Position numbers and translations under genes: made by a program. Source: Microthyrium microscopicum (lineage: Eukaryota; Ascomycota; Dothideomycetes; Microthyriales; Microthyriaceae). From it: a stretch of 64,000 nt of DNA. Under the pieces are notes generated by a model. That model was not told the DNA's origin. It did not search any database and saw only the letters and a program-made list of their open reading frames with translations. Where the stretch lies: the NCBI GenBank assembly GCA_010405405.1, contig MU004238.1:944374-1008373 (forward strand), in the 5' to 3' direction. Below, piece by piece: positions 1 to 64,000 of this stretch (position 1 is the stretch's first letter; each line of letters begins with the position of its first letter).

Positions 1-1349
1 GCCTCGATACTGACATCGCGAACTTTTTGGCCTATGTCTTCCTGGTGCACGGTTTTACTGCTCAGTTCTGGAATAGGAGCTGCGTTTCCAAAGTAGTCAG
101 TAGCACCCAGGTCGGCACTAGTTCGTCCTAAGTTAGAGATGTCTCTTGGCCCTTCACTAGAACGCCGAATATAGGGTGTGCCCGGTGTGGGCGCATTGGA
201 AAGAACCGTGGATGCGGCAGAATGGTCAGCGCTGATGACTCGCACTTGTGCGCGAAGAGTGGACCTAAACCATGAAGCTCCTGCATACGAAAATTTGGGC
301 GTTATATCAGAAGAGTCGCGAGTGCTTGCTGGTGTTAGACTCCATCGAAGGAATTCATTGAAAGAAGCTCGCAAGTCTACATTGGGGGAGTGTAAGGCAC
401 TAAGTAGTGTCTGTGAATGTCGTAGGGCCGCGTTCGCAAATATTATATGCAATGCTGATGCGCCAATGTCGCTATGCTCATTCAAGTTGATTATAAAGGT
501 CGGACGTAAGTCTTGTTCAAGGAACTCTGTAAAATTCAGGCTCGAGAGTAATTGCGCATGGTTAAATTGTTCCTGGCGCATGTCAGCAAGCGCTCAACCC
601 GCAAGAAACCAATTGGCCGTGGATGCGTGATAGAATCGCACAACATACATTTTCTGGTTTTATTGAAGTCAAAGGATTGGTCAACGATTTCTCCGAGGCA
701 CTTCGACTGCCAGAAGTGAGGAATCCGCGCGGCAGGGTCACTGTCTTGAAGCTTTCTTCCTCCTGTACTTGATCAGCAACCGTACCATTATGTTCGTCAG
801 GAAGTGTATGCAGGTGGATGTCGCACAAGAGTTGCTCATCGGTGAAACATACCTTAGCCTTGGAGAACATTAGAACCCGCGCCCCAGCTTCCCCACTGGA
901 GAAGCGCCTACGACAATTGTCAGTATGTGATGGCTAATATGGAATTCGCGTGGATTTGTAGTATACTATATGTCTGAGAAATATTCTGTTGCAAGCTAGT
1001 ACATGACATGAACAAGAAGCGCGATACAAGTGATGTTTCCAGACGAAAGCGCGCAGCAGAGATAGGTATACGGGCAGACTTACGGGGGTAGCTGAGGTCT
1101 TTCGAGGTTTGTACGCGAACGGCTAGAGAAGAACAGAGGAGAGGGTAGTTGACGAGAGGAAGGAGGCGGAGAGGTGGGACGGGTATCGACTCGAATTCTC
1201 TTGAAGTCGGAAGCAGGGAGATGAAGGTTGAAGTCGGTGATGGAACGCTGGCGCTTGGGACGAGAGGCAGTGTCGCTGGGGGATGGAGGAGAATGACTAG
1301 TAGTAGATGCTGTTGTTGTAGTAGTAGGAGGAGGAGGAGATGGAGGCAT
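1..1349 (-). CDS. Putative hybrid histidine kinase, N-terminal part (runs off left edge)
   Basis: Three exons on the minus strand can be joined in one open frame: 1349-1084, 907-649 and 572-1. The donors are GTAAGT and GTATGT, and the acceptors TAG and CAG. The frame is still open at the window edge. The start chosen is the ATG at 1349; a better-placed ATG at about 1374 meets a stop within 30 codons. The first 90 residues are low-complexity Pro/Thr/Ser with a basic PKRQR patch. Exon 3 encodes FTEFLEQDLRPTFIINL followed by a FANAALR motif. I associate this pairing with the region ahead of the PAS and kinase domains in fungal hybrid histidine kinases. No H-box, ATPase or receiver domain lies within the window, so the family call is an inference from this short N-terminal signature. 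It could be another PAS-containing signalling protein. Confidence 0.5.
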
Positions 1350-1690
1350 TAGGATTTTGAGTAGAGTTACGGGCCATTTTGGCACATAACAGGAGCAGGT
1401 TGCAGGTGCGGAAGCGGATGAAGCAGTTTCGTCATAAAAGGGCCACGGAACATGGATTGTTGAAAGAAAGTCACGACAGGACAAGACAAGACAGTCAGTG
1501 CACTCTTGGTTAGTAACCCGGGAACCCCTAAACAAGCGCCATCAAGTCCCGAGAGCTTTGACAGAGACTCAGAGTACATCGCGACTCGGCGAGAAGTAGT
1601 CTTTGACGATTAGACGAGTCCACCATAACAATCTTGTGAAGACCAGAAAAGCCAGAAGACTCAGGGTCAGTAATTTAGGTATCTAGCCCG

Positions 1691-1717
1691 TACTGGGTCC
1701 TACCCCTGCTGAATTCA
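1691..1717 (+). repeat. Left terminal inverted repeat of Tc1-like element
   Basis: Its core, GGTCCTACCCCTGCTGAAT, is found inverted at 3388-3414. The two arms match at 25 of 27 positions, and one mismatch is a C/T transition. Confidence 0.9.
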
Positions 1718-1977
1718 ATGTGAACTATCGGTGTGCCACCAAAAACGCCTGTATTTACTATGTATCAAAACGACTAATTACAAGACCATTCTAAGCCCAA
1801 TTTGGACGATTTTTAGTACTGTGTGTAGCCCCCATTCGCGGCTATCACTGCAGCACAACGAGCAGGCATTGTTGCAATCAAACGACGAAGCTGTTCCTAA
1901 GTAATTACATCCTAAGCTGCCTAAATAGCTCCTCGAAGCTAAATTGGGGTCAAATGGGCATGGGTTTCATAGAGGGC

Positions 1978-2760
1978 CTAAATGTGATTCTTCATTCTAG
2001 CCCAAACGGCTTTAATTAGGTTCAAATTAGGTAAGTAGGGAGGGAATTCTATTACGGGGATGCCTATAGATTCTAAGGTGTCTTTAGTCAACTTCGCGGT
2101 ATGTGAAGAAGCATTATCGTACATAAAAAGGGTTACTATTAGTGTTTTGTTAAAGAATTAGCCCACTAGAGGGCAAATCTGCTTAGAATACCCCTAAGTA
2201 GTAATCATTTTCTACCGCTTCTCCTAAAATAGACAAGATCCTTTCTTATCTCTATAAAACTAACCCTAAAACATTTATCTATAAGGGTAAGAAACCTTTA
2301 AAAAGATATAAGTATCTAAATATACTTTACCTGCTTAACGAGTAATCTAACGCTTTTAGTGGTTGCTATTAACCTACGTCTCGTTAGACTAATTAACCTA
2401 CTACTACTAATCTAATGACTACGTAATATAGGTATAGGTAAATTTAAGGCGTTTAGCTCTAGCAGCTACTAAAAGATATAGCTTACCTAAGGTAATTCTG
2501 CGTTTAAATCCGTGGCTTTAAAGTGCTATTTTAATAGCAGTGTTGCTAACGCTAAAGTAAGTAAATGGACCTCTAGTAAGCTTAACATACGTTATAGATT
2601 AATTCTAATAACTGTCTGTAATAAACGAGATAATCTCGTTAGTTTGTTTATTATTTAAGGCATAGTGGTAGTAGGTTCGGCGGGTAGGGGTAATATTTAG
2701 CTAAGAGAGGGTGTATTAAACCTAATTATGTGTAAATTTCAAAGCCTTAGTAATGGCTTG
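1978..2760 (-). pseudogene. Degenerate Tc1-type DDE transposase
   Basis: Reading the minus strand across stop codons recovers Tc1 landmarks. About 2470-2570 encodes SHGFKRRIT, the end of the second helix-turn-helix. Positions 2140-1978 encode FMYDNASSHTAK (second catalytic Asp), then YLPNLNLIKAVWARMKNHI. The family consensus at the last motif is Y-x-P-D-L-N-P-I-E. Here D, P and E have become N, L and K, each by a single C-to-T or G-to-A change, so the third catalytic acid is lost. Thirty-four residues separate the Asp from the mutated third position, as in DD34E enzymes. Many TAA/TAG stops interrupt the frame. The 5' limit is approximate. Confidence 0.85.
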
Positions 2761-3387
2761 TTGAGGGAATCTAACGGCCTTTAAAGTATGTACTTTTAGG
2801 TAATTATCGTAGGTAAGCTATAGAGACTAATTTAATATAGTTGTACTAGAAAATAAGGTATTATTAGTCCTAAAAGAGCTAGTAGCTAACAAATTAAGAG
2901 AATCTAGGCCTTTATTAATACTAATTTAGTCTAAATTAGAATTAGGATTAGGATTAGGGAATAGGGCCCCTAAATTAAGGTTTAAGTAATTAAGGGTAGT
3001 AAGGAGGGCTAGCGGCTCTTCTGGAGCCTCTTGAGGGATCTAAACGAACTACAAATTAGTAATGTATTCCATAGTGAATTAGTAATTAGTGAAGGGGCCA
3101 AAATAAGAGAATAAGTGTGTTTTAATTGATTAAGATAAGATAGAATAGTTGGTTGTTAAAGCCAAAATAGACGCTCTAAGGGAGCTATTTATCTGTAAGA
3201 GAACACTATAGGATTTAGAGCTAAAATAGGCAAAACGCCGCTAATTTATTAATGCCATTATGATCTATACCCAAAACAGGTTATATTACTTTAAAATAGG
3301 TTATTATAACACCAATAAACGCCTCTATAGAGCTCCTGATCAACCTGTCTAAAGATCAACATTGTGGATCCTATGGCTTCCACATAC

Positions 3388-3414
3388 TGGATTCAGCAGG
3401 GGTAGGACCAAGTA
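3388..3414 (-). repeat. Right terminal inverted repeat of Tc1-like element
   Basis: This is the reverse complement of 1691-1717 with two mismatches. The terminal TA at 3413-3414 is the expected target-site dinucleotide. Confidence 0.9.
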
Positions 3415-3933
3415 TGCTGGGACGTTGTTGCTATTAACATAGTAGCGTACTAGTAGTGCTCAAGAGTAAAAATGTAAGACCAACTGGCAACCACAAAGTA
3501 CAAAGGATCGGCATGGAGAAACTCAAAATGTAATGTCGTTAAACCTTGCTCTTTGGAGTTGGCCGGGGGGTTCCGCAGTTGATCAACTCGGGGCTCAACG
3601 GAAGGGCGCGTATAACAGGCACCTACTAGTAGTATGCTATCCTACTTCTATATACCTACTCTACCACGTACTTCTCTACAGTATCCTATCTTTCATATCA
3701 TAGCGACCACTGGCCTCATGGAGTCACAGTCCATTATATAAACCATCTGCTTTGTCAATTGTATCCAATCTATCACTTCTGATCAACATCTACCTTGTGT
3801 TAACACGGTCTATGTAGGTACGTACAAATGCTTCTATTCCAAGGTCTGCATATTGCTCGAGCCACAATTTACGGTAAAGTACAGGTATACAGAAACACAG
3901 TTCTATTCTTCACTCACTACAAACCCTTCGCCG

Positions 3934-6387
3934 TCAAGTAGTTGCACCAGCCGTTGTTTGCAAGGGCTCTCCCTCACTCTCCGTCGACTCCCCAATCGTC
4001 ACTTGGACACCTTTATCCATTGAATAGACGCGTAGTCCCATGACGCAAACCGCGTTCCAAGGCGATTCAATCACCTCTTCGTCAGCGTCTTTGGAGTCAT
4101 CTGCCTTGCCAGAACCGTCTGCTCCAACTCCTTGTCGTCGAGATGATCTAGCTGAATTTGCAGATGGCCCACTTTGGACGACAGATAGGCTACTTCCAAG
4201 TCGTCGGGCAGCTGGGACTCGTTGAGGTGCTTCGGGTTTGCGTTGTGATCCCTTTTCAACCTGCTCCCAGTCTTCACTCTTGCCGTCGGATTTGTTGTCC
4301 TCGTCAGATTTGTCGTCCTTGGAACTTTGCTCATCAATTGGCTCATCGACCTTTTCCTTCTCATCAGGATCTTCTTTGGATGAATCTTGATTAGTAGAAT
4401 CCGTCTGGCTCTCGTCCTGAGCATTTTCATCGCTATTGTCGACATGCTTGTCGGAGGTATTGGACTCCTCGGCCTCGGATTTATGGACTAAGCTGTCGTT
4501 GTTCTCATCCGTTTCTTTGTTTTCCTTGGACTCCTCGGACTTTTCAGATTGTGTGGCTGAAAGCTCTTTTGGCTCCTCTTCCTTCTCGGCATCTTCCTGG
4601 TCCTTTGTTTGAACGTCGAGAGTCTCCGACTCGGGAACATTCCCTTTCATCACAGCCATATCGTGGTTCATACCAATCTGTCGGAGCTTTTGAGGCTTGC
4701 TCTCCGCGAATTTCTTGACCTGATCCTCAACCATTTGACGAGTGTCATAGCGCTGAGCAATAACCTGGGGGATTACTTCATAGGTTCCTGGCTCAAGATC
4801 TACTTCAGCCGAGATTGAGCGATCCCGCCAAAGTCCACGAGCTCGAACGATGTAATCGGATTCCTTTGTTCCTTGCTTGCGAAGCAGAAAATTCAATGTG
4901 AATTTGTACTGACCCTCTAGGCCCCGGAAATATCGCTCGTCCAGTTTGGATAGGACAATCACGAAATGCCCTTCCTTTGTAACTTCAATCATGAACTTTT
5001 TCTTGAGATATCCGCTGACCCATGAAACATTGACGCTTGTCCATTTGGTCACTACCTGCCATTCTTCATTGAACAGCCTAGTGCGATCAAGATAGTCGAA
5101 TTCTCGGAGCATATCCTCATATGGCATCCAGAAAATACCGTTGTTTCCAAATCGATAGTCGAGCTTTTGTAACCAGTAGGGATTCCATTCGGGGGAGCCA
5201 TCGGAGAAGGGGCCATCCCACTCGCCTCCGCCCATGATGTCTTTGTGTCCCCAAGGATTTCGAATCTGAACTAGACGAATTGATTTGCCGTCCTCGTCTT
5301 TCTCTTCGACAGCGCGCAGGATTGAATAGGCGTGACACAGTCTCAATCCGTGCTTCCAAGGCTCGCTTTCGGCACCACTTGATCGCGATGAAAGCGCAAA
5401 CAGAAAGTTTTTATCCTTATTGACCATGTCCTGCCAGAGCTCGTCGGGGTCCAGAATATTGTCGCATCTGATAGCAGTAGTAACACCGCCACTCATATCC
5501 TCAACAGCTTCGCCCATCCAGCCACCCTCCAGAGAATCATAATCGCCGTGGATCTTCGCAAACGCCTTTTCAAGAAGTGGCAACCAGGTCTCATTCTGAT
5601 CTTCGCAGCTGGCAAAGAACAAAGCATCAGATCCAGTGTGATACCGCGCCCTATACTTCCGCGCTTCTTCTCCTCTAGGATCGTAGTTGCCGCTCCAGTC
5701 CTTGTAGCGGACATAGAGCATATCATCAACAACAGTGGAAACCCACTCGCCGTCGCGATAGAACACAAATCCATATACACCACACGCCTCATTCCTCGCA
5801 ACACACACCTTCTCCATCACCCCAGGTACACTACACAGCGTGCCAACAGCAGCAAGCCACCAACAATCACCCGCCTTTCCCTGGCGAATATCGACCTCGC
5901 TGAACCCATTGGCCGCAAACTGCGGCTTCTTGTAAATATATCCCACTCTTTTCGCGCCTCCTGGCCTGCTCGAGCTACTACTCTTGCACCCAGTGACACC
6001 CTCGCCTGGTGGTGAAGCACCACTACTCCCATCCTCTTCATCATGCGCCAGTCCTTCTAAACAATACTTTTCGCCGTAGCGTAAATCCCACTCAATGTCG
6101 AATTCGCTGTCTGTGAACTTTTCGTTCGTCCGCTTACATTCTCGGACTACACGTGCTACGCGTTCGCGACACTCTTGCGCGGCGGCTTCGTAGGAATCCG
6201 CGGCATTGCAGTAGGTCGCGGCACCGTCGGCGTGCAGGTTGGCTGGAAGGAGGTTTTGGTAGAGACTGGGTGGGAAGATTTGGGTTGCGCGGGATGGGGT
6301 GGGCGAGAGGAATTTGGACCAGAAATTTGTGATTGCTTTTTGAGGAGCGTCGCGGACCTTCTTCTTGGGTTTGGCGGGAGTGGTCAT
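3934..6387 (-). CDS. Calpain-like cysteine protease (family C2)
   Basis: An 817-residue protein in one uninterrupted frame. The calpain core covers roughly residues 145-440 and has an intact catalytic triad: Cys175 in GKAGDCWWLAAV, His352 in LCHAYSILRAV and Asn377 in VQIRNPWG. A beta-rich domain follows (about 455-570), as in calpains with a C2-like domain III. The C-terminal third (about 610-770) is a highly acidic, Ser/Asp/Glu/Lys-rich low-complexity tail, probably disordered. No EF-hand region is seen, which is usual for fungal calpains. Family members are intracellular regulated proteases; the fungal PalB/Rim13 branch acts in pH signalling, but nothing here specifically ties this protein to that branch. 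Substrates cannot be told from sequence. Confidence 0.93.
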   Translation of the reverse strand: MTTPAKPKKKVRDAPQKAITNFWSKFLSPTPSRATQIFPPSLYQNLLPANLHADGAATYCNAADSYEAAAQECRERVARVVRECKRTNEKFTDSEFDIEWDLRYGEKYCLEGLAHDEEDGSSGASPPGEGVTGCKSSSSSRPGGAKRVGYIYKKPQFAANGFSEVDIRQGKAGDCWWLAAVGTLCSVPGVMEKVCVARNEACGVYGFVFYRDGEWVSTVVDDMLYVRYKDWSGNYDPRGEEARKYRARYHTGSDALFFASCEDQNETWLPLLEKAFAKIHGDYDSLEGGWMGEAVEDMSGGVTTAIRCDNILDPDELWQDMVNKDKNFLFALSSRSSGAESEPWKHGLRLCHAYSILRAVEEKDEDGKSIRLVQIRNPWGHKDIMGGGEWDGPFSDGSPEWNPYWLQKLDYRFGNNGIFWMPYEDMLREFDYLDRTRLFNEEWQVVTKWTSVNVSWVSGYLKKKFMIEVTKEGHFVIVLSKLDERYFRGLEGQYKFTLNFLLRKQGTKESDYIVRARGLWRDRSISAEVDLEPGTYEVIPQVIAQRYDTRQMVEDQVKKFAESKPQKLRQIGMNHDMAVMKGNVPESETLDVQTKDQEDAEKEEEPKELSATQSEKSEESKENKETDENNDSLVHKSEAEESNTSDKHVDNSDENAQDESQTDSTNQDSSKEDPDEKEKVDEPIDEQSSKDDKSDEDNKSDGKSEDWEQVEKGSQRKPEAPQRVPAARRLGSSLSVVQSGPSANSARSSRRQGVGADGSGKADDSKDADEEVIESPWNAVCVMGLRVYSMDKGVQVTIGESTESEGEPLQTTAGATT

Positions 6388-8842
6388 ATTGGTGGTTTAT
6401 ATCTCTGCGATTTGGTGGATTGTCTGAAACGGATGTCAGTATAGAGATTTTTTGAAAAAGCTATAGGCTGACCATACAGTGATTGTCGTGATTTTCAGAT
6501 GTTAACGTTTAGAGAGTAATTACTAATGTTTTTGCTTTCTCTGTATTCTCTCCTCAGAATGACTCTTTCGTCGCCTTCTTTCCAAATGTCGGTGTGGTAC
6601 TGCAGGGTCCAAGATCAAATCTCACCGTTCAAGTACAACGACGCGAACCACACGAAGCGAGAAGAACTAGGCAACTGAGAAAATAAGGTAACGACGATCT
6701 ATAACCTGACTCTTTCAAAGTGCGAAAATTCGTAGTCTAAATATACCTATGTATGCCCGTGGTACCTACTATCTTGAGGCCTCCCCAGGGTCCGATCCAC
6801 CCGAGACCCTTCTCACCAACTCACCGGTCAGATATAAACGATAGAATCCTCGCCATCTTGCAATCAGGCTGCAAAGCCAGTTTGGCAGTGCATGCAGTAG
6901 GCACTACCGTAGCTCAGCCGCGCCAAGCTCCCACAATCAGCGAATCACAGGTAGTCGGGAGTGGTAGCTTCGGAGCCGAGTGGAGGCCTGCAAGGCCTGT
7001 TGGATATGCGGGGCAAATTATTGAGTTGGCGAACCTGTGATGCTGAGCCACATGGTCAATACTTTGCTATCGTGGACGTCTGACAGCGATTTTCCGAAAG
7101 GGACCTGCTAGTTGCTGCATAATCGGGATGCTGTGGCTGTGGTTCCGCGGGAATCGCGGGATTGGTTGACAGAGTTCTCGCTTGAGATGGAGGCGTTGGG
7201 GCGGTTACGCAGCTTCGCTGGATTGGGGAGTATGTGTGGCTGGGGTGCAAAAGGTACGGTATGTACAGAGATGGGCGTTTTGTTAGAATTGGAGTAGGCC
7301 TCCTGCTTGGTAGTGGCATTTCAAGGTTGGATGACAATGGCTGTGGTGGTGTTAGAGGCCGGTTGAAGTGTAATACTTCGATACTGCGATACTGCGTGGG
7401 GACTGAAACGACCTCTAGCTGGGAACATACAAGCTGAACTGAAGGCTTTGCTTCTAGCTATTGTTCTTAGACTGGGGCGATACCTAGACTCCCCGGTTCT
7501 GAACCCAGCATTATTCGGGAATGTGTGGACATACTTTGCATATCTGAACTCTGGGGAAACGCTACGAAGGATTGGCTGTCAAGGCTGTGTAACGATAGCG
7601 TACCCCAAGGTTGAGAGGCTCTAAGATCCATGAAGTGCGCTCTCTTACCGTCTCGTTCAAAGTATTCAGCATTCAAATATTAGATTACCACAGACCGAGC
7701 TGATCAATGACTTACTTACTCTAACCGGGAAGATGCTGAGAATAGGACTGTTGTAGTTGAAAAGATGTTGCCTTCTTTATTCTGAGCAATACTACCTTAT
7801 ATTAGGTAGTTTTGGCTAGCTTAGACCTTCGTCGTCTCTTCAAAAGTTCATCTGCGAAACATGATTGTTGAAGAAGCACTGCATACCTACATACACTCAT
7901 GAGGTACCTATACCTGATTTCTTATGAATGAGCTTTGCAGCTCAAACGTCATCAGGCTGAAGAGCCTCCCAATTGGCTTAACAAAGGGGCTATCCACGTC
8001 TTGCACTAACAACACGCGCTAGTGTCGCTGCCCCACTGAGCCTCAACTCTCCAAAAATTTCTGAAGCTTTTTCTCCTCTTCTTCTTTCTTACCATCACAG
8101 ATTTGTGTCCTCGAGTTCCTGATCTTCTGGATCAGTTGCAGCGCTTGGACGTTCGATAATTCAAGGAGCCATCTATTATCATGATGTCAATCATCCAGTC
8201 GGCAAATCTCAGAGCAAGCCAGCATAGCAACGTCAATCCTGAGTCTCTTCGTGAGCTCGGTGCGGCAGCTGTGTTGGGGGCTTCTTATTCCAATTCTTCT
8301 CGAGAGGGCACTTAGCTCGTGAATTAGGAGATAGACCAAGGGCCTACATTCTTTTCTTCAATCTTTTACTGGCTTTTATCCATCGTGGCTATGCCATGTC
8401 TTTCAACTCGTTGAATTTCTTTCGGCTTCTGTTGCTGAAGGGGTTTTCCCGTTCTACCGAATGCTAAGCTTGGGCTTCCCTCTTGGTTCTTATATGAGTG
8501 TATATTTACGTCTTCCGTCGAAACCTACTACTGCACTACGGGTATCGAGCTCCACGCATAGCTTTTGCGATGCGTAGCAGCGGTGCGTGTTCTATAAGCC
8601 TCGATTATATTGTCTGCCAGGGCAGCAACGCGGCAATTGACCTGTGCACACTCCATGACTGGCTATTTTGATTGCTTTGTCCGATTAACTATTAATTACA
8701 TTCCAAATACTTCAAATTCTGCCCAGAAATTCTATGGACTGTGCGAATCAACGTGCCGAAGACATCATCTTGCTATCTCGACTTATGAATCGGAGCAGAC
8801 TCTGTCAACGACACGCTCTAGAATTCGGCACCACTAGAAGCC
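6388..8842. other. 2.45-kb region without a recognisable gene
   Basis: This lies between the divergent calpain and rhamnogalacturonan acetylesterase genes and must hold both promoters. Short frames on both strands (for example 6753-7040 and 7056-7337) show no family motif, and I could not link them by convincing splice sites. A pyrimidine-rich tract at about 8060-8095 resembles fungal promoter or leader DNA. Confidence 0.5.
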
Positions 8843-9720
8843 ATGCTGTCTTCATTATCATTTCTTCTTGCTTTGGCCTGCAGCGCCGTAAACGCAGCTC
8901 CTAAGGTTCTAATATGTAGTGACAGTACAACAGCAGACTATGCGAAAACCAATGACCTCCAAGGATGGGGCTACTTTTTAAACGAGTATATGTCCATCAA
9001 GGTCGTCAACATGGCAAAGAACGGCCGAAGCACACGCTCCTTCATTCGCGAAGGACTATGGGCGAAGTTACTCGCAGATACGCAACCAGGAGACTTTGTC
9101 ATAATTGAAATGGGCCACAACGATGTAGGAGGTCCTCCTACAGCTTGACATGTGGATACTGACTGGTCAAAGGGCAATGACCCAAGCGGCAAAAACAACA
9201 CAGCTGAAAGAGCTTCTAGAGGAGTACTTCGGGGAATTGGCAACAATACTATACAGGGTCCTTCTGGCAAAGATGGCAAGATGGAGACCGTCCATACCTT
9301 TGGCTGGTATTTGAGAGAAATGGTCAAAGATGTACAGACAAAGCAAGGTATCCCTTTGCTATCAGGAATGGTTCCTACAAATAGCTTTACAGGGACCTCG
9401 TTTCGACGCAACTTCCCCATGGCCGAAGATACAAAGACGGTTGCAAAAGAGATGAAGGTTGAATACATCGATCACACCAAGTATACCGCCGAAAGGTTCG
9501 AGGCATTGGGCCCAGCAGCTGTCAAGAAGTTCTTTCCTCATGATAGCACCCATACAGATGCAGCAGGAGCTAGAGGTATGTTTGATATCGATCCGATGTA
9601 TCATCGCTAATTATGCTTGCAGTAAACACTGAGACGTTTATAACGGCGCTGAAATGTGCAAAGTCGAAGGCTGCAGAATTTATAGGACCAACGGGCCAAG
9701 CTCTAACGCAAAAATGCTAG
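8843..9720 (+). CDS. Secreted rhamnogalacturonan acetylesterase-type SGNH hydrolase (CE12)
   Basis: Predicted exons are 8843-9124, 9173-9575 and 9623-9720, giving 260 residues. The N-terminus is a signal peptide cut after about NAA. SGNH blocks are present: CSDSTTADY (nucleophile Ser), GRSTRSF, MGHND and the C-terminal DSTHTD with catalytic Asp and His. Family members remove acetyl groups from pectin rhamnogalacturonan I outside the cell. The contiguous frame meets TGA at 9146-9148. A 48-nt intron (9125-9172, GTAGGA to AAAG) removes it in frame and joins GHND directly to GNDPSG, which fits the family better than the unspliced reading. The AAG acceptor is unusual. If it is not spliced, this allele is a pseudogene. 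Intron 2 (9576-9622) has an ordinary CAG acceptor. Confidence 0.82.
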
Positions 9721-9807
9721 GTTTCGCTTTCAAGACATTATCCGTTATACAGACGCCTCGCTAGGGGTATTATGGTACATGAACATCGTGATGCAATTCG
9801 TCTCCAC

Positions 9808-10441
9808 CTATAGTAACTTTTGACGGCCAGTGACTTGGTCCACCAAGCTCTTTGGTCCAGGCCCAACTCCTAGAACTGTAGCGCTGCCCGCGGCAATTTG
9901 TGTTCGTCCGGCATCGTGAATGATTTGCGCAGTGAGACCGAGACTCATCGCTTGCGCCTGGAGTAACAGCAACTCGTCTTCGCTCTTCGCTTGCACCGCG
10001 ATTTTGGCTTGGCCGGAGGCACTCCAGGTTTTTAGTACACTATTTGGACTTGGGAACTTGATCTCTTTGACGCGGAGGTATTTGTAACAGGCGAGGGTAG
10101 CGTGGGAGCATTGGGCGGCGATTTTGCCTAAATGCTGGTTAGTTGTGATGAATGGAAAAGAACTGGGACCATAATATACCTTTTGTCATGCCGAGATCAG
10201 TTCGCACGACTAGGACGAGCTTGCAGTCTTCGATGCTGTCGTTGTCTCTTGTGTCATTGGCCATGATGCTATCATAATCTTCTTCCTCCTCGGAATCGAA
10301 TAATTCTATCTCTCGTTGGTTTGCTGGTTGTTGTGTAGTAGGGATAGGTTTAGGAGCGGTGAACCGGCCGAGATAGAAGCCTGCTACAGTGCCTGCGAGT
10401 AGCAAGCCTGCTGCTACAGCGTAGTGAGAACTTTCCGGCAT
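9808..10441 (-). CDS. PTH2: Peptidyl-tRNA hydrolase 2 (PTH2/Bit1 family)
   Basis: Two exons (10441-10180 and 10127-9808; intron donor GTATAT, acceptor TAG). Residues about 7-27 form a hydrophobic signal-anchor (YAVAAGLLLAGTVAGFYLGRF), followed by an acidic linker and the PTH2 domain. The domain begins CKLVLVVRTDLGMTKGK and contains KIAAQCSHA, the conserved Lys/Gln/His active-site segment. It ends with the DAGRTQIAAGSATVLGVGP motif. The enzyme releases tRNA from prematurely dropped peptidyl-tRNA. The N-terminal anchor resembles that of human PTRH2, which sits on the mitochondrial outer membrane. The gene is divergent from mitochondrial ribosomal protein bL28m across 281 bp. Confidence 0.93.
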
Positions 10442-10722
10442 TTTGTGAGTGGATGTAGGTGGAGGGTTGAAGGTGTTGAGCTGTAAAGAATGATAAATGT
10501 ATGAGAGTCGAAAATATGCGCTAGATGGAGTTCTCGACTTGTCATTGGTCAAGGCCCAACCACCAAAGCTTCGACCAGATCCGAAAGTTTGCAACAGTGA
10601 GCTCGACAGTATTCGTTCTAACTCCAACCTACTTAATGAATCCAGTTACTGCTATGCTCAATCATATCGCCATATAGCAGTGAAACCTGACGCTGTTTAA
10701 CCTGAGGCATTCAGTTGTCATC
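10442..10722. promoter_or_regulatory. Bidirectional promoter between PTH2 and bL28m
   Basis: Only 281 bp separate the two start codons, so transcription signals are shared or interleaved. No clear TATA box is seen. Confidence 0.55.
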
Positions 10723-11820
10723 ATGTCTCAACTTCTCACCTCCTTTTCCACGCGCAGTCTTTGCGCAGCATCAAAACCTCAACCGCCGGCGCTCCAGCAT
10801 CGCATACAACGTACCATCAAACCGACTTCGATACGACACTTTACCTCATCATCGGCTGTATACGCTCGAATCAATTCCAAAAGGAAACTAGCGCAGGTAC
10901 ATGCAACAATCCCACCCTACCCACATGGCGCCGCTCGCCTCTATAAACAATCCAACTTCGGTCTATACGGAGGCACTCGCATCCGATTCGGTAACCAGGT
11001 TACCAAAGGCAGATGGGTCAAAAAGTCACGGCGAACATGGAAACCCAACGTCGTGCGCGCAGGGCTTTACAGTGAAGGCCTTGATGAAAAGCTCAAGCTA
11101 AAAGTGGCAACCAAAGTCATGCGCGCAATTGACAAGTTTGGAGGTGTCGATGAATACGTTTTAGGCAACAAATCCGGGCGCATAAAAAAGCTCGGTATGA
11201 AGGGTTGGGAGCTGCGGTGGAGACTATTGAACCAACCACATGTCCGCGACAAACTGTGGGAAAGAGATGCCAAACAGCTAGGCATCGAAGGCCCGGAATT
11301 TGCAGCGGAGAAAGAGGCATTCAAGCGAATACAGGCAGACTTCAAGGAGCTTGTTGTGGCGCCGACAAAAGAGGAGAGAGCTAAACGCCATAAAGACAAG
11401 CATACTCGGAAGGACATTTGGAGAGGCCAAGTGTTTCCAAAATATGTCGAGATTGTCAATGCATACCGAACAGAACAGTCTATCCGGGAGTTGATAGAAG
11501 GCTGTAATGACCTCATGGCGGAGCACAAGGAGAACATGACATATCTCGATCAAACCGAGATCAAGCTCCTAAATTATATCAAATTCCACGAGCAAGAGGA
11601 GGCATATGATGTTGACAAAATGGATAGCCTAAAAGACAAGGTTAAGTTCTACAGAATGAACTCCGAAAATACTCCAAACGCCATATCGACGCTTCGAGGC
11701 TCTCTTGTTGAAAGCGCCCTCATTCCAGAAACAGCAGATACAGAGCTCTCGCCAGCAGAGTATGCTGAAATACATCTTCAGCAGCTAAAAGGTTCTATTG
11801 CTAAGATCCCTTCAAATTAG
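10723..11820 (+). CDS. MRPL24: Mitochondrial large-subunit ribosomal protein bL28m
   Basis: A 365-residue intronless frame. The N-terminus is basic, Ser/Thr-rich and free of acidic residues, as in a mitochondrial targeting peptide, with a likely cleavage after the RHFTSSSAVYA stretch. The bL28 core (about residues 75-155) reads GLYGGTRIRFGNQVTKG...RRTWKPNV...LKLKVATKVMRAIDKFGGVDEYVL, the usual L28 signature. The long charged C-terminal extension is typical of fungal homologues of yeast Mrpl24. The protein is part of the mitoribosome. Its 3' end is only 19 bp from the stop codon of the convergent metallo-hydrolase gene. Confidence 0.93.
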   Translation: MSQLLTSFSTRSLCAASKPQPPALQHRIQRTIKPTSIRHFTSSSAVYARINSKRKLAQVHATIPPYPHGAARLYKQSNFGLYGGTRIRFGNQVTKGRWVKKSRRTWKPNVVRAGLYSEGLDEKLKLKVATKVMRAIDKFGGVDEYVLGNKSGRIKKLGMKGWELRWRLLNQPHVRDKLWERDAKQLGIEGPEFAAEKEAFKRIQADFKELVVAPTKEERAKRHKDKHTRKDIWRGQVFPKYVEIVNAYRTEQSIRELIEGCNDLMAEHKENMTYLDQTEIKLLNYIKFHEQEEAYDVDKMDSLKDKVKFYRMNSENTPNAISTLRGSLVESALIPETADTELSPAEYAEIHLQQLKGSIAKIPSN

Positions 11821-11839
11821 CCATGGCCGCCTTTGTATA

Positions 11840-13027
11840 TTACACAAATGTAAATTTTGTTCCAACAGTTGAAGGAGCCAAACATCCTGGCATCTGCTTT
11901 TCGATCTCATACTTCGCCCTCCAACCAGAACAGTGTCCAGGAAATAACAATTTGATGCCTAAATCCTTCAGATCTCGTACCGAGTTTTCGATCGTTGGTG
12001 CTTCGGCGTCTGCCAAGTGAAAACCACCCATCGCAGCATAGATAGGAACACCATTGCCATTTGTGATTCCATTCTTACAAGTGTTCACGACCCCAGCGTG
12101 TCCACAGCCCGTAAACACGACGAGCCCACGCTCTATAGCCTGATTAGCAGTTTGCACAATAAGCAGCCAATTGAGCGATTTACCTTTCAGATTGACCATG
12201 AGATATCGCTCGTCTTTGATCAAGGTATCTTCGATCCATTTATCTTGCTCGTTCACAAAACGCATCGCTCGCCGCAATCCAATTTCATATTCCGTGACTC
12301 GCGGTATCTCGCCAGAGATATAGAACATGTTGTCAAGAACTGTATGACCCTGAGCATTTTTCACAACCACACCTCCAGCTTTTTCCACCTCGTTGAACGT
12401 GGGATCAGCCTCAAGAGATATGATACCGGTAGGACCAAGAAAGCCACGGTAATCTGGTCGATCAGGCTGTAAGTCAACAGTGACTGGCGATGTCTTGTTT
12501 ACTGCTTTCCTGCCTTCGTTGATCATTTCAACAGCTCGGAGCATGCCTCCTACTTTCTATTAGCATTCTATGATCTATCAAACTCTAGCTCGGCTGTTCG
12601 AACCGGAGTGATCGCGATGCCAGTGTGAAAGCATTATGACTTCTACTTGGCTGATATCTGCTCTTAGTCGGGATACGTTACGTTCCCATCCGCTTTCTTC
12701 TGGGCCAGTATCAAAGAGGATAGTACGCTTTTGATCTCCTTTGGTAGCAGTCTACGCTCTTGATCAGCCTTGTAATGAACATTCTGATGTTTTTATTCTT
12801 ACGATCATCAATGAGATTCCGTGCGAGCCACAGCATATTTGATCCATTTTCACTTCTTTAATGCATTCTCCACGATTTTGAGGTGGCCCTTCTGGTGAAG
12901 CGAGAGCTATATGTAGCAGATTCCCAATTGCTGTAACATCTGGTGGATATCGTGATATTGGGTCAAGTTCATTGTCATTGATGACGAGGACTTCTAGGGA
13001 GTCAATTTCTTCGAGTTGGCTGACCAT
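11840..13027 (-). CDS. Metallo-beta-lactamase-fold hydrolase
   Basis: Three exons (13027-12803, 12751-12604, 12549-11840) give 360 residues. The N-terminal segment SLEVLVINDNELD precedes ILFDTGPE and the zinc-ligand motif SHWHRDHSGG (HxHxDH) at about residue 120. A later GCGHAGVVNT and PGHCSGW supply further metal ligands. The combination matches the MBL subgroup annotated as 7,8-dihydropterin-6-yl-methyl-aminobenzene phosphate synthase-like. The reaction in fungi is not established. The donor of intron 2 is the weak GTTCGA, but the frame and the HSGG motif are restored exactly across it. Confidence 0.88.
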
Positions 13028-16000
13028 TCTTCGATGATGCTCAGTGGTGTCTGGTATTTTGCTGGCGATCTAGACGTGATCTATTTGGTAAAGTCTCGAG
13101 GTTGTAGGATTGTATGTCGAGTCAGTTGAAGTGATCGGTGGGATGGCAGCAGCTAGGAAGCTGACTGCAGCTTAGAGTACATAGTAGCTTGACGAGAGAG
13201 CATAGTCCATTCTTTCACTTTGTTCCGATGCTCCGATACTCCGATATTCCATTTCTATGCAGTATAACAGAGGGAAATGTTTAAATAGAGATGCGGCTAC
13301 GCATCTGGCAGAAGCCCAACAGTTTGACAACTGGATGCAATTTGTACAGAGATAGAGAGTACTCTAGGTGGAGGAAGAGCTTCACTGCCCATAAGGCACA
13401 TTCCAAATCTAACCAGTTGTATTCATTTAGGAGTAGTATCGATATCTAACCTTGTTGCGCCAGAAGTAAACATGTGTTGTATGCTTTCCTTGATGAGGCT
13501 CATTATGCACCCCATCGCCAACTTGCAGTAGCAGTCACGACTCAAGCGAGACCGTCTCCGCAACACACGACTCGCAGCAACAACATGTCTCAGACACGTC
13601 ATTATCTCCAACGACATCTCTTTCTTGCGTTTCCATCAACTCAACTCACTTACTTCTCAACCTTTCTCCAATTGACTAGAAACTACTGTACAATCTCACA
13701 TCTACTGATGGATGACGAAGCCAATCATGGTACGAGACGATTGCGGAGAGATATACCGACTACAGCCACAAAGAAACAGGATACGCTATGATCTTGTTAG
13801 CTAATCGGCGTCTCAATTACAAAACGAATGGATGAAATGGTGCCATCTCGAGCACCTACTATAATGGCATCGTGACTCCGGTACTACCTGTCAGTTGATG
13901 TCATACAAGAGCTAGGCAAATGCACTGGAACTATGCAGTATACAAACAACATCGACGGACGGCAAAGATAAGATATCTTGTCCATTGTAAGCTGTAACGC
14001 GCAACATCACTCTCGATTTCTGGATAGAGACTTCAGCCACTCAATAGCCCTTGGCAAAAAACAACTTCAATATTGATTAGCGGCATCTTGGATCAAGATA
14101 TCCAGATTGCAAAAAGGAACATCTCGTCAAACACCGTATTCCAAGCTTCCAGACTCTGTTTTGTATCCATACAGATGTCATTCCCCGGCTCGTACGAACA
14201 GTGCCTCACCGTCGCCAATATGCAGACTAGAAAAAAGCATCACTGTTCTGCATAACCAAGGGTTGTACAAAAGAAACCTAAGGAACACTCTGGAGATCGG
14301 CAACATAGAACCGATACTAAGCGCTTCAACGACCACGAAACAACTCATCGCTGTGAGACTCGACGTTACGCTGTTATCACCAGACCTCTGCATCCTTTGG
14401 GATTCTTTCGTAGCACCAACACATTGCCACTGCCTGACAGATCGCTTGGGCTGACCTTGGACTTCACCGCGCCTCTGGCAATCCATCGCGGAAAGTTTGC
14501 CACCGACCTATGATGCTGCGCGTCTGAAAAGCTCGCCTCCGTTAATCGACGCAGGGCAGTCGTTTGCGACCTTATGCGACCAGGTGGTGTCACTGACTCA
14601 ACCATTCCCCGGCGCACTGAACCTGCTCTCTGGAGTCGGAGCATTGCCTTCGTCTGATGAAACTCGAGGAGGTCTAGATGTTCGGCAAAAAAGCAAGCTC
14701 TTCGTATCCGTGGGATCTTGAATGCCTAGCATAGCCCACAGCGAGGATCGATGAGAAATGCCAAACAGCAACATGGGACGTATCGGGATGTATCACTCGA
14801 GTCACAGTCAGAAGTTCAGAAATGCTCAAAATGCCTCAGAACATTTATTGTCGGGCCTTATGATATCTAGCGTGGTAATCAAGACATATTGTGGCTTCAT
14901 TGGATTGGATCAACTATCCCGCAAGCGGATTTCCCAGCCACACAATCTATACGGGAACAAGCCTGGAGATGAAAGGCTCACGCGAATGCGACAAATGCAT
15001 CTTCCTGGATGTAGATGCCGAGACAAGCGAAAATGGTTAACGATTGTCGATGAGTTCATCGATCGCTACCGTGTTTGTACAACATAGCCAGCACCTGTTT
15101 CTTGGAGTTTGTCAGCCTTGCCATGCTTGTCTCGAAGCGAGCACTATGCTATATGCTTGTTAATCTTGATAACGCAAGCTCGCATAATATTCTCGCAATC
15201 ACCAAGCACATGTCCAAAATTAGCATGCTCATGGTGTAGTGAATTCTGAAACGACTTTGCAAAAGTCTATCAGTATGTCAACATCTGCGTGGGATGTCGA
15301 TGGTGAGAAAGATTCTTACCATCTACATTGGGAGAGAATGATTCACCTTGCAGATGGTTGATGCTGTGATAGTCCGCTAGTCGGCAGAGCATTCCCAGAT
15401 TACCTGTTCCTGAAGTTCCAATCTAATCATAGAATCAGCGAAGTCGCTGTTTCAGAGGTCAGTCGACTGGAGATATCTGACGCGTCCCTTGGAAAATCGT
15501 TGACCATGGACGGAATCCACCATTTCTTATCATCTTCTTATCGTCAATGCAATCCCCGCAGATCGTTAACTGGTACCTGTCTCACCTTCGGGGTCGCGAC
15601 TGACTTGTGTCCCAAGAGTTAATATATATTAAATCACGCGGTTCCTTGAAGCAAGAGGGATCTTGGTAACCCCAGCACGGTCTCTGCGAGATAGATTAAA
15701 TTGTTCAGGGCTACCACGTCTCAGGCGCCCAAAATAACAACTTTTTAATATATGGCAGCGCGGGCCGTAACTCAACAGTCCCGTCACGAACTATACCGGT
15801 TGCACGGCTCGTCTTGCTATTGTCGTCGAAGCGCGACGTGTAATGAGTGGTTTTTCTCCTCGACCCCATTTCGGATTCCAACTATCCATGATGATTATGC
15901 TAACTGTAATTCATGCGTAGACTCTGGTTGGCTCTTGGAGTCTCGACAGCCTTGTCAATGACGTTCTTGACAACCCCAAAATCGTATACCCGATAACCGT

Positions 16001-17585
16001 TTGCGCGTCGATTATGAGTAAAACACAGCTTCAGCTGACGATGGTCTCGAGACCTGGATAATCGGATCGATCCGAACTCGCAAAGATGTTTGGTTGTGGT
16101 CCGTGAAACGTTCCTGGCTCTTGAATCAAACCTGACGGACCAGTTCTGTTGGTAGAACAGATTGGGTTTCGATTCGATCTCGTTGAACGTGCATATCCCA
16201 AAAGAATGATAGGTCTATAATTATGTTTTACGGGTGTAGTCGGGGGCGCATAAACAGTTTACTGGGAAGTTTATGGACGAATGTTGCGGAACCGAGTGTT
16301 GTTTTTGTGCGACAATTGCCAGCGCATTTCACTCCATCAGCAATGAAGTTGCGGATACAAGGGCAAAACTAAGACATCGATATTGGCCACGCGCTCCAGG
16401 CGCATTCAACAACAACGTCCATCGTGCGACTGTAACACTTGGAGTATTGTTTTTCGTTTGATCAAAACGGGCTGGTTGAAGAATTGGGGCAAAGACAAGT
16501 AACGGTGAGCGCGGACCTGTCGCAGTGTTTGGTTTATCTCCATTCGCTCAACGGCCAAACGTTTTGTTTCGTGGCATGAGCCCTGATCCCGTCACATCCT
16601 TACTCCTCACCTCTAACCTATCATGGAGCTCTACCCCGCTGTGAAATGTGTAGGGGTGTGGGATGAGTTTTTCTTTGCAGTCGGGAAGATACAGGATCTC
16701 TGCTGCATGAGTGCCACCTTTTGGATCAAAGGAAGTAAAAGACCCGCCGTGACGTACTGCGCAAGCTTAAAACATGGCAAGCTTTGTCGAAGCTAGCTCT
16801 AGTTTCGTTGGAGATGGACTAGGTAGGTAGCTCTCAGCTCTCGTGAGTTTGTTGAGCTCTAGGATTAGAAAACTCCAGGTTCAGGATTTTGGATTCCCAC
16901 GGTACGACCGGGCAGGCATGTTTGCGGTTCCTGCTTCCATCAAAAGAGGCCATACTACGGGGATTTTGCTTGCACGGGCGTATCGGCGCCGTACGCTGTG
17001 ATTGTCCCGGCTTTGGGGCGGCGTTTCTAGCCGAGAGTAATGGAAATATGGGAGATTCGCGTCGTGTTTGCTGGCGAAATCTCGCGACTTTTGCAAAGCG
17101 AGCCTTCGGGCAAGACGGCACTTGGGGTAAACCCCCATGTCAGGCGTGGGAATGATTGGGACATGGAACAATTGAATATGACAATGACGCTGATATCCAG
17201 GAGATCAAAAGAAATGAGCAGTGAGGCGCAATATACTGAAATGCGATTCTAAATTATGCAGGCGTGGCAGTAGGCGGCTGCAGCAGAAGAATGTGTAGAA
17301 GCCATAGAAGTGTAGAAGCATTTGAATTGGCCCGAGATGCAGCTCAGATGCTACATGCGACGGACCATGATAGGGAAAGGCGCCTTCCGGGCCACACCCA
17401 CTCTGCACACTGCAAGCCAAGATGCACCGAAGGGTGCAAGGAATGCCGCTAGAAGGGTGGCGCTGGGCACGAAAGTGGAGGACGTGTGGTGACAGGCTGA
17501 GGCGGCCTTCGATTGCTTCCATGCCGGGCTTCGATGCATATGGCTTGCGGACCAAATCAAATAATGTGCTTTTCTCAAGGTTTCC
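13028..17585. other. 4.5-kb gene-poor region left of the MULE relic
   Basis: Only short frames are present (for example 13474-13791, 14366-14644, 14758-15087 and 16834-17171). None shows a family motif, and I could not chain them into a gene. Base composition is ordinary, not RIP-like. The stretch 15950-16260 is rich in dyad symmetry (listed separately). Confidence 0.5.
16031..16075. promoter_or_regulatory. Cluster of perfect palindromes including a CGG-N6-CCG site
   Basis: Three perfect palindromes lie within 45 bp: TCAGCTGA (16031-16038), GGTCTCGAGACC (16043-16054) and TCGGATCGATCCGA (16062-16075). The last is TCGG-N6-CCGA, the inverted CGG-triplet geometry bound by some Zn2Cys6 regulators (yeast Ppr1 type). 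No gene start is evident nearby, so function is unknown. Confidence 0.45.
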
Positions 17586-17595
17586 CTCTTCTGCA
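17586..17595 (+). repeat. Target-site duplication, left copy (CTCTTCTGCA)
   Basis: The identical 10-mer CTCTTCTGCA occurs at 20355-20364, immediately outside the opposite inverted repeat. Ten bases lies in the 8-11 bp range typical of Mutator-like elements. Confidence 0.88.
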
Positions 17596-17650
17596 CAGGA
17601 GAAGTTTCCACTCCCCTCTCCCAGAGGCCCCCCTTATCTAGAGACCCCCC
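17596..17650 (+). repeat. Left 55-bp terminal inverted repeat of MULE
   Basis: It begins CAGGAGAAGTTTCCACTCCC and continues as a C-rich tract. It pairs with 20300-20354 with eight mismatches; six are C/T transitions. Confidence 0.9.
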
Positions 17651-18049
17651 TTCAGGGATCCCGACGCGTTATGGCTGAAGCTATCTTTTGTGTGGAGACG
17701 CTATATAAAAGCTGGCTTTGGCAATGGCGTTATCGGTCAGCATCAAATTAGATGCCGATTTAGAGGGCCTCTAGAGGAAGGGATACAGATCCTTCAGGAT
17801 TACATTATGACCTTAGATTTGGTATTAAAAATGTGTCAATTTCTATTAAAAAGGGTGTTAAACGAAGCTTAAAGATACCTAACTTTATTTGCTAAAATAC
17901 GTGTAATCATTGGATTTTGTAGACTTGAGAATTGTGTCCTTTCTCACTATAGGAACTGTACTTTTAGTTAACGTTTTTAAATGCAGTATAAATACCACCG
18001 ATGAGCTTCCTCTTCTTCTGTTTTAGTCCCTAAGTCTTAATTTTGAGTA

Positions 18050-19700
18050 TTTTAGGGGGTAGAAGAGAGGAATCAGGGTCGAATTTAAGGTTAAGAACTA
18101 AGATAAGACTCATGGTGCAATTAATCACATCTTCTTTACCCTCTTTGAAGTTAAGATAGTACTTCTTGATAATCCGTAAAAAATGGATTCTGTCTACAAA
18201 CTCTATAGGATCTCTACGTAAATGCTAAATAATGGCTACGACGTACGGGCAAAAGAATAACTCGTCCTGCTAGCGTAAATAGCTATAAAAACGAGTATAA
18301 AGATCTATACGATAATTCTTTAAGTCGTTCTAATCTTCTCTACGCATTTTAATAACAGCTAAAGCTTTAGAGACGTCGCCGTTGTTATTATTCTAGAAAT
18401 TGACCATACACGATAGGAATTACTTCTTATTCAACTTAAGATGTTCTTAAAATAGGTTTTGTGCGCGTAATGTAAAAGCCTAATATAAAATCGCATAACG
18501 GGTTAATAAACGCTTGAGAGAGAAAGCGACGGCGCGGGTTCGATCTGTACGCTTTTATATAACGTAGTTCTAAACGGCGTTGAGCATAAAAAAAGGGTAA
18601 TTCTCTCTCGTAAGAAGTACGGTGGTATTGGCGAATTCGACGTAATTTAAAGTTATCGCGCTATATCGTAGACTCTTGAAATCTTTGAGTACTTATTGTT
18701 TAGGAGGATAGGATTTGATTATTAACTAGAATTTACGCCCGTAGATTTAATAATCTTGTTGTAGGAAGTAGTTAAACTAATTTTAGAAAACACAGCTTGC
18801 GTACGCTAAAAGGCGTTTACTTTTAGCTGTTCTAATTACTTTGGTAAGATTCTTGGACAGGTAGTACGTGCACTACTTGGAATTAGTATTTTTGAATATC
18901 TTAGGGATGGCATTTTGAAGGCCTTTGTCGCGATCTAAAAGAATTATAGAACGAGGTGCTAAAAATGGGGTAAATTAAATAAAGTAAAAAGATGTGAAGG
19001 TGTAGGAAGTGCTGTAGAATTGTAATATTATAATGTTTGACGCGTTTAATAGGGTATGCTAAAGCCGCTAAGGGTTGGAATATTTGATATTCTGGCTAAT
19101 AGGTTAATGGGAAGATCCTTGGGTAAATAGAAATATTTCTTACTTCCTTCTTTACTAATCTCGATCTTTGGTATTGCTTTATTTAAGTACCTACAGAACT
19201 ACTTCTAAGACTTGTTTGATTTACTTTTAAACACTACCTACGTATAAATTAATAATTCCTTATTACTATTGATACCTATGGCTATTGCAAAACGTAAGTT
19301 ATAGTCTTCTTTATAATAGTACGCGTCTAAATAGATAATTTTAGGTACATATTTCTATAAAGTTTGACTAACGCGCGAGTAAATAAATACGCGTTTGTAC
19401 TACCCTTTTTTCGCTAAATTGACCTTCATAAACACGTTGGGATTAACCTTCTTTAAGCGTTAAATATAAGAAGGAAACTGAAGGTAAGAATTTAAGAAGT
19501 CGTTAGTCGACCTCTTAAATAGCTTTTTTTTAGTTTTGTAGATTTATTAAGCGCTTAGTTTATACCCTATCGCGCGTTGAAGCATATCTTGTACGTTAGC
19601 GACTGGCGTTTGAAGCGAGATAGTACTTTCTGCTTTAGTGAGTATAGTGGTGATGGTTTTTACCTACGAGTTAATTAATCGCGGTAGTAAAAGAAGCCCT
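18050..19700 (-). pseudogene. Degenerate MULE transposase
   Basis: Reading the minus strand through stops, about 19350-19120 gives FAIAIGINSNKELLIYT, then SNKS-K-F--YLNKAIP, matching the MULE DDE segment in which a host-like domain ends with ES-x-W-x-F-x-x-L. About 18960-18840 gives LDRDKGLQNAIPKIF and C-x-YYLSKNLTK, matching the S/D-DRxxGLxxAI ... H-x-C-x-x-H-L block. Trp codons of the family have become TAG/TAA stops, as G-to-A RIP predicts. Limits are approximate. Confidence 0.8.
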
Positions 19701-20230
19701 CTATAGGTGTGAATATTATTAAAATTGAGTATACTGATCCGCTAAGTTATAGTGCTATTACTGTTTACCTGTGAGATAGATTTAGCACGCTAAAAGTACT
19801 CTTTAGGGCGTCTTTTTGCTTAATCGTAGCGTATTTTATGCCTCTTCTTGTTAGTATTAATCGTACCTAATTAGAAGCGCTTCAAAATAGTAAACTTCTT
19901 CGTAACGATACGCATTTTATCCTTCGATCTAAATACCTAATTTAACACCAAGTATATTAACATTTTGGCTATCTTAGGGTAGTATTTTTAAAGAATTCGA
20001 GGCAAAATTGATACTTTGGTGAACTAATAAGACTAATAGGAATCTTAATATCTTATTTACATTGCCTTTGGCTCTCCAAAACCGATCTAGCGGTGTGATT
20101 ACCTACAAAACTACAGAATCTGTAAGTCTTCTTCATCTTTACTTCACTAACGCGTTTTAAACGCGCTTCGGATACCAGATCTTGCGTTCGCGAAGCGTAA
20201 GTATAGATCTATCGGTATGCCGACTTGGAA

Positions 20231-20285
20231 GGCTTCGATTCTAGGCTTTTAGTAGCGTTGCTACCAAAAGCTTAGGCTCGAAGCC
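20231..20285. repeat. Imperfect hairpin inside the right end of the MULE
   Basis: The 26-base arms 20231-20256 and 20260-20285 pair across a 3-base loop with four mismatches, all transitions. A second small GC-rich hairpin (CCGGC-GTA-GCCGG) follows at 20288-20300. Confidence 0.75.
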
Positions 20286-20299
20286 CTCCGGCGTAGCCG

Positions 20300-20354
20300 G
20301 GGGGGCCTCTGGATAGGAGGGGCCTCTGGGAGGAGGGAGTGGAAACTGATCCTG
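20300..20354 (-). repeat. Right 55-bp terminal inverted repeat of MULE
   Basis: Its reverse complement begins CAGGATCAGTTTCCACTCCC and aligns without gaps to 17596-17650. Confidence 0.9.
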
Positions 20355-20364
20355 CTCTTCTGCA
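20355..20364 (+). repeat. Target-site duplication, right copy (CTCTTCTGCA)
   Basis: A perfect direct copy of 17586-17595 directly abutting the right inverted repeat. Confidence 0.88.
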
Positions 20365-22427
20365 GCTACTTGACTGCTTCCAATGCTTGCTTGCTTTGCC
20401 ACTACTGTGCCTTGCTTTGGTTCGTTGACGATGTTGGCACTTGGTGGGTTCTAGCCTGAAATCTAGAGCAGTAGCATCGAGTACAATAGGCTTTCTTTGC
20501 TCTGTATGGCTGCTGCAGTGCCTACTCGATCAGATATGTGGGTTCAATCTCCAGTACAGTTGCAGTAGTGGCTCAATTGCTGGCAACGCTGAACGGGGGA
20601 CTGGGTGTGCTCAGACGAGTGCTGTCATTGCGGGTGGCTGGCGCCGGCATCTGAGATCTGTGATTCGTTCTAGTGCACTGACATTGCTATTTGGCGGTGC
20701 ATATTGTGGTGTTTGCGCTGCATAATGGTTATTTCCTTTACCCAGGCTCCAGGTGGTTCTGGCGGCACGAGTTGTAGAGTGAGTGGGGACTTTTTTTGGG
20801 GAGAGTAGTAGTAAAGCTTGTAAGCGTGTAAGGTAAGAGCCGTTGAAGTCTGGGATTGGCGGATATCCACTTCGGCGTGGTCCTTCAACCTCACTCCGCA
20901 ATTCATCTCTTGTGAGTTGTGACTTGTCCTGGGACCCAGAAACAACGCCAGAACTCGTTAGGCGGTTTGGAGTTGCAGTTTCCATCCAATAATCAATTGT
21001 CCGCAATACAGCTTTTTCCCTACTTTCACCATACCCTCTCATAACATCGTATCTACTAACTTAGTAGTAATAATCATTGACGCTGCAATATCAAGTCACG
21101 CCTACGGCCAACGCATCTTTCTCTCATATCGCGGCGCTTACTATCCATACAGTATACTCCATTAAACCCCCTCCTAAACCTTATCATTCTCAACCCACTC
21201 TCTAGTCTATTCTTGCCCCAGCCTGATGCCTCATCTTCTCAATTCCCAGTAGTCATCTGCCAGCTAGCCTGACCCCCGCTTGGTGCGCATTCAAACGGAA
21301 GATTGCGATTTGCAGCGTCTCAATCGCATCGAATTGCCTTTCATCCTGCCTTTACCTATCCCCGGGCCTGTTGCTACGATGGAGCCAGGGTCTGGTGGAT
21401 TTCTTTTAGCATCGTGGTGGGCATGGTTCAACGGCCGGTGGGCCTTGTTGTCAATGTCTACTAGCCAGCCCTGTAGCGATTGAACATGGGAAACGTGCTC
21501 CTTCATCTTCCTTCGTCTCTTGCCAATCTTGTCCGCCGGCTCGAGGATCGCAGGACCGTTTTCTTGTCTCCTCTCGCAGCTCTCGCATCTCTCTACCCAT
21601 GTCAGTCCAGCTAAGATGTCTTAAACCTGGTCTTAAGGATCCCTTGGCCTCTCCGATGCAAGATTCCATGCCTCCATTGCCTACTGCCCATCCCATGCTC
21701 TCTCTACTCTTACCTCTCTCTCACTGAGCAAACGTGCCCTGCTTGGCCTGCTTTCCATGCCTTGCCCGCTCGAGCATCCCCAACTAGCATCTTGTCCGCT
21801 CAGACGATTTTGCTGGCCGGTCTGCCCGCCTGTCCCACGGTGTTGTTGACCTTCCTCACCGCACGCTAAACCCTCGTCCTGGTTACTCGGGCGCCTCGCC
21901 ATTGGCCAACATCTGCGGCCTGCAGCAGCTTGCAGGACGCGCAGCGAGATGCTCTCATCTTCTTGCCCCGTCTTGCGGGGACGTTGACGATGTAACATAG
22001 CTGCCCACGCTGGCGATCCTGCCTTGTGCCTGGCAGAAGCGCAGAATTCAGCCGTGCCGTCCTGTCTCATCTCTTTCTTGTTCGCCTTTTTTTTCATGTG
22101 CTTCGTGCATGCTTCTTGCTCCTGGATCTTCCTTGGGTCTTCGCTCTCGCCTGACTGAACTCCACCATGCTTTGTTGATTCTTGTTAACCCTGCTGCTGC
22201 TCCCTCTCATCGATCCACCAAGAGGTTATCTTTGGCTCCTCGCCCACTTTAATTTCATCTAAATATCCAAGTTGCTACCCGTTTGATACCGACTGTCGAT
22301 ACTTGCTTGAAGAAGGCTTTGCGTGGCCTTAGATTATATTCCCACGGCTCACTCCACAGCCCTCGTTCGCAGTGCGCTCTATAGACGATCTTATAGTTCC
22401 CCTATTTCCCACTACACACTGTCCATC
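20365..22427. other. 2-kb upstream region of the Zn2Cys6 gene
   Basis: The long pyrimidine-rich stretches between about 21050 and 22300 look like the extended promoter/5' leader common for fungal developmental regulators. Minus-strand frames here (20611-21042, 21681-22097) have no recognisable motif. The first could be a small gene beside the MULE insertion, but I cannot support it. Confidence 0.45.
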
Positions 22428-24941
22428 ATGTCTCCCACTACTCAACCCGTAGAGCCCGCCACCACAAACACCACGGCCACCACGCAGCCCAATTCTATTC
22501 GAAAGCGACGCAGACGAATTGCTGCTACTGGTGCCGCTGATGATTGCTTTACCTGCCAAAAGCGAAGAATACCTTGTGACCGTCGACGACCATATTGTAA
22601 GTTTTAGACTATTTTTCTGAAAGTTATGAAACTAACACTTCAAGGCACTCAATGTCTTGAGATCGGAAACGATTGCTCTGGTTATAAGACAACTTTAACT
22701 TGGGGAGTTGGTGTAGCCAGTCGAGGCAAACTAAGAGGGCTTTCACTTCCAGTGGCCAATTCTACTCGAAAAGCTTCTCAGGACAATCAAGAAACCAAAC
22801 CTCAAGAGAAAACATCCTCAAGGTCATCTTCGATATCACATAAACCGACTGACACCGAACGCACTATGAAGGTTGAGGAATCGAATTACTACTATGGAAT
22901 GACAAGTCCACAATCAGTCATGTCACCATCCTTCCAATCATCGTACATTCCATCAGCGCCAATAGCAATTCCCTCGGTATCAAGCCAAGGATGGCACGTT
23001 CCAGTATATCACGACCATTTGGAAGAATATGCTTCTCCATCGTCAAAGGCTCAACACCAAATGATGGGGCCATCTCCGCTACAACGCGTGGCAAGCTTTA
23101 GCCCTGGATCCTACGACGATACCTTGTTTTCGGCCCCTTCTACCGGGTCAGTGGGTACTTTCAGTGACAGCGACTTTCCTTCGCCACCTCAAGAGTTGCC
23201 GCCTACTCCAGAAGCAACACCGTGCGCAGACCCCTATATCAACAATGCTATGGATCTATTTTTAAATGGACAGGATGCAGTCCAACTACCTCAGCAATTA
23301 CCCTTTGACGGGTGTTCGCCATTTGATATGAACTCTGATTCAGGAATAAACTTCAATATGGATCCATTCGACACACAAAACATGGGCATGTTTACTATGT
23401 CGCCCACAACTCCAGTGTCGGCCATGAGCCAATTAGGAATGAGTCCAACAGCGGCACCATACATTTCGCCGGCACGAACGCCATCGGTAGGTTCAACCTC
23501 CATGGCTGAGGAGCTCCAGTCTAACCAGCATTCGAGTTGGTCTACTCCAGTGCAAAGCACCATTCCGATTTCCAAGTACCCCAACTTGTCACCACGTATG
23601 GCATACCTTATTGATTACTACGACAAGGCAGTGTGTCCGGTTCTTGTTGCTGTTGATGGTCAAAACAACCCCTATCGAGTCCACGTTCTGGCTTTAGCTT
23701 CAACCGCAAATCCAACATTACTGAATGCAGTGGCTGCATTAGCTGCCAACGTTCTTCACCACCGATCAAAGTCAAGTGAGAACAATTATCGCATGAGCCC
23801 AGATCCATCTCAACGAGGAGTCTGCGAAGAGGCGCTATACTACAAGAACACGGCCGTCAACCTCTTCAATACTGCTATTCGTGATCCAGCTGCTGCTCAT
23901 GACGATGCAATTCTTGCGTCTCTTGTGGTTCTATCTCTCTTCAACATCTCGGAGGGCGGAATTGGCAAGCTAAAGAGTCAAATGCCTGGCATTCGCCAAA
24001 TTTTAGCGCTGCGAGGCTCCAATGCCAGTCAGTTCCTCCACTGGGCGACATATTTCTTCACTCAACTTGATCTTATGTCCGCTGTGGTAAACGACCGACG
24101 AACTCAATCTCGCAACAGTACTTTGGATCTGCTTGACTTCTCTGCCAACTTGGGCGCGTTGGAACACCTTGCAAACTGTGAAGGTCGCATGCTCAAGGTC
24201 ATTGCTCGTCTTGGTCGTGCCAAATTTGGTAGCTCATGGCCTACACAAGCCCCATCAACTCCAACCATCAACCCTTTCACTGGCCTTCCAATCTCGAGTC
24301 CTCAAGTCAAAGACTTTGGCAGCCTAGACTCCATTGTCAATGACGTGACCTCCACCGATGCCCGCCAAGAATTCTGGTCTGAATGGCAACACGTCCGCTC
24401 TCGCCTTCGTCACTGGTCTCGCGACAGCTTCTCCTCACCCACCACTCCATCCTTCCCCAATGGAACCAAATCCGAAAACGAATCTCTTCTTGTCACCCAC
24501 GCCTCCGAGGCCTTCCGTCATGCCGCTCTACTCTTCACCGAGCGTCTCGCTTTTCCCCACATCCCACCATCCTCTCAGCAAATCCAGCACCTAGTCTCTG
24601 CTACTCTCCACCACTTCTCCTCCATCCCCGAAAGCAGTGCACTCAACAAAGTTCTCCTCTGGCCCCTCATGGTCGTCGGCGCTGAATGCGTCCAGCCCAG
24701 AGACCGCGATGTCATCCGCCTACGCTGTGGCGAAGCCATGCGCGAGAGCGGCTTCTTCGCCGGCCTTAGCGGCCTCGACATTCTCGAGCGCGTATGGGCC
24801 GCCGACGATGCCTCCTGGGAACCTCAAGCCGGCCTAGGCTGGGAAAACAAAGGCCATATGCCCATGCTAAGCTCCCTCGGCGGACAAGCAGGCCGCTGGC
24901 GCCGCGCAATGTGCATGGTCGACCTGCGCATGGTGATGTGA
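22428..24941 (+). CDS. Zn2Cys6 transcription factor with fungal-specific regulatory domain
   Basis: Two exons (22428-22596 and 22645-24941; GTAAGT/AAG intron) give 821 residues. The DNA-binding cluster Cys40-x2-Cys43-x6-Cys50-x6-Cys57-x2-Cys60-x6-Cys67 is completed only across the intron. It is preceded by a basic KRRRR stretch and followed by TLTWGVGVASRGKLRG, a conserved segment I associate with the Pro1/RosA/NosA group of regulators of sexual development. A long Ser/Pro/Gln-rich middle (about 90-330) precedes a helical regulatory domain of the Fungal_trans_2 type (about 340-820). An upstream in-frame ATG at 22323 would add 35 residues; the start at 22428 (ATCATGTCT) gives the more usual N-terminus. 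Placement in the Pro1-like group is moderate confidence. Target genes are unknown. Confidence 0.92.
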
Positions 24942-25527
24942 AGAACCTCATCTCGCCCCTTTTATTTACGATCTTATCTGCATACGCGTCTGAATTTAAC
25001 GCATACGTTCACGATCGCAACATGCATATCAATGCTAGACCACGTTTTATGGAATACTGCATTATATGGGCATACATGGTTGGCGCATTTTATTTTTTGG
25101 CTTTTGCAAGTCTGTACATACCCTCTTGGGTGGCTTTTCTCATCATGACCTTTCGATATCATTTGTCTTATACCCTTTTTTTGTTCCTTTGCCGATAGAC
25201 TTGATAAGGAGTTGCATACACTTCCTGTTGGTCACTGGCACCATTTGGCTTTGGCTTGTTCATCAGCTGTTTGCCGCGCGAGCGTTGGATTGGCATGTAA
25301 TCGGGAGTTGTTGCAATGCACTTCACGTCCGCGCATGTATGTATATAGTATCTCATGTCAAGAATTGACACCAATTATATTCACTCCTTCCCAAACACAT
25401 TCGAAGTCATTACTGTGGTGGAATCGTCTATTAATAGTCGCATTGTAGCTTCATTAAACTCATAAATCATAAGTCGTACCATCCCTTCTTTCAGTGACCT
25501 CGTCCATCTGATACCATACCAAACTCA
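24942..25527. other. 3' intergenic region between convergent genes
   Basis: This 586-bp AT-rich region between the convergent Zn2Cys6 and MATE genes holds their 3' untranslated regions. No coding signal is seen. Confidence 0.6.
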
Positions 25528-27245
25528 TCAAGCCTCCACATCAGTCTCCTCCTCTTCAATCTCAGACAACACACTTGCCCGTCTATCCATCCTCAAGAAA
25601 GCTTTATTGACTTCATGTCCCCAATCCGACCACGCAACAATCACCCACTCCAACGCACCCACAAGATACAACGCAATACACTGGCCCACCCACAACCCAA
25701 CAAGCCCCCATCCATGAAACGCCAGATATATGCCCAAAGGTAGCGCTCCACAGTAATAGCTGACGATATTAACCGCCGCACCAACATGCTGTCTGCCCAT
25801 TCCTCTCAACGCACCACCACACGACCCATTCAATCCATCTACGTCACCTCATTAGTCGCAACCCTTTTCCCTGGTCCGGTAGGAGGAACTTACCAGCGAT
25901 CTGAAATAGCGCCACATACGGCAACACCTCTGCCGTCAACTTGACCACCTTGCGGTCATCGTTGAACAGCAGCGCAAAATGCTCTCTAGTCCCCATCAAA
26001 ATGGCAAGAACTACTACCCCGAGTAACATGGACAGCCAGGCGGCGCAGTTAGCTGCACGTGCAGCACCAGTGGCATCGCGTGCACCGAGGAGGTTTCCGA
26101 CGCGTGCGGATGTTGCGACGCCAACGCCGAAGGGGATGGTGTTCATTACTTGGTCTGCGGTCATGATTACGGATTGGGCGGCGAGGTCGATAGTGCCAAG
26201 TTGACCTGCTACGATTCTGTGGAATGTTAGACAGGGGGAAAGTTTGGGCGAAGTGAGGAACTTACGCGACGATTTCAAAAGCCCACCATTCAGTGCCAAT
26301 ATGGACGACACCAAGAAAGGCAAGGCGGGCAAAAGTGCCAGTGTTTTGCAAGCATTTTTTGCTCCAGCCGCCCCAGCATTGCCAGCCGGCGACAAAGCGT
26401 GCGTAGGATAGGAGAAGCAGGAAGGAAAGCCAGTAGCTAATTCCAGTCGCGATGGGGGCGCCCATGAGCCCGAATCCCCAGGTGTTGATGAAGAGATAGT
26501 TTAGAACGCCATTTAGAGGAGAAGTGATCAGTAGTACGTAGGTGCCAGGTCGCATTATTTCTGATATATGATGAGCAGCGTCCAACATGAAAAATGATTT
26601 TAAATTCGCCAACTTACCTTGCGCTTGAAGATACTTCTTGACACATTCAAAGTAGATATATCCGAGTCCACCAGGAGCTAGTACAGCTAGAAATCGTGCC
26701 GAGTCTCTTGCGATATAATCTTCTTGCCCAAGAGCAATGAATAACGGCTCAGAGAAGAACCAGAGTACAACAATCGGTATATAAAACGCTGTCAACACCA
26801 CCACAGCACGCTGCAGGATAACGCCCAGATCATGAAGATTCTTGCTACCTGTGAATGTCGCGGAGGCCAGTGTATCAATTGCCGTTGTTCCGCCCAGTGC
26901 TATAAGCCAACCCGTGGCCATGGCGAACATGTATGAGAACGCTGCAGTAGCCAGTGCTTCTGGAGACAATCGGCCCACCACAAGTACTGAAACAGTCTGT
27001 AGAGAGTTTTGAAGCGCATAAGCCAATATCACTGGAATGGATCCGCGGATGAGAATCCAGAATTCCTGGAGGATGACTCGCGATCGCGGAATTGGGTTGC
27101 CATCTTCATCTTGCTCGACGAGTGTCGAGGTCGATTCTTCTTGGAGTAGTGCGGTCCGTTCATTTGGGTCTTCTTCACTGACGACACTTAGGCGTCGTAT
27201 GGCCGGGCCCGAGGACGGCACTGATAGACTTCCAGCTCGCGGCAT
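25528..27245 (-). CDS. MATE-family multidrug/toxic-compound exporter
   Basis: Four exons (27245-26618, 26560-26266, 26216-25894, 25838-25528) give 518 residues. An 80-residue hydrophilic N-terminus precedes about 12 hydrophobic segments in two MatE halves. The first half starts [30 protein letters not shown]. The second contains [30 protein letters not shown] proteins export cationic or organic compounds in exchange for H+ or Na+. Intron 1 (57 bp) is a multiple of three and lacks an in-frame stop, so retention would insert 19 residues in frame. The neighbouring permease is transcribed divergently 1.37 kb away. Confidence 0.94.
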
Positions 27246-28619
27246 CTGGAGTTTTGGAAGTAAGTCCAGTCCAGTCTGAAAATATCGAACTCCTAGTGGA
27301 GATACTTTGATTTGCGTATATTAGATGCAGCAAGGTACTTCTACGGCTTCACTTGCTCTCGTGAGTTTGGAAGTCCATTGGCATCATCGGGCATTTTATC
27401 CACTGTGGCCGGCTGAGCCTAGCGGGTACATTACCTCCAATGGGTTAACAATCTGCAAAGGCCATTGGGAAGTCTGGCAAGCTACATGCTTGCAAGCAAT
27501 GGAGCTCGCAGAAGCTAAGAACCTGGCCTGGATCGGCAACAGTGCGAATGGCGAGTTTGAAGCGGCCTCTAGGAAAACAGTTCACGATTACCCTGCCAAT
27601 GCGTTGTTCAGCAGCTTGGATGAAGCTTTGCGTAGCGAGTGGAGCAGCATTTGGTTTTGTTCCAGCCAAATTTGAAGTGCAGATGTCGCATGCAGGCGCT
27701 AGGCGCAACATGAACTAGCGCCGTTCCGGGCCTTTGGATTGGCGAAGAGCTTCGAGTAATGGAAACAGCACGCGATAAGCTCCACGACGATTTCAGCGAC
27801 TTGTCCCGGCTCTTGCTATACATGAAAAATCCATATTTTCTGTCAATTGGATGCAGTGGAGATCGATTGTGCGTTCTGTCTACTTAGAATCGCGGAGCCG
27901 CGTTGTTGCAACGTTGGAATTGATCTTGAAAGCGCGATGACATGAATGATACAGTTGGAACAAGATGCAATTGAGGAAGCGGAAAGAATACCGCCCTCAT
28001 GATTGGCCACGAGGCTGAACATGGCCCATGTCTTGGCGTGGGATTCCCGATTCGGAACTTACCATTGCAAGACTTCACGCTGTTTCTGTCTCTGTCACGT
28101 CTGACAAGGCACGGAAATATCTTTCTACGCGTCCCACAATTGGTCACAGCTGGTAACTTATCAAGTTCTAGAGTCTGACTGTACTCACCATACCTTTTCA
28201 AGCGATTCCCGCTAGGGTGACAAAGGTTGGTATCTAGAGATAAGGATTATGGGATGCTTCACGCCCAACTCGCGTGTCTACCGCTGAGATTTTCAGATGG
28301 TCTAACTCATGTCGGTTACATTGCCACATGATGAAGACCCCTCTGCGTGGGTAAGTGGAGTAAAGCGCCTGATGGCGTCCAAATTCTATTACCGATTCGC
28401 TCTTGTTGGCCCAAGGATATGGGATGATTCGAGATCTGTATCTACCGTACGGCGCATGCGGTCCAGAACGTGGAGCTGGGCAGCTTCTTTTTCTTCGTCG
28501 ACTTCGCGTTTAAACCAGCTTCGTCTGTTGCTCGTCTCTTCGAAGATTGAAGCTTTACGGTCAAGCGTTAGTCACATTCGAGTCTCACCGACACATGTGT
28601 ATGATTACACTCGAACGCC
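27246..28619. other. Divergent intergenic region MATE/permease
   Basis: 1.37 kb between the divergent MATE and APC permease start codons. The frame at 27325-27675 has no recognisable motif, and no other structure was noticed. Confidence 0.5.
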
Positions 28620-30642
28620 ATGTCCGAACTCGAGCACAAAACCGAATACAATGACGTGGACGAGAAAGGCGTGGTAGCGACACCAAACGGACTGGTCTTG
28701 AATGCATCTGGCCATGAAGATGTCTTGACGCGTCAATATTCGATTTGGTCGCTGATAGGATTGGCTTTGACTGTTGATAATGCCTGGATCGCGCTGGGCG
28801 GAAGTCTTTATCTCTCACTATGTATGAAATGGAGAGAATTGCCCAGAAGTTTGCGATATTGATGTCATACAGATAATGGTGGTCCGCCTGGTATTCTCTA
28901 TGAGCTGATTGTTGCTGTGATCTACTATTTGTTCATTGGCGCATGTATTGCTGAGGTTTGACAACTAGATCCATGAAACTCAAACCGTACTGACGGTACT
29001 ATAGTTCGCTTCCGCAATCCCATCTGCTGGAGGTGTCTACCACTGGGCCAGGTACCAATCCTCGATAGCATCGGCTTGGGTTCTTGTGTTAACTGCAGAG
29101 TAGTATCACTCCCGGACCAGGTGTTGGACGAATGCTTGGGTTCTTCACAGGATCAATCAACTTTTTTGGATGGATGTTTGACTTGGCTAGTGTAAGTTGA
29201 GAACAGGATCCAGAAAGGAAACATTGTGGTTCCATTCTAACTCAATCAGATTGCGCAAATCGAAGCTGAAGTCTCCGTTCAGCTTTACGCCTCGTTACAT
29301 ACAGACCTCGTCATCCAGCCATGGCATACCTACGTTGCATTTCTGTTATTGACCTGGTTGAGCGTACTGTTCTGCATCTTTTGCAACAATCTTATTCCTA
29401 AACTACAAAACACTGGACTGTTCATTATTCTAGCTGGCGGTCTTACTACTATCATCGTCCTTGCAGCCATGCCAAAACAACATGCTAGCACTGCCACAGT
29501 GTTCAGAGACTGGGAGAATGGGACTGGTTGGCCCTCTGGAGTAGCATTCTTGACTGGCTGTCTTAATGGCGCTTTCACGATAGGCACGCCTGATGCCATT
29601 ACTCACTTGGTATGTTGCAGCAGCCCTTATAGGCGACTCTTACTTGATAGTGGAAGCTGACGTAGTCATCCAGGCTGAAGAATTGCCAAACCCAGCTCGC
29701 GATCTACCAAAGGCTATATTTATTCAAATTGGCCTTGGAGGCATCAGTAAGTCGCTGACATCATTATCCTTCTATAGCTATGCTGATCCTGATAGCTGCC
29801 TTTCTATTTGCGGTTGCGGTACTATATGGAATCAATGATTTCAGTGCTGTCCAAAGCAGCAACGGAGCCTTCCCCTTGGCCGAAGCATACAACCAAGCTA
29901 CAGGCAGCGCCGGAGCCACCTTTGGTCTTCTGTTCATCATATTTCTGTCACTACTTATCTGTCTAGTTGGCACATTCCTGACGGTAAGAACCATTATTCG
30001 ATGTTCAAAGACAAAGCTAACAGAGTCGTAGTTGAGTCGCATATGGTGGGCTTTGGCCCGTGATAACGCGACTCCGTTTAGTTCCTTCTTCAGCAAAGTC
30101 AATACAAGACTGAGCTGCCCGGTTCCAGCATTGATTCTCATCGGTATATTAGACATTACTGTGTGTTGAGTCTGAAAGCTAACTTTCAAAGGCGTAATCT
30201 GCACAGGACTCGGTGCCATTACTCTTGGCTCCAAGACCGCCTTCGCAGATTTGGCTGGCAGCTTCATTATTCTCTCGACGACATCGTATGCGCTGCCCAT
30301 AATAGGCCATCTGGCGAAGGGTCGACGTTCGATCAGGCCTGGTCCATTCTGGATGGGTAAAGCTGGGTTCCCAGTCCAGATCATAGCTGTGTTGGCTATC
30401 ATTATATTCAACATTTTCTATTGCTTCCGTAAGTGGTTTATTCTGAGCTTCGACGTAACGTTTCTGACATTTGATTAGCGCCAGCATTGCCAACGACGAC
30501 GGAAAGCATGAACTACAATAGCGTTATTCTGGTTGGTGTGCTAGTTTTGACTGCCATCTGGTGGGTAATTCATGGAATGCGCAAGTACGAGGGACCAAAG
30601 ATTGCTCTGCTTCATACTGAAGGAATTGAGCCGGTTCATTAG
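28620..30642 (+). CDS. APC-family amino acid/choline/GABA permease
   Basis: Ten exons join in perfect phase to 517 residues: 28620-28821, 28873-28955, 29005-29051, 29104-29191, 29250-29609, 29674-29746, 29796-29983, 30032-30143, 30192-30428 and 30479-30642. About 12 membrane segments are present. Family motifs include FASAIPSAGGVYHWAS, PGPGVGRMLGFFTGSINFFGW, TPDAITHLAEELPNPARDLP and SRIWWALARDN, all typical of fungal permeases related to choline transporter Hnm1 and GABA permease Uga4. Substrate cannot be decided by eye. It is followed on the same strand by a secreted ureohydrolase whose products include amines or GABA, which makes an uptake role plausible. Confidence 0.93.
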
Positions 30643-31510
30643 ACAATGTAGCTTATAGGCTGCTTTACATTCGAAGATTCTTAACAATACAATTACTAGA
30701 ACCACAAACCCAAGTCGTTATTTGTGCCTTGGATCTGCTGAGCATTTATTTACCTACACCAGTACCATATAAACCGCTTGAAATCTTGGAAACTTCACTA
30801 ACACCTGTTGCCCATAAAACCTGGGACATTTTTTTATTTCGTTGTGGGTTCTTTACACCCTTATCTTCAACTTCGTACCTCGATTCTAGACCTCCACACT
30901 TATACAAGGTCAACCCCATAAAAACCGAACACGCACGCTACGAGAGCTCGAACATTAGCTTCTCAATTGGTCAATTATGGAGCTCTCAACGCAGCTAAAC
31001 ACCACTGAACCCTGCCTATAAGCTTCACCGGCAGATAAGCATGCATCATCATTTCTTCGAACCACCAGAGAGACTTCATGTCGTCACTCCCGTCATCGCA
31101 TACTCAGTCTGGGCATGCAATTGAACGCTTCGTTTGCCAAAAGAAGCCAATTACCCACAAGTCTAAATATCTCAGCCGTTGATAGTTTTCCCACGCGAGC
31201 TTCTAGTCAGCCAATAGGCGAGTACCGCCGCCTGCCGAGCTGTTGTTCATGCTTCGTACAGATGAACTGTGCAAGCTCCGGGATCGAGGACGTCGTTTTG
31301 ACTAACGAATAGCTCAAATCATGAGAAGTCGTATCAATTGCCATGGCGAGCTTGGAGATTACCCCTCCGATGTGGGGCGAGTGATGATGCCCACAGTGAG
31401 ATCAAATTCCATGGTTACTTGGTTCTTTTAAGTTGGAGAATAGTTGTTGTTTACTTTCTTGCATCCTCATCATCCTGCCGTAGTCGTTTGATTTGTAGCA
31501 GTTACATACC
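30643..31510. other. 868-bp intergenic region upstream of the ureohydrolase
   Basis: Holds the permease 3' end and the promoter of the ureohydrolase. The short frame at 30729-30998 has no motif. Confidence 0.5.
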
Positions 31511-33132
31511 ATGAAGTGGACTTTAGTGACAGCTTCGAGCTTGCTCGCAGCCGTAGCAGCTCATGATCATGAGCATCAAAAGCCCATGGAAGGGCCACAT
31601 CAAGGCTTGTGGTATAATACTCTTCCAGGTGACGGTGGAACACAGGTTCGTTCATCATGTCCCTAGGAAATACGCCGACTCAATTGACACATTCAAGGCC
31701 GATTCAGTCTTCTCTGGCATTTCTACCTTTGGCAGAATCCCGTACCACCCATGCTTGGCCAGTGACGATGTCAAATACGACATTGCCTTCATAGGCGCTC
31801 CCTTTGATACAGGTGAATACAACTTGGGAGGATATTCGTTTCAGACATGTACTGACACTGCTCAGCAACGTCTTACCGACCTGGCGCACGATTCGGTCCA
31901 TCTGGAATCAGGCAGGGCAGTCGCCGATTGAATCTCTAGTACGTATTACTCTAAGCTGATTGTAGAACTAGGCTCACGCAGGGTTGGATTTAGCGGTAAG
32001 AACATCCTGTGTTTCTGAAGATACGAAGAACAAAGCTCATTCGTGCCATAGGAGGTTATAACGTTCCATTGAAAGCGAACCCGTTCAACAGTTGGGCAAA
32101 AGTGTTGGACTGCGGCGATATTCCAGTCACGTCGTAAGTAGAGCCTCAAACTGAATTTGAAATAACGACTAAGAATCGTGTGATGCAGCTACGACAATGC
32201 CTGGGCTATCCAGCAAATTGAAGAGGGACATCACAGCATCCTCAACCGAAAGCCAAAAACCGACGCAGAGGTAGAAGGGCTCTACTCAAAGAGTGGCAAG
32301 ACATTGCCTCGTGTTGTCACCCTGGGAGGAGACCATACCATTACTCTCCCGCTCTTACGTTCTATCAACCGAGCTTACGGCCCCATTACCGTCATCCATT
32401 TTGACAGTCATCTGTAACTGCAACCTTTTCTGAATATCGAACTCGCACTAATGGCGTGGCAGTGACACCTGGAAGCCCAAAGTATTCGGCGGCTCTCCCA
32501 GCAAACAAGCAAGCATCAACCACGGAACTTACTTCTTCCACGCCGCCAACGAGGGTTTGCTCGCCAATGACAGCAATATCCATGCTGGCATCCGAACCAC
32601 GCTTTCCGGTCCCAGTGACTACGAGCACGACGGATACTGTGGTTTCGAGATTGTCGAAGCTCGAGAAATAGACACGATTGGAACAAAGGGAATCATTGAC
32701 AAGATTATTAAACGAGTTGGCACTGAAAAGCCAGTGTACTTGAGCATCGACATTGACACTTTGGATCCTGCGTGTAAGTTGATGATAGTGGTTTAATCTT
32801 CGACATGTCTAACTTCTTCCAGTTGCTCCAGCCACAGGAACTCCAGAGACTGGCGGCTGGTCAACTCGCGAGCTTCGAACAATCATTCGCGGGCTTGAAA
32901 GCCTCAACTTTGTAGCCGCAGATATCGTCGAGGTTGCGCCAGCCTATGACACCAATGCTGAGTTAACCACAATGGCCGCGGCAGATGTGTTGTACGAGGT
33001 CATCACAATCTGGGTGAGTATGATCCGCTCCTTGACATATTCGTACTGACATTTTTGTAGGTTAAGAAGGGGCCTCTCAGCGTTGAAGCCGAGAAGTTCA
33101 CTCGAGAATATCAAGATGCTCCAGCCAGCTAA
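31511..33132 (+). CDS. Secreted agmatinase/arginase-family ureohydrolase
   Basis: Nine exons give 401 residues: 31511-31645, 31698-31812, 31866-31938, 31994-31995, 32052-32133, 32189-32413, 32463-32773, 32823-33013 and 33061-33132. The N-terminus is a signal peptide ending near VAAHD. Manganese-site motifs are intact: [17 protein letters not shown] and [25 protein letters not shown] is the agmatinase hallmark. The enzyme class hydrolyses agmatine or guanidinobutyrate-type guanidines to urea plus an amine or acid. The frame between exons 3 and 5 is kept only with a 2-nt exon (CG) between two normal-length introns of 55 and 56 nt; a 14-nt exon starting at 31982 would create a TAG. The upstream permease may import the product. 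Confidence 0.88.
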
Positions 33133-33351
33133 TCCTCTGGAGTTCAACTCGAGACTCAAATTTGCTAATGAGAAGCTGGAATGAAGAGTAGGGGTATCCA
33201 ACATTATATTATTACAAAAATAATACAAATCCAAATACAAGCTCCTATTATACAAAAATAACTAGTTCCCAATCCAACCACAGTCATAAACATTATTATT
33301 ACACCAAGTGACATTCCCTACCATAGCAAATGCAACTCCCCAAACAGAAGT

Positions 33352-34651
33352 TCACTCTCCAACTCTCGCCTCCTCACTGCCCACCTGAGCAGCCATCTTC
33401 TTCTTCAACCCCTTCAACTTCTCCATCCGCATCTCCCACCCGAGCCTCGCCTGCTCCTCCGCCGCCTTCGCCTTCTCCCACTTCATCAAACCCTCCCCCG
33501 CTTCCGCCGCAGCATCATGCAGCGCACCCGCCCCTTCCAACAGCGCCAGTAGGCGTCCGTCTTCCGGCAGGCGCGCTGACACTTTGTCCACGCGGAAGCG
33601 CAGGGCGTTCACCTCCAGTAGTGCTGCTTTTAACGCCTGCATGGCGGCGTCCTCCTTGCCGGACGCGGGCGCCCGGATGGTCGCAATGGGCATGCTGGCT
33701 GTGGCAGGGCCAGCAGAGGCCATGGTGGTGCCCTTGAAGGGCGAGGAGCGCGGGATGCGCGAGGGCGTGTTGGTGGTGCTGGAAGGGGGGACGGCCTTCC
33801 GTGGTGATGGTTTGGGGGGTGGTGGTGGTGGGGAGGAGGAGGGGGAGCGTGGGCTCAGGGCGGCTTTGGACTTGCGCCGCAGCAAGTTCCGGAAACCGAA
33901 TCTGCTTTTTGCGGCAGGGCGCGTTGTGGTGGTGGTGGGTGTTGGTAGTGGTGGCTGGCTAGGCCGGGCGATAGCCAAAAGGTCGTTTTTGGAAGGGGTG
34001 ACGGCTTCCTTGGTGGTGAGGGCAATGCCCATCTTGGTGGTGGCGGTGGTGGAGAGGGGGAAGGGAGGAGCTGGCTTCTCCTCCGAGATGAAGGAGAATC
34101 CCTTGAAGGCTGAGGGAGGAGAAAAGCGGTTTGGTGCTGGCTTTGGTGGAGCCAGGAGGGAGCGACGGTTCATTGGGTCTGGTGATGTACCGCGCAAAGC
34201 AGGAGGAAGAGTGTCGACGTCTCTCTGTAATATATTAGAGGTCTGATGGAGAACAACGTACTTGATGGGTGGTATCATTTCTGGTGGTTGAGATGAGAGT
34301 TTCTGGCCGAAGCGCCATTTGCTAAATATAAGTACCGATATAGCTTGCAATATCAAAGTCAACCCTCCAAATACGAGTCCAAATCCCCATCCAGCCCGCA
34401 CCCATGCCATCATACGCCTCAATCGCAGTGCAAGTCACGATATCACGACATATCAAAGCATAAGGACTTACAGATGGACGACGACCAAGCGTCGGAGCAG
34501 TCATGTTGCCCGTGGGTCGTGGTAGTAGTGATTGGCCAGATTGGCCTCGTGAATTGAGTCGCGGGCGACGTATTGGGAGACCGGTATCCATTGGTCGCTG
34601 TTGCTGGCGACGAGGATCCGAAGGACGGCGCTGTTGCTTGTTGAAGTCCAT
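33352..34651 (-). CDS. Proline-rich coiled-coil protein, unknown function
   Basis: Three exons (34651-34472, 34321-34262, 34224-33352) give 370 residues. The first exon encodes an Arg/Gln/Pro-rich start (MDFNKQQRRPSDPRRQQQRP). The middle is basic and Pro/Ser/Thr-rich with SKSRF/RRKSK clusters. The last about 95 residues (VNALRFRVDKVSARLPEDGR onward) are predicted helical/coiled-coil, rich in Ala, Glu and Lys. Intron 2 is only 37 nt (34225-34261). The uninterrupted frame extending to 34422 would add a membrane helix, but that stretch lies in intron 1 of this model. I do not recognise the family. Confidence 0.65.
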
Positions 34652-36300
34652 TGCTTTACACACAAGAAGAAAGACTGGTGAGTTTTGTGTGGGAGAAGAT
34701 GGTAGTGAAGCAAGCTTGGAAGAGGAAGTGAAGGTGAGATGGAGGAGAGGGGTTAGAGCCAAAACCACAGGCGAATATTCCATTGTGGGGTGTTGCTCTG
34801 GGGAGTCGCTAGGTGGAGGAGACATGATGATATTGAGGTATCCGGGAGTCACTGAGGAGTGGGAGGACGGGCAGGAGCTGTAGCAGTTGGCTGGAAATAG
34901 AAAGAACTCTCCCCAATAGAGAACTATAGCCTCGAGTAGTATGATATGAATATGAATTGATATGTATTGTGGAAATCCAGTATGAGTGAGGACATTGGGA
35001 ACCTGAGAGATGGTCATTGGAAATGAGATATGGGATCTGTCTGGTTTAAAGCAACACAAGATACATTTTTTGGAGTTGGATCCATGGTATATAAGCCCAG
35101 TGATATTCAAACGGATAGGTGCCGAGATTGATGAGTACCCGTCTTGTGTACGACAGATACATTTCCAGAAGGGATCCTAAGAAATGCAAAGAGGGTCAAG
35201 AAAGCCGCAAGCAGCCATGTAGCAGCCAATGGGCCGACGGTAGGTATCGAGATGTGACCAAGGCTCAAGCATCGTCCCTAGCTTTTTAATAAGCATCGAA
35301 TTCATGATGACACTTCCCAGCTCTTGAAGTTTGGCGATAAGATACACATTATCAAGTCTGCAACACCGCAACGTCAAGTTCCTAGATCTCGACAAGCACC
35401 GCATAAACCAGTGCAACCGCACCACCAAACGCGGTGGATGTTGACAGGATCGAGGAACGCGTCGATGTTGACATTGCCTGATTACAACTCACGCGTTGCA
35501 GAATCGAGAAGCAGGCTCCTATGCTTCATTAGCTCTCGAACATGTGGACAGCAAACACATTGTACGATGGTACTTCAGCTCAATATATGAAAGGAAAATA
35601 ACTTTTATGGATTGAAACTGGCCTATGAAAAGCCGAAAACTTACCTAAAGTCGAAAAACCTTAAGTTGAAAAGTCAGGTCGAGTAGTGTATCTAGGTAAC
35701 ACGCATGAATCCACGGCTAGGATCAAGCTAACATACACACCATATTCTGCCGTGAAGCCAAGCGTAAGAGACTGATGCCGACAATACGAAGCAATGGTAC
35801 AAACACGGCCATGCAAACATAGCAGAACGAGCAGGCATGGATAACAGTGGTACGAAAAAGGTCAGTCGGACACAACGAAGCGCTGGAAATCAAGACGCAG
35901 TCAAGATATAGATATTGATGAGACAACCGCCGAAAAGGAACATACAAAAGCCACCCAAAATGGTGGCATGGGAAAGCAACAACATGCAATCAGCCTTTTG
36001 TAGACCACCAGTCAAACACACCACGCCTCGCTTGCCATGATTCCCGGCACAGAGATCGAAAAAGTTATCAAAAAAGGTTATCAAAGGTAAAACAGCAACG
36101 CCACAGAAGAACAGAAAGTTGTGATAATTCGCTTTTTCTCGTATAAAACAATCCAGGCCCCGAAAGTTTGAAGAGGAACGGCATCATGCCCTTTCCGTCG
36201 TATGAAATCCTGCTGCCAGACTTGAGATGTGTAATTCCGTCCGACGTCATATAGCCTTTTTTTCCAGTAGGGTAGCTCGATACTGCGATCTGCCAGTCAA
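34652..36300. other. 1.65-kb intergenic region
   Basis: The long minus-strand frame 34322-35110 runs through intron and promoter of the preceding gene and has no motif. Other frames are short. I see nothing else. Confidence 0.5.
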
Positions 36301-36586
36301 TCAAGCGTTAAAGACGCTTGTGAAACCGCGACTTTCAGCGTCTAGCCTATCCATTCGTGCCTGCGCGTCTGCAGCGTCGCGCTGGTTCATCTGGTCTACC
36401 GAGAGTGGAGTCAGAGGACTGGGATGGTCGGGCGGGAACATTCCCGGCAACGGGCCCAGTGGCTGCTCAGAGCCAGTTCCGCTAGCACCATTCGTTTGGA
36501 ATGGGTTCGGTGACGTTGCAGTTGGCGAGGTATCGAATTCGTTCAGGCGGCCTTCAAGCGGGGTATGCATATGGGCATGGTAGGGA
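36301..36586 (-). other. Probable coding terminal exon, possibly of the RRM gene upstream
   Basis: A frame ending at TGA/TAA near 36301 encodes PYHAHMHTPLEGR...PLTPLSVDQMN...FTSVFNA, low-complexity Pro/Ser/Asp-rich. Directly before it is a textbook 3' splice site: branch-like GCTAAC about 20 bases upstream of TTTTCAATAG at 36587-36595. It must therefore be an internal or last exon, not a gene start. Joining it to the RRM gene would need a 23-nt exon (CGTAGTAAG...TTTA) after 37939 and an intron of about 1.25 kb; that join keeps the frame. It could instead belong to an unrecognised gene in between. Confidence 0.4.
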
Positions 36587-37938
36587 CTATTGAAAAGAGG
36601 GTTTCGTTAGCAATTTGGTACGCTTGAAAAGTTTGGCTTCGAGCTGGTGCGGGGGACGATGGTTAAGCAATAGCAGCAGATAGTAATGGTGATGGTGACG
36701 AAGCAGCCCCAGAATTTCAAGGCAGAGATTTCATAGCGAGCCACAAAACAATAAGCAGGACCAGATATCGTGCTAGGCGTACCAAGGCACACCTAAGCAT
36801 GAGGACGTAGACGACGAAACCTCCGGCTGGACCACAGGATGACGGTCGAAAATTCGAGCAAGGCCAAAGTCGAGAAAAGCTCACACTGGGTTGATTACTC
36901 ACCATCAAGCAAGGCAGCAAGACCAGGAGAAATACGATGAAGCCCAAACCCTCAAGTAAAATAGCATAATCAAGATGGAAAGTGGGAATAATGCATGGAT
37001 AAATAAACTTTGATAAGTCGTCTTCCGGCAACGGCCAATGGATGATGCACAAGTGGGTATCCGCACACGAAAGAGCAGACCAACAGATGAGGCGGACTAA
37101 GCAATGCAGCAAGATATGAAAGACGTATCAGAGAGATAAGAGAGAGAGAGATGGAAATAAAGTAGAGAACAGAAAATACCATGCAATAAAAATGAATCTT
37201 TTTCGAACCGAACAACCCCCATCGACTGTCAACAGAATAAGTCTACAAGTATGCAACTTTGTTGGACAAATTCTGTTGAAAGAAGACTACATGAATAATG
37301 TAAAGCAAAGAGAGAAAACTAAATACAGAACAGCCCATTCCAGCATCGGGTATGACATGGAAATAATCCATTGGAGACATTCCTCACTAGCCTGCCTGAT
37401 GATGAGCAACCGTAGCAATAAAAGCATTTCCGAAAGCAAGCCGAAAACAGTATTGTTCATCCTGTGAAATCCGAAACCGAGAGTCCTTTGGAAACCAGTG
37501 GCTTCTGGAGTGTCGTGCGATCCTTGTCCGATGGGTATTCTGGTTGTGGATGGGTAGAAATGAGCATAAGCCAAGACCAAGCATAAGGAACCGTCAAGGC
37601 ATATATAACTCCGGTCCCCAAGATGGGACACAAATCGAGAGTGGGAAAACACAAGAATGAGGGATAATTTTTGGGTCATAAGTAAGTGGGAGGCATGAAA
37701 TCTTGGAAACATGTTGGAGGAAAAACTTTTGCAGGAAGGGTAAACGAAAAGCCCCACAGGAGGACAATCTCATCGAGGGAAAGGCAGCCGTTCTCATCTG
37801 GCATGATGTGGTCGTATCGTGATTTGTAGTCATGCAGGTCTAAGAAATGATCGAAAGGTGGCCAGTGGGGAAGTCACTAAAGGGGGAGATCCTTACTACG
37901 CTAGATGTTAGTTATTGACCAAAAGTGAAATTGTGAGA

Positions 37939-39230
37939 TCATCTTACCTTCATTGGGCCAAAATTGCCAAATGGATGTTGTGGTGGGATTCCCATGGACG
38001 GGTACATTGGTGGAGGAGGTGCTGGTCGATATGGAGTGCCAGCAGGACCAGAGTTGTTCTGGCTGCGGCCCCAGCTAAGACGAACACGAGAATTGCCGAT
38101 AGGGTAGCCTTGCATCTGATTGATGGCCATCTCTGCGGCATGACGCTGGACAAACTGGACGAAGCCACAGCCCTTTCCAGGTGGAATCTTGACATAGGTA
38201 ATTTCGCCAAATCCTTGGAAGAAAGATCGAAGCTCGTCCTCAGTGACGTATCCAGAAAGGCCGCCGACAAAGACAGTGGTGTTGTTAGGGTCGGTAAACT
38301 GGTTCATGGGTTGTGGGCTACCATAGAATCCCATTGGAGGAGCACCCATTTGCATGTAGTTCATGGGATTGGCACCGTGAGGCATGCCGCCCATAGCGCC
38401 TGCTCCCATGTGCTGTCCGCCCTTGTTCTTGGGGGTGGCCTGGGAGATACGCATAGGACGGTTGCCGCAGTAGACACCCTGCATTTCGCTCAAGGCACGT
38501 TGCTGATCGTTCTCATCGCTAAATCGAACGAATCCATAGCCGCGGCTGACGCCATTCATAGGATCGGTCATGATCTTGGCAGACTTGCAAGATCTGTACT
38601 TGCCTTGAAAGATATTCGCAAGAACCAGTTCATTGACTTCTGGGCCAAGATCGCCAACAAAGATCGAGTACTCAGGACCTCGGTCATCACGGCTTCTATC
38701 AGCCAAACCGCCACCAGAGGCCCAGTTCAGCTTGAAGGTGCGCTGGGAGTTTGGCATGGGCTGGCCATTGACGGCGAGGGCTTTGGCTGCAGCTTGTGGG
38801 CTGGTGAAGTCTACAAAGCAGTATCCAGCATTGCTACTAGGTATTCAGTCAGGTTGGCAGGGAACATGTACGAAGCATGACTTACCCAGTGAACTTGTCA
38901 CGGATCATCTTGACGTTAACTGTCTCACCCATGCCATACCAGAGGCTTCGAATAAAGTTCTCATCGATCCAGGGTTCAAGTTCGCCCATCCTGAGATGGT
39001 CAGCTTATCCAATCGTACATTTCAAAGGACTTGACTTACCATAGTGTGGTCTTGGAGTCACCGCCTGCACCGTCTTGGCCAGGCATTCCCGCAGAGCCAG
39101 GTTGTTGGAATTGGCCTGCACCGTTGTCGGTAGGTGGCATTGGAGGTTGAGCACCAGGAGCGCCAGCAGCGGCGGCATTACCGTCCTCTGCTTGACCTGG
39201 CTGGAAGCCTTCGTAATTTTGAAAACTCAT
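37939..39230 (-). CDS. RNA-binding protein with three RRMs (Nam8/Csx1-like)
   Basis: Exons 39230-39040, 38990-38886 and 38836-37939 give 397 residues if translation ends at 37939. Three RRMs are visible. RRM1 (TLWMGELEPWIDENFIRSLW ... GYCFVDF) is split by both introns. RRM2 is YSIFVGDLGPEVNE ... GYGFVRF. RRM3 is TTVFVGGLSGYVTEDELRSFF ... GCGFVQF. The order and the short gap between RRM1 and RRM2 match yeast Nam8 (U1 snRNP), fission yeast Csx1 and plant RBP45/47. Tails are Gly/Pro/Met-rich. The codon MK is followed by a good donor (GTAAGATG), so the true C-terminus may lie further downstream (see 36301-36586). Roles in splicing or mRNA stability are known for relatives only. Confidence 0.92.
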
Positions 39231-42200
39231 GTTTAGAGTTGATGTGGAATCGAAGTGAGTAGACTAGAGTAGTGGAGGAAATGATATCGTCGGACTGGAA
39301 GAATATCCGCAATCGCTGATTGATGTGGTGAGAGTACGCAGATGTACACGACAGTTGCAGGATACAAGTATTAATGCTAGCTATGTCAGTGAATGGTAGG
39401 AAAGTGATTGCTGAGCAAAAGTAAAAGTGGATGGAGTGTTGAGTAGGTAGCAGAGCTTGCAGTCAAGGGAGACAACGGAATATTAAATAAGGATGCCTAG
39501 ATCAGCACTTACCGTTCTAGAATCACTCGTAACCACCTGACAGCAAACAACTAACTGACTCTTTGAAGAAAGAAGCCACGGACAGAAGGTAACCCGAATA
39601 TTGAAAGACCAAGGAAGTCACAGCCAATAGGTACCCAGATTTCGCAGTCAAGGCACTAATCAGAGGAACAGAACACAACAGTACGGGACACCGAACGCCG
39701 CGTAGGAGGGTCAAATCTAGTCTTGAAGACTGTGCGCGAGATTCTGTGGTCGAGAAGAGGACTAGGCAAGGTGAGAAAGGGTAGAGGGATGAAGGACTAT
39801 CGACGAGCTGACCTGTGGTATGTGGTATTAGCGATCGCGTTTGTAAACCATAAATGAAAAATGTTCGCGACAAAGCAGTGACAGCAGCAGACGCAAAAAC
39901 TGGACGCGCGAAGATCAAACGGTGGTAGTGGGTAGGAAGTTGGGGAGAAAGGTGGTTGCCAAGTGCACGGTTGGAGGTTAGAGTTTTGGGTGCAGCGCCG
40001 TACAGGGACCCAATGACCCTCGATGGATGCAGCTGTCCACTGAAGACGAGCGCAATACTCGACCAACTGCAAGTTCCCACAACAACAAGATCTCTCAAAG
40101 ACTGAATCAATTGGTATGAGTCAAATTGAGACTCAATTGATGATGGATCCAGACAGTGAGGTATAGGCCCAATGCAATGCGCGCCTGAAGGCTGGGCGGG
40201 CAAGCACTGTGTTGGTGGTGGTGGCCTCCTTGACGAGCGCAAACGTGGCTCGGATGCAAGCGCGGCAAGCGCGATTGATGACGGACGGGAGGATGAGGAG
40301 CGACCCGAAGCCCAGGAAGATATCCTCAGGTCCAGCCAGATCATGCACACAGCGACGTTCCAGGAAGCGCGGTAGGCGAGCCAACAGCCGGTGGGCTCCA
40401 GCGCAGGCGAGATGGAGATGATGCGGGGAGAGGAATGGGCAGACAGACGGAAGCAATGAGGTATGGGTAGGTAGGGAGTGGAATAGGAACTTACCAAGCA
40501 GTTTTCAACTACTCCAGGAAGTTGGAAGCAAAGTTCTGAATCCAGGCGAAAAAGCAGCATGCAACACAAGCGTGGAAGAAAGCAGGAAAGCGGCGTTAAA
40601 TTTATGAGGACAAGAGAGAGAGAGGGAAGAGGGGAGAAGGGAGGGAGAAGGGAGAGGGACCAAGGGAAAGTTAGGTTCTGGTGGATTTGCTAGGTTAAAA
40701 GGTTTGCGTGATTCTGGTAGTCCAAGCAGTTGGCAGACTTAGGCTTTCAGCAGCAAAAGATGGATGGAATCTGGAGACGGTTACTAACGAGTACCAAAGC
40801 CAGATGGGCTCCAAGTTTGAAAAGACTGGGGAACAAGATGGCGCCGGGCCTTTGAGAGCTCCTAGCACTCTTTCGGCACGCTTCTTGCAACTCTAGTGCC
40901 ATTCCCAACGACGGTAGACTCGACTCTTTCATCTTCAATTCTACATGTACAACACACATCTACTGGCAAATCACTGGCCTCACTACTTGATCGTGATTGT
41001 TGACAACACGCGCATGTGTCGCCATTTTCCAGTCTATCCGTATTGTACTACTCGAGACCTGTCATGCGGCAATGAGAAGGATTCAATTGAAGATGTGGTA
41101 CGGTAACTGGCTGTCCATATCCGAGCTCTGACCTTCTAGAGACTCGAAAGGCAACCTCCTACTACGAAACAAGCTAAAATTTACTAGTGGTGGAGTGATA
41201 AATCCTACAACGGTACAGTTGTAGGCGAAAGTGAGACACTGACACATTGCACAATGACAGACCCACACCATTGACCAAGAGCCTAAAAACACGACCAATC
41301 CGAGTTTGTATGATGAAGTGAGGGAGATCAAGCCATTGAAGCCAGTGCCAGCATCATGCTCGAGTTCTCCAACCTGGGAGATTCATGTGCTACGGGTAAC
41401 TTTCCTTTTCTCGCCTACGCTAGCAGAGTACCTCTTGCTCAAAGGCGTCTGCCGTCTGGAGCATCAATATGCCTTGATACGGGACAAGATAAACCACCAT
41501 ATGGTGCTGATATCGTGAATATTCTAGGTACCAACACGATATCAGCACGATATGAACATGGTAAGAGTTACCTCATGCTTTCCACGCCATCAACCCTGTA
41601 TGAAATCAGCCTCCTTTCTGTATCGAGTTCTGTCTTCCGATGCACGCCGCTGCGTCGCCGCATCAAACCCTCCGATCGTTCCTGGATCAAAACCTCAGAC
41701 CGAAAAAGAAAGCGTGGCCGTTCTATCGATTCCAATACCATCGCCAGTCGCGCCCTGCGGAGAAAAGATTTAATCTAGGGTCCATGGACCTTGAGCCTTG
41801 TTGATCAGCCTCATCCCGCCCAGACAATAATTGCCCTCTCATGAAATCATCTCTCTAATCCTTCAGCCGCAAACAACGCGCGGGGAAAAGACTCTTTGGT
41901 TTGGTTGTCACTAAAGTCTCCCCCTCCACCATAGCACAACCCAGGGAAGAAAAGTCCGTACCTGAAAACTGAGACAAATGATGCTCGCATTCGATCCAAC
42001 GCACACTTGTTGTGCAGCAAGCTTGCAGCGCATCCGCCAGCCGTCCGTCGTCGCGTGTGCATCCCAGGGGGCTCCTGGCAGCATTTGCCTTCTTGCCCTT
42101 TTTCCAAAGTTCTAACCATCCACTGAGCGGGCGAGCGCAAGCATCAGGGCAGCTTGAGCAACTGTTTGCACTGGCATGATTGGTTGGCAAATCCCTTGCC

Positions 42201-42861
42201 TATTGGGGTGGTAGGCCCGACATCGCTCGTGAATATTCCACCTTTAAGCTCGGTGACCGCGGCTGGGATGGATCTTATGGTTCTGGTAGGACTTAAGAGG
42301 GTCGATGGCCCACCAGTGCGATGGTGAATTGAAATGTAGGATTCTCAAGCACATGCGTTTGTTGAGTTGAGCTGAGTTTGCCTTTGGTACGGCGCGTGTA
42401 CATCTGATTGTTGCTCCTCTTCAGCTTTTGGTGAGAGCATGGTACGATTATTGGCAATGATGGGGATACCAGCTGGAGTATCGATCCTCACTGAGGGAAA
42501 ATGAGCCCGACTTTTGCTACTAATACAGCGCGTGATAGGAGAGACTGCCGTTGAAACTGGTAACTGTAATCAATTGCACGACTCGATACTGAATAATACG
42601 TTTTCTGAATGTCGTTTTCAATCGACTTGGATCAAAATTGTGCCTTTATCCCAGTAGTCAAAACTACACCTTGCAATTGCCATTGAATCAAAACAAACAA
42701 ATGCACCATGGAAACTTGTTCTCTTGTTTCCATAGCCTTGCTTAATAGATAACCATATAGCGAACGACCCTCCCGTAAGCGGTTGTTTGGCTACACATTA
42801 CTTGATTCCAGCAATTTCCATTCTCACTCAAGAGTCCCCGTGAGCCCTCTTGGTCGTGAGT
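39231..42861. other. 3.6-kb upstream region of the RRM gene, no clear gene
   Basis: A 348-codon minus-strand frame (39523-40569) lacks any motif and is Ser/Leu/Pro-rich, as pyrimidine-rich leader DNA would be. A purine-rich block at 40610-40665 (pyrimidine-rich on the minus strand) looks like a promoter/leader element of the RRM gene. The frame 41356-41778 on the plus strand overlaps the hairpin at 41498-41554 and is not recognisable. Confidence 0.5.
41498..41554. repeat. Long near-perfect inverted repeat (hairpin)
   Basis: The arms 41504-41517 (GTGCTGATATCGTG) and 41535-41548 are perfect reverse complements across a 17-base spacer. With one mismatch the pairing extends to 20-base arms (41498-41517 and 41535-41554). 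Confidence 0.85.
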
Positions 42862-43390
42862 TCAGTCCGAGTCTGGACAATTCAGAGCGTCCGAAGCAAA
42901 TTGTGCTGCCGTGCGAGCGAGATTTGGATTTCTTGTAGGATACGTAAATTCGGACTCTGCAGGGTCCACATCTGAACCTGTCGTAGAGTCTCGATCCGCT
43001 ACTGTTGACCAGTCCGCATCTGCTGGTGCCGTAGGATCGGGAACAACTGCAGAGCCTTCAATCCAGCGTATCTCAATCATTCCGTCGCAGACAAATGGCT
43101 TTGAGCCTTCAGCCTCTTGGAGAAGCTGTTGCCCTACAAACTGTCATCAAGTCAGTCTTATTTTCTACAGTCATAAACTTCGCCAGACATACACGAAAGT
43201 CGTATAGACGGCCATTGATGGTCGCTCGTCCCCAGGACCGAAATGGAGCCAGCCCGGGAACGCCAGGATTCGTTTCGATCATGTTGAAGGAATGTACATG
43301 ATCGCGGAGTGCTCGAGCAGACGGATCCTCTGCTTCAGGTTCCGGTCTGGGCTGAGAGAAGAATCGTGGCATGTCTTCGAAGAGGTTCAT
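42862..43390 (-). CDS. Small conserved-looking protein of unknown function
   Basis: Two exons (43390-43195 and 43133-42862) give 155 residues. The donor used is GTGTAT; it restores the phase to QQLLQEAEGSKPFVCDGMIEIRWIEG, whereas the overlapping GTATGT donor would not. The protein starts MNLFEDMPRFFSQPRPEPEAED, has a mixed alpha/beta centre (GRATINGRLYDFR) and an acidic Asp/Thr/Pro tail. No membrane segment or signal peptide is seen. I do not recognise the family. Confidence 0.6.
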
Positions 43391-43984
43391 CCACGCTCGG
43401 CGAAGCTATTGTACGAACGGGAAGAGTACCATTTTCTCAAAACTTGTGATTAGTTGGAGATTCAATTGGAGCGAGTCCGCTGGTGAGGATTATATGTAGA
43501 TAAGAATGAAGTGATTGATGCTAGATTGATCGATAGTCGTACTGTGGTAGTGATGGAGATGAGCGAAGTAAAGAGTTTGATGTTAGCTGAATACCGCTTT
43601 TTCGTAAATCGAGAAAGGGAAACAATAAGGGTAGGTAGTGCCTCATCGGGGAAGGAACGATCAAGCTGCATGCCACTGCCACTGCCACGCGGTATACCTG
43701 CTTAAATATTGGAAGCATTGACAATATGTTCAACCACAAGGCATCCTATGTTTCAATCGTGTCAGTACCACACCAGCGAGCGAGTCTAGAAACGAGAGAT
43801 ATGGCAGGCAAATGTGATACTCATCATTAAACTCTACAGACTAATCCATAGTATACCTGCAGCTGCATAAGTGGAACGTCATCAAGGATATCAATCACCA
43901 ACTCATTACAGCATTTTAGACATTCCCAGACTCCCATGCCATGCAATCAAGTCCATCTCTCATCAAGTAGCGCTTTTGCTCTTC

Positions 43985-44612
43985 CTATTTGGCATCCGCC
44001 TTGATACCCTCGGGCAACTCAGTCGGCACGCCGGACGCATGTGCAGCCGCCTTCTCCTCCTCGCTATACTGGTCCCGTCCAGTCTCAAACACGCGGTCAA
44101 AGTCATACTCGCCCCACCGGATATCCGGGTTGAGGCCAGCGAACTTCCACACGCCATCAATCTTCTTGTACCAATGAGTATTATGGCTGTGTGCGTGGCC
44201 CTTTACTGCGACCTCCTTGCGTGTCTCGTCTGTGTAGCGCTGATGCGGCACGCGCAGCTGGTGGTAGCCGGTGACTTCGGTGTCAGAGACCTTCTCCCAG
44301 CGGGAGCCGCCGATGAAATGCTGGGTCATGAGGAGGGGATTGCCGAGCACGTTGGGGTCTGAAGCCATTTTGACGAATTCTTCGGCGGGCATGGCTTCCC
44401 ACAGCTTGCCAAGGAAGGAGCGGTAGTCGATTCTGAGGGTGGGTGCGATGACTTTGCTTAGGCGCTCCCAGTCTTTGGCATCGTAGCTATCGGCCCACTC
44501 GAAAAGGGCGGTGTTAAGACCGAGATAATCTGTTTACAAGTCAGTCTTCAGGCTACAGAAGGCAAACATGGAGAGAAATCTCACCATCGAATGTGATGTT
44601 GCCAGCAGCCAT
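43985..44612 (-). CDS. SCD1: Scytalone dehydratase (DHN-melanin biosynthesis)
   Basis: Exons 44612-44585 and 44529-43985 give 190 residues, close to the 172 of the Magnaporthe enzyme. All catalytic positions known from that enzyme are present at a constant offset of five: Tyr25, Asp26, Tyr45, His80, His105, Ser124 and Asn126. These lie in [29 protein letters not shown] and HSHNTHW. The enzyme dehydrates scytalone to 1,3,8-trihydroxynaphthalene and vermelone to 1,8-DHN, giving the black wall pigment. No polyketide synthase or hydroxynaphthalene reductase lies in the window, so the melanin genes are not all clustered here. It sits about 7 kb from the GAG-type cluster. Confidence 0.97.
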
Positions 44613-45729
44613 GGTGGAGATTGTTTGATATGTACTAGAGTTTTTGGTATGGAGTTGAGTTTCCGAAAAATGTAAAAGGTGAGATTTCACCAAATTGCGA
44701 CATCATCTACGTTTATATACGGACATCTATTAGTAGGACCCACCTGGTCGTCTGGACTACAGCCTCATACTCCAACAGTCCGAGAGTCCGCTGTATCGTT
44801 GCAACGTGGGGATCCGGACAGGGGGCGCCCAACCCAAGCAGTGAGCGCCACCAAAACCTCACCCCAACCACCAGCCAACGTCCACCCATAAAAGGTCTCA
44901 GCTGCACGTTTGAATCACAAGCTGCAGAGTCTTTGAATATCTGCCAGAAGTAGATGTATGCTGTGTTTGTCAGAATCGTTTCGCAAAGAGAGGTGCCGCC
45001 TCAGGTGTCAGACTTGGTCAATTTGGCTCATCGTTGAGTGCTACCGGTCGGTTGTGAACGAGCTTCGCCATGGGTTCGATATCTTCGGATACGGGTTGCG
45101 ATTCATTATAATTGCTGGGCCCTGTCGCCTTTAGGATACCAGTCTAATTACGGAAATATGGAGCGCTGAGCTCTGCACGTGTCTATCGGATGTCGCGATC
45201 CACGATTCCTACACACCTCTCAATATTCTACTCAGAGTACAGAATCAGTTCTGTGTCCAGGTACGACTAGATTCGGATTACACTACATAATATATGGTTT
45301 CAAAGCTGTACCTTGTGGATGGACATGCACATAACAAGCTATTCAACCAATGTTCTTCAACTCGTGCTGACGAATGTATATAAATTGTGGCTACGGTACT
45401 GACCTCAATCGATTTACGTGGGGTTCGTATCCGCACTAAGAAAGTAATTGGTATTCGAAGATTCTGTCATGCCCTTAGAAGTTTCTTCTCACATCCCAGC
45501 TTCAATGTTTTCAGTTTCGTTCAAAGTTCGTGTTCATATATTACCATTTGATTCACATTCAATCAGAAACATTTCACTCACGAAATGCCCAAGAGAAGAA
45601 GCAGTTCACGAAACAAGGATAAGCATGTTCAAGTCATTTTCAGCCTAATATAAATCTAGCTCATCAGCCTCAGCCTTATGGTAAGCCTTAGGCACACCAC
45701 TTCGGCTTTGGACAATTGACCCAGAGACT
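44613..45729. other. 1.1-kb promoter region of scytalone dehydratase
   Basis: No frame with a recognisable motif. It holds the scytalone dehydratase promoter and the 3' end of the reductase gene. Confidence 0.5.
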
Positions 45730-46872
45730 TTATTCCAAAGGCGAAATCTCCAGAACTGCTTTTCCAAAGTTCTTTCCCTGAAGCATACCGACAAATCCAT
45801 CTGCCGCATTATCCATACCCTTGGTAACGCTAAGTTTTATTTTAATGCTGCCATCCGAGATCCATTGGGCAAGCTTCTCGTTGAAATCTTTTCCATATTT
45901 TGGGCCCATATTGGGGTCACCAACCAAGAAACCTTGCATAATCAATCTCTTGCCTATGACCATAGCCAAGTTGCGAATCGGGTAAGCTTCCTCAGGCTTT
46001 ACATTGTACTGCGAGATCATACCGCAGACAACTACTTAAGTCAGCAATGGCTCTGCATGCCAATATCTCTGTGAAAGTCATAGAGGCATTACTCATCGAA
46101 GGATTCACTTACTAATTCTTCCGTACACCTTCATGTGTGTGATCGCAGCCTCAAGTGTCTCGCCACCAACATTCTCATAGTAGATATCCAATCCCTCGGG
46201 CGCCAAACGCTTCAACGCCTCATACGGCTTCTCCTTCTTGTAGTTGAAGCATGCATCGAAGCCGAGTTCTTCTGTGCACCACTTGGCCTTTGCATCGTCA
46301 CCCACGCTGCCAATGACCTTGAGTCCTTCTTTCTTAGCCAACTGTCCGACGATCTGGCCCACGGCTCCACTAGCTGCAGAGATGAAGATAGTCTCGCCTG
46401 ACTTGGGCTTGCCAATCTCGTATAGTGATGACCAGGCAGTAAGACCGGGCATGCCTAGTGGACCAATATACACCATCGGGTCCAGCTTATAGGGATTCTC
46501 GAGCTTGAATGAACGACTAGTTGAGCCGCTGGGCAGCAAAGTGTACTCCTCTGTGCCAGTACCATCCACGGAAACAATGACATCGCCCTTCTTGAATTTA
46601 TCGCTCTTGGAGACGACGACGGTGCTGATGGCCCGATTTGTTATGGGCTTGCCGATCTCGAATGAGGCAGCATAGGAGCCTGCGCCGGCGGGTCGCATGC
46701 GGCCACGCTGGTATGGGTCGAAGGAGATGTAGTGGTTCTTGATGATCAGGCCATCATCTGGACAGCTGGCTTCGTCGAGGTTGATCTCCGTTGTTTTGAC
46801 TACGAGATCTTCCCCTGGCACAGGAAAGCCAGAGGGGTATTTGGCGAGAACAAGAGCTTTGTTGGAAACCAT
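45730..46872 (-). CDS. NADP-dependent medium-chain reductase (2-alkenal/prostaglandin reductase type)
   Basis: Exons 46872-46113 and 46031-45730 give 353 residues. The N-terminal part holds YISFDPYQRGRM, characteristic of the zinc-free leukotriene B4 12-hydroxydehydrogenase/2-alkenal reductase group. The Rossmann motif ISAASGAVGQIVGQLAK (AASGxVG) binds NADP(H). YYENVGGETLEAA and IVCGMISQYN complete the family pattern. These enzymes reduce activated carbon-carbon double bonds of alkenals, enones and lipid aldehydes. The start at 46872 matches the usual MVSNKALVL opening; an upstream ATG at 47016 would add 48 unlikely residues. Confidence 0.93.
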
Positions 46873-47508
46873 CGCAAGTAAAGTCTGTACAAATGAGTTA
46901 GGTGTCGTACACTGGAAGTTAAAGACAATGTACTCACTTATAGAAGTTGATAAAGTTGAACCAGAATGCTCATAGAATGTCAACAGAGGGATGCAACAAC
47001 AGCTTGAAGATGACAAATGATCGGTTCCACTTCATAGCTTCATCTTTACATGCCGACTCCCCGCCATTGCCGGCGGTAGCTGGAACAATTACTAGCCGTT
47101 CACCAATCAACTAAAGGTCTTAATAACTGCTTCAGTAGCGGAGAAGATTTCGGAGTGTTGTCCCTATATGGAATTTGAGCCGAGGCACAAGACCGCAAGG
47201 CTGAGAATGTTTAGTTATAATTGCCACAAACTGCTACGAGCACAGTCTTCTTGAAGGCGAGATGGCCGTGGAAGGCAAGGCGAAAGAGAAGACATCTAAA
47301 TGCCAGTTGGTTTCAAATCACCTTCAAGACTTCACACTCCAAACTTTTGAGCCGAATCCCAACGGGAATCAGCAAGGAGCTTATTCGGCAGATATTCGCT
47401 GTTCGGTCAACAGATCCATAACTTCATGATTTCGTTAAATAATGCTTACAAACATATTTAAGTCATACAGTGCTACACATGTTATACAGAAATTGTTGAG
47501 AAATACGC
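46873..47508. other. Intergenic region, 636 bp
   Basis: Promoter of the reductase and 3' end of the Zn2Cys6 gene. Nothing further is seen. Confidence 0.5.
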
Positions 47509-49635
47509 CTACGAACCATTGGCGAAGCCAACATCCCAGCTCGGTAGTGTCATGGCTGGCATGCTTCCAGAATGAGGTACCTCTTCAATCATCCCTTGAA
47601 GAATCTCTTCTCGAGTCACCGCCCCAAAATATAAGTTTTTGAGAGCTTTCCTTGATTGGAAGAGCTCTTGAGCTACACCCTTGACTTGCCCTAAAACAGT
47701 CTTTGCAATTGGCATTACACCAGCCAAGGTTTTGAGGCTTCCAATGTTCAGTCTGATGTGCTCTTTTATAAGATTGTCGCCTTCCTCAGTGGCTATAAAA
47801 GACCAGTAGGAGAGATAGCAGACTGCAGCCATGGTGATTGCGCAAGTGAAGAAGGGTGAGTGTTTGGCTAATGGACAAGGCATCTTGATAAGAACGCATA
47901 TGTCCATTGCTGCACGCATGGCTTTTGCTGTATGCATATCGGTATAGTTGCTGGCTATGCCCATTGGGCCGGTGTTGACGCACGTCTTTACCTCCCTGAC
48001 GTCTTCGTGGCTGAGATCTGAGCGAGGCCGGTGAAGAAGTATGGAGCACCTATGATGACATTAGATACGCCACTTAGCCGTGAAATTGACAATACGTACG
48101 CTGCAATGATCATGTGGGCTTCGAAAAGAACTTCGTCAACCATAGCTTCCCTGTTGATGATTTTCTTTTTACAATCAGGAAGATGCAGTGCCCAGTTGGC
48201 TAAATGAGTATCTGCCATATCCAGAGCGTTTTGATCAATCGGATTTGCGCGAGTGGCTGTTAAAACCTGCTGGACAACGCGAATGGCATCAATTCGGTAT
48301 GTTCCCGAAGAGAACACAATCTCGTCAGTTTCGAAAACAGATTCTTCATAATCATCAAAAGTCTTGGCTTCCGAAAGAATACACTTTGAGCATTAGTTTC
48401 AGGCAAGAGGTTCGAGGCTGAGGTACTTACACCTTGAAAATACTCGTTGTCTTCGATTGGGAGTGGAACATCCGTGGATACTTCTTTCAATCGCAGGTTG
48501 TATACGGGATTTACACCGGCAAACATGCCATCACAGACATACACTTCCCACCAAGTTCGACGCAAGCATTCCTCAAGAAGTGTTCCAACTCCGCCGTTTG
48601 TTGTGCCAAAGTGGCGACGATTCATGCCGATGTTAAGTGCCACATCTATTGCAGCATACATGACATTGGCAGATTCCGGTTCATGGTCAGCCATGTGTAA
48701 ACCAATAGCAAGTAGCAACATGGACTGAACATAGAAAGCGTCCTTGGAAACATTTACTCGGGAGAGGGAATGTTGTAGAGCATATCGGAGCTCCTCGCTG
48801 TTAGCTCCAACTACATAGAAGGAACCAATGAACTGGAGTGCCAACTCAAGATGACCCTTGTCTTGGCTTCGAAGTAGATCAAGTAACTGAGATCTAGGAA
48901 GTACGAATGGATGTGCGGCGTAGAAGAAAGTATAAAAAGCGTTGACAAGACCATGGGAGGTAGTATCCATGAGTAACTGAGCTGGCGGTGGGGGCTGAAG
49001 CACGATTTGGCCATGCGACTGTGTAGGTCCGATAAAGTCAAGAGAGAATCTACCATCCGGACTCATAGCCAGAGTCTCTGTCGTAACATTGGAAGTGTCG
49101 AGTACTGACGTGTCAATTTGGGGTGACAAACTTAAGAGTGGTGTATGGGTAGGAGCGCCTGGAGTTGTAATCAGCTCTGGTCGCCGATCACAGTTAAAGC
49201 TAGCGGACTACATGTAGCGCCTGACCCACCATATTGGCGGTTCAAGTGCTTGACTTCTTGTGGATTATTGGAATCAAACTTACTGCTCATAGAGATCGAT
49301 GGCATAAATCCAGCATTGCCGGATTTGATGCGCGGACCCTTCCAGCCGCGCCGAGACTTGATATAAGAACAATCGATAGCCTCAGAGCTGCATCGACTAC
49401 AAGGTCTTTGGCCGTCGCATTTCAAGTGTCTACTACGGCAACCTGTACAAGCGACAGAGACAGCAGAGCGACTACCAGGTCCGGAATCCAAAGTCTGTCG
49501 CTCTGCGTGATGCTTACCAGCACTGCTGATGGCATCGCTGCGCGGGGAAGGAGTCAAATCCGCACTCCAAATGCCCGGAGACGTGAATTGATCCGTGACT
49601 TCGGCGCCCATGGTTGAATGCGAATTCATTAACAA
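47509..49635 (-). CDS. Zn2Cys6 transcription factor adjacent to the GAG-type cluster
   Basis: Exons 49635-49212, 49158-48431, 48383-48100 and 48049-47509 give 658 residues. The binuclear zinc cluster has Cys63-x2-Cys66-x6-Cys73-x5-Cys79-x2-Cys82-x6-Cys89 (ACTGCRSRHLKCDGQRPC). A fungal-specific regulatory domain follows (about 190-450), with the EECLRRTWWEVYVCDG motif typical of this superfamily. It then continues through DMADTHLANWALHLPDCK to the C-terminus. A second ATG at 49611 (MGAEV) is an alternative start. It lies tail-to-head behind uge3 (1.7 kb between them). Position suggests a possible role in controlling the neighbouring exopolysaccharide or melanin genes, but sequence alone does not show it. 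Confidence 0.92.
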
Positions 49636-51357
49636 CTAGACAATGGCGAGGCCGGTGAGGCCGGTAGATATGGTTAGGAGGAAATACGGCGATGTTTAAG
49701 CGTGAATAAGAAAGAGTAGGTTGCTGACAGGCACTTAAGACTACCGGCATCCCAGCTAAGGCTTTGCGACAGGCGTTAACCTTGAAACAGGCGACCAGAG
49801 GCGATAAACAAAAGGATGAAAGAATCGAGATCCTAGCAGATGCAGAGCCAGCCTTGTGCTCTCGACGAAGACATGTGCATGAGCGGCGAGCCTATAAGGT
49901 AGTGGGCAGAAGATTTAAGAGGAGCTGGGCGAAAGCGGGCAAGTGGAGGAAAAGCAGATGTCAATCCAGCAGGTCGGGATCGTGGACTGGGGGCCAGGCG
50001 TCGCGAAGTTGGTTGTACCAGCCAGGGCTAATGGATCGCCAATAGGTATAATTGGAAAGAAGCGGCATTGTTGATGAATAATATGACAGGACAGAATTGT
50101 CTGGTGACTGTAGTAGTTGGGCTCTCCACAACAGCATTGAAGGTGAGACTGTAGTCGTCGACCCTCCCCAGACTTGTGACGCCACAGTCCGCGATAGGCA
50201 AACGGGCAGACCACAATCTGCAAGACATAAAGAGATCTTGGAGCTTGGACGATTCAATCGGACAATAACTCCAAAGTGGCTGGATTTCTTTGCAAACCTT
50301 TCATTAGAGTAATAGAGTCTAGACAAGAACATAATAGACATCGGATGTAATGAACTCTTCTTGATGCGACTTGCAAATTGTTTGCCATCTGCGGTTACTC
50401 CCGTTGATGTTCACCAGGAGCAATGCCTCGTCGACGCCCTTTGCATGTAACACAGCGTAATTTTCACCCGCGATTGGCAGAGCCTCTATATAGTTTCCAG
50501 CGAACGGGCGAAGCGCGTTTTAGCACTAGTAAAGGGGTTGGCTTGCGCCTCCAGTTCTGAGTTGCCAACATCTTCGCACGCGACTTGGTGCCACTAGTAG
50601 CTTTATCTCAACTTCATCCATTTCTGAGCCCTCGCATTTTTTCATCTTACACTTTCGCAAAGTACGAGCAAACGCTTCTTCCAGTCGCACGACTTCTTGT
50701 GCTGGGCAATTACCTCCTTCCAAGCCGTGCGCATTGTGCAACCGCCAAGGGTCGCTCACGACGCGGATTGCCTCTGTCATCATCCGTTGGGGGCAACCTC
50801 TTTGTCTCTAAGGAGACTTTCTTTCAGTCCCGTCGTGATCGCTACTCAGGGGTTGATTGACCTGCTACGTCACCAATAATTCCTCACGATCTTCTGAGCC
50901 CAGCCACGTGGAAAGACCTTCCAGCTGGGAACAGAGGGGAGCATAGGAAGAGGTAGATGGTCCATCGACCCGGTTCGGCAGTAACACAGTATCTAAAACA
51001 AAAAATGAGGTTCGGACTGATTGCGAATCATCTATTCTCTCTACTTCACCAAAGGCGCCAATGCCCACGCTGCAACTCAGCTTTTCAGAACGATAAAGTT
51101 TGCACTTCCATTGTACCCTCGAGTTGGGCTATGTACAGAGATAAAAAGAGAAGATATCTTCAAAGGATATGACATCTGGGATCTAAAAACATGTAAGTCG
51201 ATGGGGAAAATCTATTTTAATGACCATGAGGGCGACCTATGGGTCCAGTATGCTCCTATCGCTGAAAACGCCTTGCCAAACGTGGAACCAGATGCAGATT
51301 CAACGACGCAGCACTACCACGTTTGAAATGCATAATACAAAATACGGAAGACATCTT
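49636..51357. other. 1.7-kb region between the Zn2Cys6 gene and uge3
   Basis: Several overlapping frames under 130 codons on both strands show no motif. The region contains the regulator's promoter and the uge3 3' end; a CACGTG box lies at about 50904. Confidence 0.5.
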
Positions 51358-52653
51358 CTATACGAGGCCCGGTTTCGCTGTCTTGTTTGTCGTAAAATTC
51401 CAAACATCGACCGTGCATTCGTCAAGTGTCTTTTCAGTCTTCCATTCTAGTTCTGTTGCAGCTCGGTCAGTGCCTGCAATGCAGAAACCAACATCTCCAG
51501 GTCTCCGTCCCGTCTCGACGACTGGAATTTTCTTTGATGAAGCCTTTTCCAGACTGGCTACAACTTCTTTTACAGTGTAACCTCTGCCAGATCCGAGATT
51601 GAAGGCTCTGAATGGCTCCTTGATTCGACCTTTGGCAGCGGCAGCCAACGCGGCGATATGGCCTCTAGCCAAGTCTGTGACATGGATGTAATCGCGTACA
51701 GCAGTCCCATCTGGAGTGTCATAATCCGTTCCAAATACTTCGAGCTGATCTTTGGAGCCGGTCAGAACTCGAACTACAACTGGAACCAGGTTGGTGGGCT
51801 TTTGTCTTGGATCTTCCCCAAGAAGGCCTGAGCTATGACAGCCAACTGGGTTGAAGTACCGAAGAGCTGTGATATTCCAGGTAGGATCTGATTTTGCCAC
51901 ATCAAAAAGAATTGCTTCGCACATCCACTTCGTTCTTCCGTATGGCGATGTAAGACCAAAGACTCCTGGCTCTTGAGTAACCTGATTGCCTTCCGAGTTG
52001 GTGTAGGTGGTTGGTTCATGCACACACATTTCTTCTCTCAAGGCGACACCTTCATTGGCCTTGGTACCATAAATTGTTGCTGATGAGGAAAAGACGAAGT
52101 TCTGAATCCCATTCTCTTGGAGAAGTTGAAGGAAGTTAACCATTCCACAAACATTATTGAGATAATACGGAATTGGCTGGCTTATTGATTCTTCCACAGA
52201 CTTGTACGCAGCGAAATGGATAACGCCTTTGATCTTGCAGGTCTGGTTTCCATCGATAGAGAGATGCGCAGGAGTCATATAGCTCGAAATTATCGATCGC
52301 ATTACTGGAGACTTATAGTCGGCCTCGTGGAACTTGAGCGTTCGCCGCGGTTTTTGGTTTTGTTGCCAATATTCGGAAGCCAGGAACTCTACTCGATCGA
52401 TGACTTCGCGATACGAGTTGCTCAGATTGTCAACAACCACTACATTGTATCCTTCTTTCAAAAGTTCAAGGGTCGTATGGCTTCCAATGAACCCTAATCC
52501 TCCGACCACCAGGATGTAGCTTTCGTCTTGGCTGATGCTCAGTGGTGCAACTCCATTGTCATCGAAGAGTGTGGATGATCTTGTCGCCGGTGTATCCATC
52601 GTCCCTTGACCCCCAACCATTTCTGAAGTACTGCTAGCTCGCGATTCCGACAT
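51358..52653 (-). CDS. uge3: UDP-glucose 4-epimerase of the GAG-type cluster
   Basis: A 431-residue intronless protein of the extended short-chain dehydrogenase fold. The NAD-binding motif GGLGFIGSH spans residues 51-59. The Ser-Ser-Ala active-site segment is FSSSATIYG, and the catalytic Tyr238-x3-Lys242 lies in SPYGRTK. C-terminal RRPGDVGFCIAGTDRA is the substrate loop of GalE enzymes. About 40 residues precede the domain. It interconverts UDP-Glc and UDP-Gal; the A. fumigatus Uge3 also makes UDP-GalNAc, which supplies galactosaminogalactan synthesis. Identification as Uge3 rather than the housekeeping Gal10 epimerase rests on its neighbours: sph3, ega3 and agd3 follow in the A. fumigatus order. 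Confidence 0.9.
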   Translation of the reverse strand: MSESRASSTSEMVGGQGTMDTPATRSSTLFDDNGVAPLSISQDESYILVVGGLGFIGSHTTLELLKEGYNVVVVDNLSNSYREVIDRVEFLASEYWQQNQKPRRTLKFHEADYKSPVMRSIISSYMTPAHLSIDGNQTCKIKGVIHFAAYKSVEESISQPIPYYLNNVCGMVNFLQLLQENGIQNFVFSSSATIYGTKANEGVALREEMCVHEPTTYTNSEGNQVTQEPGVFGLTSPYGRTKWMCEAILFDVAKSDPTWNITALRYFNPVGCHSSGLLGEDPRQKPTNLVPVVVRVLTGSKDQLEVFGTDYDTPDGTAVRDYIHVTDLARGHIAALAAAAKGRIKEPFRAFNLGSGRGYTVKEVVASLEKASSKKIPVVETGRRPGDVGFCIAGTDRAATELEWKTEKTLDECTVDVWNFTTNKTAKPGLV

Positions 52654-53343
52654 CGAGGCGATTGTGAGAGAACCCTCTGGAACGTCGACCGAATTTGTAC
52701 AGAGAGAGTTTCTCTAAAATGTATGAATAGGGTTAAACGACAACAAATAATTGGATTGGATTGCGCACTGGTATCTCTATCGACATGCGACAGTTTCGAA
52801 ACAGCTTTATAATGGCCAAGTACAGACAGCGGAGAACTAAGCTCCCGCTGTTATATATGAAACCTCCCTCCCCATGATTGATGTGCCCCGGAGCATAGAT
52901 GAGCAATTGGCCGTGCTTCGATACCCCATCATGTCATAGAGACACGGTTCTAGCAACAAACACTAGTCATTTGCCTGGCATTCAGGTTTTTGGTTGCATT
53001 CTCGACTCTGCCAACGACTTTGCCCCCGGCCTGGGCCATACCCATGCGAAATACGCTGGGACCCCCAGCCATTGTAGACACCTCGATAATTAGATGATTT
53101 GGATCTACTTTGCACGAGGCGCCTCCATCTGCGGCAATCATGCTCGCAAAGTTGTATTAGATTGCCAGAAGGTCGCGGCCGATCTGTTGGTCGACTAGCC
53201 ACTCTTTCAGCTTTCCATCCAAGGAAAATTTTCGATCACTGACTTTTGATTATCTGATCTCGTCTTGCCGTTTCTTTTTGTTTCTCAGATGCAACCAACT
53301 TACGACCTTCCTTTCAATAAACTTTAGCCCACGGCCTAGCGCC
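52654..53343. promoter_or_regulatory. Shared divergent promoter uge3/sph3
   Basis: 690 bp between the divergent start codons; the two cluster genes could be co-regulated from here. No exact match to the StuA consensus was noticed within it. Confidence 0.55.
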
Positions 53344-54465
53344 ATGGGAAATGCCCCACACCAAAGACCTCACCACCAGGAGAGAGGCCTTCAATGGAGA
53401 CTCTCATGTGTCGTCTTCGCGATACTCAGCGCGCTGCTCTCTGCAGTTCCAGTTGTTGCTAATGTTGCCAAAACCTCGCGAGAGTCAGTTGCTCCGAGGT
53501 CTGGTATGTTAATACCACTATACATGTACCCTGTCCCCGGGGCATGGGACCCCCTATACACAGCGTGAGCACTGCCTTGACTGATATATTTTCCCTTCAT
53601 TTGCGTCCCGTCTCTAACCGCATACTCACAGGATTCAAACGCATCCATCTGTTGATTTCATTGTGGTGATCAATCCCGCCAGTGGGCCTGGAGCAGGAGC
53701 TCTTCCGGATTCAAACTTTGCTCGGGAGATTATGCGAATGAATTCATATCCCAACGTTCGAACGATAGGATATGTCGCCGCCAACTATGGAAGAAAGGCT
53801 GCGGCTGAGGCATTTGCTGAAATTGGGAAATACACGGGCTGGAGTCAGTCGAATCCGCAACTTGCTATGCAGGGCATATTTCTAGACGAATCGCCGCAGC
53901 TTGCCGATTCGCCAAACAGGACGTTTCTAGAGCAAATCAGAACCAATGTGAAGAGCAACAAGGCCCTCTCTGGTGGCCTACTCGGTAAGCTAGTCAAACT
54001 CTCTTTTCCTCGAACCCATCACAGCGATCATGCACAATCTTGTACACTTGCCGTTGTTGCCTTGTTGAATAATTTCTTCCAAAGCTTCATCAGCACATAC
54101 ACCTTCCTGATATTCTCGTTCTTTGATAAAGCGACGCTAATGCGAGACGATTCACAGTGATGAACCCAGGTATGATACCGGATAATCAAATTCTGCAAAC
54201 AGCAGATCGGACAGTAGTTTTCGAAGAACGATATCAAACCTACGTCAACTTGCAGGCTGCAAAGCAGCTTGCCGCCCTGCCAGATAGGAACGCGCTCGTA
54301 TGCTTAATGCACTCGATTCCAGCAGACATGGACAAAGTTCAAATTAAGGCTATCGTTAACGAGTTGCGCGAATTAGCTGGGAGCATATTTCTCACCGATC
54401 TCTCAGACTTGTACTATCAACAGTTCAGCCCCAGGTTCCAGGATTTTGTTGATGCCATGGTCTGA
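53344..54465 (+). CDS. sph3: Spherulin-4 family glycoside hydrolase (GH135)
   Basis: Exons 53344-53564, 53632-53984 and 54158-54465 give 293 residues. A short basic N-terminus is followed by a hydrophobic segment (about 20-42, CVVFAILSALLSAVPVVANVA), acting as signal peptide or anchor. The domain begins GMLIPLYMYPVPGAWDPLY and contains FIVVINPASGPG, VRTIGYVAANYG and the acidic pair in GIFLDESP, with a further Glu in VVFEERYQ. These match the Spherulin-4/GH135 fold. In A. fumigatus, Sph3 cleaves galactosaminogalactan and is needed for its production. It is divergent from uge3. The second intron is 173 nt, longer than its neighbours. Confidence 0.93.
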
Positions 54466-56952
54466 ACTACCAAGATTGAGAACAGGCAGCTTTGAGAAGA
54501 AAAGCTCCGACAGGAGATTTGAATGATCTTGGGATGCAATCGCAAGATCGAACTATCTCATTCCATAGCTCTCACATTTGCCTGGAACCCGGCTCATATA
54601 TCCAAGTTTGCATTTTTACGATTATCTTTAGACTCTTGTAAGATCACTGGCCGGATCACGATCAAGGATTCATACATTTAGAAAGAAAGCGGCATTTCAG
54701 ATCTACATATATTGTTTTGATATTCCAACTGCAGACGGATGCATATGTATATAGTAATCAGTCATCCTTCTGTGTTGAAATCAGTCTTCTCAGATAAAAA
54801 TAACCTCTGTGAAAGCATCAAGAGCCAGTGACAAAGTCAAATCCACTCCCTAGGAGCAACCTCATCAGCTGGGCTTTCTTATCATTCACATAACCAACGA
54901 CCAAGAAATTGCGGGACAATTCCAGAACAAAGGTCAAGGTTCCAAATATCCTCGTGAACGATTATGTTTATTCCTGGCTTCGAATCGAAATGAGCCAAAG
55001 AAAATCTTCTTCGAAATTTACATCAACATGAAAGGTTACCCTTCTGCCTTGTTAATGAAATAACGATTTTCTACCAGGAAAGAAGTCTATTAATAACACC
55101 AGATCTTGGACTTAAACTGATGTAGTATATAACCAGACTCATATGATAATCACCTGTGCAAAAGGCCAATCAGTTTGTGGGCCGTGAGGATACATACAAG
55201 GGCACTGTCAGTTTGCATTTGACCCATTGCACATGAAACTTAGTCAAATTTGTTATACTAGATCATAAAGCCTCGAGCCTCTTATTCATGCAACAATTGC
55301 TTAGGTCTTCTGATCATGTGGAAACTTCGTCGGCAGAAGATATTACCTGCAAGACTGACAGTTTTTAAACACGACCGCTCATGCGAGGTTACAGTCATAA
55401 AGCTGATCTGATTGAAGTAGAACTTATCTTATAGATCAAAACTCTAACTAGTGTAATCATCTCAAGCTGACATGGTATCGCTTGATCAGTGGATTGTTAC
55501 TAGTCGCTTGTCTATCGTCAACGGAAGATCGGTTTGTGAAGAGTAACTCTTACTCAAACCAGAGGCTCTTGAGCGCCCTATGGCAAAGTCTTGCTCATTC
55601 GAGTATAAAGCCTGATGAGTTCTTATTAGTCGCTCGATACACGCGGGACACTTCATATGAGCTACCCGGGACATGAACTCTATGTGAATTTGCAGCCTCA
55701 AGATCTGTTGATTGATTTGACTGAGAAGTACGTTGTGCATCGGCCATTGAGCCTCCCATGTTTCGCCGACGCTTCTAGAATGTAGACACCTTCTCTGTTG
55801 ATACCCTTTCCGTCACTCTCATGCGTTGCATCGGGCCTTTCCCTAGACAACCATGTGCCATATAGCTATGTGCTGGGATTCCCCACGTTGTGCATATAGT
55901 GCGACTTAACCAGGATCCATGTCAAAATCTCTGCATCATGCAAGATCTAGAGTCACAAGAGCGCGTTGATCTACCAATAAATTGACGCAACGGGAGATTC
56001 ATGTCCCACTCAGAAAATGGACAGGAGATATCAGGGATTGTTTGGAAACCGAGAGCTGTCATCCTGATGGATCTTGCAGAGAAAGTGATAAAAACGTGCG
56101 ATTTTTTAGCTTTCAACTTCACCTGCTGATGAGGCGCAAGGACGATCCAGCTCCCGGTATCAATCTCACGAGGCTCTTGCTAGTTGACTAGTCGAATCGT
56201 TTTGATTACTTGCATTAGCTTACAGTAGTCCAAGACAGTTACGGGAACGCAGAGGTCGACATCTCGTCCATTCGGGCACTATGGCATCAGATCTGGCATA
56301 TTATTTTGTGCATGAACAAGCCCGAATGTGACGAAGAGGACTTTTCGGTGAAAATAACAATATGTCTGGTCACATTCTCTGCCTAGTCATGCAAAACCCT
56401 GATCAATTTGCTTACGCTGGAGGGCAGAAAGTTCAAAGCGGATATTTATTTACCAAGCGTCGCTCTTTCACTGTGGCCGAGAGCATCGAACTTAACTTCT
56501 TAGGTATTGATACTAGTCCGTCGGGCAAATTGATGTTAGTCTTGGAGGCTCCGCTTGGGTGGAGCTCTTCTTGACCAAGTCAACTGAACCTCTATGCCTT
56601 CTTTTTTGACTTGTCCCGTGAAATGAGCCGACCTGCAATAAGGCTCCACCAAACAGTTCGTGGGTCGGAGAAGAACACTAGTAAAGCAGGCCGGGAAAGT
56701 CGTTAAAGATGAAGTTGATAGCTGGCAGACACAAATGAGATGGACCAAACGAATTAATGAGTGATTGGTTTTGTATGCAAAACGCCATGCCAATGCTGTA
56801 AACGAATGCTGTCTAAGTAATATCCTATTCATGACTCCATGCTCCTGCCAGTGTTGTAGATAGTATCCTGATTCTTTGAGTAACCGGATACCGCGATCTC
56901 GTAATGGCCCTAGCAGATCAGCCTCTATTACATAAGACTTCAGGATTGTCAA
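54466..56952. other. 2.5-kb spacer between sph3 and ega3
   Basis: The spacer lies between two cluster genes on opposite strands that converge here. Frames up to 138 codons (56536-56952 minus, 55482-55676 plus) have no recognisable motif. The region is AT-rich but not TpA-dominated like the transposon relics. I see no gene. Confidence 0.5.
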
Positions 56953-58044
56953 TTATGTCGGGGTTGTTGATGTTGCGCCACTAGCAATGTTAGTTTGATG
57001 CTACAAACGTTTCTGAAACTTTAACTAACTTGCACTGCTCAATCCAGCCGTCCAAGTTGAAGTTCTTTATGACTGTACTGAATTCGTAGGATCCATTGGC
57101 AGGTCCATCGTTCTTGCAGAAATTCGAGGCAAAGTTTGACTTAACCTCTGAAGGGTACTCGATGTGGAAAACAGGTTTGCCGCTTTTGATGAAAGGGCTG
57201 TACTTGTCGCACTCCGAGAATTGGACGCACTGTTCCTGGACGCTAAACTGTACCGCTGGCAGTACACTGGGGATGATGGCAGCGGCGTTCTTGAGGCCGA
57301 GACCCATGCGCAACGACTGCGTCTGGTTACTCATCCATCCTATGAAATTAATAGAATCGGTTTGTGTCATTCCAATGCCGTTGTCATTATCCTACAAGAG
57401 ATGATTAGCAAGTACTCCAGCTAGTCCTTCCAAAATCAGGTACTCACATAAGCATCCATGTTATCTGGATCGATGGCATCGCACCCCTTTTGCGCTGCCA
57501 AATTGATTCGGCTAGTCATGATACTCCTCACGTTATCGCTATTCAGATTGAGCCATTTCTCACCAGGCCAACCTTTCAGCCCTTTGCCTTGATCGCTCGC
57601 CTTGAATTGATTCGAATCTGGTCTGTCTGGCTCATAGCTGCCAGCACTAAAGTAGCATATAACTTTCTTGCCCAAGTTGTGTAGAGTATCAATTGTCGAT
57701 TTTGGTGTCAAGAACAGATCAATGTCGAATATGCCAACATCCGGAACGACACTGGAAGCGCCATCAGGAACGTTGATCGACTTCAACAAGACAATCTGCC
57801 AGGTTGAATTGACTGGAGGCTGGTATACTGAGCCATTTGTAGGTGCTGTTGGTAGAGGCGATGCTGGTGTTGTTGATGATTCCGAATTGTCTCCACCACT
57901 TCCATTGTTCAAGCCTAGACCCAGTCCGAGTCCAAGGCCCAGTGCGACGATGAAGATGCCGACAGCGATGGCAATAACAAGAAGTTTTCCTCGCCGACTC
58001 CTGCGTCCCCACCAACTGCCTGATTTCATCTTTTGCTCGTCCAT
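56953..58044 (-). CDS. ega3: Endo-alpha-1,4-polygalactosaminidase (GH114), membrane-anchored
   Basis: Exons 58044-57448, 57391-57030 and 56980-56953 give 328 residues. After about 20 basic cytoplasmic residues comes a membrane helix (LLVIAIAVGIFIVALGLGLG), then a Ser/Thr/Pro linker and the GH114 barrel: DIDLFLTP, KKVICYFSAGSYEP, WLNLNSD, CDAIDPDNMDAY and PVFHIEYP. The conserved Asp residues and the Glu of HIEY are in place. In A. fumigatus, Ega3 hydrolyses deacetylated galactosamine stretches of GAG. The short last exon (NGATSTTPT) depends on a GTTAGT/TAG intron; without splicing the protein ends at 56990 with a slightly different tail. Gly-Leu repeats in the helix are unusual. Confidence 0.92.
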
Positions 58045-59708
58045 TGTATCCTCGCACCTATAACCAACAATAGTCTCTACCGGTTTGTATTGAATCTGCT
58101 GTGTGAATGGGCGCGAATCAGCTCAGATAGCCGCTCAACGGGTTCCAATGTGGATGCGAGGCGGAGGGAAGCTAAACGCTTACTGCGAATAGGCTTTGCC
58201 TGTGAATGGTGCGGGAAATGGAGAAAGAGGGCTCGAAGACTTGGGAGCGGTTGTTCGCTATCTAACCATAGCGAATGGTATAGATTTGAACGAAATGTAA
58301 CGAGCGACAATCGAGCTTTGGCGATGCTCGCGGAGGTGCGAAGGAAAGCGTATCTGCTAGATTAAAGAGGAGGGCTGGTACTGGTTGGCTGTTAATGCTC
58401 GGTGCGACCTTCTACTATGTATGCCTACTAGTCGCAGAAAAGCAGAATCATGGTCCCAGCTGGACAATGGAAAGAGTCCACGGATGGATGCATGGAAGAC
58501 AAATCACAAAGTGGTGTTGGTTTAGACTCTCTAGTGAGCTGAAAGAGACTCCACTTTTCACGCGTTCTAGAAGGCGTTTTGGAAGGTTTCCTCGTTGTGG
58601 CTTGATTCTAGCGGCAAATCAATGCAAGGGCCTAATTCTGTTGATCTGCATTGTTTGCTTATTTGGGCACGACAGGCTTGACACTCCAAGTTCACCGAGT
58701 ACCGTAACTACCTGTCATCGTCCAAACCGCCGCCCATGTTTGACGTTCTCACGTCTAGTCCTTCTCAGTCAGTTGAGCAGAAACCAAGATAAGCGATAGG
58801 TACCCTAGGCTGTGGCGAAGAGTGAAGACTCGCTACCCTATGCGTCAGCCCTCAAGGGCTTCAATATCACCATATATTTTATATGTTATGTTTGAAGAGA
58901 CTTTTCCGCACTCAGCTAAGCAAGCTCAGTACATGTTGCGATATGTTCGTCTTTGGTAACTTAGTCCCTATGTGCAGAGAAGCTATCCTTGTTTTGCTTA
59001 CTACGTTGGCTTTCGTATCCACGGCAGCTGGTCATGAATTGTCTACAATTTCCTTTTCGAAATTGCTAACTACGATGATGCCAGTAATCAATCGAATTTC
59101 GACAAAAAAAGGACCTGGTCGAAAAAGTTCGTCAGCTAATCGGGGTCGCCTTCTTTGATTAGTTTGAACGCTATAATTTTCAGGACGTACTGCCGTTGAT
59201 TATTTCTTTTTCGAACCGGACGCAAAGCAGATCTCTGGAAACACCAGAAAGGCTAGAGGTTCACGAAAATCGATTGTGTAAATCGTGTAGTTGCGTTATC
59301 TTCAATTGGATGATTTTATGATTGGGAATGTCCTTGACAAAATGGGAGCACCTGAAGATTGTGACTATATTTTCTAACTGTTTTGATGTCTTGTAGACAT
59401 ATGATGAGAGCCACCCAGAACCGTCATGGTCACGCGTCACAACGCTACCTGGTACGGTAGATATAATACATCGTGTCAATATCTCTTAATGATGCGCAAC
59501 ATGGACATTATACACAAGCTGCGTGCTTGAAATGCACCTTCCCAAACGCCTCCTAGCTGCAATATGCATATATATCAACAATAAGGTAGACAAGCTACTA
59601 CGCTATGAGTAGTGTCCAGTACAATAAACGTGCAAGCTTCTTTTTCATGTCCAACCATGGAGGATCGCTTGATATAAGAGACTTGCAAATGCAAAAAGCG
59701 AAGGGCCA
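58045..59708. other. 1.66-kb region upstream of ega3 with StuA-type motifs
   Basis: No supported gene; the frame 58395-58799 has no motif. Two sequences fit the fungal StuA-type consensus WCGCGWNM: ACGCGTTC at 58560-58567 and ACGCGTCA at 59432-59439 (the latter also fits on the other strand). StuA is a known regulator of GAG in A. fumigatus. Chance occurrence is possible. Confidence 0.4.
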
Positions 59709-62127
59709 TTATAGCCGTATGGGCTCGCGGAATGGAACAGTCACTGGTTGGCCTTCCATCTTGACCCAAAAGGTCAAAGGGTCGTTTCCAACCTTTTCAC
59801 GCTTCGCGTTGGCTGGTGTGGCGGCTTCTACTGGAAGAGTGACTGGTATGGGTACTTTGCACTTGTTTTGCGTGGCGGTAGTGACAGTGATGGAGATGAC
59901 TGAGTTTCCATCGTCCGAGTAGTTCCATAAAATACCCGGACTGCATTGATCGCGAGACATGCGGTCCATGAATGCCTGCGCGGTATCGTCATGTTTCAGA
60001 GTGATGATGGGCCAATCCGTGCTGATAAAAATATTAGCATGCTGCAAACATTGGCTATGGTATTACAGGGCCTGGAACTTACAGGCGAACCATCTCCTGG
60101 GTGACAATTTCGGTCCATGTTTGCATAAGACCGAGTTGAAGCTCCACTCCGTTCACCATAGTGGTTGGGACATCAGCCACTCGCAAGTTGGCTTGATGGA
60201 ACATGTACCTAAACAGATTAGCTGCTTGCTTGCGATCAGAAATAAAATCGACCTACGGGTCCCAATGAAGACCTAGCAAATACTTCGTATTGGTATTTCT
60301 TGCGTCGTCCAACAAGTGCTGGTAGTCACCAGAGCCACCAGAAGTAGTTGTCCACTCATTCAAGGTACAATCGGGAAGGTCACAATTATAGTATATCGTG
60401 GTAGCCCATCGTGGCATGATGACCAATCCTGGGTAACCGTTGACAGCATTCGTAGAGATTGCTGGCCAATACTCATTCTGCTGATTCCGTAGAATAGGAC
60501 GGGTGTTATCGCCAACAACGTGTTTGATACCATTATCCATCCACGCTTTGATAGTATCTGCGTTATGTAGTCCAGTGATAGCTGGTGGAATAAGGCCGGC
60601 AGTGGAATAGCGTTTGGCAGCGGAGATGCCTGATTGCTGAAGCCACGCGCGGTTGAAAGAGATTTCTTTCGATGCATCGGCGTAAGTGGCATTGTTGAGG
60701 GCCTCATGAGTGCTTGTACGGTTAGCTATATCCTCGTTATGGACATGCATATGGAGGACTATACTTACAATGTGTGAGAGACGTGCATGAATGCGTCCCG
60801 CTTAGTTGGGTTCTTGAACCATTGCATCAATGGATCAAGATTAGCGCAAGTTGTTGACCAGCGATAAACCTGTGGAGCGGCAGGCCAGATATCAACTCCT
60901 GATCCCGGCAGTTTGACGTACTCGAGAACAGTATCGACCTGATCTGGATATTCTATCGCTTCAATTGGGTTGCAAACGCCTTGCTGATTTAAAGCAACAG
61001 CAGCCTCGATATCACCATTGCCGTTGTGACCGATCTCGACCATATAGTTGGAGCCTTTGGGCAATCTGCGGTTGATGTCTTTCATCCAGGTAATATGGTG
61101 CTCTAAATCTGATGGTCGAAGGCGGAAAGTTGAACCTTGAGGTTGATACAAATCGGTGACCAAGAACATATCATCAATCTGAGTGTTGAGATAAACTCTC
61201 CGGAAACCAGCATCTATTGTGATGTTAGAGGTGAGCAAGTTGCTCATATGGATTTAAACTTACATAGTCCCCTAGTCATCCAATGAATCCATGGATGCTG
61301 TAGGAAGTTGGAAGTTGCGGCCCAATCGGTACCCCAGCCAACAAAGAATGCCATTTGTTCTCGGCCATCCTGGCTGTTAATGACAGCTATGATAGAGTTA
61401 GCCGACTATAGAAACGGGATGAAGAGTTCTAGTCATACCAGCCGTTGTTCTCTCAGTGAATGGACCACCGGGTTCAAATGCACCAATCTCCCATGTCCAA
61501 GAGGAATTAGTTATTCTGGCGGGATAGTGATAGAGACCCTGCGTGCTGCTACCAGCATAGGTTTTGACGTTTGCGGTTTGAAAACCAGTGTTGTTTGTGA
61601 TGCTGATGAGCTGCTCCACACCCGCGTCGCAACAACCAGTTTTATCAATGGCAGTTGTTGTACCTGGAAGTGAGATATAAGTAAGGAGCATACTTGAAGG
61701 AAAAAATATATCTACCGAATTTTGGACCAGGGTAAACGTCTAAACGTATCATCCGAACCTTGAACTTTTTTTGATATGTGTATAATTGTTCCCATTGAGG
61801 ATCTGTGAGAGCACTTCGGAAGCTTCCACCACCATAATCGTACGAGACATCTCCCAAAATAACGACACCACCAAAATTTCCTTGTGTTGGCGAAGATTCT
61901 AATGTGGGTAATGTTGCTCCCGAGAGAGGAACGACTAAAACTCTGTATGGAATTCCGTAGCCTTGAAGACCGGAGTGCGCTGTCCTAGCCGAGTCTATAT
62001 CTCGGGCGATGACGAGGACTGTCGCTTTGGCCGAGTTTGCAGCAGAGACGATAGATGTGAATATTCCGAGAATCGCTATCAACAGCAGAAGGCGCAGAGA
62101 GGGGAGCATGCTCCAGGAGGGAGCCAT
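59709..62127 (-). CDS. agd3: Secreted polysaccharide deacetylase (CE18), GAG deacetylase
   Basis: Seven exons close in phase: 62127-61716, 61663-61439, 61386-61264, 61213-60769, 60712-60257, 60208-60083 and 60021-59709. They give 699 residues. The signal peptide (LRLLLLIAILGIFTSIVSAA) starts at the ATG at 62127; an in-frame ATG at 62295 would place extra residues before it. The deacetylase part carries NTQIDDMFLV, with the metal-binding and catalytic Asp residues, and HVSHTFTHEA, with the paired His ligands; the latter is completed only across an intron. A. fumigatus Agd3 partially deacetylates GAG outside the cell, giving the positive charge needed for adhesion. The protein length and domain order agree with Agd3. 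Confidence 0.92.
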
Positions 62128-63725
62128 GCTGGCAGTGTTGTGGTATTCGAAGAGTATGCGATGAAACGAGAGACAGAATAAGTCAAGACTGAAGGAAAGA
62201 AGAGCGGGAGATTTGGCAAGTCGTAAAGAGTGTTGAAAAAACAATGTATTAGACAAGAGACATTCTACTGGAGGAGAGAAATTTGGCAGTGCCAAAGCTT
62301 CCGCGGGTTATAGCAGGGCAACAGAAGGATATGAGAGAACAGCGCCGGTCTAGTTCAGGCACAATTGAGCAGACAGGATTAGAGCATAACATGCGAGATG
62401 GGATTCTGGAAGCACAGAGGAACAGCGTGCCAGTGAAGGATCCTGTTAGTCAGGACCATGAAAATACATTGCAAATAAAGCTAAGTTTGTCGTGACCATC
62501 ACAACGGGAATTAATGGTCAACCTGGTGACGAGTTTGCATGGATAGATCGTACAAGGGAATGTGAAGCAATAAAGGGCAAAGTAATATGGAGCGAAGCAA
62601 CGACAGCCATAAAGAAACACTTGTGGCCGAGGTCTCAAGCAGAGTGCTGTAGTAATTAAAAGATGCTGGGATAGGAGACCAGGCCTTGTAGTAAAGACAA
62701 GTTAAGAAGATGAATATCAAAAACCCCTGAGGACCGTGTGTGTGTCCGTGTCCATTGGATGTGTGTCAAATCTTGAATCTTGAAGGCTAGCCCCCAGAGG
62801 GTCCCCAGGTTTCATACTTTCGTCCACGTTGTGGCGTTGTTTCTGCTACCTATACCGCTCTAGTAGTAGTAACCGCTATTTCGTACCTTAGTACTCTTAT
62901 AACGTCTATACGGCTGACAGGGCAAACCTTTCGGACTTCGGTCGTCTAATTCTCCCCACAACTTCTTCTTTCACCAACCTTGCCATGGCTTTATAAAGCA
63001 GTGATCAGTCTATTCTACCTGACTTCTATAGACGCTTGTTTCCGTCTTGCTTTCGGGTTCTATCCCGTATCGGCGCATGGAAATGACATAAAAATAGGTG
63101 GTTCCAAATCAAATTGCTCCGCAATCTCCATTGTGCCTGCGGGTAGATGCTGTTTCGTTTATATGGTCATCTACATCTGGACACGCCTCAGCCGCCCAGA
63201 TGAAAGCGGCAAATTCAGTTTTACCCCGACGCTGTGCGGAACCAATAGCGATTATGCACCAGCTTGGTAATAGAGAAGCTTCCACGGTACATGGACTCTA
63301 AGTAATGAAAATGTTTAGCTGCGAAACCCTACGCAGTGATGTCTATGCCAGTGCCCAGTATTGTTGTGCCTGTTTGAGTTTGGGTACGGTTGTCTTGCTA
63401 TCTGTACCGCGTGTGGCTATCGGCATCCCCCCAAATTGCTAGACTTGGGAATTTCTGTAGCTACTGCTCAAGCGATCTTCTAGTTGCACGTGTTTTACTC
63501 GTTCATTGTATGGTGCCTCCACTTTTTGCAACCAATTTCTGATATCTACTACCATCATTTGTTCCCAAAACACCACCGTTATCTACGGCTACCATAACCT
63601 CGCCATGACGAATTGAAACTTGCAAAACAATCTCTCAGCCAGTTTGGTTTTCTTTCCAGTCATCTCTTAATTTTTAATTTGACGCTTCTCGTCGATCGAG
63701 TCCATGACTGGAAGACTCGTCCTCG
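62128..63725. promoter_or_regulatory. Divergent regulatory region between agd3 and the right-edge gene
   Basis: 1.6 kb between divergent start codons. A GT-rich stretch occurs at 62737-62770, TATAAA at about 62993 and CACGTG at about 63486. No coding signal was recognised. Confidence 0.5.
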
Positions 63726-64000
63726 ATGGCATATGTTTTGGAGATACATCCCTTCCAAGGCGGTAGGAAGGTGCAAAACTGGTGGCAATATGCTTTAGTA
63801 GCCGTCATTGGAGCAAGTGGACTGGCTGGACTCATATCTGTCGGTTGGTTTCTTATAACGCTTTTCAAATCGTTACTGCGGGTATGTAGAAAGCTCCGTA
63901 GAATGTTCTCGCAGGAGACTGACGTTTTGATAGAGGAAAACAGATTCCAAGGATATACCGAAAAGAGTCCAGCAACGTCTTGATCAACATTTCGAACACA
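63726..64000 (+). CDS. N-terminus of a membrane protein; candidate GAG synthase Gtb3 (runs off right edge)
   Basis: Exon 1 (63726-63881) encodes MAYVLEIHPFQGGRKVQNWW and a membrane helix (YALVAVIGASGLAGLISVGW). An intron at 63882-63933 has donor GTATGT, a CTGAC branch-like site and a TAG acceptor. Exon 2 then stays open to the window end (RKTDSKDIPKRVQQRLDQHF). Unspliced, the frame ends at 63983. No catalytic domain is in view. In A. fumigatus the large glycosyltransferase gene gtb3 sits next to agd3 at this end of the cluster, so position makes Gtb3 the best guess. Confidence 0.5.

Follow-up and report, generated by a model that had tools for sequence, protein, structure and literature searches.

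The genes at one end of the 64,000-nucleotide stretch of Microthyrium microscopicum DNA analyzed here (the window) very probably constitute the complete galactosaminogalactan (GAG) biosynthetic cluster of this leaf-dwelling fungus, orthologous by sequence to that of Aspergillus fumigatus. Positions 51358-64000 hold intact genes for Uge3, Sph3 (GH135), Ega3 (GH114), and Agd3 (CE18), and the start of Gtb3 follows at 63726, placing all five genes of the GAG set at this locus based on Pfam and PDB matches, homologues, and gene models. The four complete models and gtb3 each read in frame to a single stop, and their introns have GT..AG borders and measure 48-173 bases (splice sites picked by hand), as follows.

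51358..52653, minus strand: uge3, UDP-glucose/GlcNAc 4-epimerase; single exon, 431 aa
53344..54465, plus strand: sph3, GH135 (Spherulin-4) hydrolase; exons 53344-53564, 53632-53984, and 54158-54465, 293 aa
56953..58044, minus strand: ega3, GH114 endo-alpha-1,4-galactosaminidase; exons 58044-57448, 57391-57030, and 56980-56953, 328 aa
59709..62127, minus strand: agd3, CE18 polysaccharide deacetylase; seven exons, 699 aa, signal-like N-terminus
63726..64000, plus strand: 5' end of gtb3, predicted GAG synthase gene; exon 1 63726-63881, intron 63882-63933, exon 2 63934-72681 (window extended)

Family assignments were consistent across these models. Uge3 matched Pfam Epimerase (E 2.9e-40) and, by sequence against the PDB, GalE epimerases (best 301 bits); since it was compared with GalE structures only, its dual specificity is an assumption. 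Sph3 (Pfam Spherulin4, 245.8 bits, E 5.9e-73) and Ega3 (Pfam Glyco_hydro_114, 272.6 bits, E 2.7e-81) each carry a hydrophobic N-terminal stretch, and matched PDB entries 5d6t (217 bits) and 5c5g (216 bits), and 6ojb (289 bits) and 6oj1 (288 bits), respectively. Among the four complete proteins, the Pfam search covered Uge3, Sph3, and Ega3, while Agd3 was assigned instead via its match to 6nwz (Carbohydrate deacetylase Agd3; 794 bits over residues 32-698 of 699). An alternative start of sph3 exon 3 at 54170 is possible, giving 289 aa, the short final exon of ega3 is a choice of splice site, and the gtb3 intron, one of several combinations that left the frame open, was preferred for its GTATGT donor. 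Active-site motifs, described as intact in an earlier note made from this DNA alone, do read so in the PDB alignments of Sph3, Ega3, and Agd3, where the residues within them are those we take to be catalytic.

The same note had placed the four enzyme genes consecutively, with a membrane-protein gene beginning where gtb3 would follow. All four lie as claimed, with models in frame and family matches in Pfam or the PDB, the fifth gene is real, and extension past 64000, which the note had proposed as a check, revealed a gtb3-type GT4 glycosyltransferase. When gene models are set against published locus IDs, the order uge3-sph3-ega3-agd3-gtb3 matches that of A. fumigatus, the locus ID of agd3 itself in that series being one we presume. 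In Lee et al. 2016 (PMC4817252), the A. fumigatus genes are AFUA_3G07910 (uge3), 07900 (sph3), 07890 (ega3), agd3, and 07860 (gtb3), and all five share with Microthyrium both their order and a single compact locus; the likeness covers content and order, although the host class differs, Microthyrium belonging to the Dothideomycetes. The same five gene families also make up the clusters of Neurospora crassa (PMC11356417), which differs by a sixth small gene and a cluster length of 30 kb, and Metarhizium robertsii (PMC8224951), where gene order and orientation differ. Counted exon by exon, the Microthyrium genome contains at least 12 GH114, at least four GH135, at least five Agd3-like, and at least two Gtb3-like loci. 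With one of each lying inside a single 21.3 kb stretch, chance grouping is not an issue.

Gtb3 is a protein of 2967 aa, and its gene, which has one short intron, ends 8.7 kb past the window. It comprises an N-terminal hydrophobic segment, an N-terminal domain, hydrophobic segments between residues 877 and 1374, and a C-terminal GT4 module (~2240-2800), has a Pfam GT4 match, and has near full-length homologues in Ascomycota. A strand-like pattern in the N-terminal domain (~80-420) prompted the idea of a TIM-barrel glycoside hydrolase of the PelA, GH114, or GH135 type. For nine of the 10 members scanned, Pfam returned nothing at E <= 10, and for the remaining one it gave a chance match at 0.2; a PDB profile search of the domain returned only chance-level matches (best E 0.13), and hhalign gave probabilities of 0.5% for GH114 and 0.1% for GH135, with a weak control in that GH114 against GH135 itself scored 0.2%.

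A deep split divides the Gtb3-type synthases into two clades, one (A) containing the window copy and the Aspergillus GAG gene, and the other (B) containing a second Microthyrium copy on contig C8. A sister relationship between the copies from Microthyrium is rejected (p-AU 4e-31), and the window Gtb3 groups with A. fumigatus protein P0116 (48% identity over 2813 aa), not with its paralogue P0277 (40% over 2827 aa). Indirect evidence, from A. niger gene numbering and primer motifs, suggests that clade A (P0116) corresponds to the published Gtb3 of the cluster. A. niger An02g11410 (P0123) is 86% identical to P0116, and its number is close to that of UgeC, An02g11320, described in PMC5598270 as the Uge3 orthologue (86% to Uge3), which points to the P0116 clade as Gtb3. 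The A. niger gtb3 primers given in PMC7075038 are readable as HGRDNVK and, on the opposite strand, DETDGG. Among proteins of at least 2200 aa, each assigned to a clade according to whether BLAST scored it higher against P0116 or against P0277, HGRDNVK occurred in 13 of 101 clade-A and none of 108 clade-B proteins, and DETDGG in two and none, respectively; A. brasiliensis P0056 contains both, with ~36 residues between them. This restriction of the primer motifs to clade-A proteins likewise argues for the P0116 clade as Gtb3.

We dropped the name Gt4b for the clade-B A. fumigatus protein, as 'Gt4b/Gt4c' is listed against one gene in PMC7426166, and the name is also opposed by the use of a gt4bc deletion as a GAG-deficient strain, according to PMC10143823. 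From numbering, our guess for this protein is Afu4g14070, beside uge4 (Afu4g14090). The 28% identity to Gtb3 published for MrGtb was also rejected as a clade marker: the M. anisopliae protein compared here, at 40% to P0116 and 51-52% to P0277, fits neither, and may not be the gene of the cluster.

Contig C8 carries a second GAG-like locus, with an epimerase, two GH135 genes, a synthase, and a deacetylase; an AT-rich, RIP-like block of 18 kb splits it. Identities to the window genes were 49%-50% (epimerase), 41% (synthase), 39%-53% by piece (deacetylase), and 28%-31% for GH135, with one short piece at 36%. This gene content would favor C8 as the genuine GAG cluster, with only a paralogue of it in the window, but we consider that reading very unlikely: there was no GH114 match on C8, gene order is different there, the C8 synthase belongs with P0277 instead of P0116, and the A. 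niger primers match clade-A proteins only. Window copies also outscored those elsewhere in the genome against the solved A. fumigatus/A. clavatus enzymes, a comparison covering Agd3, Ega3, and Sph3. Ega3 reached 267 summed bits versus 206 elsewhere, and Sph3 reached 193 versus 167 for the better C8 gene, counted per gene because loci with two GH135 genes sum to 323 and 290, above window Sph3. The comparison with the Aspergillus counterparts, proposed in the earlier note, favored the window copies by score for these three, but not by identity for Agd3, where a C2 paralogue compared over only about 400 residues was closer (57.5% versus 54.5%) despite fewer summed bits (451 versus 473). Given the higher identity of this paralogue and the small score margin, Agd3 orthology is not decisive alone. 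It is similarly improbable, to about the same high degree, that the window cluster is degraded or silent and retained by chance. AT-rich, RIP-like blocks do occur elsewhere in the window and the assignment rests on sequence, but the five genes are open and properly spliced, one of them over 2967 codons, and 51358-64000 is not RIP-like in composition (TpA/ApT 0.70).

In its catalytic module, Gtb3 shares homology with bacterial PelF over both lobes (hhalign 99.9%, E 6.5e-31, 437 columns), and the single Gtb3 sequence gave a comparable result (99.4%, E 5.4e-22, 436 columns). Elsewhere in the genome, a further two GT4 frames matched PelF too, at 98.8% over 194 columns and 97.0% over 168, although these were longest open frames in which missing exons may shorten the matches. 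The PelF model NF038011 (NCBIfam) scored 66.5-96.1 bits in all nine scanned proteins holding the module, below its curated 100-bit cut-off, and the module is therefore a relative of PelF rather than a PelF equivalog. In the non-GT regions of Gtb3, hhalign revealed no PelG-, PelE-, or PelD-like parts (best probability 1.3%); a PelG or PelE fusion was rejected for the membrane region, where hhalign reached at best 0.5%, and the PelG Pfam model found nothing genome-wide at E <= 1. The Pel locus on Paraburkholderia graminis plasmid pPHS1_P encodes, in addition to a PelF homologous to the Gtb3 module, a GH114 gene and galE. Unlike in Gtb3, PelD, PelE, and PelG are separate in Pel loci, and profile comparison showed no relation between them and any Gtb3 part.

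In PMC13254593, PelF is described as polymerizing UDP-GalNAc, and PelADA and Agd3 as structurally alike in both domains, while Pel itself is, according to PMC9135694, a partly deacetylated alpha-1,4-GalNAc homopolymer. Together with the assumed specificity of Uge3, the PelF-like module leaves some room for a cluster intact by sequence whose product is a different galactosamine-type polymer (e.g., a GalNAc/GalN homopolymer, as bacterial Pel) and not GAG proper. We regard this as unlikely, since Gtb3 lies within the clade of the Aspergillus gtb3 protein, the four partner families are those of GAG, and the same gene set in A. fumigatus yields galactose-containing GAG. More tentatively, and with somewhat less than even confidence, fungal GAG and bacterial Pel could represent one machinery family by descent rather than by analogy, in which a PelF-type glycosyltransferase was fused to a large membrane scaffold with deacetylase, GH114, and epimerase beside it (relatives of which occur together in some pel loci), and which split early in Pezizomycotina into clade A, the known GAG lineage, and an overlooked clade B. 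Fungi such as Microthyrium and Aspergillus would then keep both, and may make a second galactosamine-type polymer.

With GAG as the preferred product, the published model should be applicable to the Microthyrium locus. Its steps are drawn from published Aspergillus, Neurospora, and Metarhizium work, to which gene content, order, intact frames, families, and the PelF relationship are added here. Uge3 would supply UDP-Gal and UDP-GalNAc in the cytosol, which the very large, polytopic Gtb3 would join into an alpha-1,4 chain through its PelF-like GT4 module, with export probably via its own membrane domain. Secreted Agd3 would then remove part of the N-acetyl groups, rendering the polymer cationic so that it sticks, and anchored Sph3 and Ega3 would cleave acetylated and deacetylated stretches. 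A GAG cluster would also be expected to show coregulation by StuA/MedA.

Within the set of papers searched, the species name combined with galactosaminogalactan gave no result, and the window adds one more complete GAG cluster. Clade assignment indicates which of the two deep synthase lineages is likely the GAG one, such that surveys need not confuse them, and a second, unexplored GAG-like locus was revealed in the same genome. The tie to PelF makes the donor, linkage, and active site of an uncharacterized fungal synthase testable.

The left neighbor of uge3 encodes a transcription factor, and nothing ties it to membership of the GAG cluster.

48260..49635, minus strand: Zn2Cys6 transcription-factor gene; Pfam Zn_clus 37.6 bits, Fungal_trans 31.1 bits

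On the gtb3 side, the cluster is flanked by a gene for Ask1 of the DASH complex.

Genes resembling uge3, sph3 (GH135), ega3 (GH114) and agd3 (CE18) occupy 51358-64000 of the window in the order known from Aspergillus fumigatus, as an earlier note had proposed for a galactosaminogalactan (GAG) cluster, and both spliced models and matches to families and solved structures bear this out. Its expectation that gtb3 would lie past the window edge also held, as the open frame continues beyond 64000 into a synthase of 2967 aa with GT4 domains in its C-terminal part; the cluster therefore runs from 51358 to 72681 (window-extended coordinates), and a gene for the DASH-complex protein Ask1 follows gtb3. 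The window corresponds to C9:944374-1008373 in an assembly of 36.9 Mb and 20 contigs. Gene models were assembled by manual splicing and then checked, every one being in frame with a single stop and GT..AG introns throughout; the one 52-base intron of gtb3 was a choice among several open combinations. Alignments to solved relatives showed that GIF-DE and VVFE are kept in Sph3, DPDN and EQC in Ega3, and QIDDM, SHTFTHE and FHQANLR in Agd3, motifs that we take to be the catalytic ones, while the nearest solved chains to Uge3 are GalE epimerases. We consider the cluster confirmed and its GAG reading supported. As a cluster it is ordinary. GAG clusters are reported from 28 species, Pezizomycotina except one (PMC4817252). 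Within the accessible literature, no mention of Microthyrium microscopicum together with galactosaminogalactan was found. The points worth pursuing are a second locus, two synthase clades and a relation to bacterial PelF.

A further GH114 gene with 28%-36% identity to Ega3 lies 37 kb beyond the window (C9:1045084-1045925), with genes for an MFS transporter and an acyltransferase and an MCM3-like gene in between. Within the window, AT-rich blocks at 2001-4000 and 18001-20000 (37% and 34% GC; RIP-like TpA/ApT of 1.6 and 1.5) are probably decayed repeats.

The second GAG-like locus is on another contig of the genome, C8, where an epimerase, a GH135 pair, a synthase and a deacetylase fall inside 42 kb (C8:1981032-2022659; L036-L040). 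Its synthase is of clade B, the half of the synthase tree holding A. fumigatus P0277.

C8:1981032-1982273, minus strand, epimerase
C8 about 1984.5-1986.8 kb, plus strand, two GH135 genes
C8, between the GH135 genes and the synthase, AT-rich block of 18 kb, 26% GC, RIP-like, TpA/ApT 1.66
C8 about 2007-2015.1 kb, plus strand, clade-B synthase (P0241, 2764 aa)
C8:2020.3-2022.7 kb, plus strand, Agd3-like deacetylase

None of the genome's 23 GH114 matches is on C8. Exon matches that we grouped into loci, giving lower bounds, amount to at least 12 GH114, at least 4 GH135 and at least 5 Agd3-like loci genome-wide.

With the first 1200 residues of gtb3 exon 2 as query, 7998 candidates were scored and 188 of them reached E <= 0.001. 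A. fumigatus P0116 is among the best 120 of these 188, whose named members come from genera that we take to be all Ascomycota. The closest named relative, at 68% over 2990 columns, comes from Trichodelitschia bisporula. The C8 synthase as query gave a second large set of 340 proteins at E <= 0.001, with the best 120 listed. In a tree of 50 proteins that we picked from both lists (quick method, LG+G4), two halves separate with an SH-aLRT of 100, the direction of the split not being fixed because the root is a midpoint. The window's Gtb3 falls in the half with P0116 (clade A); Aspergillus, Dothideomycetes and Leotiomycetes are present in both halves, whereas two sequences, Peltula P0038 and Glutinoglossum P0036, branch close to the centre of the tree. 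Forcing the two Microthyrium synthases together, a constraint named only after the first tree was known, was rejected in a 26-protein subset (p-AU 4.3e-31). Gene numbers and primer peptides from A. niger point indirectly to clade A as the published gtb3: HGRDNVK occurs in 13/101 clade A and 0/108 clade B proteins and DETDGG in 2/101 and 0/108, both peptides being our own reading of the published primers.

Two clade-B synthases from Naganishia yeasts (P0325 and P0341; Basidiomycota) fall within the ascomycete part of the tree, with Taxawa, Elasticomyces and Cryoendolithus as close neighbours. Grouping the 13 ascomycete clade-B rows to the exclusion of Naganishia, a set named after the first tree had been seen, was rejected (p-AU 2e-51). 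On these sequences, the placement reads as horizontal transfer, separate from the Trichosporon case in print. P0341 carries a C-terminal Spherulin4 (GH135) domain (residues 2836-3053, 231.5 bits), and either joins hydrolase and synthase in one chain or is a fused gene model.

Likeness between GAG and Pel synthesis (PMC9030451, PMC9135694) and structural likeness between Agd3 and the PelA deacetylase domain (PMC13254593) are already published; an explicit statement of Gtb3-PelF homology was not found in the accessible passages of papers that treat both. In all nine scanned proteins that hold the GT module, the NCBIfam PelF model ranked first among the families matching it (66.5-96.1 bits), each time below the model cut-off of 100 bits. 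Run against this genome, the PelF model gave Gtb3 66.4 bits and others 34.0, 28.4 (C8 synthase exon) and 23.6. Two bacterial PelF proteins match Pfam DUF3492 in their first lobe, and this family is a precomputed annotation in 6 of the 120 proteins listed. Among six proteins scanned, three passed its cut-off of 23.3, exactly those already annotated with it, so the sample was favourably chosen. P0166 and P0168 are among these three; they belong to a group further removed, at 47% to the module of the window's protein, and may not be true Gtb3. The window's Gtb3 (17.4 bits), P0004 (16.0) and A. fumigatus P0116 (11.7) score below the DUF3492 cut-off. When 72,556 plasmids were searched in six-frame translation, P0168 matched two records at E <= 1e-4, each carrying a pelF annotation, and P0116 matched four at E <= 1e-3, of which three are annotated as pelF and the fourth as DUF3492.

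Profile-profile comparison with eight bacterial PelF proteins gave 99.9% (E 6.5e-31) over 437 columns and both lobes. Two further GT4 frames of the genome also match PelF (98.8%, E 6.8e-17, 194 columns; 97.0%, E 8.1e-11, 168 columns); GT4 enzymes have their C-terminal lobe in common. By its length across both lobes the Gtb3-PelF match stands out from these, the controls being longest open frames, so that missing exons may shorten their matches.

Profile comparison of the non-GT parts of Gtb3 with PelG, PelE, PelD, GH114 and GH135 gave no link. The GAG gene set as a whole may descend from a single bacterial locus. Eight pel-type stretches were read, and a GH114-type gene stands beside pelG in two; a third has an MJ1477/TM1410-type hydrolase. 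On a Paraburkholderia graminis plasmid (L048:11485-13454), GH114 and galE adjoin pelG, as does an annotated endo-alpha-1,4-polygalactosaminidase (GH114-type) on a Pseudoalteromonas plasmid (L050:5881-6705). Cetobacterium PelG (L052:4501-6612) is 703 aa long, where the other six PelG proteins compared have 455-474, and ends in a tail of repeats rich in Gly, Tyr and Asn.
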